Assembly: GCA_030041535.1 (NCBI GenBank)
Contig: JASHNR010000016.1
Span: 1 to 33,716 of the forward strand
Reading direction: 5' to 3'
Length of the DNA stretch: 33,716 nt
DNA from: Nitrosopumilaceae archaeon
GTDB taxonomy: Archaea > Thermoproteota > Nitrososphaeria > Nitrososphaerales > Nitrosopumilaceae
The position numbers and the translations under genes were made by a program. Shown here piece by piece: positions 1 to 33,716 of this stretch; the stretch's first letter is position 1, and every line of letters starts with the position of its first letter. The notes beneath the pieces were generated by a model that was not told the DNA's origin, ran no database searches, and was given only the letters and a program-made list of their open reading frames with translations.

Positions 1-25
1 TATATCACAAATATACTGCACATCA

Positions 26-934
26 ATGTCTGGTCAGGAATCCGTCGAGTGGCAAATAATAAACAAGGTGCAGGAGACTGCCAACACATATACGTATACA
101 TTTTCAACTGGAGAAAAACACGAGCTTGGCATTGGCCAGTTTGTCACGATTGGCTCTTACCTCAAAAGGCCTACCATATCTGGCGGGACAGAAGAGAGTT
201 TTGTAGAGCGTGCATATTCTATTGCGTCATCACCTGATAGGGAGAACGTGGAGCTTACGGTAAAGTGCGAAAAGCCCTACGGATACATCAATCCTGCATT
301 GAAAAAGGCCGATGGCTTTGCGGCATACTTTTTTGAGCAGGCAAAGATTGGTGACAAGGTAAAGGTAAAGTTTGGCTTGAAAAAAGATCATTTTCTCTCA
401 AAAATAATATCAGGGGCGGAAAAAGATATTGCGTACTGGTCAGGCGAAAATGGTGCAGAATCTGCAAGAAGCCTGATACAGTACATGCAGGACAGGCCAG
501 ACCTTGGAATCAAGCTTGTTCTATTCTACAGCAACCCGCACCTCTACCTTGATACCGACAAGACTGTTAACGTGATTTATTATAACTGGCTAATTGAGAT
601 GGCAAAAAAGATGGAAAATTTCAGAGTTGTCTTTACATTTACAAGAGATACTGAGATTCCCGTATCTGACCATCCGCGGGTATTTTTCCGAAAGGGCAGG
701 TTCTTTGTGGGCCCTGACGGAGGAGTAGAGAAGACTTTGACAAAATATCACGGCAACCCCAAATCTGCGTTTGCCCCAATCTGCGGAAGCAGCGGCTTTA
801 TCATTGGCGTAACACAGGGACAAGACGGAAAACTTGTCAAGGGACGCGGCATCATGCACAATCTAATGGAAGTAGAAGGGATATCTGCAGAAAAGATTGA
901 CAAGGAACAGTTCTACTTGGATCATGCACATTGA
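26..934 (+). CDS. FAD/NAD-binding ferredoxin-reductase-like oxidoreductase
   Basis: A 302-residue protein with the ferredoxin-NADP reductase fold. A GIGQFVTIG strand (residues 35-43) is followed by RAYSIASS (62-69), the RxYS-type motif that holds the flavin phosphate. Near the C-terminus, ICGSSGFI resembles the CGxxxF segment of the NAD(P) domain. The middle glycine loop (SGENGAESA) is looser than the usual GGxGxxP, so the nicotinamide partner is uncertain. It probably moves electrons between a reduced nicotinamide or ferredoxin and an unknown partner in the cytoplasm. The start is the ATG at 26, with TATA-like sequence at 1-6, consistent with a leaderless transcript. A degraded copy of the last 30 or so codons lies at 1532-1617. 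It is unrelated in function to the glycan genes and marks the conserved edge of the variable region. Confidence 0.8.
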   Translation: MSGQESVEWQIINKVQETANTYTYTFSTGEKHELGIGQFVTIGSYLKRPTISGGTEESFVERAYSIASSPDRENVELTVKCEKPYGYINPALKKADGFAAYFFEQAKIGDKVKVKFGLKKDHFLSKIISGAEKDIAYWSGENGAESARSLIQYMQDRPDLGIKLVLFYSNPHLYLDTDKTVNVIYYNWLIEMAKKMENFRVVFTFTRDTEIPVSDHPRVFFRKGRFFVGPDGGVEKTLTKYHGNPKSAFAPICGSSGFIIGVTQGQDGKLVKGRGIMHNLMEVEGISAEKIDKEQFYLDHAH

Positions 935-1016
935 AGAAAAACATGATGGAAATGCTATTAAAAATAACGAAAAATTAATCGAAACCAAGTCTTAGAAACC
1001 ACAGCTTGGAATATTA

Positions 1017-1244
1017 TCAGTATTGGTTTAGAAATTCTTCTTTTGTCATTCTAGACTGTCCTATTATAGATAATAGAGTACCTGGATCTATTTCCTTGTG
1101 ATTTGGAATGACTACTATGATTTTCTTGTCGTTTACAAATTTCACCATTACTATATGACTTCCCTTTTGTCTAGAATAATAGAAACCTGCTTTGGTCAGA
1201 ATTTTCATGACATCCTTTGCAGAAAGTACAGGTAGTTTTTGCAA
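1017..1244 (-). CDS. hicA: HicA-type mRNA interferase toxin
   Basis: A 75-residue protein of the HicA (YcfA) family, small double-stranded-RNA-binding-fold toxins that cleave mRNA. It shows the family's early G-F-Y-x-S-R-Q-K-G-S-H segment, with the expected catalytic histidine at residue 30 (KGSH), and the later IPNHKEIDPGTLLSII segment. The start is TTG at 1244 (MQKLPVLSAKD); no in-frame ATG lies upstream before the hicB stop. It is 7 bases downstream of hicB and in the same orientation, so the pair is probably one transcript with antitoxin first. A second, truncated copy of its 5' part is present at 2483-2560. Activity is inferred from the intact family motifs only. Confidence 0.85.
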   Translation of the reverse strand: MQKLPVLSAKDVMKILTKAGFYYSRQKGSHIVMVKFVNDKKIIVVIPNHKEIDPGTLLSIIGQSRMTKEEFLNQY

Positions 1245-1251
1245 ATAGATC

Positions 1252-1455
1252 CTATGTTGTTATGGTAGTTAATATCGGATAACGTCTCTTAACTAGCTTT
1301 GAGTTTTTAGCTTCTTCAAGATAAAGCTGTATGGCTTCTTTTATATTCTTTTTTGCATCATTTACGCTTTTGCCTTGACTTGCTATACCCAACTCTTGAC
1401 AGTAAGATACATAGGCAATCTGTCCCTTGGTTATGAGAATTGTGAACTTTGTCAA
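1252..1455 (-). CDS. hicB: HicB-type antitoxin
   Basis: A 67-residue protein with the partial RNase H-like HicB fold: a first strand (FTILITKGQIAYVSYCQELG), then GIASQGKSVNDAKKNIKEAI, the typical G-x-x-S-x-G-x-S/T-x-x-E/D-A-x-x-N/K-I-x-E-A-I helix region. It should bind and neutralise the HicA toxin encoded 7 bases downstream. There is no clear C-terminal DNA-binding domain (the tail after residue 52 is short and basic), so autoregulation cannot be assumed. The start is TTG at 1455; a TATA-like element at 1473-1483 sits at the right distance for a leaderless message, which supports this unusual start codon. The 3' two thirds of a second hicB copy is present at about 1622-1756. Confidence 0.8.
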   Translation of the reverse strand: MTKFTILITKGQIAYVSYCQELGIASQGKSVNDAKKNIKEAIQLYLEEAKNSKLVKRRYPILTTITT

Positions 1456-1472
1456 GTAACTATCCTATTCTT

Positions 1473-1483
1473 CTTTTATTTAA
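1473..1483 (-). promoter_or_regulatory. TATA-like box of hicBA
   Basis: On the minus strand this reads TTAAATAAAAG, centred about 23 bases before the TTG start of hicB at 1455, the spacing expected for a leaderless archaeal transcript. Confidence 0.4.
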
Positions 1484-1531
1484 TAATGCTTTCCAGTAGT
1501 TTGTTGTGTTATAGTGTAATAAGAGAGCATG

Positions 1532-1617
1532 GTGAAGGGAATAATGCACAACCTAATAGAAGGCATACATGCAGAAAAGATTGACAAGAACAGTTCTACT
1601 TGGATCACGCACACTGA
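1532..1617 (+). pseudogene. Decayed duplicate of the 3' end of the flavoprotein gene
   Basis: This stretch matches positions about 836-934, the last codons of the flavoprotein gene, base for base over most of its length. Both copies contain the coding sequence for GIMHN, for AEKIDK and for the end of the gene. Here a deletion after the IDK codons shifts the frame, so the final residues (EQFYLDHAH in the intact gene) are read as NSSTWITHT. There is no upstream part of the gene. It is therefore a non-functional fragment left by a local duplication, directly followed by a second hicB remnant. Confidence 0.8.
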
Positions 1618-1621
1618 TTAT

Positions 1622-1756
1622 CTCTGTGGTTATAGTTAGTATTGGCTAAACGCCTCTTAACTATCTTTTGAGTTTTTAGCTTCTTCAAGTAGCTGTATGG
1701 CTTTTTTTATCTTCTTTTTTGCATCATTTACGCTTTTGCCTTGACTTGCTATACCT
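1622..1756 (-). pseudogene. Truncated second copy of hicB
   Basis: The minus strand encodes GIASQGKSVNDAKKKIKKAI followed by QLLEEAKNSK, nearly identical to the intact HicB (about 1256-1390) at both protein and DNA level. The N-terminal third is missing: homology stops abruptly at about 1757, just past the vapC stop. A small deletion then shifts the C-terminal frame. A longer reading of 79 codons through this remnant (1657-1896) exists only because it runs out of frame across the vapC 3' end. It is unlikely to be a working antitoxin, although the retained helix could still contact HicA in principle. Confidence 0.75.
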
Positions 1757-1762
1757 TGTTCT

Positions 1763-2176
1763 TCAGATATCTTCCAGATGTTTTGTGTTGCATTCCTTGC
1801 CAGCAGCAGCCAGAAGCTTGCGGTCAGATGAAACCAGTGTTGAACTTGTCTTCCTAGCAGCGTGTATGTAGAGACAATCATAAAAATGCAATTCATGCCT
1901 TAAGGACATCTCAAGTATGTTCGGCAAAACATTCCAGTCATCACTTGACACCTCGATTGGCAACTTTATGAGGTTCCCATATGCTTGTATGGCATATCTC
2001 TTTTCCATGATGCCCCTCCGAGTCATCTTGTACAACACACTTCCTACTTCATGGTAAATGATGCTAGGAGCGTGTAGTATTGTTTTTGGCTCTGAAATAA
2101 GTTTCACTGCGTTCTGCGAGTATTCCTCCTCAACTACCAGCTTGACTAGCACACTGGTGTCTACGGTATATTTCAT
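1763..2176 (-). CDS. vapC: VapC-type PIN-domain endoribonuclease toxin
   Basis: A 137-residue PIN-domain protein. The acidic residues that bind Mg2+ in this family are all visible: D6 in the opening TVDTSVL strand, E43 in the YHEVGSVLYK helix, D100 in FYDCLYIHAA and D118 in LVSSDRKLL. Such toxins cleave tRNA, rRNA or mRNA and are held inactive by the cognate antitoxin. Its start overlaps the end of vapB by 4 bases (2173-2176), the usual translationally coupled arrangement. Its stop lies about 6 bases from the hicB remnant, so the cassette appears to have landed beside or in the older hicB copy. The length is normal and no motif is broken, so it is probably functional. Confidence 0.88.
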   Translation of the reverse strand: MKYTVDTSVLVKLVVEEEYSQNAVKLISEPKTILHAPSIIYHEVGSVLYKMTRRGIMEKRYAIQAYGNLIKLPIEVSSDDWNVLPNILEMSLRHELHFYDCLYIHAARKTSSTLVSSDRKLLAAAGKECNTKHLEDI

Positions 2177-2418
2177 CGCTCTTCTCTGGTTTTCCTAGAT
2201 AGCACTTCTGAAGTGTATTGTGTCCGGTTCTTTGGAATCTTGTTTTTGGTTCGAAATTCAAGAAAGTCTGCTATGTCTTGCTTTCTTTCGTACTCTTTTA
2301 TCTTGGCCTCTATTGTCATTCTTAGCACTTCACTCCACTTTATGTTCATAGAATGCATCTTTTCCTTGATGCGCCTTGACACTTTGACTGATACTACGGA
2401 TGTGTTACTGTCTTGCAT
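2173..2418 (-). CDS. vapB: VapB-type antitoxin
   Basis: An 81-residue protein. The first half (SVVSVKVSRRIKEKMHSMNI then SEVLRMTIEAKIKEYERK) fits a ribbon-helix-helix DNA-binding unit: a short strand, then two helices. The second half is charged and probably wraps the VapC toxin. It is encoded directly upstream of vapC with a 4-base overlap, and such antitoxins normally repress their own promoter as a complex with the toxin. The start is ATG at 2418, with a TATA-like element at 2441-2448. The family was assigned mainly from context and the helix pattern; primary-sequence identity among archaeal VapB proteins is low. Confidence 0.78.
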   Translation of the reverse strand: MQDSNTSVVSVKVSRRIKEKMHSMNIKWSEVLRMTIEAKIKEYERKQDIADFLEFRTKNKIPKNRTQYTSEVLSRKTREER

Positions 2419-2440
2419 GGAATATATTTGCGGTTCTTGA

Positions 2441-2448
2441 CTATTAAG
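2441..2448 (-). promoter_or_regulatory. TATA-like box of vapBC
   Basis: On the minus strand this reads CTTAATAG, centred 26-27 bases before the vapB ATG at 2418, compatible with a leaderless vapBC transcript. Confidence 0.35.
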
Positions 2449-2482
2449 TATTACCTATTGGTATACTTTATGGTATTACCAG

Positions 2483-2573
2483 TTATAGATTCTGGTTCTT
2501 TCTCTGCAGATTCATGATTTTCATAATGTCTTTTGCAGAAAGTACAAGTAGTTTTTGCAAGTAGATCCTACAT
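2483..2573 (-). pseudogene. Truncated second copy of hicA
   Basis: The minus strand from a TTG at 2560 reads MQKLLVLSAKDIMKI, then diverges and stops at 2483. This is the first 15 codons of hicA (MQKLPVLSAKDVMKI in the intact gene), and the DNA match continues upstream through the bases before the start (2561-2573 against 1245-1257). The rest of the toxin, including the catalytic histidine, is absent. It is not contiguous with the hicB remnant: the vapBC cassette lies between them. Confidence 0.75.
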
Positions 2574-2808
2574 CTAATGATTCAAGGGCAATCCCGCTGC
2601 AATCTTGGCCTAGATGTAGACATGGTTTGTGCCTCGCCCTTCCGATCTTTTGTTTTCTTATTAGGCGTCTGACTTCTGATTTGTTCCTCGCTGGTTTTAC
2701 AGCTATCCATGATTTTGTAGCCTTTGCAATTTCAATTGTATCCGGTAAGTCCTGGTAATGCTGCGTTTCTTCAAAAACTTGTTCAGGAATAATGACAGTA
2801 TAAAGTTT
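2574..2808 (-). pseudogene. Frameshifted PIN-domain gene remnant
   Basis: There is no intact gene between vapB and APS kinase, but the minus strand retains a clear protein-like reading. From 2808 it encodes IPEQVFEETQHYQDLPDTIE, then AKATKSWIAVKPARNKSEVR and RLIRKQKIG. A frame change follows to GEAQTMS, then a return to the first frame for GCSGIALESLD-like sequence (seen as CSGIALESLD). This order (IPEQVFEE, then K-I-G-x-GEAQT, then a G-C-x-x-x-AL-x-D strand) is that of archaeal PIN-domain nucleases of the VapC-like class. The N-terminal strand with the first aspartate is missing, and at least two frameshifts are needed, so it is dead. It abuts the hicA remnant. Confidence 0.6.
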
Positions 2809-2858
2809 TTACAGCATATTCAAGTGATCCGATATCGCATGTTCTGGTACCAGAGATT

Positions 2859-3383
2859 TTAGTGTATATATCCTAGTTCCTCAAGATTTTCAATTATTGT
2901 ATGGAGGCATTGTTCCGGAGTGTTCTTTTCTGTATCCAAAATTATCTCAGGATTTGTTGGCTCTTCGTATGGCGATGATATGCCTGTCATGTTTTGAATC
3001 TCGCCTTTCTGTGCCTTTTTGTATAGTCCCTTTGGATCTCGCTTGATGCATGTATCAAGTGATGCCTTGACATATACCTCGACAAAGTTTGGGATCTCTT
3101 TTCTTGCAAGCGCTCTTGACTCCCGGAACGGCGATACAAGTGACATGATTCCCATTATGTCGTGTTGTGCCAGCATCTTTACAACAGTGATTACCCTCCT
3201 GTTGTGCTCCTTTCTTGCCTCGTCTGTATATGGCAGGTCATGGCTTAGCGTTGTCCGAAGCTCGTCTCCGTCGAAAACGACTGCAGGTATGCCGTGTCTT
3301 TGGCAGTAGCTTTTTAGCAGATCTGCCATGGTAGTCTTTCCGGCACCTGGCAGTCCTGTTAGCCATACAGTGGGAACTTTCAT
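2859..3383 (-). CDS. cysC: Adenylylsulfate (APS) kinase
   Basis: The enzyme phosphorylates APS with ATP to give PAPS, the sulfate donor for sulfotransferases. It has a Walker A loop GLPGAGKT (residues 10-17), FDGDELR for APS/ribose contacts, PFRESRALAR, and the closing signature in which RDPKGLYKKAQKGEI and TGISSPYEEP are typical of CysC. An upstream in-frame extension to 3632 would overlap rmlA and has no family similarity. The ATG at 3383 gives 174 residues, a normal length, and CTAATATGC-type sequence at 3404-3412 lies about 25 bases before it; ATG at 3407 is the alternative. No ATP sulfurylase is in the window. With the sulfotransferase at 13366-14430, its likely job here is sulfation of the glycan rather than assimilation. 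Confidence 0.88.
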   Translation of the reverse strand: MKVPTVWLTGLPGAGKTTMADLLKSYCQRHGIPAVVFDGDELRTTLSHDLPYTDEARKEHNRRVITVVKMLAQHDIMGIMSLVSPFRESRALARKEIPNFVEVYVKASLDTCIKRDPKGLYKKAQKGEIQNMTGISSPYEEPTNPEIILDTEKNTPEQCLHTIIENLEELGYIH

Positions 3384-3552
3384 CACAATAGATTCTATTT
3401 TTTGCATATTAGAGATTCCGTAACTATGTTGGTGAACTTTGTTCCCTAGGTATTCGTATATTTTTATGGTTAAAACGATCTTTCCTTGTTTTCCCATAGT
3501 TGGAACAGGAAGTCTGCTACAATATTGCAAGAGATTGCTGTTAATTGTAAAA

Positions 3553-4617
3553 TTATAGTCGGATTTGTGATCTCTCGCCCAAAAGAAACTGGTGTTTTTT
3601 TGGATGAGTATGGTCTTCAATTTCTGCACCATTAGCTATGATACTGTCTACCAAATGCACCTTGGCATCGATCTTTGCCCCTTCCATTATGATAGAGTTT
3701 TCAATATCACATTTTTTTAGCGATACATTGTTTCCAACACTGGCATAAGGCCCAAGCCTTACTGCAGGCCCTATTGTACAGTTGTCACCAATTATTGTGG
3801 GTCCTGTTACAAACGAGTCTCTTGATATGGTAGTGTTCTTTCCAATCACGATGTTTCCGCGAATCTCAGAGCCGTGGGATATTACAAACTGGTTCGGCGT
3901 GCCAATTGAATCCAAGACGAGCTGATTTGCATGTAAGATATCTTCTGGCGTGCCTGTGTCCTTCCACCAGCCCGTTACCGTATCATACTCTATGGTACCA
4001 CCACTATTCATCAAAAGATCCAGCGCATCTGTTATCTCAAGTTCTCCCCGCCATGACGGCTTTAGTTTGTCTATAACATCAAAGATTTTTGGAGTGAGAA
4101 AATAGATTCCAATCACTGCCAGGTTTGATGTTGGGTTTTTTGGCTTTTCTACTATCTTTTTGATTTTTTTTCCGTCAAGCTCTGCCACTCCAAACCTGGA
4201 AGGATCGTCCACCTCACAGAGAAGTATCATTGCCTCTGCACTAGAGCCTTGGAACTTTTTGGTGTAGTCTACCAGTCCCTTTCGCAAAATGTTATCTCCA
4301 AGATATACGACAAACCGGTCGTTTCCGATAAAATCCTTGCATAGTTTGATTGCATGAGATATGCCAGCTGGCTTGTCTTGGTAAATGTAGGTAATTTTTA
4401 CGCCAAATTTAGAGCCGTCACCGTAGAACTCTTTTACTTTCTCAGGATAGACGTCTCCTATTATGATTCCAATGTCTGTGATTCCTGCCTCTTTGAAGTC
4501 TTCGAGTGCATACTGCGACATTGGCTTGTTCCCAATAGGCAGTAGCTGTTTTGGTCCTGTGTGCGTTAAGGGTCTGAGTCTTGTTCCATGACCGCCATGG
4601 AGTATGATTCCTTTCAT
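3553..4617 (-). CDS. rmlA: Glucose-1-phosphate thymidylyltransferase, long form
   Basis: A 354-residue enzyme making dTDP-glucose from dTTP and glucose 1-phosphate, the first step to dTDP-deoxysugars. The nucleotide loop GGHGTRLRPLT (8-18) and GPKQLLPI with the catalytic-site lysine (about 23) are followed by LGDN (metal/sugar contact) and GWWKDTGTPEDIL. The C-terminal third carries hexapeptide repeats of a left-handed beta-helix (VIGKNTTISRDSFVTGPTII and onward). This is the long-form architecture typical of archaeal and Streptomyces StrD-type enzymes rather than short RmlA. It is the last but one gene of the leftward glycan set, between rmlB and cysC. An AAATATAC box at 4641-4648 suggests its own leaderless promoter. 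Confidence 0.92.
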   Translation of the reverse strand: MKGIILHGGHGTRLRPLTHTGPKQLLPIGNKPMSQYALEDFKEAGITDIGIIIGDVYPEKVKEFYGDGSKFGVKITYIYQDKPAGISHAIKLCKDFIGNDRFVVYLGDNILRKGLVDYTKKFQGSSAEAMILLCEVDDPSRFGVAELDGKKIKKIVEKPKNPTSNLAVIGIYFLTPKIFDVIDKLKPSWRGELEITDALDLLMNSGGTIEYDTVTGWWKDTGTPEDILHANQLVLDSIGTPNQFVISHGSEIRGNIVIGKNTTISRDSFVTGPTIIGDNCTIGPAVRLGPYASVGNNVSLKKCDIENSIIMEGAKIDAKVHLVDSIIANGAEIEDHTHPKKHQFLLGERSQIRL

Positions 4618-4640
4618 TTTGATCCGTGTTATCTAATATG

Positions 4641-4648
4641 GTATATTT
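4641..4648 (-). promoter_or_regulatory. TATA box of rmlA
   Basis: On the minus strand this reads AAATATAC, centred 27 bases before the ATG at 4617. It is one of the clearest leaderless promoter matches in the window. Confidence 0.5.
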
Positions 4649-4721
4649 CAATTTGGTTTTTGTTTCATTTATTCTATGAATAGGTCTAGGCCTTGCTGTA
4701 CCGTCATAAGAAAATTGATTT

Positions 4722-5720
4722 TTACCAGTTTACAGTCCAAGGTTGTGGGTGTAAAGTTTTTTCATCTGCCATAGAATACCACCACTGTGGATTGTTTTGA
4801 TACCATGATACTGTCTCCTGCAAGGCTTGGTCAAACTGGTATCGTGGTTTCCAACCCGTTGCCGTGATTATCTTTGATGCATCAATGGAATATCTCTTGT
4901 CGTGTCCTGGTCTGTCGCCTACGTTTTCTATGAGGTCTTGCGGTTTTTTCATCAGGTTGAGTATTTTTTCAACTATGGTCCTGTTTGCAATCTCGTTCCA
5001 TGCAGTGATGTTATATACCTCACCTGGCTTGCCCTTTTCAATTAATACATCAATTGCTTCTACATGATCCATAACGTAGATCCAGCTTCTGATCTGGTTT
5101 CCCCCTCCATATAACGGGACCTTGAGGTTCTTTGAAGCTCGAATTATTGTCTTTGGGATTAATTTTTCTGGAAATTGATTCGGTCCAAAGTTGTTTGTAC
5201 ACCTTGTTGTGATGCATTTTATGCCGTATGTTCTGTGGTATGACTCTACCAGTAGATCTGCTGCTGCCTTGGTAGCTGAATATGGATTACTTGGCTTTAG
5301 GATATCGTGTTCTGTAAATGATTCCTTGTTCTCTGCATCACCATAAATTTCGTCAGTTGATACATGGATGAATAGCTTGTCGCGTTTTCTTGCAGCTTCA
5401 AGTATGGAATAAGTTCCTAAAACATTTGTCTCTATGAACGGTTTTGGATTTGAGATACTCCTGTCGACGTGTGTCTCTGCTGCAAAATTCACTAGTACAT
5501 CTGATTCCTTTGCAAGACTTGAGACGATATCTTGATTTCGTATGTCATCTTTGATAAAAGAAAAATTTGGATTCTTTTCTATCTCTTTCAAGTTTTCTAA
5601 ATTGGAACCAATTGTCAGACTGTCAAGATTTACTATGATATCCTTTGGTTTGGTTTTTAGATGATTTCTGATAAATGCACTTCCAATAAAACCTGCACCG
5701 CCACACACAAGTAGTTTCAT
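4722..5720 (-). CDS. rmlB: dTDP-glucose 4,6-dehydratase
   Basis: Converts dTDP-glucose to dTDP-4-keto-6-deoxyglucose. It is a 332-residue extended SDR with the NAD loop GGAGFIGS (7-14), the catalytic Asp-Glu pair in STDEIYG (121-127), Y147 and K151 in YSATK, and the downstream TNNFGPNQFPEKLIP and GGGNQIRSWIYVMDHVEA segments diagnostic of RmlB. All catalytic residues are present and the length is normal. It lies between the C-methyltransferase and rmlA in the same orientation, about 100 bases before rmlA. A GTATAAATTC-like element around 5744-5754, at the end of the preceding gene, could act as a promoter. Its product is the branch point used by RmlC, RmlD and probably the C-methyltransferase next door. 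Confidence 0.94.
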   Translation of the reverse strand: MKLLVCGGAGFIGSAFIRNHLKTKPKDIIVNLDSLTIGSNLENLKEIEKNPNFSFIKDDIRNQDIVSSLAKESDVLVNFAAETHVDRSISNPKPFIETNVLGTYSILEAARKRDKLFIHVSTDEIYGDAENKESFTEHDILKPSNPYSATKAAADLLVESYHRTYGIKCITTRCTNNFGPNQFPEKLIPKTIIRASKNLKVPLYGGGNQIRSWIYVMDHVEAIDVLIEKGKPGEVYNITAWNEIANRTIVEKILNLMKKPQDLIENVGDRPGHDKRYSIDASKIITATGWKPRYQFDQALQETVSWYQNNPQWWYSMADEKTLHPQPWTVNW

Positions 5721-5746
5721 ATGTTATCAAACAAATAATTTAGAAT

Positions 5747-7009
5747 TTATACTATCTGTATTTTTGGAATAGGAATGATGTATTTACCACCGTGTTCCTT
5801 GAATTGCTTTGTCTTTCCCATTATTTCGTCAACAAAATTCCATGCAAGTATTAAGAGATAGTCCGGGGGATTGTCTTCAAGACTAGCCATGGATACAATA
5901 GGAATATGACTTCCTGGAGTAAGAAGGCCTTGTTTTGTAGGGGTTTCATCAACTATGTATTTTATTGAATCAGAGTCAATACCGCAGTAGTTCAGTAGAG
6001 TGTTTCCCTTTGCAGAAGCTGCAAAGCCTGCAATTTTTTTTCCATTTTGGCGCAGGTCATGAATGAGTTCAACCAGATTTTTCTTGATGTTTTGAACCTC
6101 GTTTGCAAAATTAAGATAAGAATCTGCATTATAAAATCCCAGATTCTTTTCTACAATAATAAAATCATCAACATTTGAAATAGCATTTTTGGTATGGATA
6201 TTATTTTTTACTGCTCTTACTTCAATTGTACCTCCATGAATAGGGTATTTTTTTATTTTGATTATCTTCATATCATTTTGGTTCAATATATGTTGCAGAG
6301 GCTTTAGAAGGAAATAAGACAAATGTTCATGGTATACGGTATCAAATTCATGCTTTTGCAGTAGATCAATGAGATAAGGAACCTCTACTACAAACATTCC
6401 ATCGTCTCTCAGAGCTGTTCTGACATTTTGGACAAAACTGTGAACATCGTCAACATGTGCAAATACATTAAATGCCGTGATTATTTTTGCGCCTCCATAT
6501 TCTTTTGCAATTTTTGCTGCAGTTTTGTTATCCCAAAAATGGTTTAGAGTCTCAATATCATGTGAGTTGGCAATCTTTGCTAGATTAACTGCAGGTTCCA
6601 CTCCTAGTGTTTTGATCTGTTGTTTTTTGAATTCTTGCAAGAGGCAACCGTCATTGCTTGCAATATCTACAACCAGAGAACCACGATCTAACTTCATTGC
6701 CTCGATTATGTCTGAAGCAAATGTGTTGCAATGTGCCTTGAATGTATTTGATATAGATGACATGTAAAAATAGTCCCTGAACATAATTTCAGGATCAACT
6801 ACCACGCTGAGCTGCGAGAGCGAACAGTCTTTGCAATAACATACTACTAACGGAAATTTTGATTCATTTTTACCAAGATCATTTGGCTTTATCAATCCAT
6901 TTGCAAGTGGTGTGATGCCCAGATCAAGATAAGGTACAAGATTTGCTCCCTTGCAACTCCGACATGACGAAATTGTCCTATATGTAGTGCTGAGCTTTTC
7001 TTCCTTCAT
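5747..7009 (-). CDS. Sugar C-methyltransferase (zinc-binding, SAM-dependent)
   Basis: A 420-residue enzyme with the three-part layout of deoxysugar C-methyltransferases (NovU/TylC3 type). The N-terminal zinc ribbon has cysteines at 16, 19, 59 and 62. A SAM-binding Rossmann domain follows, with VVDIASNDGCLLQEF (motif I, about 112-126) and GVEPA. The C-terminal domain contains AGFAASAKGNTLLNYCGI, DETPTKQG and TPGSHIPI, all family hallmarks. Known relatives methylate C-3 or C-5 of dTDP-4-keto-6-deoxy sugars, so with rmlA and rmlB alongside it predicts a C-methyl-branched deoxysugar. The exact carbon cannot be read from the sequence. It lies between rmlD and rmlB, 26 bases upstream of rmlB, and is probably cotranscribed. 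Confidence 0.87.
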   Translation of the reverse strand: MKEEKLSTTYRTISSCRSCKGANLVPYLDLGITPLANGLIKPNDLGKNESKFPLVVCYCKDCSLSQLSVVVDPEIMFRDYFYMSSISNTFKAHCNTFASDIIEAMKLDRGSLVVDIASNDGCLLQEFKKQQIKTLGVEPAVNLAKIANSHDIETLNHFWDNKTAAKIAKEYGGAKIITAFNVFAHVDDVHSFVQNVRTALRDDGMFVVEVPYLIDLLQKHEFDTVYHEHLSYFLLKPLQHILNQNDMKIIKIKKYPIHGGTIEVRAVKNNIHTKNAISNVDDFIIVEKNLGFYNADSYLNFANEVQNIKKNLVELIHDLRQNGKKIAGFAASAKGNTLLNYCGIDSDSIKYIVDETPTKQGLLTPGSHIPIVSMASLEDNPPDYLLILAWNFVDEIMGKTKQFKEHGGKYIIPIPKIQIV

Positions 7010-7094
7010 GTAATAGAAATTTGTAGTTTATTATGAGTTTATTAAAGTTCGTTATAATTTGAAGCGATGTTTTTTGAGTCAAATGAGAATTTGT

Positions 7095-7808
7095 TTACCC
7101 GTCCTTGTTGGTTCCAAAAAGAGATCTGTATTTAGAGAGATCAAGGGAGGTATCAAAATCTCTAGAATTTGAAAACTCGTTTCTTGTTGCTTTTTTCACA
7201 TGTTTGTCCAGTCTGCTGGCATACTCGAACATATTTTTTCGATCTGTTCCAATGTTGAGTATTCCTGTAATGTTGCTTTTAGTAGCTTTTAGGATCATTG
7301 GGGCAATGACATTAACTGTGTCCTTTGATGTCCACATATCGACAAATGCCTTATCGTATGGAAATGTGACTGGTCCGAAGCTGGTTCTTATAATAAGAGA
7401 ATTTTCGTATTGTCTTACGGCGCATTCGCCGCCAAGCTTTGACCAGGCATATTTGTTTATAGGCAAAATTTCATCGTCTTCCTTGTACTGTCCTTTTTTG
7501 CCCAAATAGACATAATCTGTAGAAATGTAGACTAGTCTTGTGTTTGATTCAATGCACGAGGTTGTAACATTGGCTGTCCCGACTATGTTATCTAAAATGG
7601 CTTTTTTTGGATCTTTCTCTAATTTTCGGTTATCTGTAAAGGCAGCCAAATGCAAGAACGTGTCTGGTTTGTTTTTTCTTATCTGCTCTACAATATTATC
7701 ATAATTTGAAACATCTAGCTCTTTTCGAGTCATCGAGATTATTGACGAGTCCAAGAGTTTTAGTTCTCTACCAAGCAATCCTGCTCCACCAGACATGAGA
7801 ATTTTCAT
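7095..7808 (-). CDS. rmlD: RmlD-like dTDP-4-keto-sugar reductase
   Basis: A 237-residue short-chain reductase of the RmlD subfamily. It has the cofactor loop GGAGLLG (7-13), the active-site STDYVY segment (96-101) and the Y120-AWS-K124 catalytic pair, followed by RTSFGP. In the classical pathway RmlD reduces dTDP-4-keto-rhamnose to dTDP-rhamnose. This protein is some 50 residues shorter than typical RmlD, with a reduced C-terminal substrate domain, so its substrate may be the C-methylated 4-keto sugar rather than plain 4-keto-rhamnose. That is inference from the neighbouring C-methyltransferase. It sits between rmlC and the methyltransferase in the same orientation. Confidence 0.78.
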   Translation of the reverse strand: MKILMSGGAGLLGRELKLLDSSIISMTRKELDVSNYDNIVEQIRKNKPDTFLHLAAFTDNRKLEKDPKKAILDNIVGTANVTTSCIESNTRLVYISTDYVYLGKKGQYKEDDEILPINKYAWSKLGGECAVRQYENSLIIRTSFGPVTFPYDKAFVDMWTSKDTVNVIAPMILKATKSNITGILNIGTDRKNMFEYASRLDKHVKKATRNEFSNSRDFDTSLDLSKYRSLFGTNKDG

Positions 7809-7851
7809 ACTTTGATGATCCTTGTCTTATTATTTTAATCTAGACGATTTA

Positions 7852-8406
7852 TCAATACACAAAATTGTTATCCGCGTTTTCCAGTGTAGGTAGCTCTAGA
7901 TCTTTTTTTATTACAATTGGCTTTCCTGCAGGCCACTTGATAGCCAAGCCTGGATCATTCCAGAGAATTCCCCTCTCATGATCTGGTGAATAGTCTGAGC
8001 TTACCTTGTATAACACATCTGCCTGGTCACTTAATACGTAAAACCCATGTGCAAAGCCCTCGGGTGCATAAAGTAGCCTATGGTTTTTGTCAGAGAGTGT
8101 CTCGCCCACCCATCTTCCGTATGTTGGTGAGCCCTTGCGGATATCAACTACGACGTCAAATATTTCTCCCTTTAGTGCCATCATTAGTTTTGCCTGTGCT
8201 TTTGGATTTTTTTGGTAGTGCAGTCCTCTTACGACTCCTTTTATCGAGTGAGAATAATTATCCTGTACAAATTTTGTGCCGACGCCATTTGCGCTAAACG
8301 CAGACTCTTTGAAGCTCTCCATGAAAAATCCACGATCATCTGAAAATGCTTGAGCTTCTACAAGTATTACCTCTGGGATTGCCAGTCTTGTAAATTTAAA
8401 TGGCAT
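7852..8406 (-). CDS. rmlC: dTDP-4-dehydrorhamnose 3,5-epimerase
   Basis: A cupin epimerase of about 184 residues acting on dTDP-4-keto-6-deoxyglucose. Diagnostic segments are DDRGFFMESF, VQDNYSHSIKGVVRGLHYQ (with the catalytic histidine), GEIFDVVVDIRKGSPTYG, APEGFAHGFYVLSD and YKVSSDYSPDHERGI. I place the start at ATG 8406 (MPFKFTRL) rather than 8427. The shorter form matches the family start, and the minus-strand sequence CCTATTTATC at 8428-8437 is a TATA-like box centred 26 bases before it. The longer start would sit inside that box. The gene follows the giant glycosyltransferase after a 39-base gap. Confidence 0.92.
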   Translation of the reverse strand: MPFKFTRLAIPEVILVEAQAFSDDRGFFMESFKESAFSANGVGTKFVQDNYSHSIKGVVRGLHYQKNPKAQAKLMMALKGEIFDVVVDIRKGSPTYGRWVGETLSDKNHRLLYAPEGFAHGFYVLSDQADVLYKVSSDYSPDHERGILWNDPGLAIKWPAGKPIVIKKDLELPTLENADNNFVY

Positions 8407-8427
8407 GAATAAAAGCAAAATTGGCAA

Positions 8428-8437
8428 GATAAATAGG
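8428..8437 (-). promoter_or_regulatory. TATA-like box of rmlC
   Basis: On the minus strand this reads CCTATTTATC, centred 26 bases before ATG 8406 and lying in the short gap after the giant glycosyltransferase gene. It supports the shorter RmlC start. Confidence 0.4.
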
Positions 8438-8445
8438 TTGGCGAA

Positions 8446-11400
8446 TTATGCGATTTTTTGCTCCACCATTTTACTTTCTTTTCTAGAATTTTCTTCATAC
8501 CAGAACTGATATGTAGATAAAATATTAGAGTGCTGGTCGTTTGGAAGTCCAAACTTTTGTCCAGAGGAGCCATATGTTGCAGCCCATGTTATGAGATTTT
8601 CATACTGGCCTAATACAACCTCTGGAAAAGCTTTTTGAAGGTCTGGTCTGTTTGCATAGATTTCAACAAGTAATGCAAGCGGCGTTTCTCTTATAGGAAT
8701 TCCCGAAGAGGAGAGACTGAAATCTTCTCGGAGGAGTGTCAAGTTTACATTGTAATAAGGATCTCTTTTCATCAGCACATCTTTCCATCTGTTTACAAAA
8801 GTCTTGGCATCATCTGAAGGCTGCCTAGTACCGCGACTTGCTCCTTCGTAGTGATATAGTTTGGCATAAGGAGTATAAACAATCAGGTATCCCTCTTTTC
8901 TTACTCGCAGACAAAAATCAACGTCATTGTATGCAACTTTCAAGGCAGGATCATATCCATTCACTTTTTTGTAGACATCTCTTTTAACCAGCATGCAAGA
9001 GCCAGTTACGGCACTATAATTTCGAAGCGTTTTGTTAAAACCGAAATAGCCGTTATAAAGATGATTAATGTGACGGAATGCGTGTCCTGCTATGCCTCCA
9101 ACTCCAAGCACCACTCCAGCATGCTGAATTGTCTGTCCTGCGATAAGGCCTGTGTGTGCAGAAGCATCTGGGTATATGAGCTGGGCACCAACAATGCCCA
9201 CCTCCTCTCTTTGACATGGACCAAGCATGGACTCGATCCAATTTTCTGCAATCACTTCTAGATCGTCATTCATGGTAAGAAGATATTCGCCATTTGCATA
9301 TTTTTCTGCAAAGTTGAAAAGATTTGGAATGTTAAACTCTTTTTCATATCTAATTACTTTATGTTTTAGAGACTTGTAAAGTTCCAGCGCTTCCTTTTTT
9401 TCACTTAGATGGTCTACAACAATAATCTCATAGTTATCATAGGTAGTTTTCTTTTCTATGCTAGATAACAGTCTTGATAGCAGATCAGGTCTATCGCGTG
9501 TTGTTATTATTATGGAGACAAGTGGTTTTTTGGTCAGGTTATAATTTATCTTGAAATATCCAAGTTCAGGAAGATATTCTGGAGCTCCGTCAATTTTCCT
9601 TCTTTCTAGCGCCTCTTCAAGGGCTTTTTTTGCAGCAACCTGTGCATATGGTTTTACGTTACCACCCGAAGCTGTTGAAGTAGCAATATTTCTCCAACCA
9701 TACAACAGTCTAGGAATGTGATGTATTTGGCTTGTCTTTTCAACAGCTCTTAAGACCAAATCATAGTCTTGGGAGCCGTCAAAGCCTCTGCGAAAACCAC
9801 CCAATTCATGCAAAAGAGATGCCTTGTACACCATAAAATGAACCATGTAGTGACATGTCATCAACAGATCAGGCGAGTAATCAGGTTTGAAGAACGGATC
9901 AATTCTTTCTCCTTCCGGACTGATGTGGTTTTCATCTGAATAAATAATTTCTAAGTTAGGATTATTATTAATAGATTTTACAACCTCGTATAGTGCATCT
10001 TGGTATATTTCATCATCATGGTCAAGCAATCCGACATAGTGGCCTGTAACCATGGAGAGTGCTTCATTTGATGCACCAGCTATGTTTTGGTTTTTTTCAA
10101 GAAATTTTATTTTTATTCTCTTGTCCTTGTTTGCATATTCCTGCAAGACAGATCGTATGTGAGATGCCGTAGAGGCATCATCTGCTATGCACAATTCCCA
10201 GTTTTCATAGATTTGTCCTCTAACAGAATCAATGGCTAGGCGCAGCCATTTTTCATCTATGTTGTACACAGGCATTACAATACTAATTTTTGGCTTGAGT
10301 TTGAAATTGGCAATCTCCTTTTTCATGTTTGAAATCTCTATTTCGTTGAAATTTTGAAACTCTTTCCAGTTTTTTAGTTGTGTTTTAGATTGAATTGGTT
10401 GATCTAAAAATCTAGTCCCTTTTTGTTTGAAAAAATCCAACGTCATTTTTGTAGAACGTTTTACCCCATAAGCGCTTGAGAATCGCATGAACTGCAATAC
10501 AAGATATAGAAAAGCGCCTCGCCTAGTATTATGTGGAAAGACACTAGATAACATATGTTGTACTTTTAGAAATAATTTCCATGATATACTATTTTTAATA
10601 GTTGAGAGTTCCTCGGTAAGCTTTGTCCTTTCATTTTCTTTTTCTTGTACTGCACGATGTGCAATATCCAAGTATGATTGTAATTCTTTTCTTGCAGTTG
10701 ATTCTTTTTGTACCAGCTCTTCTTGTTGTTGTTTTTCAGCTGTAGTCTTGGCTAGTAGCTCTTCTTGTTGTTGTTTTTCTTCTAGAAGGTTTGATATTTT
10801 CGATTCTTGTTCACGTTTTTGTTTAGATATGACATCAATCTCATTGAGTTTCTGCAGTTCTTCTTCATAGAACTTTTTATGTCTAGTTATTAGAGCAATT
10901 TCTGTTGAATCCCCTATCTTGGAGACTTCTGTATTTATTGCCCAATTTAGTAAATTTTTTAGTTCGCCTTTAGCTGCTTCTGGAAATACACGGCACAGGT
11001 CATCACGCGAAGAGTATACGAAGAGGAGCGCCCCCATAGGGTTATTTTCTAATTCGGATGTTAACGTGGTATAGTCATCATCGCCTTTTATTTTTTGATA
11101 CAGAACTCTATATGGCAAATAGGTATAATTGCTAAGGTTTTGATTAGTATCAGATTTTTTATTTTGGTTTATTTCATTATAATTCCTAGATAGTTGATCA
11201 AGTAATTCTCTTAATGCAGACCTTTCAGTATTAAGCAAGGCTTTTGAAATAACAGAGAATCTAAGTACGTGATCTTTTATTTCAAACAAAAGTCTGAGGC
11301 CTATTCCCAATACATTTTGTGAGTGAAAGTTTGAATATTCCTGTAATGCTAACGTAAAATATTGATCAGTTATCTTTGAGTGCAATAATTTATACAAATA

Positions 11401-12117
11401 TTCATTTGGTACTTTTTGTTGATTTTTAAAAAAGCGAAACCACTCTAGGAAATGTAAATGCGTGTTTTCTGCAAATTCAAAATCGATCATAGTGATCTGA
11501 TCTTCATTTAAAAACAGATTCTTTGGAATAAAATCTCCGTTGCTATATCTTTTGGATGTTTGTTGATTTTTTAGGTATTGTAGAGTATGTGAAAGGAGTT
11601 CTTTTATGAGATCTGCCTCTTTTTGATTGGGGTTATAAATTGCTATAAATTTTTGATGTAAAGAATCTACTTCTGCTTTCAGGCTTTCAAAGGATGAAGG
11701 GATTGATTTTGAGTTCAGATAGTTGTAAAAATGCATTAGTCTTTCAAACATATGTTCAATTTTGGTTTCGTCAGGATGATCTGATAATAATCGATCTAAA
11801 CTCTTACCATTAATTCCTTGTTCAACAAGAAACTTTCTATCATCTATTTCAGTTAGACCTATTGGTCTTGAGATTCCATTTTGTAAATATATTTCATACA
11901 TTTTTTTTTGTAGGTTAAACTCATTTTCCATTAGTTCATTAGAAAATTTATAAAATTTAATTACCAACAACGGATTTGAGTTCGATAGCACTAGAATGTT
12001 TATTCTGCTTTTATCATATTGTCTATAAGACCCACTACCAATTAGAATATGTGACATACGTTCATGCAGTGGGATCTCGTATTGTTCACAGATTTTTTTA
12101 ATGGTATCTCTAATCAT
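8446..12117 (-). CDS. Kinase-like / coiled-coil / tandem GT2 glycosyltransferase fusion
   Basis: A very large cytoplasmic protein of about 1223 residues (numbers below count from the earlier ATG at 12168). Residues 40-245 resemble an aminoglycoside-phosphotransferase or LPS-kinase-like fold: VIKFYK (ATP lysine), NGDFIPKN (catalytic Asp 212, with Asn in place of the usual His) and MIDFEFAE (metal Asp). Residues 374-437 form an AFPEV-type module. Residues 437-530 are a glutamine/glutamate-rich coiled coil with a 14-residue repeat (EKQQQEEL twice), ending in SISWKL. Two GT2 domains follow: 627-840 (ISIVMPVYN, DDAS, LDHDDE) and 881-1135 (VSIIITTRDR, MNDDLE, NDVDFCLRVR). A second AFPEV module closes the protein (1160-1232). 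The layout suggests a processive polymerase linked to a chain-terminating kinase. An AGGA sequence before ATG 12117 favours that start; it overlaps the methyltransferase gene by 8 bases. Acceptor and donor are unknown. Confidence 0.85.
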   Translation of the reverse strand: MIRDTIKKICEQYEIPLHERMSHILIGSGSYRQYDKSRINILVLSNSNPLLVIKFYKFSNELMENEFNLQKKMYEIYLQNGISRPIGLTEIDDRKFLVEQGINGKSLDRLLSDHPDETKIEHMFERLMHFYNYLNSKSIPSSFESLKAEVDSLHQKFIAIYNPNQKEADLIKELLSHTLQYLKNQQTSKRYSNGDFIPKNLFLNEDQITMIDFEFAENTHLHFLEWFRFFKNQQKVPNEYLYKLLHSKITDQYFTLALQEYSNFHSQNVLGIGLRLLFEIKDHVLRFSVISKALLNTERSALRELLDQLSRNYNEINQNKKSDTNQNLSNYTYLPYRVLYQKIKGDDDYTTLTSELENNPMGALLFVYSSRDDLCRVFPEAAKGELKNLLNWAINTEVSKIGDSTEIALITRHKKFYEEELQKLNEIDVISKQKREQESKISNLLEEKQQQEELLAKTTAEKQQQEELVQKESTARKELQSYLDIAHRAVQEKENERTKLTEELSTIKNSISWKLFLKVQHMLSSVFPHNTRRGAFLYLVLQFMRFSSAYGVKRSTKMTLDFFKQKGTRFLDQPIQSKTQLKNWKEFQNFNEIEISNMKKEIANFKLKPKISIVMPVYNIDEKWLRLAIDSVRGQIYENWELCIADDASTASHIRSVLQEYANKDKRIKIKFLEKNQNIAGASNEALSMVTGHYVGLLDHDDEIYQDALYEVVKSINNNPNLEIIYSDENHISPEGERIDPFFKPDYSPDLLMTCHYMVHFMVYKASLLHELGGFRRGFDGSQDYDLVLRAVEKTSQIHHIPRLLYGWRNIATSTASGGNVKPYAQVAAKKALEEALERRKIDGAPEYLPELGYFKINYNLTKKPLVSIIITTRDRPDLLSRLLSSIEKKTTYDNYEIIVVDHLSEKKEALELYKSLKHKVIRYEKEFNIPNLFNFAEKYANGEYLLTMNDDLEVIAENWIESMLGPCQREEVGIVGAQLIYPDASAHTGLIAGQTIQHAGVVLGVGGIAGHAFRHINHLYNGYFGFNKTLRNYSAVTGSCMLVKRDVYKKVNGYDPALKVAYNDVDFCLRVRKEGYLIVYTPYAKLYHYEGASRGTRQPSDDAKTFVNRWKDVLMKRDPYYNVNLTLLREDFSLSSSGIPIRETPLALLVEIYANRPDLQKAFPEVVLGQYENLITWAATYGSSGQKFGLPNDQHSNILSTYQFWYEENSRKESKMVEQKIA

Positions 12118-13147
12118 GGATGACATCTTTCCTAGCAATAATTGAGTAAGACGGATATAGATTTCCAAGTTCGCTACTTGAGAATATTTTGTAAAGTCTT
12201 CTTAATTTTTCATTAAAACTACTTATGGTACCTTCTATTCCTTCATGTTCATCAATGTAATCAAGATTTTCAACTAAATAAGATGATGCATCTTCTTTAG
12301 AAAGATCTATGAATGCATATGGCAGTTTATAATCAGGTAATGCAGCGTAAAAATTCATGGTCTTGAAACCTGCATGTAATAACATTTTTTCATAGTCTTT
12401 TTTACCATGTGTGAATACTCTCAGTTTCTTTCCTGTTTCAGTTTCAAAAATTCTTTCCGCCGTTTCTTTTTCAAGATAGACTAGATCTCGAAAACCAGTA
12501 TGATCATCACGTTCTCCTAAAAGATATTTGAGACCGTATTTGTTTTCAATTCCAATATATAACGCACCGCCTGGTTTCAGAATATCGTAACATTCATTCA
12601 GGATTTTTTGTTGTAGTTCCATAGGATCGCCATCGCTGAAATTACCCACCCATTCTAAGACCCCATTGATAATAATCAAGTCAAATTGATTAGATTCAAA
12701 AATACCGTCAGCGATATTTGCCACTACATATTGAATATTTTTCCTTTCTTCCTGCTCTGCGATTTTTTTAATAAGTTTTATCTTTTCAGGATTACCTTCA
12801 ACTGTCACTACATTACAAAGTCGTGATAGTGGAATTGTTATCTGCCCCCAACCAGCTCCAAGATCTAATGCAAAGTCAGTTTTTTTCACATCCATCAAGA
12901 AAAGAAAATTATCTCGATTCTGACTTGTTATTATCTTATGAAGCCACGGATGACTCTTGCCATATAATTCGTCACTGACTTCTTGCCAATTTTTTTCTGT
13001 TAATTTTTCAATGAATTTATCATAATCATATATATCTATATCGAATAGTCTTATCTTGTCATGTTTGTCGAAATATGAAAAAGTTACATCATCTAACTTA
13101 GATAACTTGGCTTTGTCTTTAAATCGTATTTTAATATCATTGTACAT
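12110..13147 (-). CDS. Class I SAM-dependent methyltransferase, WbdD-like partner
   Basis: A 345-residue protein with a Rossmann methyltransferase core: motif I ALDLGAGWGQ (93-102), the acidic end of strand 2 in VTVEGNP (114-120), VVANIADG, then FDLIIINGVLEWVG and ILKPGGALYIGIENKYGL. The N-terminal 70 residues and the C-terminal YLVENLDYIDEHEG region are not recognised. Its 3' end overlaps the start of the kinase-like giant gene, indicating translational coupling. Bacterial WbdD, which ends O-antigen chains, joins a methyltransferase, a kinase and a coiled coil in one chain, and here the same three parts are encoded by two overlapping genes. I therefore infer that it methylates the terminal sugar or terminal phosphate of the glycan. 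A simple O-methyltransferase on the repeat unit is the alternative. Confidence 0.78.
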   Translation of the reverse strand: MYNDIKIRFKDKAKLSKLDDVTFSYFDKHDKIRLFDIDIYDYDKFIEKLTEKNWQEVSDELYGKSHPWLHKIITSQNRDNFLFLMDVKKTDFALDLGAGWGQITIPLSRLCNVVTVEGNPEKIKLIKKIAEQEERKNIQYVVANIADGIFESNQFDLIIINGVLEWVGNFSDGDPMELQQKILNECYDILKPGGALYIGIENKYGLKYLLGERDDHTGFRDLVYLEKETAERIFETETGKKLRVFTHGKKDYEKMLLHAGFKTMNFYAALPDYKLPYAFIDLSKEDASSYLVENLDYIDEHEGIEGTISSFNEKLRRLYKIFSSSELGNLYPSYSIIARKDVIHD

Positions 13148-13210
13148 ATATTCGCCTTAAATTATTAGTGTTTAGCGTGTACCAATATTATGTTTTTCAT
13201 GTTCAACATG

Positions 13211-13336
13211 TTACAGCCAATTTAGAATAAATTCAAGATATTGATAGATAATCTGTAATGAGTGAAAATTGCCTTTTATTTCTTCCAGACTAACTCTCAA
13301 AAAATCTTCTTTGAAATATGTATCATTTTCATCCGA
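13211..13336 (-). pseudogene. Remnant resembling a TylF/macrocin-type O-methyltransferase
   Basis: Between the two methyl/sulfo-transferase genes the minus strand has an open stretch of 41 codons with no start, encoding DENDTYFKEDFLRVSLEEIK and then GNFHSLQII, before a stop at 13211. The F-x-x-VSLEE-[IV]-K-x-NF pattern is the one found in TylF-type macrocin O-methyltransferases. Upstream in the same frame is a stop at 13337. No more of such an enzyme can be traced on either side. I read it as a fragment of a deleted sugar O-methyltransferase; chance similarity cannot be excluded for so short a piece. Confidence 0.4.
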
Positions 13337-13337
13337 C

Positions 13338-13374
13338 TATATCTAATCTATCTATTGAATTCAAATTAGATATA
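13338..13374. repeat. 10-base inverted repeat at the sulfotransferase 3' end
   Basis: Perfect arms TATATCTAAT (13338-13347) and ATTAGATATA (13365-13374) flank a 17-base loop that itself contains the palindrome TTGAATTCAA. The right arm covers the TAA stop of the sulfotransferase. It could fold in RNA as a 3' hairpin, but no T-run follows directly in the minus direction, so a terminator role is only possible. Confidence 0.4.
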
Positions 13375-14430
13375 ATTCAACTCTCTCATCATATTTGATG
13401 ATATAGACATTATTTCTTCTTCTTGCTTCTTATTGAAGTATTTTTTATACAATCCTAAAGAATTAGAATCAGGTTTTCTTTTTACGTTATCAAAATTCCA
13501 CTCCATTCCAGGCGATTTTAAATCTGGATGAGGTTTGTTAGCAACATCTAACATTGACTCTTCGAATGGAATTCCTAGAAAGTCTGTTATCATTCTAATT
13601 GTATTACTTGGTTCTGTTACAAGATCCTCATATTTGATTCCTATCACAGGTAATCCTCGTTCCTTGTACTTTAGATACGTAGTGTTCTTTACTAGCCATT
13701 CCAAGGTTAAAAGTCCAATTAGTTTGTTTTTGAATTTTTTTATTTTTTGAATTTCAGATGAAAAGTTATTCTGTATGAATAGATTATCATTTATCCATGA
13801 TTCATACTGTTTAATGGTAGTCTTAATGTTTGGACTTGACTTATGAAGAAGGTTGTACATAGAAGAGACTCTATCCCTAACATCTCTTATCATGAATATT
13901 ATAGGTTGATTATTGTATAACTTTCTCATATGATCAGAGATATTTTGATGAGATTCCAGTGGAAAGGAATTAAGATCATTATTTAAGAGGCATTCACTTA
14001 CTCCTATTGCTTTCAGGCCTAGCAGTTTCTTATTTGATTCAAAAATTTTTTGGCATTTTAGAACTGGCGGATAAACAATGCAATCATATGAATTTCCTTC
14101 TTCAAGACAAGTAACCATGCTGTGACAATTTAAGATTCGTTTCATCAGTGTTGTACCGCTTCGTCCAGCACCAAAGACAAAAATCAAATCAGGTAATGAG
14201 TTCCATACAGGGTGTGGTAGAAAGTTATCAAATTTATTTGCTTGATAATAGAATTCAGCATGATTTGCTAGAAAATCAAATGCTCCTGGGTCATCATACA
14301 AGTTCTGTGATGCATGTGTAGCCCATGTAAGAAGATTTTTTAAATTACCTTCTTGTACTTCGGGAAATGCTTGTTGAAGGGTCTCGCTTTTACCATAATA
14401 TACCAGTAGTAAATTGATTGACTCGAACAT
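13366..14430 (-). CDS. PAPS-dependent sulfotransferase with N-terminal AFPEV module
   Basis: A 354-residue enzyme likely transferring sulfate from PAPS to a sugar hydroxyl. The 5'-phosphosulfate loop is GAGRSGTT (87-94), followed by LEEGN. The 3'-phosphate motif is IRDVRDRVSSMY (181-192), and VIGIKYEDLVTEPSNTI plus DFLGIPFEE are typical of family-3 sulfotransferases. The first 69 residues are a separate module (LLLVYY, AFPEVQEGNLKNLLTWA, HAEFYY) that also occurs twice in the giant glycosyltransferase of the same locus. APS kinase at 2859-3383 could provide the PAPS. The protein has no signal peptide, so it acts in the cytoplasm, before export by the ABC transporter encoded divergently. The start ATG at 14430 has a TTTATAAC box upstream. 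Confidence 0.88.
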   Translation of the reverse strand: MFESINLLLVYYGKSETLQQAFPEVQEGNLKNLLTWATHASQNLYDDPGAFDFLANHAEFYYQANKFDNFLPHPVWNSLPDLIFVFGAGRSGTTLMKRILNCHSMVTCLEEGNSYDCIVYPPVLKCQKIFESNKKLLGLKAIGVSECLLNNDLNSFPLESHQNISDHMRKLYNNQPIIFMIRDVRDRVSSMYNLLHKSSPNIKTTIKQYESWINDNLFIQNNFSSEIQKIKKFKNKLIGLLTLEWLVKNTTYLKYKERGLPVIGIKYEDLVTEPSNTIRMITDFLGIPFEESMLDVANKPHPDLKSPGMEWNFDNVKRKPDSNSLGLYKKYFNKKQEEEIMSISSNMMRELNYI

Positions 14431-14457
14431 CTTCCATGGTACAATAGGTCATCTTAT

Positions 14458-14465
14458 GTTATAAA
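14458..14465 (-). promoter_or_regulatory. TATA box of the leftward glycan genes
   Basis: On the minus strand this reads TTTATAAC, centred about 31 bases before the sulfotransferase ATG (14430), allowing a leader of a few bases. Confidence 0.45.
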
Positions 14466-14516
14466 TTCAATAAAAATTGAGATTACAGGTAGATTATCTA
14501 TACAAATTATTTTTGA

Positions 14517-14654
14517 ATCAAATGGTATGAACCTAACGAATTTTGTTCTATTCATACACATGTAAAATATAACGAGTTAAAGCAAATAGAAATGATGACG
14601 TATTTGATTGGTGCATTAGTAAAAGGAAGAACGTTTGATACCATATTGGAATAA
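14517..14654 (+). other. Divergent intergenic region with a short coding-like fragment
   Basis: The 305-base gap 14431-14735 separates the sulfotransferase from the ABC permease and carries a promoter at each end. Between them is a 45-codon open stretch without a proper start for most of its length. It encodes WYEPNEFCSIHTHVKYNELK and MMTYLIGALVKGRTFDTILE before a TAA. The composition looks protein-like but I cannot place it in a family. It may be a gene remnant; an internal ATG at 14592 would give only about 20 residues. Confidence 0.25.
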
Positions 14655-14707
14655 AGGTTGGGCTCTATTAGCTAACGATATCATATTTTTACAGGTTAAT
14701 ATTTTGG

Positions 14708-14715
14708 TTATAATC
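14708..14715 (+). promoter_or_regulatory. TATA box of the ABC exporter genes
   Basis: TTATAATC is centred 24-25 bases before ATG 14736. It fits a leaderless start there and argues against the GTG at 14724. Confidence 0.5.
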
Positions 14716-14735
14716 TACAAAAAGTGTGTTATAAT

Positions 14736-15527
14736 ATGATTAATACGACAAAAAAATCCATTAGAAATGATATTAGCAGATGGAAGTCACTTACAATCGA
14801 CTTATCTCTAACATTTTTAAAATTACGTTACAAAGGCACTGTTTTAGGATTTTTCTGGTCATTTCTTGAACCTCTATTACTTCTTTCAGTATTCTATTTC
14901 ATGTTTAATGATGTTTTTGGCACAAAGATTCCAAATTTTACATTACATGTTTTTGTTGGCTTGATTCTATTTTACATGTTTGTGCGTGGAACATCAATGG
15001 GACTTACAAGTCTTTCATCAAATACACATATAATTATGAATCTCAGAATACCCAAGATAATTCTCCCTCTTTCTTACAACATGACGGCTTTTATTATGAT
15101 GTTATTTGATTTTAGTATTTTCTTTGTATATGTGGTAGTTACGCGATTCTTTCCTCCAACAACTATAATACTTTTGCCTGTTTTTATGATACTCACATTT
15201 TTATTGTCAGTTGGACTTTCATTTCCTCTATCCATTCTAAGCGTTAAACTAAAAGATCTAACTTATATCTGGATTCTCATAACTAATGTAACGATTTTTT
15301 TAAGCCCAATTTTTTGGAGAATGGATAGCATGCCCCCAACAATACGTGAAATACTTCAATACAGTCCTTGGGTTCAGTTAATCACAATGGCACAAGACGC
15401 TACTATTTACAACAAGTTGCCCAATACCATGACATTCTTGTATGTTACAGCTTTCATTTTGGCAGTTCTGGCATTAGGTGTATTCATATTTAAGAAATTT
15501 GAAAAAAAGGTAACGGAGTTTTTGTAG
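14736..15527 (+). CDS. wzm: ABC-2 type polysaccharide/teichoic-acid export permease
   Basis: A membrane protein of about 263 residues of the Wzm/TagG class. The N-terminal amphipathic segment (LKLRYKGTVLGFFWSFLEPL) is the classical family signature, with six hydrophobic spans after it: around LLLLSVFYFMF, HVFVGLILFYMF, MTAFIMMLFDFSIFFVYVVV, IILLPVFMILTFLLSVGLSF, TYIWILITNVTIFLSPIFW and the C-terminal AFILAVLALGVFIF. The tail ends in KKFEKKVTEFL. It forms the channel through which a lipid-linked polysaccharide crosses the cytoplasmic membrane. I prefer ATG 14736 to GTG 14724 because of the TATA box at 14708-14715. The ATPase gene begins 2 bases after its stop. Confidence 0.9.
   Translation: MINTTKKSIRNDISRWKSLTIDLSLTFLKLRYKGTVLGFFWSFLEPLLLLSVFYFMFNDVFGTKIPNFTLHVFVGLILFYMFVRGTSMGLTSLSSNTHIIMNLRIPKIILPLSYNMTAFIMMLFDFSIFFVYVVVTRFFPPTTIILLPVFMILTFLLSVGLSFPLSILSVKLKDLTYIWILITNVTIFLSPIFWRMDSMPPTIREILQYSPWVQLITMAQDATIYNKLPNTMTFLYVTAFILAVLALGVFIFKKFEKKVTEFL
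15515..15518 (+). promoter_or_regulatory. Ribosome-binding site of the TPR-ATPase gene
   Basis: GGAG lies 10 bases before ATG 15529, inside the end of the permease gene. It shows that this second gene of the transcript uses a Shine-Dalgarno site whereas first genes appear leaderless. Confidence 0.45.
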
Positions 15528-15528
15528 T

Positions 15529-17301
15529 ATGTCTGAAATAAGTAAAATTAAGAAATCAAATAGAGCATTTCCAACCAAAACAAAAGAGATTTTATACAAT
15601 TCGGTTAATGAATGCAATGAAATATTAAAAAAATCACCTAACGATCTTGATGCTTTACGAACAAAGGGAATATATCTTCAAGAGCTTTGTTTTTACAATC
15701 CAGAACATATAGAAAGTGCGATAGCCTGTTTTGACAGAGTTTTACAGATTAACAATGAAGACAAAGAAGTATTGAAACGTAAAGCTGCACTATTATCTCG
15801 TAAAGAAACCATCAATCAAGCTATGGAATATTATGATAAAGTACTAAAATTAGACCCTCAGGATTCTGAGGCATGGTGGGGCAAGGGGGTAATCACACAA
15901 CTAGATGGAAAACCATATTTAGCGATTCCCTATTTCGATAAAGCCTTAGAATTAGATCCCTTAGATGCCCGCTCATGGATGCAAAAAGGATTTGCATTGT
16001 CTGCAAGGAGAGAAACATGGGATCAAGCATTAGAATGTTTTACTAAAGCTTTAGAGATAAATTCAGACGATTCAAGAGTTTGGAAAGGTAAAGGTGATAT
16101 CATTCATAAGAAAAATGATTTGGATAACGCGATATTTCATTATAACAAAGCAATATCATTAGATCCATCAGATTGGGAATCTTTATTGCGCAAGGGATTT
16201 GCATTAGCAGGAAAAAATGATTTTGAGAATGCAATAAAATGTTTTGATGAATCTCTATCTATTAAGCCAAATAATATAGAAGTCCTAAGAGGTAAGGGAA
16301 ATGCTCTATATTCCATAAATAAGTATAAAGATGCATTAGACACGTATGAGATAATTACTCAGATTAGTCCAAAATCTTCTGATGGTTGGTTACAAAAAGG
16401 ATTTTGTTTTTTGAAATTAAATAATGAACAAAAGGCATTATATAATTTTGAAATGGCATTAAAAATAAATCCTCAAGACATCATAGCTCAAAAAGAACGA
16501 AGAAGACTTGTAGGTGAGAGAATTGAATCAGAGAAAACTATTTCAAACAAGGTAAATCAATCTTTCAATCAGGATTCCGCAATAATTGTAAACGGAATAT
16601 ACAAGAGCTTTAAAATCCATCATGAAAAAAGGGATTCAGTATTTTCTCTTCTCGCAAATTCATTTTCAAAAAATAATTTTGAGGTTATAGATATTTTGAA
16701 AGATATTAGTTTTAATCTAAACAGAGGTGAAATGTTAGGAGTAATTGGAAGAAATGGAAGCGGAAAAACCACGCTTCTGAGGATTTTGTCTGGCATTATA
16801 AAACCAGACCGTGGTAATGTCAAAATTAACGGTAAATTAGCGCCCTTACTTCAATTAGGAGTTGGATTCAATGGTGAATTAACAGCAAGAGAGAACATAA
16901 TTTTATCAGGCATGCTATTAGGATTCTCAAAAGTTGAGATTAAAAAGAAAGTAGACGATATCATAAAATTTGCAGAGCTTGAAAAATTTTCAGATACAAA
17001 AATAAAAAACTTTTCTAGTGGAATGCACTCCAGATTAGCATTTTCTACAGCAATACAAATAGATCCAGACATTTTGTTGGTAGATGAAGTCTTGGCTGTT
17101 GGAGATATCAATTTTGTTAAGAAAAGCTATAGAGAGTTTTTATCATTTAGAGAGAAGGGCAAATCCATCATTTTTGTATCTCACTCACTTGATCACATAC
17201 GAAATCTCTGTGATAGAGCTATGATACTTGATTCAGGAGAAATCAAAATGATAGGAAAACCTGATGATGTCATACAATACTATATGGGATCAAATTCATG
17301 A
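15529..17301 (+). CDS. wzt: TPR-domain / ABC polysaccharide-export ATPase fusion
   Basis: A 590-residue protein. Residues about 60-325 are tandem tetratricopeptide repeats with the W/Y-x-x-K-G ... A-x-x-x-[YF]-[DN]-K-A-L-x-[LI]-[DN]-P pattern (for example GKPYLAIPYFDKALELDP). Residues about 350-590 are an ABC ATPase of the Wzt/TagH class: Walker A GRNGSGKT (408-415), Q-loop region LLQLGVGFNGELTARENI, signature NFSSGM, Walker B ILLVDE and switch histidine in FVSHS. It powers the Wzm-like permease. Wzt proteins usually carry extra domains at the C-terminus (carbohydrate binding) and none at the N-terminus. Here the C-terminus is bare and the TPR array sits in front, which is unusual. The repeats may dock the cytoplasmic glycosyltransferase/terminator complex. 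Confidence 0.92.
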   Translation: MSEISKIKKSNRAFPTKTKEILYNSVNECNEILKKSPNDLDALRTKGIYLQELCFYNPEHIESAIACFDRVLQINNEDKEVLKRKAALLSRKETINQAMEYYDKVLKLDPQDSEAWWGKGVITQLDGKPYLAIPYFDKALELDPLDARSWMQKGFALSARRETWDQALECFTKALEINSDDSRVWKGKGDIIHKKNDLDNAIFHYNKAISLDPSDWESLLRKGFALAGKNDFENAIKCFDESLSIKPNNIEVLRGKGNALYSINKYKDALDTYEIITQISPKSSDGWLQKGFCFLKLNNEQKALYNFEMALKINPQDIIAQKERRRLVGERIESEKTISNKVNQSFNQDSAIIVNGIYKSFKIHHEKRDSVFSLLANSFSKNNFEVIDILKDISFNLNRGEMLGVIGRNGSGKTTLLRILSGIIKPDRGNVKINGKLAPLLQLGVGFNGELTARENIILSGMLLGFSKVEIKKKVDDIIKFAELEKFSDTKIKNFSSGMHSRLAFSTAIQIDPDILLVDEVLAVGDINFVKKSYREFLSFREKGKSIIFVSHSLDHIRNLCDRAMILDSGEIKMIGKPDDVIQYYMGSNS

Positions 17302-17314
17302 TAAAATCCATAAC

Positions 17315-19993
17315 TTATGCTTCTCGTGGTTTTCCAATCTTTGTTTTTCTCCGATATATCAAAAATCCCAAAAACAATCCAGCTGTTAACAGGGATGTAA
17401 CAGAACCTACAATAAATGATTGTGGTAGATATGAAAATTCTATTGTGTGAATTCCAGACGGTACAAAGATTGTTCTGACCAAGCCATCTCCTCTATAAAT
17501 CGGAGTCTCTTTCCCATCTACAAACGCTTTCCACCCAGGATAATAGACATCTGTAAGTATTAACAACGAATCACTGTTACTAATTGTATGAATGATTACT
17601 TTATTTGGAGTGTATGAAACTATGCTTGCATTGGAATTTTCATTCAACACGCTTGAATTCAGTGAATTACCCTGGTCTGGTGAAAGATTCTCTTCAAGTA
17701 TTACTTTATGTCTTAGGTCAAATCCTGGATCTTTTATAACATTTTGTGCACTTATGTATGAATCTGTTACCTGATATTGAGTCACTAGGTATGCTCTTGG
17801 AAAAGCATCAACATTTTCGTTAATATACACATCATCATGAAAATTAAATACTACCGGAAGATTGTATTTTGGAGAACTGGATATACTGCTAAAATTATAG
17901 TTTTCAGTTAGAATATACTTGACACCCAAGAAATCAAAATATTTTTTATCTTCAAAGAATTTAGCAGTAGCGACATCGCCTCCATATACTGACCACGGTG
18001 GATAACCCGAATTAGTTCCTTTGTTAGGTTGAAGAAAATTATTATCAAATGCATAAAATGAGTTTATGTTAGAAGCAGCCATTAATCCCATAGTGCTTAT
18101 ATCATAAGCAGAAGGAAAATTGGGTCCAAGTGAAGAATCAAAGGAAAAAATTCTTGCGTTACCTAAATGTTCTTTTAAAAAATCTGTCACCGGATCTTTT
18201 CCAAACGGATCATGCCTTGTCATCATACCATGGGGACTTTCAGCAGAAACCAAAATTTCCCCTGCGACGGTTGTTATCAAGACACCAATTATGAGAAAAG
18301 ATCTCAAATTAATGGATTTAGTGAATTTTTTATACAATCTATCAGGTATCAAAGCGGAAAGTGTTATGATTGACATACCACATAGTATTACCACTGATTT
18401 GTAAGTCAGCCAAAGTGGATCTAACCCAACAGGAATGTAAAGTGACATCTCCAATAAAATGAGTGGAATTATTGCGCTGACTATTGATTTGTTTTTTATT
18501 ATACCTATGGAAAAAACTAATGCTATAATTGCAAGGGACAGAAATTGTACAATCTGAAAACCGAGATAAATTCTGGCATCCATTGTAGTTACAGTAGGAT
18601 TAAATTTTATGTCAGGTGATATTAAAAATGGAATTACAAACATTAACACTAGTAAAACTACTAAAATTGAAGATACACATGCCAATACTGGAATTTTCAT
18701 CTTGAGGGTTTCAGTAGTTAGGGCATTAATCCCAAATGATGCTGCTACTACAAACCCCATTGGAGCTATAGCTCCTGCATTTTTGGTCCATATCACGTAA
18801 TCAAATACTGGCAGATATCCAATCCAATTGACAACCGGTACTCCTACTGTTTTCATTATGAAAAATATAGAAACAGAGAGAAAGAAAATAGGAGTATATT
18901 TATACAGATTTTTAGTCTTTAAAAAGGTAAAAATTCCTAGAATCAAAAAAAACAAGACGAAAATTCCAGTATAGCCCCAAAGGGTATTCCATGGAAGATT
19001 ACTACTAATGCTTGAATTCCAATAGGTATGCATTACACCTAAAAAATATGGAATAAAAATTGTTATCAGAATATAAGGTTGATCATATCCCAGTCCTATT
19101 GATGAATCATGAGAGATAATTCCATTCAATAGAAATTCAAAAACTGGAAAGAGAAAGAATCCACTCAACCCCAGCCCTCCAATAAACGCAACAACAGCCC
19201 AGATCAAAATTCTTCTTGTATCGAATAAAGCATTCAAATCATTATTTGTATTAACGTGATTTTTCTTTTGACGATTATTTGTAATTATTTTAGGAATGAT
19301 TCGGTAACCAAAAAAAAGACTGATGAAAACAAACTGTATAACTAACGATTCTATTTGTGCGCCTAGTATTCCAAAAGATATAGAAATGCTTGTCAGTATG
19401 ATATATTTGGGATTATTATTTTGAATGATCTTTTCTAGAGAATAAAGAATCAGAGGGGTAAAGATCATTACTGCAACTGATGTATGTGGAAGATACCAAG
19501 TGAGTGCACCAGATAGCATGTAAAAAATTCCACCTGCAATAGAACTTATGAAATTCAATCCTAGTGTCCTCAAAAAGAGAAAAGTGGAAATTCCTGCAAC
19601 CCATAAAGCTACAAGTAAAGGAAAATCCCACAATGATGCAGGTAAGAAAAAGCCTAGCATTATAGGTGAAAATACATAATTGTTAGTATCTGCAGCAAGT
19701 GGCTGACCAGCAGCAAGATAAGGATCCCATAAAGGAATCTGACCTTGTAAAATTAGATTTGTCGCAAGTTTAGTAACTGGAGCATTTTCTTCAAAATCCG
19801 CTGCAGGATCTGATGTAATATTAGAAAATTGTTTTTCAATCACACCCAAGAGATCAGGACGAATTGGTCGGGATTGATTAATTTGTTGATCTAAAAATAT
19901 AACAGGATAATAAGCTGCAATAATAACCAAAACAAAAATCAGTGATGCTTTGAAAATAGGATTAATTTTTTTGTTGGTTATTGAGAAAATCAT
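17315..19993 (-). CDS. YfhO-family polytopic membrane glycosyltransferase-like protein
   Basis: An 892-residue membrane protein with a first membrane helix at about 14-34, then an extracytoplasmic loop with DFEENAPVTKL and QGQIPLWDPYLAAGQPLAAD (66-101). This pattern is typical of YfhO proteins and reminiscent of the loop-1 region of GT-C enzymes. About a dozen further hydrophobic helices follow to residue 570. A large extracytoplasmic domain follows, containing the conserved VYYPGWKAFVDGKETPIYRG, then a last helix and a basic tail. Bacterial YfhO proteins transfer sugars from polyprenyl phosphate outside the membrane. With the GtrA-like protein (22045-22476) and the GT2 at 24872-25840 it could complete such a system. 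It is convergent with the ATPase gene, 13 bases away. Confidence 0.82.
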   Translation of the reverse strand: MIFSITNKKINPIFKASLIFVLVIIAAYYPVIFLDQQINQSRPIRPDLLGVIEKQFSNITSDPAADFEENAPVTKLATNLILQGQIPLWDPYLAAGQPLAADTNNYVFSPIMLGFFLPASLWDFPLLVALWVAGISTFLFLRTLGLNFISSIAGGIFYMLSGALTWYLPHTSVAVMIFTPLILYSLEKIIQNNNPKYIILTSISISFGILGAQIESLVIQFVFISLFFGYRIIPKIITNNRQKKNHVNTNNDLNALFDTRRILIWAVVAFIGGLGLSGFFLFPVFEFLLNGIISHDSSIGLGYDQPYILITIFIPYFLGVMHTYWNSSISSNLPWNTLWGYTGIFVLFFLILGIFTFLKTKNLYKYTPIFFLSVSIFFIMKTVGVPVVNWIGYLPVFDYVIWTKNAGAIAPMGFVVAASFGINALTTETLKMKIPVLACVSSILVVLLVLMFVIPFLISPDIKFNPTVTTMDARIYLGFQIVQFLSLAIIALVFSIGIIKNKSIVSAIIPLILLEMSLYIPVGLDPLWLTYKSVVILCGMSIITLSALIPDRLYKKFTKSINLRSFLIIGVLITTVAGEILVSAESPHGMMTRHDPFGKDPVTDFLKEHLGNARIFSFDSSLGPNFPSAYDISTMGLMAASNINSFYAFDNNFLQPNKGTNSGYPPWSVYGGDVATAKFFEDKKYFDFLGVKYILTENYNFSSISSSPKYNLPVVFNFHDDVYINENVDAFPRAYLVTQYQVTDSYISAQNVIKDPGFDLRHKVILEENLSPDQGNSLNSSVLNENSNASIVSYTPNKVIIHTISNSDSLLILTDVYYPGWKAFVDGKETPIYRGDGLVRTIFVPSGIHTIEFSYLPQSFIVGSVTSLLTAGLFLGFLIYRRKTKIGKPREA

Positions 19994-20052
19994 GCTATTT
20001 GGGACCTTGTTTTAATTGAAGCTAAATATCTGTTTCTGATTACTGTACAATA

Positions 20053-20925
20053 TTAATTCAAAAACAAACTAAATGTTTCCTTCGCGTGTTCAATAGTTGA
20101 GATCCCTATTACACATTTTCCTAGCTGCGGCTGAGATAGAATGTACTCATATGCTTCCTTGGGTTTTATATATCCAGCAGCAAGCACACTCATAGCTACA
20201 ACGGATCCCTTATACCTATTTAATGCATTCTCACATTCCTTTCTGTTTGGATTCATTTGAAATCCAACTTTATTAAATGATGTCATAATTTCTGGAATCT
20301 CTAGATTCCATTCATTTAGCTTATCAACTAGTCTTGGAAAGTTCTTTGTAACAAGTCCTGCCTTTGCTTTGTGTTTATCAGCTAAATGATCCTTGAATAT
20401 CTCTAGCAAGTTTTTTGCATTAAACGATATAGCTAAATCAGTAATAATTTCATGTAAAAAGACAGTTTTTACCTTTGTCCCTTGTAATTGTAACAAATCT
20501 ACATCTATTATAACTTTGAAGATCTGGTATAGATCTTTTCTCACAATTCCTAATCCACTCTTTGTTAAGATCTTTATCTTATTTCCAAATCCAGCTGGAC
20601 TGAGAATTTCATTTATAGAGTTGACAATTCCCTTTTGTGTCACCATATTAAAATATTCAGAAAATCCAGGAAGTATTGGATAAAAATCAATTTTATTAGT
20701 CAGAGATGAATTATTTTGTATCTTATTGATGAGATCTTTTAGGTTAGGATGAGTACTGACAACCATCCCTCGAACACCCATATCATAACAGAATTTTATT
20801 ACATTGATTGCATTGTTAAAGTCCTGTGATATCAAAGCTTTCTTCCTTGCCCTTTCTTGTGACAAATGATCTACTCCAAAGAAGGGATTATCTCCCAAAA
20901 GAATTGAGTCAGTTTTGATCAACAT
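20053..20925 (-). CDS. TIM-barrel protein, aldo-keto-reductase-like, function unknown
   Basis: A protein of about 290 residues beginning LLGDNPFFGVDHLSQ after a short lead. The remainder alternates short strands and helices as in a TIM barrel, and the end (AMSVLAAGYIKPKEAYEYI, then VIGISTIEHAKETF) resembles the C-terminal cofactor region of aldo-keto reductases. The catalytic Asp-Tyr-Lys-His set cannot be seen; where a DTAxxYG motif would be expected the sequence is GVRGMVVSTHPN. Reductase activity is therefore doubtful. I use ATG 20925: a GGTGG stretch at 20929-20933 precedes it, whereas the longer reading to 21006 lies inside the preceding oxidoreductase gene. Even so it overlaps that gene by 17 bases, so the two are translationally coupled. 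Confidence 0.6.
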   Translation of the reverse strand: MLIKTDSILLGDNPFFGVDHLSQERARKKALISQDFNNAINVIKFCYDMGVRGMVVSTHPNLKDLINKIQNNSSLTNKIDFYPILPGFSEYFNMVTQKGIVNSINEILSPAGFGNKIKILTKSGLGIVRKDLYQIFKVIIDVDLLQLQGTKVKTVFLHEIITDLAISFNAKNLLEIFKDHLADKHKAKAGLVTKNFPRLVDKLNEWNLEIPEIMTSFNKVGFQMNPNRKECENALNRYKGSVVAMSVLAAGYIKPKEAYEYILSQPQLGKCVIGISTIEHAKETFSLFLN

Positions 20926-21943
20926 ATTCCACCTTTCTTGAACCTTTACCTGCACAGTCATACATGGCTTGAATAACGCTTTGAGTCTTGCTTGCCTCAA
21001 AGACATTTACAAATGATTGTTTCTTGTTCCTGACACAGTTTACCATATACAGATCCTCTTTTGCGTATTCTGGACCCCCCAAATCAAAAGGAACTCCCGT
21101 GTTAAGTGATTGCTTGGATATTTTCATTTGTATATTATCTAGTTGTGGAACAGGGTTTTTCAGATCTGTTTCGATAAAATCTTCAGTTACACGCAGTTTA
21201 CCATTGCTTCCAAAAACCTCGACATTTATCTCAGGCAGTCTATATCCTTTTATGCTCCATGATGTATCAAACTCTCCCTTGATCTTATTGCGGAACTCAA
21301 TATTCATGTGAGCAAAGTCTTCAACCTCTCCAGAATAGACAGACTTTGTTTCTCCTGATACCTCTTCAATACGTCCAAAGTACCATATCAAAAGATCAAT
21401 GACATGGCTTCCAAGATCGACTAAAACGCCTCCTCCACTTTCTGTCTTTTTTGTTCTCCAGCTAGGGATCTTTGAAAAAATGCTTGACAAGTAAATGGAT
21501 GCTTTTACTTTATAAATATCACCCAGAATCTTATTGTCCATCAAGTCTTTGGCTTTTACAAAAGTATCAACAAATCTCCTATTGTATCCAACCGAGTGAA
21601 TCAGATCATGTTTTGTTAGTTCAGAGCATAATTTTTTTGTGTCGTCTAAGTTGGTTGTTAATGGTTTTTCCATAAAAAAATTCATATCATTTTGTATACA
21701 TGACATTGCAATCTGAAAATGCGAGTATACTGGTGTTGTAATATACACCACATCAATTTCCTTTTGAGAACACATTTTATTGGCATCGTCATAGATTTTC
21801 ACATGTGGCATGATTTTTTTTATGTAGTTTGTTATGATTCTTTCCTTTTCTGCTATTGCTGAGATTTGAACATTGTCCAAAGCATTTAGAATGCCTGCAT
21901 GCAAGACGCCCATCTTGCCAAAACCAATAATTCCGATTTTCAA
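20909..21943 (-). CDS. Gfo/Idh/MocA-family NAD(P)-dependent sugar oxidoreductase
   Basis: A 344-residue two-domain dehydrogenase. Its N-terminal Rossmann fold has GFGKMG (7-12), and the EKP motif (92-94) supplies the lysine that contacts substrate and cofactor. The second domain contains SGGGVLVDLGSHVIDLLIWYFG, with the aspartate and histidine typical of the family active site. Members oxidise or reduce a sugar or nucleotide-sugar hydroxyl. It is coupled to the TIM-barrel gene downstream by a 17-base overlap, so both probably act on the same sugar. The substrate cannot be told from sequence. A second, only distantly similar family member is at 25843-26835. Confidence 0.88.
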   Translation of the reverse strand: MKIGIIGFGKMGVLHAGILNALDNVQISAIAEKERIITNYIKKIMPHVKIYDDANKMCSQKEIDVVYITTPVYSHFQIAMSCIQNDMNFFMEKPLTTNLDDTKKLCSELTKHDLIHSVGYNRRFVDTFVKAKDLMDNKILGDIYKVKASIYLSSIFSKIPSWRTKKTESGGGVLVDLGSHVIDLLIWYFGRIEEVSGETKSVYSGEVEDFAHMNIEFRNKIKGEFDTSWSIKGYRLPEINVEVFGSNGKLRVTEDFIETDLKNPVPQLDNIQMKISKQSLNTGVPFDLGGPEYAKEDLYMVNCVRNKKQSFVNVFEASKTQSVIQAMYDCAGKGSRKVEYVDQN

Positions 21944-22044
21944 TGTTATCCCAAAAAAGATGGACTATTTGAGTCTAATTACGTACTAGAGTTTTGAGGT
22001 CATTTAGACACCTAACAAGAATCTAGAATTTTTAGCAAATATCT

Positions 22045-22476
22045 TTATGTGTTGAATTTCTTGTATCTTGCCCAAGAAAATTTACGGTTCATTAGAAATT
22101 GAAATCCAAATGTAAACACCATAGCAAAGAACTCTGCAATAAGATAGTTTAGTCCTACCACATAGACAAAGAATAACATGATTGCTTCATTGACTCCAAG
22201 TCCAGCAGATCCAACCACGTTATATTGAAGAAATCTTCTTAGAGTACTGTGTTTCTTGATACCATCCTTAAATGTCCATTTGTCAAGTATGAAGAAACTC
22301 CATATGATAGAAAGTTCTAGTGATATAGCTACAGAATAGGCATGAAATACTCCAAGTGAACTAGTAAGTATCCAGGTGAACAGGAGTATGAATGATGCAG
22401 TAGAAACTGAGACTACACCATATTTGTATACGTCTTGACCTGTAACAATTTCTTTTATAAAATCCATGATCTTCAT
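22045..22476 (-). CDS. GtrA-like membrane protein (polyprenyl-phosphate-sugar flippase type)
   Basis: A 143-residue protein with four predicted membrane helices: about 18-38 (VVSVSTASFILLFTWILTSS), 45-65, 85-110 and 112-130. The C-terminal half has the GtrA pattern of a charged loop (RRFLQYNVVGSAGLGVNEAI) and an ending FQFLMNRKFSWARYK, where N-R-x-[FY]-x-[FW] is the usual GtrA tail. GtrA proteins are thought to flip polyprenyl-phosphate-linked sugars. The GT2 enzyme (24872-25840) and the YfhO-like protein (17315-19993) provide the other two parts of such a system. The start is ATG at 22476. Confidence 0.8.
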   Translation of the reverse strand: MKIMDFIKEIVTGQDVYKYGVVSVSTASFILLFTWILTSSLGVFHAYSVAISLELSIIWSFFILDKWTFKDGIKKHSTLRRFLQYNVVGSAGLGVNEAIMLFFVYVVGLNYLIAEFFAMVFTFGFQFLMNRKFSWARYKKFNT

Positions 22477-22690
22477 AATTTCCTATGTCATATTGCTAGT
22501 TTTAAGATTTTGTAAAATGAATTTTGTTTTGCTTGTTGGGATACGATAGAATACCTTTTCACAAAAAGAGAAAGTAAATAATAAAGGAATTTGATTACTT
22601 GGAAGGATTTTTTTGAAAGCAAGTACTGGTGGCACTCCAAAACAGATACAGAAGGAAAAATTGATTAACATATAGTAAAAAACAAATGTA
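22477..22690. other. Divergent spacer between gtrA-like and hddA
   Basis: This 214-base spacer must contain the promoters of both neighbours. A CATATAG sequence at about 22669-22675 lies close to the hddA start. The only long reading (minus strand, 62 codons) has no recognisable features. I see no RNA gene. Confidence 0.3.
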
Positions 22691-23701
22691 ATGCTTATTT
22701 CTTCAACCCCTCTACGAATCTCACTAGGTGGTGGTGGTACCGATCTTCCGTTTTACTATAAAAAATATGAGGGTTTTGTTTTAGGTGCTGCAATTAAAAA
22801 ATATGTTTATCTTAACATTTCAAATCATTTTGAAAAAATAATAAAGCTAAATTATTCTAAAACAGAAATTTGTAGATCCCCTCTCGAAGTACAACACCCG
22901 ATAATACGAGAAGCTCTCAAACTAACAAACATAGAAAATCAAATAGAGATCGGTTCCATAGCAGACTTGCCTGCCCAGTCTGGTCTTGGTTCATCTGGTA
23001 GTTTTACGGTTGGTTTACTCAATGGACTTTTCACTCACCTTGGAAAAAACAAAACCAGAAAGGAACTTGCAGAGATGGCATGTCATATAGAAATGGATTT
23101 GCTAAAGGAACCAGTTGGAAAACAGGATCAATACATTGCATCATACGGCGGATTTTCATGTATAAATATCAACAAACAAGGAAAAGTCAAAGTTGCACCA
23201 TTAAAAATCTCAAATGAATCCATACAAGATTTAGAACACAGCCTGACATTTTTCTATACTGGAGTAATGAGATCGGCATCTAATGTTCTAAAAGACCAGA
23301 AAAAAACAGCAGAAAAAAATAATCAAGTATTTGACTCTTTGACAAGAATAAAGAAAATTGGATTGAAAATAATGAAATGCTTGGAAAAAGATGACTTGGA
23401 TGAATTTGGTAGGTTAATGGATGAACATTGGTTAGAGAAGAAAAAGACATCTGGAAAAATCTCAAATGATATTTTTGACAAATATTATCACTTGGCGAAG
23501 CAATCTGGCGCTTCAGGTGGTAAAATTATTGGTGCAGGTGGAGGAGGCTTTTTTATGTTTTATACTAATACACGAGAAAAGAAAAAAAGAATAAGAAAAG
23601 AATTTATCAAACATGGTCTTAGTGAGGTAAGAATGCCTTTTGAAATGGAGGGAACTAAAATCATATTAAATCTAGAAGGAAGAAGAAATGAGTACCATTA
23701 A
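22691..23701 (+). CDS. hddA: GHMP kinase, D-glycero-D-manno-heptose 7-phosphate kinase type
   Basis: A 336-residue GHMP-superfamily kinase. The N-terminal PLRISLGGGGTDLP (7-20) and the ATP-binding PAQSGLGSSGS (94-104) are those of HddA/FkP-type sugar kinases. Near the end, SGASGGKIIGAGGGGFFMFY is the third GHMP motif. HddA phosphorylates C-1 of heptose 7-phosphate to the alpha-1,7-bisphosphate on the route to GDP-heptose. It overlaps the SIS isomerase gene by 14 bases, and the phosphatase follows directly, the order of a heptose operon. Fucokinase-like activity on another sugar is an alternative, but the neighbours favour heptose. Confidence 0.84.
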   Translation: MLISSTPLRISLGGGGTDLPFYYKKYEGFVLGAAIKKYVYLNISNHFEKIIKLNYSKTEICRSPLEVQHPIIREALKLTNIENQIEIGSIADLPAQSGLGSSGSFTVGLLNGLFTHLGKNKTRKELAEMACHIEMDLLKEPVGKQDQYIASYGGFSCININKQGKVKVAPLKISNESIQDLEHSLTFFYTGVMRSASNVLKDQKKTAEKNNQVFDSLTRIKKIGLKIMKCLEKDDLDEFGRLMDEHWLEKKKTSGKISNDIFDKYYHLAKQSGASGGKIIGAGGGGFFMFYTNTREKKKRIRKEFIKHGLSEVRMPFEMEGTKIILNLEGRRNEYH

Positions 23702-24284
23702 TTTTATACGGTCTTATTTTGATGATCTAAAAGAGATCATAAATAAAATTTCTCGGGATGATATTGGCAGGGTCATTCAAATTTTAGATCATGCCAGAAA
23801 TGATGGGAGAAGAGTATTCATCATAGGAAATGGTGGTTCAGCATCTACGGCTACTCATTTCGCCTGTGATCTTAACAAATATACTTCGGTAGACGGTAAA
23901 AAGAGATTCAAAGCCATCTCGCTTGAAGATAACATTCCCCTATTGACAGCACTAGTTAATGATGAAGGGTGGGACAATGCATATTCTTATCAGTTGGAAA
24001 ATTTAATGGATGACGGTGACTGCCTAGTTGCAATTAGTGTTCATGGAGGAACTGGTAAGGACAAGGCAGCCTTATGGTCACAGAATCTCTTGAAAGCAGT
24101 AAAACTTGTAAAATCACGCGGTGGAAAAGTTGTAGGTCTAGTTGGTTTCGACGGTGGTGCACTCAGAGAAGTTTCTGATGCCAGTATTCTTGTTCCAATA
24201 GATTCAACACCACAAGTGGAAGGATTTCATCTTGTGCTTACCCATCTCATTTGTTCTTTGATTAGAGAACAATTATTGAAGTAA
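23688..24284 (+). CDS. gmhA: SIS-domain phosphosugar isomerase, GmhA-like
   Basis: A 198-residue SIS-fold protein expected to convert sedoheptulose 7-phosphate to D-glycero-D-manno-heptose 7-phosphate. GNGGSAS (47-53) and the C-terminal EGFHLVLTHLICSLI with its active-site histidine match GmhA. One part is unlike the standard enzyme. The phosphate-binding S-T-S-G-N-S loop is replaced by SVHGGTGKDKAALW (117-130), a longer charged insertion, which may mean a different phosphosugar or a subclass of GmhA. It starts within the end of the kinase gene (14-base overlap) and ends immediately before the phosphatase gene, so the three are translated from one message. Confidence 0.78.
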   Translation: MSTINFIRSYFDDLKEIINKISRDDIGRVIQILDHARNDGRRVFIIGNGGSASTATHFACDLNKYTSVDGKKRFKAISLEDNIPLLTALVNDEGWDNAYSYQLENLMDDGDCLVAISVHGGTGKDKAALWSQNLLKAVKLVKSRGGKVVGLVGFDGGALREVSDASILVPIDSTPQVEGFHLVLTHLICSLIREQLLK

Positions 24285-24875
24285 TTGTTAAACAAAGCAG
24301 TTTTTGTAGATCGTGATGGCGTGATCAATGAGATGATTTACGTGAAAGAACACGGTTACGTAGATACACCATCAAATCCAGTACAATTCAAAATAATAAA
24401 AGGAGTTGCAAGATCTATAAAGATTGCAAAGAAACTAGGTTACAAGGTTATAATAATTTCCAACCAGCCCGGTATGGCCAAGGGATACTATGCCAAGAAA
24501 ACATTTGATTTGATTACAAAAAAAATGCACGTGATACTTGAGAAGTCAAATACAAAAATTGATGATGAGTTTTATTGCTTCCATCATCCTAATGCAAAAT
24601 TAAAAAAATATCGTAAAAAATGTTCATGTCGAAAACCACGGGCAGGCCTGCTAAAAAGGGCCTCAGAAGAACATAGAATAGATTTGAAAAACTCATATTT
24701 TGTAGGAGATGGTATAGTTGACATGGAGGCTGCAAAAAGGGCGGGCTGTAAAGGCATTTTTATTGGAAATGTGAATTCTTCCATCACAGAATTATTTAAC
24801 AAAAAGAAAATTCATCCACATTATATAGCGCGTGATCTGCTTGACGCTGTAAATTTCATAAAGAATAATATATGA
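24285..24875 (+). CDS. gmhB: HAD-family heptose bisphosphate phosphatase
   Basis: A 196-residue histidinol-phosphatase-type HAD enzyme. The catalytic D9 and D11 lie in FVDRDGVIN, the threonine/serine motif is in VIIISNQPG (56-63), zinc ligands are in CFHHP (98-102) and CSCRKP (113-118), and the last motif is VGDGIVDMEAA. These match GmhB, which removes the C-7 phosphate of heptose 1,7-bisphosphate. The start must be the TTG at 24285, directly after the isomerase stop, since no other start precedes the DRDG motif. Its 3' end overlaps the next gene's ATG by 4 bases. Together with HddA and GmhA it completes all but the nucleotidyl step of the GDP-heptose route. Confidence 0.85.
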   Translation: MLNKAVFVDRDGVINEMIYVKEHGYVDTPSNPVQFKIIKGVARSIKIAKKLGYKVIIISNQPGMAKGYYAKKTFDLITKKMHVILEKSNTKIDDEFYCFHHPNAKLKKYRKKCSCRKPRAGLLKRASEEHRIDLKNSYFVGDGIVDMEAAKRAGCKGIFIGNVNSSITELFNKKKIHPHYIARDLLDAVNFIKNNI

Positions 24876-25840
24876 AGACGTGTTCAACGGTTCTATCACA
24901 TAATAAATACAACCACTCAAATAATGTAATGATTAAGATGATCGACAAAAAGGAACTGACAGTTATTTTGCCTACCTTGAATGAAGAAAAAGCAATAGGT
25001 CCCGTAATTGACGAATTAAAAGAATATAATTATAATAACATTGTTGTTATTGATGGTCACTCAACCGATAGAACTGGAGAAATTGCGTTAGCAAAAAAAG
25101 TAGAATTTTATGTTCAAAATGGAAAAGGAAAAGCAGATGGGATAAAAGATGCACTCAACTACGTAAAAACACCTTTTGTATTGATTATGGATACCGATTA
25201 TACTTACGATCCTGCAGATATCTCAAAATTTTTAGATAGAATTGAATATGTAGATGAGGTCATTGGAGCAAGAGATTTAAAATCAAAGACAATTCCAAAA
25301 TTCAATCAGTTTGGAAATTGGCTGATAACTCAAGTTTTCAACCTAGTCATGGGTGCAAAACTTGATGATGTGTGTTCCGGGATGTATGTAATTAGAACAG
25401 ATTTTTTAAGAAGTTTAGATTTGCAGTTAAAGGGATATCAAATAGAATTAGAACTTGCAGCCAAGACAGGAGAAATTGGAAAAATAGTTCAAGTTCCAAT
25501 AAAATACAGAGAAAGATTAGGTGAAACCAAGATGTCTCCCTCAAGAGAAGGTATCAATGTCTTTAAGAATTTATACAGGTTTGCCAAAGTTTACAATCCT
25601 ACTCTACTCTTCTCAATATTTGCAGGTTTTCTATTAGTACCAGCAATTATCATTTTAGCATATGTTGGAGTTCTATGGCTGATAAATCCAGAAAATCTCC
25701 GTCGCGGACTCTTAGAAATTGCGATTGTATTAATTGTAACTGGTTCAAATGGAATTGCTTTTGCCCTTATAAGTTCACATCTGAGAAGAATCGAACGGAA
25801 AATTAACTTGGCAATACGAAAGATGGATGATAAAAAGTGA
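24872..25840 (+). CDS. GT2 polyprenyl-phosphate glycosyltransferase with C-terminal membrane helices
   Basis: A 322-residue enzyme of the dolichyl-phosphate-mannose/glucose synthase class. The GT-A domain shows VILPTLNEE, IDGHSTDRTGEIA, the metal-binding DTDYTYDP (about 107-114), SGMYVIR and the ELELAAKTGEI helix. Two membrane helices follow at about 246-272 and 282-303. It would load a sugar from an NDP-donor onto a polyprenyl phosphate for flipping and extracytoplasmic transfer. The ATG at 24872 overlaps the phosphatase stop (ATGA). A later ATG at 24929 fits the family start better and has ATAATAAAT about 26 bases before it, so a second, leaderless start is possible. The gene converges on the oxidoreductase gene with 2 bases between stops. 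Confidence 0.87.
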   Translation: MKTCSTVLSHNKYNHSNNVMIKMIDKKELTVILPTLNEEKAIGPVIDELKEYNYNNIVVIDGHSTDRTGEIALAKKVEFYVQNGKGKADGIKDALNYVKTPFVLIMDTDYTYDPADISKFLDRIEYVDEVIGARDLKSKTIPKFNQFGNWLITQVFNLVMGAKLDDVCSGMYVIRTDFLRSLDLQLKGYQIELELAAKTGEIGKIVQVPIKYRERLGETKMSPSREGINVFKNLYRFAKVYNPTLLFSIFAGFLLVPAIIILAYVGVLWLINPENLRRGLLEIAIVLIVTGSNGIAFALISSHLRRIERKINLAIRKMDDKK

Positions 25841-25842
25841 CA

Positions 25843-26835
25843 TTATTTTTTGCAAAAGTCATAGATTTTAAAAACGAGCTTCAATGCTTCTAGACCATCT
25901 ACTCCTGAACCAGATGGTTCTCTTGTATTTTTAATAGATAAAACAAATTCATTCCATTCTTTTTCCCAAGATATTTCAGGATGATCAAATACCATAATTT
26001 CTTCTTCAGGAGGCCATTTATCAGGAGATGACTTTTTTCCTAAGATGACTTTTTCAGGTCCATATGCACCACCTAATCCTTCCATTATAACATAGCCCTC
26101 ATCTCCGAAGATCTCAAATGAAAAAATATTATTCCATTGAGTCCAACTCACATGCATTGATGCAATCTGGTTTGAATTTGTTGCAAGTACGGCAAAAGCA
26201 TTATCTTCTACCTTCATGTCCCAAAACAGTGTTCCTATAGATCCACAGATATGGGAGAAATCTCCCAGAAACCATCTAAAAAGATCCAACACGTGTATTC
26301 CTTGATCAATAAGTTCTCCCCCACCTGAAATTTCAGGTATTGCTCTCCATTCTTTTTCATAATCAGGTCTACCTGTTATGCCATAACGACATCTAATAAA
26401 AAGAATCTTGCCTATTGTATTATCATCTATCAATGATTTTATTTTTTGTATTCCAGGATGAAATCTTAGAGTAAATCCAGTTTTGAAAACTATCTTTTGT
26501 CTTGAGGCTTCCTCAACTGCCATTCTAACCTCTTCCACATTTCTGCCCAGTGGCTTTTCACAGAAGACGTGTTTTTTGCGAACAGCCGCCTCATAGCTTA
26601 TCTTTGCGAGATGATTATTTGTTGTGCTCACTACAACAGCGTCTATATCATCTCTTGATATGACTTTATTCCAGTCATCGAAGTATTCACATTTTAGTTG
26701 TTCACCAAGAGATTTGGCTTTACTCATGTCAATGTCTGCTACAGCTGTAACCTCGGCATCGGTAGAGGAATTTATGATCTTTCCCCTTCTTGCACCTATT
26801 ACGCCACATCCAATTATACCTATTTTCAAAACCAT
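25843..26835 (-). CDS. Gfo/Idh/MocA-family NAD(P)-dependent sugar oxidoreductase
   Basis: A 330-residue dehydrogenase with GCGVIG (9-14), CEKPLG around residues 92-97, and GGGELIDQGIHVLDLFRWFLG carrying the active-site aspartate and histidine. The end of the second domain (EWNEFVLSIKNTREPSGSG followed by DGLEALKLVFKIYDF) is typical of sugar oxidoreductases. It lies 20 bases downstream of the SDR gene and in the same orientation, so the two probably act in succession on one sugar. Its substrate is not identifiable. It has little visible identity to the homologue at 20909-21943 beyond the family motifs. Confidence 0.88.
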   Translation of the reverse strand: MVLKIGIIGCGVIGARRGKIINSSTDAEVTAVADIDMSKAKSLGEQLKCEYFDDWNKVISRDDIDAVVVSTTNNHLAKISYEAAVRKKHVFCEKPLGRNVEEVRMAVEEASRQKIVFKTGFTLRFHPGIQKIKSLIDDNTIGKILFIRCRYGITGRPDYEKEWRAIPEISGGGELIDQGIHVLDLFRWFLGDFSHICGSIGTLFWDMKVEDNAFAVLATNSNQIASMHVSWTQWNNIFSFEIFGDEGYVIMEGLGGAYGPEKVILGKKSSPDKWPPEEEIMVFDHPEISWEKEWNEFVLSIKNTREPSGSGVDGLEALKLVFKIYDFCKK

Positions 26836-26855
26836 TTCTAGTTAACCAACAAGAA

Positions 26856-27677
26856 TCAAACCATTCTTTTCATTGTATATTTGTCAGATTGCTGAATCTC
26901 TGAGATGTTTTTCGTGATATAATCGAGATCGTCCCATTGCGCACTTATGGTTTTACCACTAAGACCATTCGACTCCTCAGACGCCAGAAACAAGGCAAGT
27001 GTGATTACTTTATCCAACGTCGCTCCTCCTTTTTCAATAACGTCTTTTGCTCGATCCCTTTCGATTCCAGCCATCTCGGCGCTTTCAAATATATCATAAG
27101 TAATCCTTGTCTTTATTGCACCAGGAGCTATGGTGTTGACAGATATATTATGACCCTTTACTTCAGCAGCAACTATTTCTGTAATTCGCACTATGGCTGC
27201 CTTTGATGCACCGTAGGCACTAAAATTTGCCATAGCGTTAAAGGCACCGCCTCCTGACATGTTGATAATTTTACCATAATTTGCTAAAATCATGTAAGGC
27301 AGAACAGTCTTTATGCAATAAAACGTTCCAAACATGTTGATCTTTATATGATCTTCCCATTCATCTGTCTTGACCATATGAATAGGTGCTATTGGTTTTA
27401 TTACGCCGGCATTATTCACCAAGATATCTATCTTTGAAAATCTCTCAATCACCTGTTTTACAAGATTATTGACATCGTTTATTTTAGAGATGTCTGTTCT
27501 TATCACGGTTCCCTTACCATCCTCTTCTTCGATTTCTTTCAGAGTATTGTTAACTTCATCGACAGACCTTGCTGCAAGTACAACAATGGAACCTTCCTCG
27601 GCAAATCTTTTTGCTATTGCCTTACCAATACCTCTTCCCGCACCAGTTATAATTGACACTCTACCATTGAGACTCAT
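26856..27677 (-). CDS. Classical short-chain dehydrogenase/reductase
   Basis: A 273-residue SDR with the cofactor motif TGAGRGIG (11-18), the structural VNNAG, and the catalytic S141, Y155 and K159 (AYGASKAA), all intact. The lack of an acidic residue after strand 2 (VVLAARS) suggests NADPH. The C-terminal extension beyond LSGKTISAQWDD (about 25 residues, QQSDKYTMKRMV at the end) replaces the usual ending. With the Gfo/Idh/MocA gene 20 bases downstream it forms a two-gene unit for keto-sugar reduction or oxidation. A CAATTTAATA element at 27701-27710 is a likely leaderless promoter. The substrate is unknown. Confidence 0.87.
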   Translation of the reverse strand: MSLNGRVSIITGAGRGIGKAIAKRFAEEGSIVVLAARSVDEVNNTLKEIEEEDGKGTVIRTDISKINDVNNLVKQVIERFSKIDILVNNAGVIKPIAPIHMVKTDEWEDHIKINMFGTFYCIKTVLPYMILANYGKIINMSGGGAFNAMANFSAYGASKAAIVRITEIVAAEVKGHNISVNTIAPGAIKTRITYDIFESAEMAGIERDRAKDVIEKGGATLDKVITLALFLASEESNGLSGKTISAQWDDLDYITKNISEIQQSDKYTMKRMV

Positions 27678-27700
27678 AGAACCTAAAAATTACTTATCCT

Positions 27701-27710
27701 TATTAAATTG
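27701..27710 (-). promoter_or_regulatory. TATA-like box of the SDR gene
   Basis: On the minus strand this reads CAATTTAATA, centred 28 bases before ATG 27677 in the divergent spacer shared with the transaldolase gene. Confidence 0.4.
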
Positions 27711-27791
27711 AACTTTATCTTTTCATAGTAATTTTACTATGATTTGTCCTACATGAAATAACAATACAAAACATTATTTTCAATCACAAAA

Positions 27792-27802
27792 TTTAATTTA
27801 AA
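27792..27802 (+). promoter_or_regulatory. TATA-like box of the transaldolase gene
   Basis: TTTAATTTAAA is centred 25 bases before ATG 27822, a spacing that implies a leaderless message. Confidence 0.45.
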
Positions 27803-27821
27803 GAGATAGAAGTTAAACCAT

Positions 27822-28490
27822 ATGGAGATTTTTCTAGACACAGCAAACATAGATGAGATCAAACACATAGTAAGATGGGGTATAGTCGATGGAGTAACAA
27901 CAAATCAAAAAATATTTCTCAATGAAAAGGGAATTAACTTTGAAACTAGAGTAAAGACCATCTGCGAGTTGGTAAGGGATAAACCTGTAAGTGTTGAATC
28001 AAACGGAAAGACCCTCCAAGAGATGCTAGATGACGCTAGAAAATTTACCAAAATAGCAAAGAATGTGGTTGCCAAAGTACCCATGACAAAGGATGGGTTG
28101 GGACTAGAGGCAGTAAAAATGCTCAGCTCTGAAGGAATCAAAACAAATGTAACAGTTATGATGAACTTTAACCAGCTCATGCTTGCAACAAAGGCTGGTG
28201 CAACTTATGTTAGCTTGTTTTACAACAGAGCTAAAGATGCAGGCGAAAATGCTCTAGAGATAGTCACTGAAATTACTAATTGGATCTATGAAAACAACTA
28301 CAAAACAAAATTGATTGTTGGAAGCGTTAGAAATCCTGATGATGTAGCCCAAGCCGCGGTTGCCGGAGCTCATGTCATAACAATACCCTATAAAATTATG
28401 ATAGCCATGCCTTTCCACAAAAAAACTGATGAAACTATTGAGGAATTTGATAAGGCTTGGCAAGAATTTCTATTGCACCAAAAAGTCTAA
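27822..28490 (+). CDS. Transaldolase / fructose-6-phosphate aldolase family enzyme
   Basis: A 222-residue class I aldolase of the small transaldolase type. D6 is in FLDTANIDEIK, the Schiff-base lysine K85 is in VVAKVPMT, and later GATYVSLFYNRAKDAG and LIVGSVRNPDDV are family segments. The signature GVTTNPS is altered to GVTTNQKIF, losing the usual proline, so it belongs to a side branch. Transaldolases transfer a three-carbon unit and can make sedoheptulose 7-phosphate, the substrate of the GmhA-like isomerase encoded 3.5 kb away, which is a plausible reason for its presence in a glycan locus. It is first in a rightward run with the dehydrogenase-like, PfkB-like and epimerase genes. Confidence 0.82.
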   Translation: MEIFLDTANIDEIKHIVRWGIVDGVTTNQKIFLNEKGINFETRVKTICELVRDKPVSVESNGKTLQEMLDDARKFTKIAKNVVAKVPMTKDGLGLEAVKMLSSEGIKTNVTVMMNFNQLMLATKAGATYVSLFYNRAKDAGENALEIVTEITNWIYENNYKTKLIVGSVRNPDDVAQAAVAGAHVITIPYKIMIAMPFHKKTDETIEEFDKAWQEFLLHQKV

Positions 28491-28530
28491 AATACTTTGC
28501 ACAAAATTTATCCTTCTAATGATTATTATT

Positions 28531-28538
28531 TTTATACG
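28531..28538 (+). promoter_or_regulatory. TATA box before the 45-residue small gene
   Basis: TTTATACG is centred 23-24 bases before ATG 28558, in the same position relative to a start codon as other promoters in this window. Confidence 0.45.
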
Positions 28539-28557
28539 CCTGTACAGATGATAAATT

Positions 28558-28695
28558 ATGTTTGATAATTTCTCAAGGATTAGACTCCTGATAAAACTAG
28601 ATATGCTTGCCGAAAAGTATATTTCAGACAAAATCGTCAATTCAGACGGTTATAAGAAAAGCCATATCAAACGAATTGGTATAAGTTATGACTAA
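28558..28695 (+). CDS. Small hypothetical protein, 45 residues
   Basis: This short reading frame fills most of the 197-base gap between the transaldolase and dehydrogenase-like genes. It encodes a charged, helix-prone peptide (MFDNFSRIRLLIKLDMLAEK, then SDGYKKSHIKRIGISYD) with no membrane segment. Its ATG has a TATA box at leaderless spacing, and its stop overlaps the next gene's start by 8 bases, so its translation could feed ribosomes onto the dehydrogenase-like gene. I do not recognise a family. It may be a small real protein, a leader peptide, or the remains of a larger gene. Confidence 0.45.
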   Translation: MFDNFSRIRLLIKLDMLAEKYISDKIVNSDGYKKSHIKRIGISYD

Positions 28696-29965
28696 AGTTT
28701 GTGTTGTTGGGTTATGGCATTTAGGTTGCGTGACAAGCGCTTGTCTATCAGATCTGGGTTATGACGTAATAGGAATTGATAAGGATGAGGTGGTAATTGA
28801 AGGCCTTCAACGCGGCAAGGCCCCCTTGCTTGAACCCGGACTTGATGAATTGATTAAAAAAAACATCGACAGCAAACAACTCCAGTTTACTAGTGACATA
28901 AAACAGATATCAAACGCAAAGTATGTTTTGCTCACAATAGATACGCCAGTAGATGATCACGATGTGGTGGACCTAAATTCAGTCCATCAGGCAATCAATG
29001 AAATAACAATGCATGCCTCCAATGGCACAACAATAATAGTACAAAGCCAAGTTCCCGTCGGCACTTGTGATGGTTTTATAACAACAATAAAAAAGAAAAG
29101 ACCTGATCTTGAATTTGGTCTTTCATATTGCCCCGAAAACTTGAGATTGGGAAAAGCAATAGAGGTATTTCAAAAACCAGACAGAATCATCATAGGTACA
29201 AACGATGATGATACTGCAAACAAAGTAAGAAAGATCTTCGACATCATAGATTGTCCGAAGATAGTCATGGATTTAAAATCTGCAGAAATGACTAAACACT
29301 CTATCAACGCATTTTTGGCTACTTGTATAAGTTTCATCAATTGGATAGGAATGATATGTGATAAGGTAGGAGCTGATCCAAAAATGGTTGCTGAGGGCCT
29401 CATGTCAGAGCAAAGAATAGGCAAAAAGTTACCTCTTAGGCCAGGCCTTGGATTCGCCGGAGGAACATTAGGACGAGATCTCAGAATACTTGAGCGATTT
29501 TCTAATGAATTTCATATCAAGCCTAATTTAGCGGAGTCTGTCTTAGCAATAAATTATCAACAGAACATTTCAGTTGTGAAGAAACTTTTGAAAGTTTTCA
29601 AAAGTTTAGACGGCTTAAAGATAGGGATTTTGGGGCTCACTTACAAAGTAGGGACTAGCACTTTGAGACGTTCTACGTCACTTGAGATAATCAATGAACT
29701 TCTCAACTTGAGAGCTGACGTAAGAGCATACGACCCTTCAATATCATCTGTTGATATTATACATAATGAAAAGTTTCATCTCTGCACATCATCATATGAT
29801 ATGACTGAAGGAACAAGTGCTTTATTGATCTTTACTGATTGGCCAGAATTTAGAGATTTGGATTATGGTAGAATTTTCGCAAATATGAAACAACCAATAA
29901 TTTTTGATATGAAAAATTTTCTAGATAAGGACAAATTGAAAAGTCTTGGTTTTGACTTCAAATAG
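28688..29965 (+). CDS. UDP-glucose/GDP-mannose dehydrogenase homologue lacking the catalytic cysteine
   Basis: A 425-residue protein with all three domains of nucleotide-sugar dehydrogenases. The N-terminal NAD fold has VVGLWHLGCVTSACL and an aspartate ending strand 2 (VIGIDKD). The middle domain has CPENLRLGKAIEVF, PDRIIIG and SAEMTKHSINAFLA with K203 and N207. The C-terminal domain has GILGLTYKVGTST. The oxidation site is changed: GFGFGGSCFPKD of true enzymes is here GLGFAGGTLGRD (253-264), with threonine 260 where the catalytic cysteine should be. Four-electron oxidation to a uronic acid is therefore not expected. It may stop at a keto or aldehyde sugar, act as an epimerase or C-4/C-6 oxidase, or bind only. 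It is followed by the PfkB-like gene. Confidence 0.82.
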   Translation: MTKVCVVGLWHLGCVTSACLSDLGYDVIGIDKDEVVIEGLQRGKAPLLEPGLDELIKKNIDSKQLQFTSDIKQISNAKYVLLTIDTPVDDHDVVDLNSVHQAINEITMHASNGTTIIVQSQVPVGTCDGFITTIKKKRPDLEFGLSYCPENLRLGKAIEVFQKPDRIIIGTNDDDTANKVRKIFDIIDCPKIVMDLKSAEMTKHSINAFLATCISFINWIGMICDKVGADPKMVAEGLMSEQRIGKKLPLRPGLGFAGGTLGRDLRILERFSNEFHIKPNLAESVLAINYQQNISVVKKLLKVFKSLDGLKIGILGLTYKVGTSTLRRSTSLEIINELLNLRADVRAYDPSISSVDIIHNEKFHLCTSSYDMTEGTSALLIFTDWPEFRDLDYGRIFANMKQPIIFDMKNFLDKDKLKSLGFDFK

Positions 29966-30027
29966 TAAGATAACTCAATAGAATTTCAGAAATACAGTCA
30001 ATGGTCTACGTCGGGAAAGATAATTGC

Positions 30028-30035
30028 TTTTATAT
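30028..30035 (+). promoter_or_regulatory. TATA box of the PfkB-like gene
   Basis: TTTTATAT is centred 28 bases before ATG 30060, within the 94-base spacer after the dehydrogenase-like gene. Confidence 0.45.
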
Positions 30036-30059
30036 CAAATGATAATCTCAAAAGTGTAA

Positions 30060-31007
30060 ATGAGCTCTAAGGTGCTGGTCATAGGAGACATCATTGTTGA
30101 CCGATATTATTTTGGCAGACCTAAGGGGATTTCATATGAAGCACCAATACCCATGGTTGAAGTCTTAAAAACTCAATTAAATCCAGGTGCATCCTCACTT
30201 GTTGCTGAAAACTTGGCTATGTTAAGGTCAAAGGTATGGCTTACGGGCATAGTTGGCAATGATGAGTTGTGGAACTGGTTAAGAAATAGGTTCAATAAAA
30301 TTAGGATCAATACAAAAGGAATGATTTCACAGAAGTTCTTCAATACATTACAACGAAACAGGGTACTGATAGAGAATCACCATATTGCAAGATTTGATTC
30401 CAAGTCACAGGATATAGATGAGGGAACAGAACGCAAATTGCTAAACAAAATAAAAAGTCTAGCTGAGAAAGTAAATTGCATAGTTGTTTGTGATTATGGC
30501 ATGGGCATATTGACTGACAAAGTCATATCAACACTAGAGGATCTTGCTACTCACAAAAAAATTATCGTATCTCCCAATTCAAATCATCTAAAGTATCAAC
30601 ATCCCAATTTCGTGTATAGGATTAAGATAGATGATGCAAAAAGAATCCTAGGTTTAGGATCCAAAAAGGAATCACTTGAATCTGTGTGTGAGACCTTAAA
30701 CGAGGTTATAAAAAGTAACAAAATAATTCTCACCCTAGGTGCAGATGGATTGGCTACCTACGAAGATGGCAATTTTCAATTGATTTTACCGACTAATAAC
30801 ATAGCAAGGGATGTTACTAGTGTTGGTGAAGTACTAGTTGCTGCCTTTGCAAATGCATATTCTGCCGGCTCTACATTTATCGAAGCTGCAACAATAGGAA
30901 ATGTAGCTGCTGGTGCGGTAGTGGGAAAAATAGGGAACAAGACAATAACAGCGAGTGAGCTAAAAAGTGCTCTTCAAGAATATCATCAATTCTTTTCTGA
31001 AAAATAA
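30060..31007 (+). CDS. PfkB/ribokinase-fold protein, HldE kinase-domain-like, atypical active site
   Basis: A 315-residue protein resembling the kinase half of HldE/RfaE, which phosphorylates heptose 7-phosphate. The start VLVIGDIIVDRYYFGRP and ISYEAPIPMVEV match that group closely, as do VCDYGMG and the nucleotide strand ILTLGADGLATYEDG. However, the usual PGGAANVA is NPGASSLVA, and the catalytic D-T-x-G-A-G-D loop is DVTSVGEV (251-258), with glutamate 257 in place of the catalytic aspartate and a bulky valine in the anion hole. It has no nucleotidyltransferase domain. It may be a sugar-binding or slow kinase variant. HddA can already do the kinase step, so a different role is likely. Confidence 0.78.
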   Translation: MSSKVLVIGDIIVDRYYFGRPKGISYEAPIPMVEVLKTQLNPGASSLVAENLAMLRSKVWLTGIVGNDELWNWLRNRFNKIRINTKGMISQKFFNTLQRNRVLIENHHIARFDSKSQDIDEGTERKLLNKIKSLAEKVNCIVVCDYGMGILTDKVISTLEDLATHKKIIVSPNSNHLKYQHPNFVYRIKIDDAKRILGLGSKKESLESVCETLNEVIKSNKIILTLGADGLATYEDGNFQLILPTNNIARDVTSVGEVLVAAFANAYSAGSTFIEAATIGNVAAGAVVGKIGNKTITASELKSALQEYHQFFSEK

Positions 31008-31077
31008 CTTGGCAAACCACCTCATCAAGCAAATTTCAAATAGAATTGTTTTTTTACACGTTCTTTAGTATTGGTAC

Positions 31078-32019
31078 ATGTTGACAAATTTTCTAGTTAC
31101 TGGCGGAACAGGATTCATAGGAAGTAATTTAGTAAAATATCTAGCTAAAAATAACTACAAAGTTACGGTTTTTGACAAGATCGATAAAGAGAAAGCTGTT
31201 CGTCTGAAATCCATAATGAATAATATATCATATGAAGCAATAGATGTGAAGGATTTCAACAAGCTAAAAGATAGCTTCAGTGACTTTGATGTAGTAGCTC
31301 ATTTTTCCGCTAGCGCAGATATAGCATTAGGTAAGAGTGATACCAAGGTTGATTTTGAAGAGGGCATAGTTACAACTTTTAACGTATTAGAAGCAATGAA
31401 GGAATCAAAATGCAATAAAATCATCTTCCCCTCAAGCTCCACAATCTACGGAAATTTTACAAAAATTCCTACTCCTGAGGATGCGGGATTACTCTTTCCC
31501 ACGTCGCTTTATGGTGCCGCAAAGCTTGCAAGTGAGGCTTTGATAAGTGCTTATTGCCACCTTTTTGAAATGAAATCTTGGATCTTCAGATTTGGAAATG
31601 TTGTAGGGGGAGACATGACGCGAGGGGTTATTATGGATTTTATTAAAAAACTAAAAACAAATCCTCGACAATTAGAGATTCTCGGAGATGGCAATCAAGA
31701 AAAGGATTTCATTTATGTGGATGATTGTGTAGAAGCAATGATGTTTGCTTTTAACAATTCAGCAGAGACAGTAAATGTTTTCAATCTTGGAACAGGAATG
31801 ACTACTTCGGTGAGAAAGATAGCAGATATGGTCTTAGAAGAGATGAAACTCTCTGACATCAAACGTACCTTTACAGGTGGAAAAAGTGGTTGGCCGGGAG
31901 ATGCCCCATTGGTTCTCTATGATATTTTAAAGATCAGAAGACTAGGATGGAAACCACATTTATCGTCTGATGAAGCAGTTAAACTAGCAATCAAAAATAC
32001 GCTCAAAAGTCAATCTTGA
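31078..32019 (+). CDS. NAD-dependent nucleotide-sugar epimerase/dehydratase
   Basis: A 313-residue extended SDR with GGTGFIGS (9-16), the serine segment SSSTIYG (119-125), and catalytic Y145 and K149 in YGAAK. Then come FRFGNVVGG, GDGNQEKDFIYVDDCVEA and FNLGTGMTTSVRKIADMV, which place it near UDP-glucose 4-epimerases and related NDP-sugar epimerases. The catalytic set is complete and the length normal. It is the last gene of the rightward run with the dehydrogenase-like and PfkB-like genes, and probably handles the same NDP-sugar, possibly an NDP-heptose. The precise reaction cannot be assigned. Its stop is 3 bases from the stop of the secreted-protein gene on the other strand. Confidence 0.87.
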   Translation: MLTNFLVTGGTGFIGSNLVKYLAKNNYKVTVFDKIDKEKAVRLKSIMNNISYEAIDVKDFNKLKDSFSDFDVVAHFSASADIALGKSDTKVDFEEGIVTTFNVLEAMKESKCNKIIFPSSSTIYGNFTKIPTPEDAGLLFPTSLYGAAKLASEALISAYCHLFEMKSWIFRFGNVVGGDMTRGVIMDFIKKLKTNPRQLEILGDGNQEKDFIYVDDCVEAMMFAFNNSAETVNVFNLGTGMTTSVRKIADMVLEEMKLSDIKRTFTGGKSGWPGDAPLVLYDILKIRRLGWKPHLSSDEAVKLAIKNTLKSQS

Positions 32020-32022
32020 CAG

Positions 32023-32499
32023 TTAACAAGAACCAATGCAAATGTCATTTGGAGAAACAATATTTCCAGTTAGTCTGATATTTCCATTTATATCAAGTGC
32101 CTGAGTGGGACTTGCAGTACCTATTCCTACATTGCCGCTGCTTGTAAGTACAATTGATTGTGATACTAGTCCGAGTCCATAAGCATGTCCATATTCATTG
32201 GTTATATACAGATTAGAATCGGCTGTTTTGAATCCAATCCCGCCTTCGCTGGTTCCAAGATCTAGCATATGGATGCTGGGACTGGATTTCGATATATCAA
32301 TAACTTCTTGGGGACTTGCAGTACCTATTCCTACGTTACCATCACTATCGATATTTAGTCTGACAGCGTTACCGTTTGTAGCATCCTGCAGCTGGTAGGG
32401 GGGAGAAAAAGGAACTACCGTAGCGGCAGCATATACTGCCGAGGTTGTTAGTCCCGCCAAGACAATAAGTGATACAACGTAGATGCTAGACTTTTTCAC
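32023..32499 (-). CDS. Secreted protein with tail-fibre-like GNVGIGTASP repeats
   Basis: A 158-residue protein with a signal peptide (lysines, hydrophobic IYVVSLIVLAGLTTSAVYA, cleavage near residue 24-26). The mature part has two copies of a beta-rich unit, NIDSDGNVGIGTASPQEVID at 49-68 and SSGNVGIGTASPTQALDING at 120-139, followed by NIRLTGNI. This GNVGIGT-x-x-P-x-x-x-L-[DN]-[IV] pattern is that of phage tail fibres and bacterial trimeric surface proteins. Two cysteines end the chain (ICIGSC). I infer an exported, surface or extracellular fibre-like protein; there is no C-terminal anchor. The start is GTG at 32499, supported by a CTTTATACTT box 26 bases upstream. Its function is unknown. Confidence 0.72.
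   Translation of the reverse strand: MKKSSIYVVSLIVLAGLTTSAVYAAATVVPFSPPYQLQDATNGNAVRLNIDSDGNVGIGTASPQEVIDISKSSPSIHMLDLGTSEGGIGFKTADSNLYITNEYGHAYGLGLVSQSIVLTSSGNVGIGTASPTQALDINGNIRLTGNIVSPNDICIGSC
32107..32334 (-). repeat. Direct DNA repeat within the secreted-protein gene
   Basis: A 24-base segment at 32107-32130 recurs identically at 32311-32334, encoding the two GIGTASP cores. The identity at DNA level, including third codon positions, points to a recent internal duplication or gene conversion. Confidence 0.7.
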
Positions 32500-32520
32500 T
32501 TGTATCGACTCGGTTTAGAA

Positions 32521-32530
32521 AAGTATAAAG
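32521..32530 (-). promoter_or_regulatory. TATA box of the secreted-protein gene
   Basis: On the minus strand this reads CTTTATACTT, centred 26 bases before the GTG start at 32499; it is the evidence for that start codon. Confidence 0.5.
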
Positions 32531-32566
32531 TTTTATCCTATTTTTAGACCTATTACAAGAATCATT

Positions 32567-32839
32567 CTATCTTGTCATGTTCTTTTGTTGAATCTTCAAA
32601 CAAGAAAGATCGAATAAATTTTTGGTCAAGTTTCCAATGGTAACAGTAGTATAGGAGCAATTCTCAGTCTGTTTGTATATGGTAATGGCTGCGTCTGTGA
32701 GGCCTTTATCGTACCCATTCTGATATGCTTTGATTAATTCTTGTTGCCGTGATTCTGTAATCTTTTCATAAATGACATACTGGGCTAAAGCAAATAGCGC
32801 AACAGATAACCAGATTATTATGATTTTTTCTTTTTTCAT
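32567..32839 (-). CDS. Small membrane-anchored protein of unknown function
   Basis: A 90-residue protein. A basic start (MKKEK) and one hydrophobic helix (about 6-24) suggest an uncleaved anchor with the rest outside the cell. The outer part has YQNGYDKGLTDAAITIYKQT, C61, TVTIGNLTKNLFDLSC with C80, and a basic tail; the two cysteines could form a disulfide. I do not recognise a named family. It lies 67 bases upstream of the secreted tail-fibre-like gene and in the same orientation, but has its own TATA-like box at 32861-32868, so the two may be independently transcribed. A shared surface role is only a guess. Confidence 0.6.
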   Translation of the reverse strand: MKKEKIIIIWLSVALFALAQYVIYEKITESRQQELIKAYQNGYDKGLTDAAITIYKQTENCSYTTVTIGNLTKNLFDLSCLKIQQKNMTR

Positions 32840-32860
32840 CTGCTAAATCACGTTTTTAGG

Positions 32861-32868
32861 CAATATTT
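32861..32868 (-). promoter_or_regulatory. TATA-like box of the small membrane protein gene
   Basis: On the minus strand this reads AAATATTG, centred 25-26 bases before ATG 32839. Confidence 0.4.
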
Positions 32869-32932
32869 CTTACTCTTTAGTCTAAATCGTAGTAGCATAA
32901 TGTATCAATTGATGTTGGTTTATGTCTGATTC

Positions 32933-33637
32933 TCAGTTAACTACTTTGCGTTGCAGATGATACTCAAGATCTTTTATGCCTTGAAATGATCCTACCTCAT
33001 AATATCTATCACGAACTACAAAAGCTGCTAGCTGATTCATCGATATTAATTTAATATTAAGATCTGTCAAGTCCAGATTCTGTTCTTCTGGGAAAAAATT
33101 CAAGACGTCTTTTTTGAATATGGACAAGCCATAATCTACATACTCAAAGTTATGCTTTGATCTTTTATTATAATCTACAACCATGTTGCCTCTCACTGAC
33201 ATATTGCTAGTTTCAAGTTTGTTCTCATTTTTGTATGCAGTCATTAAACCACGTTTACCTGACTTTAGAAATGCACCTAATGCCTTGTTATAGTCTGTTT
33301 CCAGATACGAATCTCCCCAAATTACAAAAAATTGCTCATTTAACAAATTATAGGCTTTCTTGAGAGCACCTAATGTTCCCAAAAGTTGCGAAGGATCCTC
33401 CACAGAATATTTTATGGAAACACCAAATTTTGAACCGTCACCAAGATATTCCATTATTTTATCAGAAAATGTTCCCACACATAAAATAATTTCAGAAATA
33501 TCATTTTTTTTGAACAGTTGTATCTGATGCGCTATAAATGGAATACCATTTATTGGAATGAGGCTTTTTGGAGTTTCTTTTGTTAAAGGATACAATCTGG
33601 TAGCTTTTCCTCCCGCTAAAACGACTATCTGGGTCAT
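32933..33637 (-). CDS. Sugar-1-phosphate nucleotidyltransferase, HddC-like
   Basis: A 234-residue NTP-transferase. The nucleotide loop LAGGKATRLYPLT (7-19) is followed by TPKSLIPINGIPF with the lysine that contacts the phosphates, then LGTLGALKKAY, the metal/sugar site WGDSYLETDY, YVDYGLSIFKKD and the closing RYYEVGSFQGIKDLEYHL. It is single-domain and short, with no hexapeptide repeats, unlike the rmlA product. Enzymes of this size include HddC, which makes GDP-D-glycero-D-manno-heptose, and that activity would complete the HddA/GmhA/GmhB route. Base specificity (GTP, CTP or UTP) cannot be read with confidence. The start is ATG at 33637; the window ends 79 bases upstream. Confidence 0.82.
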   Translation of the reverse strand: MTQIVVLAGGKATRLYPLTKETPKSLIPINGIPFIAHQIQLFKKNDISEIILCVGTFSDKIMEYLGDGSKFGVSIKYSVEDPSQLLGTLGALKKAYNLLNEQFFVIWGDSYLETDYNKALGAFLKSGKRGLMTAYKNENKLETSNMSVRGNMVVDYNKRSKHNFEYVDYGLSIFKKDVLNFFPEEQNLDLTDLNIKLISMNQLAAFVVRDRYYEVGSFQGIKDLEYHLQRKVVN

Positions 33638-33716
33638 TGAATTCTAATCCTAGCATTGTAGAGGTAAAACATCAATTAATCTTTTCAATATTTCCTTATT
33701 TAGTAATTAATCCCAT

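What the first reader, a model, noticed from the sequence alone, without database searches (positions are those of the whole stretch)
8446..13147. WbdD-like chain terminator split and fused to a double glycosyltransferase polymerase
Two overlapping genes encode, in order, a methyltransferase, a kinase-like domain, a coiled coil and two GT2 domains. In E. coli O8/O9-type polysaccharides the terminator WbdD is methyltransferase + kinase + coiled coil (a molecular ruler), and the polymerase is a separate protein. Here the kinase and ruler are joined covalently to the polymerase while the methyltransferase is a separate, translationally coupled protein, and an ABC exporter is encoded next door. 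An archaeal polymerase with built-in length control would be new to me. Domain identities are read from motifs; the functional link is inference.
Basis: partly seen in the sequence, partly recalled or inferred. Interest (0 to 1): 0.8.

Follow-up and report, generated by a model that had tools for sequence, protein, structure and literature searches.

The report
Archaeal sugar-chain builder with built-in ruler
An ammonia-oxidising archaeon carries a gene pair that appears to build a surface sugar chain, measure it with a coiled-coil rod and cap it with methyl-phosphate before export; bacteria have such machines, but this archaeal version is new to us, and its relatives swap the capping enzyme and often encode the rod as tandem DNA repeats whose copy number could set its length.

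Summary
Two overlapping minus-strand genes (12110-13147 and 8446-12168) encode a methyltransferase, then a kinase, a coiled coil and two GT2 domains. They lie beside divergent wzm/wzt, in a run of genes with sulfotransferase, rml and APS-kinase genes, in an ammonia-oxidising archaeon. The interpretation needs correction. The kinase is aminoglycoside-phosphotransferase-like, not WbdD-like. The true relative is the Klebsiella O7 ORF6 family, where methyltransferase, kinase, coiled coil and two GT2 form one experimentally proven polymerase-terminator. Seven bacterial loci show the same methyltransferase/kinase-GT split. So a ruler fused to a polymerase is known in bacteria; the archaeal form is a new variant. 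What looks new is archaeal: a conserved scaffold carries interchangeable caps (methyltransferases, kinase, sulfotransferase), and in ten loci from ten ammonia-oxidiser genomes, including a second copy in this one, the rod holds 98-100% identical tandem DNA repeats of exactly one or two heptads. Repeat copy number could therefore set glycan length. Function is inferred; nothing was assayed.

The parts
12110..13147 (-). Class I SAM methyltransferase (345 aa), O7-ORF6-type, with motif IENKYGLKYLLGERDDHTG; predicted second step of capping
   Evidence: bacterial relatives beside wzm/wzt
8446..12168 (-). Fused protein kinase-WA-coiled coil-GT2-GT2-WA (1240 aa from TTG; likely ATG start at 12117 or 12126, overlapping the methyltransferase gene)
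11368..12117 (-). APH-like kinase domain (aa 18-267), predicted first capping step
   Evidence: AlphaFold plus Foldseek, profile match to PDB APH kinases, profile found in or next to the methyltransferase in 71 of 80 bacterial loci
11533..11535 (-). Predicted catalytic Asp212 of the kinase (GDxxxxN), equivalent to D441 of Klebsiella ORF6
   Evidence: invariant in A4, equivalence via P. asturiensis Asp443
10855..11052 (-). WA domain copy 1 (aa 373-438), consensus RxDLQxAFPEVxxGxxxxLxxWA, without library match
10582..10857 (-). Predicted coiled-coil ruler (aa 438-529; model helix 420-541) with a decayed 42-nt periodicity
10489..10584 (-). Segment after the coiled coil (SISWKLFLKVQHMLSSVFPHNTRRG), similar in position and S-W/F-R/K pattern to the segment after the WbdD coiled coil; membrane contact inferred, helical moment not unusual for the window protein
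9568..10362 (-). GT2 module 1 of the predicted polymerase
8758..9552 (-). GT2 module 2 of the predicted polymerase
8485..8694 (-). WA domain copy 2 (aa 1159-1228)
13366..14430 (-). Sulfotransferase with an N-terminal WA domain, first gene of the same run
14724..15527 (+). Wzm-like ABC exporter permease
   Evidence: PF01061; NCBIfam galactan Wzm, weak
15529..17301 (+). Wzt-like ATPase at the C-terminal end with an N-terminal TPR array; no C-terminal carbohydrate-binding domain
2859..8427 (-). rmlC, rmlD-like, C-methyltransferase, rmlB, rmlA, APS kinase: predicted donor-sugar and PAPS supply, downstream in the same run of genes

Best explanation
The gene pair is an archaeal, two-gene version of the Klebsiella O7 ORF6 type of polymerase-terminator. 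On the inner face of the membrane the two GT2 modules extend a lipid-linked polysaccharide, probably from dTDP-rhamnose-like sugars made by the rml genes downstream. The coiled coil holds the kinase away from the polymerase, so that only chains long enough to reach it are phosphorylated at the non-reducing end. The separate, translationally coupled methyltransferase then methylates that phosphate. The capped chain no longer grows and leaves through Wzm/Wzt. Shown here: domains, folds, gene context and homology. Inferred: substrates, order of reactions, length control and export coupling. The kinase-methyltransferase cap was probably gained from bacteria and joined to a polymerase scaffold typical of ammonia-oxidising archaea.
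For: Kinase fold and O7-type kinase profile. The P. asturiensis relative keeps all six ORF6 SAM-site residues at identical numbers (Y28, Y66, G91, G93, E112, Y158) and the kinase Asp at 443 versus 441; its GT half is 36% identical to the window over 721 residues. The window keeps the GxG pair (G97, G99), E117 and Asp212. Of 80 bacterial relatives, 71 have the kinase in or right after the methyltransferase, 50 have Wzm or Wzt in the fetched DNA, 43 within 1.5 kb, and seven have the same split with GT modules. The coiled coil lies between terminator and polymerase. GT tree: window groups with two ammonia-oxidiser proteins, SH-aLRT 88, 51% identity. The kinase was found in no other genome of a 398-genome sample of the phylum. 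D441A in ORF6 abolishes phosphorylation and export (PMC11231755).
Against: Wzt here has no C-terminal carbohydrate-binding module, the part that reads the cap in the bacterial terminated systems; it has an N-terminal TPR array instead. The second copy of the methyltransferase-kinase pair in this genome (contig C6) has no exporter nearby, and many bacterial methyltransferase-kinase fusions of about 566 aa have none in the fetched flanks, so the pair can act elsewhere. A sulfotransferase in the same run could be the true cap. The carbohydrate-binding domain of ORF6 is not found; a WA domain sits there instead. ORF6 itself was compared through a relative and through the published residue numbers, not directly.
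Confidence: 0.72

Rival explanations
1. Decoration, not termination: kinase and methyltransferase modify sugars inside the chain or on a precursor, and the coiled coil only oligomerises the enzyme. Length is set by something else.
For: The second gene pair lies among housekeeping genes without an exporter; 30 of the 80 bacterial loci, many of them 566-aa fusions, show no Wzm/Wzt in the fetched DNA; Wzt lacks a cap-reading domain.
Against: Three of the four closest bacterial methyltransferases sit directly behind wzt, and the characterised relative ORF6 is a proven terminator (PMC11231755).
Confidence: 0.2
2. A split WbdD: a WbdD orthologue whose kinase and ruler were joined to the polymerase.
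For: Same order methyltransferase-kinase-coiled coil; a similar S-W-R/K segment after the coiled coil; class I methyltransferase fold shared.
Against: Kinase profile does not match WbdD but matches the O7 type; the fold search gives aminoglycoside kinases as best hits, whereas WbdD resembles Src-type kinases (PMC3482155).
Confidence: 0.04
3. Sulfate is the real cap: the sulfotransferase encoded in the same run terminates the chain, and kinase plus methyltransferase serve another step.
For: Sulfotransferase with the same WA domain and an APS kinase in the same run; in two relatives a sulfotransferase occupies the cap position of a coiled-coil protein, in one of them fused to GT2.
Against: Here the sulfotransferase has no coiled coil, and the kinase occupies the cap position of the fused protein.
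Confidence: 0.12

Closest known systems
Klebsiella pneumoniae O7 ORF6 (PMC11231755)
   Same: Methyltransferase of the same family, APH/AmiN-like kinase, coiled coil, two GT2 modules, beside wzm/wzt and rml genes
   Different: One polypeptide in Klebsiella, two genes here; a carbohydrate-binding domain before the coiled coil there, a WA domain here; the bacterial terminated systems have a cap-reading domain on Wzt, absent here
WbdD of E. coli O9/O9a
   Same: Methyltransferase-kinase-coiled coil order; ruler logic
   Different: Kinase of another class (Src-like); polymerase WbdA is a separate protein
WbbB of Klebsiella O12
   Same: Polymerase, ruler and terminator in one chain
   Different: Terminator is a Kdo transferase, not kinase plus methyltransferase
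WsaE of Geobacillus stearothermophilus (PMC2943079)
   Same: Methyltransferase cap fused to two GT modules, ABC export, rml genes
   Different: No kinase; 2-O-methyl cap; bacterial S-layer glycan
Sulfurovum sp. L058/L085 and Lachnospiraceae L075, L081, L107, L120 (found here)
   Same: Methyltransferase gene followed by kinase-coiled coil-GT2-GT2 gene, the window's arrangement; five of these six have wzm/wzt in the fetched DNA (L081 is a short contig)
   Different: Bacterial; no WA domain seen; kinase domains only 13-20% identical

Membership tests
Klebsiella O7 ORF6-type terminator | Methyltransferase of this family with SAM-site residues | tested here: met
   GxG, acidic residue and aromatic position retained (W166 for Y158); 25-26% identity to the bacterial members aligned
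Klebsiella O7 ORF6-type terminator | APH/AmiN-like kinase directly after the methyltransferase, with catalytic Asp | tested here: met
Klebsiella O7 ORF6-type terminator | Coiled coil after the kinase | tested here: met
Klebsiella O7 ORF6-type terminator | C-terminal GT2 modules (in some members) | tested here: met
Klebsiella O7 ORF6-type terminator | All modules in one polypeptide (Klebsiella form; not universal among relatives) | tested here: not met
   Methyltransferase is a separate gene, as in 21 of the 80 bacterial loci that have the kinase in the next ORF
Klebsiella O7 ORF6-type terminator | Methyl-phosphate at the non-reducing end | not testable with these tools
   Needs chemistry
WbdD | Kinase domain of the WbdD (Src-like) class | tested here: not met
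   PMC3482155
WbdD | Terminator protein separate from polymerase | tested here: not met
   GT2 modules in the same chain
WbbB | N-terminal Kdo transferase terminator | tested here: not met
   N-terminal domain has an APH-like kinase fold
ABC-dependent glycan export with cap recognition | Carbohydrate-binding module at the C-terminus of Wzt | tested here: not met
   Wzt ATPase domain ends the protein; TPR array is N-terminal
Coiled-coil chain-length ruler | Glycan length follows coiled-coil length | not testable with these tools
   Shown for WbdD (PMC5082667), not here

The most novel reading that the evidence does not exclude
Ammonia-oxidising archaea own a family of glycan assembly proteins in which a conserved scaffold (WA domain, coiled-coil ruler, GT modules) carries interchangeable caps (several methyltransferases, kinase plus methyltransferase, sulfotransferase), and in which the ruler gene is often a minisatellite of exactly one or two heptads. 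Gain or loss of repeat units would lengthen or shorten the rod in whole heptads and so make surface glycan length an evolvable, possibly rapidly varying trait.
Probability: 0.4. Interest if true: 0.78.

Novelty: new variant of a known kind. Interest (0 to 1): 0.62.

Why it matters
How archaea set the length of surface polysaccharides is, to our knowledge, not described; our paper searches found no archaeal case of a coiled-coil terminator. This locus, with its relatives, gives concrete genes to test in an abundant group of the nitrogen cycle. The heptad-unit tandem repeats would offer a natural length dial: repeat number, rod length and chain length should change together, which can be checked in strain collections and long-read metagenomes. 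Sulfotransferase-ruler-GT fusions suggest a cap chemistry, sulfate, that our searches did not find described for this pathway.

Tried and rejected
Direct sequence search of the kinase half against PDB: nothing. First genome-contig scan with two archaeal methyltransferases chose poor patterns and found nothing; repeated with four rows it worked. Viral contigs found no relative. Kinase tblastn in plasmids: none. WbdD orthology rejected. Chance kinase hits from iterative profile search considered: rejected because 71 of 80 loci have the hit in or right after the methyltransferase and only four other ORFs match, one of them the kinase of L047 set 1.1 kb downstream. Contamination of the contig considered: rejected, because the GT half groups with ammonia-oxidiser proteins and the WA domains are shared with relatives. 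The second AlphaFold job is too weak to say anything on the WA domain fold. Helical moment after the coiled coil is not unusual in the window protein, so membrane contact there is not shown.

Full report
WHAT IS THERE. The window is contig C10 of an unnamed archaeal genome with an archaeal 16S gene and two archaeal AmoA genes, so an ammonia oxidiser. On the minus strand a run of close genes reads sulfotransferase (13366-14430), methyltransferase (12110-13147), fused protein (8446-12168), rmlC, rmlD-like, C-methyltransferase, rmlB, rmlA, APS kinase (down to 2859). Wzm and Wzt are divergent on the plus strand (14724-17301). Fused-protein residues below use the TTG numbering of the 1240-aa ORF; ATG starts at 12126 or 12117 overlap the methyltransferase stop by 17 or 8 nt.

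KINASE. Pfam is silent on the N-terminal part. An alignment of 21 relatives has invariant D, N, D and a nearly invariant E in the pattern GDxxxxN...IDxE. AlphaFold gives mean pLDDT 77, above 80 over most of the first 250 residues. Foldseek against PDB returns aminoglycoside phosphotransferases, E 4e-7, probability 1.0. A sequence profile also ranks corramycin and aminoglycoside phosphotransferases first. hhalign: probability 95 with the O7-type kinase of P. asturiensis, 6 with WbdD.

COILED COIL. A COILS-type score gives 438-529 (matrix recalled from memory, checked on WbdD and WbdA). A 623-residue model shows one helix of about 122 residues (420-541), with pLDDT 73-84 in its middle; the rest of that model is unreliable.

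RELATIVES IN BACTERIA. tblastn in plasmids found P. asturiensis with wzm, wzt and a 1457-aa protein, and Citrobacter with wzm, wzt and a 649-aa protein. The P. asturiensis protein carries every ORF6 SAM-site residue named in PMC11231755 at the same number and a kinase Asp at 443 (ORF6: 441), so it stands in for ORF6, whose own sequence we did not retrieve. A genome scan gave 463 confirmed relatives, of which 80 were kept. In 71 of 80 the kinase profile hits in or directly after the methyltransferase: 50 fused, 21 next ORF. Fifty loci have Wzm or Wzt, 43 within 1.5 kb. Seven have the window's split, methyltransferase then kinase-GT (coiled coil scored in six). The closest methyltransferases (37-40% identity: Opitutae, Paenibacillus) are separate genes too, mostly followed by kinase proteins without GT2.

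RELATIVES IN ARCHAEA. In 398 genomes sampled from the phylum the kinase occurs only in this genome, twice; the methyltransferase in one other, distant genome. The second pair (contig C6) is methyltransferase plus kinase-coiled coil without GT, far from an exporter. The GT half, however, groups with proteins of other archaea of the same order. These share the scaffold but not the cap: methyltransferase-WA-coiled coil-GT2-GT2-WA (G023), methyltransferase-coiled coil-GT2-GT2-WA (G057), sulfotransferase-WA-coiled coil-GT2 (G371), sulfotransferase-WA-WA-coiled coil (G010, contig end), methyltransferase-WA-coiled coil (G026, contig end), FkbM methyltransferase-coiled coil (G330, G488). Most lie beside Wzm/Wzt. 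The WA domain has no Pfam or PDB match, occurs in 10 of 151 family genomes, and six of those are among the 21 with Wzm (p 5e-4).

TANDEM REPEATS IN THE RULER. Ten loci from ten genomes of the family, including this genome's second copy, hold 98-100% identical tandem repeats of 42 nt (nine) or 21 nt (one) inside these coiled-coil proteins: exactly two or one heptads. Unit sequences differ between genomes (at most 43% identical). Four contigs end inside the array and a fifth array abuts a gap of N, so true arrays are longer. In 40 control stretches from genomes of the same family, one array passes the same filter (21 nt) and none is 42 nt; 10 of 28 loci versus 1 of 40, p 4e-4. Control stretches do hold other perfect minisatellites, so repeat growth is common in these genomes and what is special is the unit length. 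The loci were picked for Wzm or WA, and the test was made after seeing the pattern. Several units score poorly as coiled coils when repeated alone. One locus, G073, has a 33-nt unit (11 residues) instead. The window's ruler has no intact array but shows excess identity at a 42-nt shift (0.43 against 0.33 +/- 0.02 in codon shuffles, 0 of 500), as expected of a decayed array. In E. coli O9a, changing coiled-coil length changes glycan length (PMC5082667).

MECHANISM. See best explanation. The weak points are the missing cap-reading domain on Wzt, the exporter-free second copy, and the unknown role of the sulfotransferase.

NOVELTY. Fusion of ruler and polymerase is known from bacteria (ORF6-O7, WbbB; WsaE for methyltransferase plus GTs), and the split form occurs there too, by the loci found here. 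New as far as we could check: the archaeal occurrence, the exchange of caps on an archaeal scaffold, sulfotransferase caps, and heptad-unit minisatellite rulers. One Micrarchaeota-labelled MAG (L114) has an all-in-one protein, but it groups with proteobacterial sequences and may be a binning error.

Noticed in passing
L016:1199-1412; L034:5938-6043; L036:8030-8130; L038:1-107; L126:3607-3871; L130:1-134; L135:10958-11077; L137:2748-2891; L140:1-169; L142:2516-2675: Near-perfect 42-nt or 21-nt in-frame tandem repeats (one or two heptads) inside coiled-coil proteins, mostly beside Wzm/Wzt, in ten ammonia-oxidiser genomes; four contigs end inside an array.
   Followed up: partly
10855-11052, 8485-8694, 14224-14430 and relatives: A ~65-residue domain (RxDLQxAFPEVxxGxxxxLxxWA) without Pfam or PDB match, shared by glycan assembly proteins of ammonia-oxidising archaea; one relative (L146) has a protein with at least seven copies.
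   Followed up: partly
L033:8481-10876 (contig C6 of the same genome): Second methyltransferase plus kinase-coiled coil pair, not fused to GT, low GC (29% against 39% of its flanks), no exporter nearby; perhaps a second ruler acting on the single Wzm/Wzt found in this genome.
   Followed up: partly
L142:1153-4257; L036:6553-8133: Sulfotransferase in the cap position of coiled-coil proteins (fused to GT2 in L142), suggesting sulfate as a chain cap.
   Followed up: partly
15529-17301: Wzt with a long N-terminal TPR array and no C-terminal carbohydrate-binding domain; other exporter ATPases of the family vary in length (about 240-565 aa).
   Followed up: no
22691-24875 and 32933-33637: HddA-like kinase, SIS-domain isomerase, HAD phosphatase and a nucleotidyltransferase: looks like a D-glycero-D-manno-heptose nucleotide pathway in an archaeon.
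   Followed up: no
L114:1056-6503: All-in-one 1815-aa protein on a contig labelled Micrarchaeota; GT part groups with proteobacteria, possible binning error; also carries a 21-nt tandem repeat in its coiled coil.
   Followed up: partly
L043:9689-11646; L030:366-2403: Methyltransferase gene next to an APH-type kinase gene in a haloarchaeal plasmid and in a distant archaeon of the phylum, without coiled coil seen.
   Followed up: no
L051-L055, L060, L061, L072, L086, L100: Methyltransferase-kinase fusions of about 566 aa in Lachnospiraceae and other Clostridia without Wzm beside them: a second use of the same enzyme pair.
   Followed up: no
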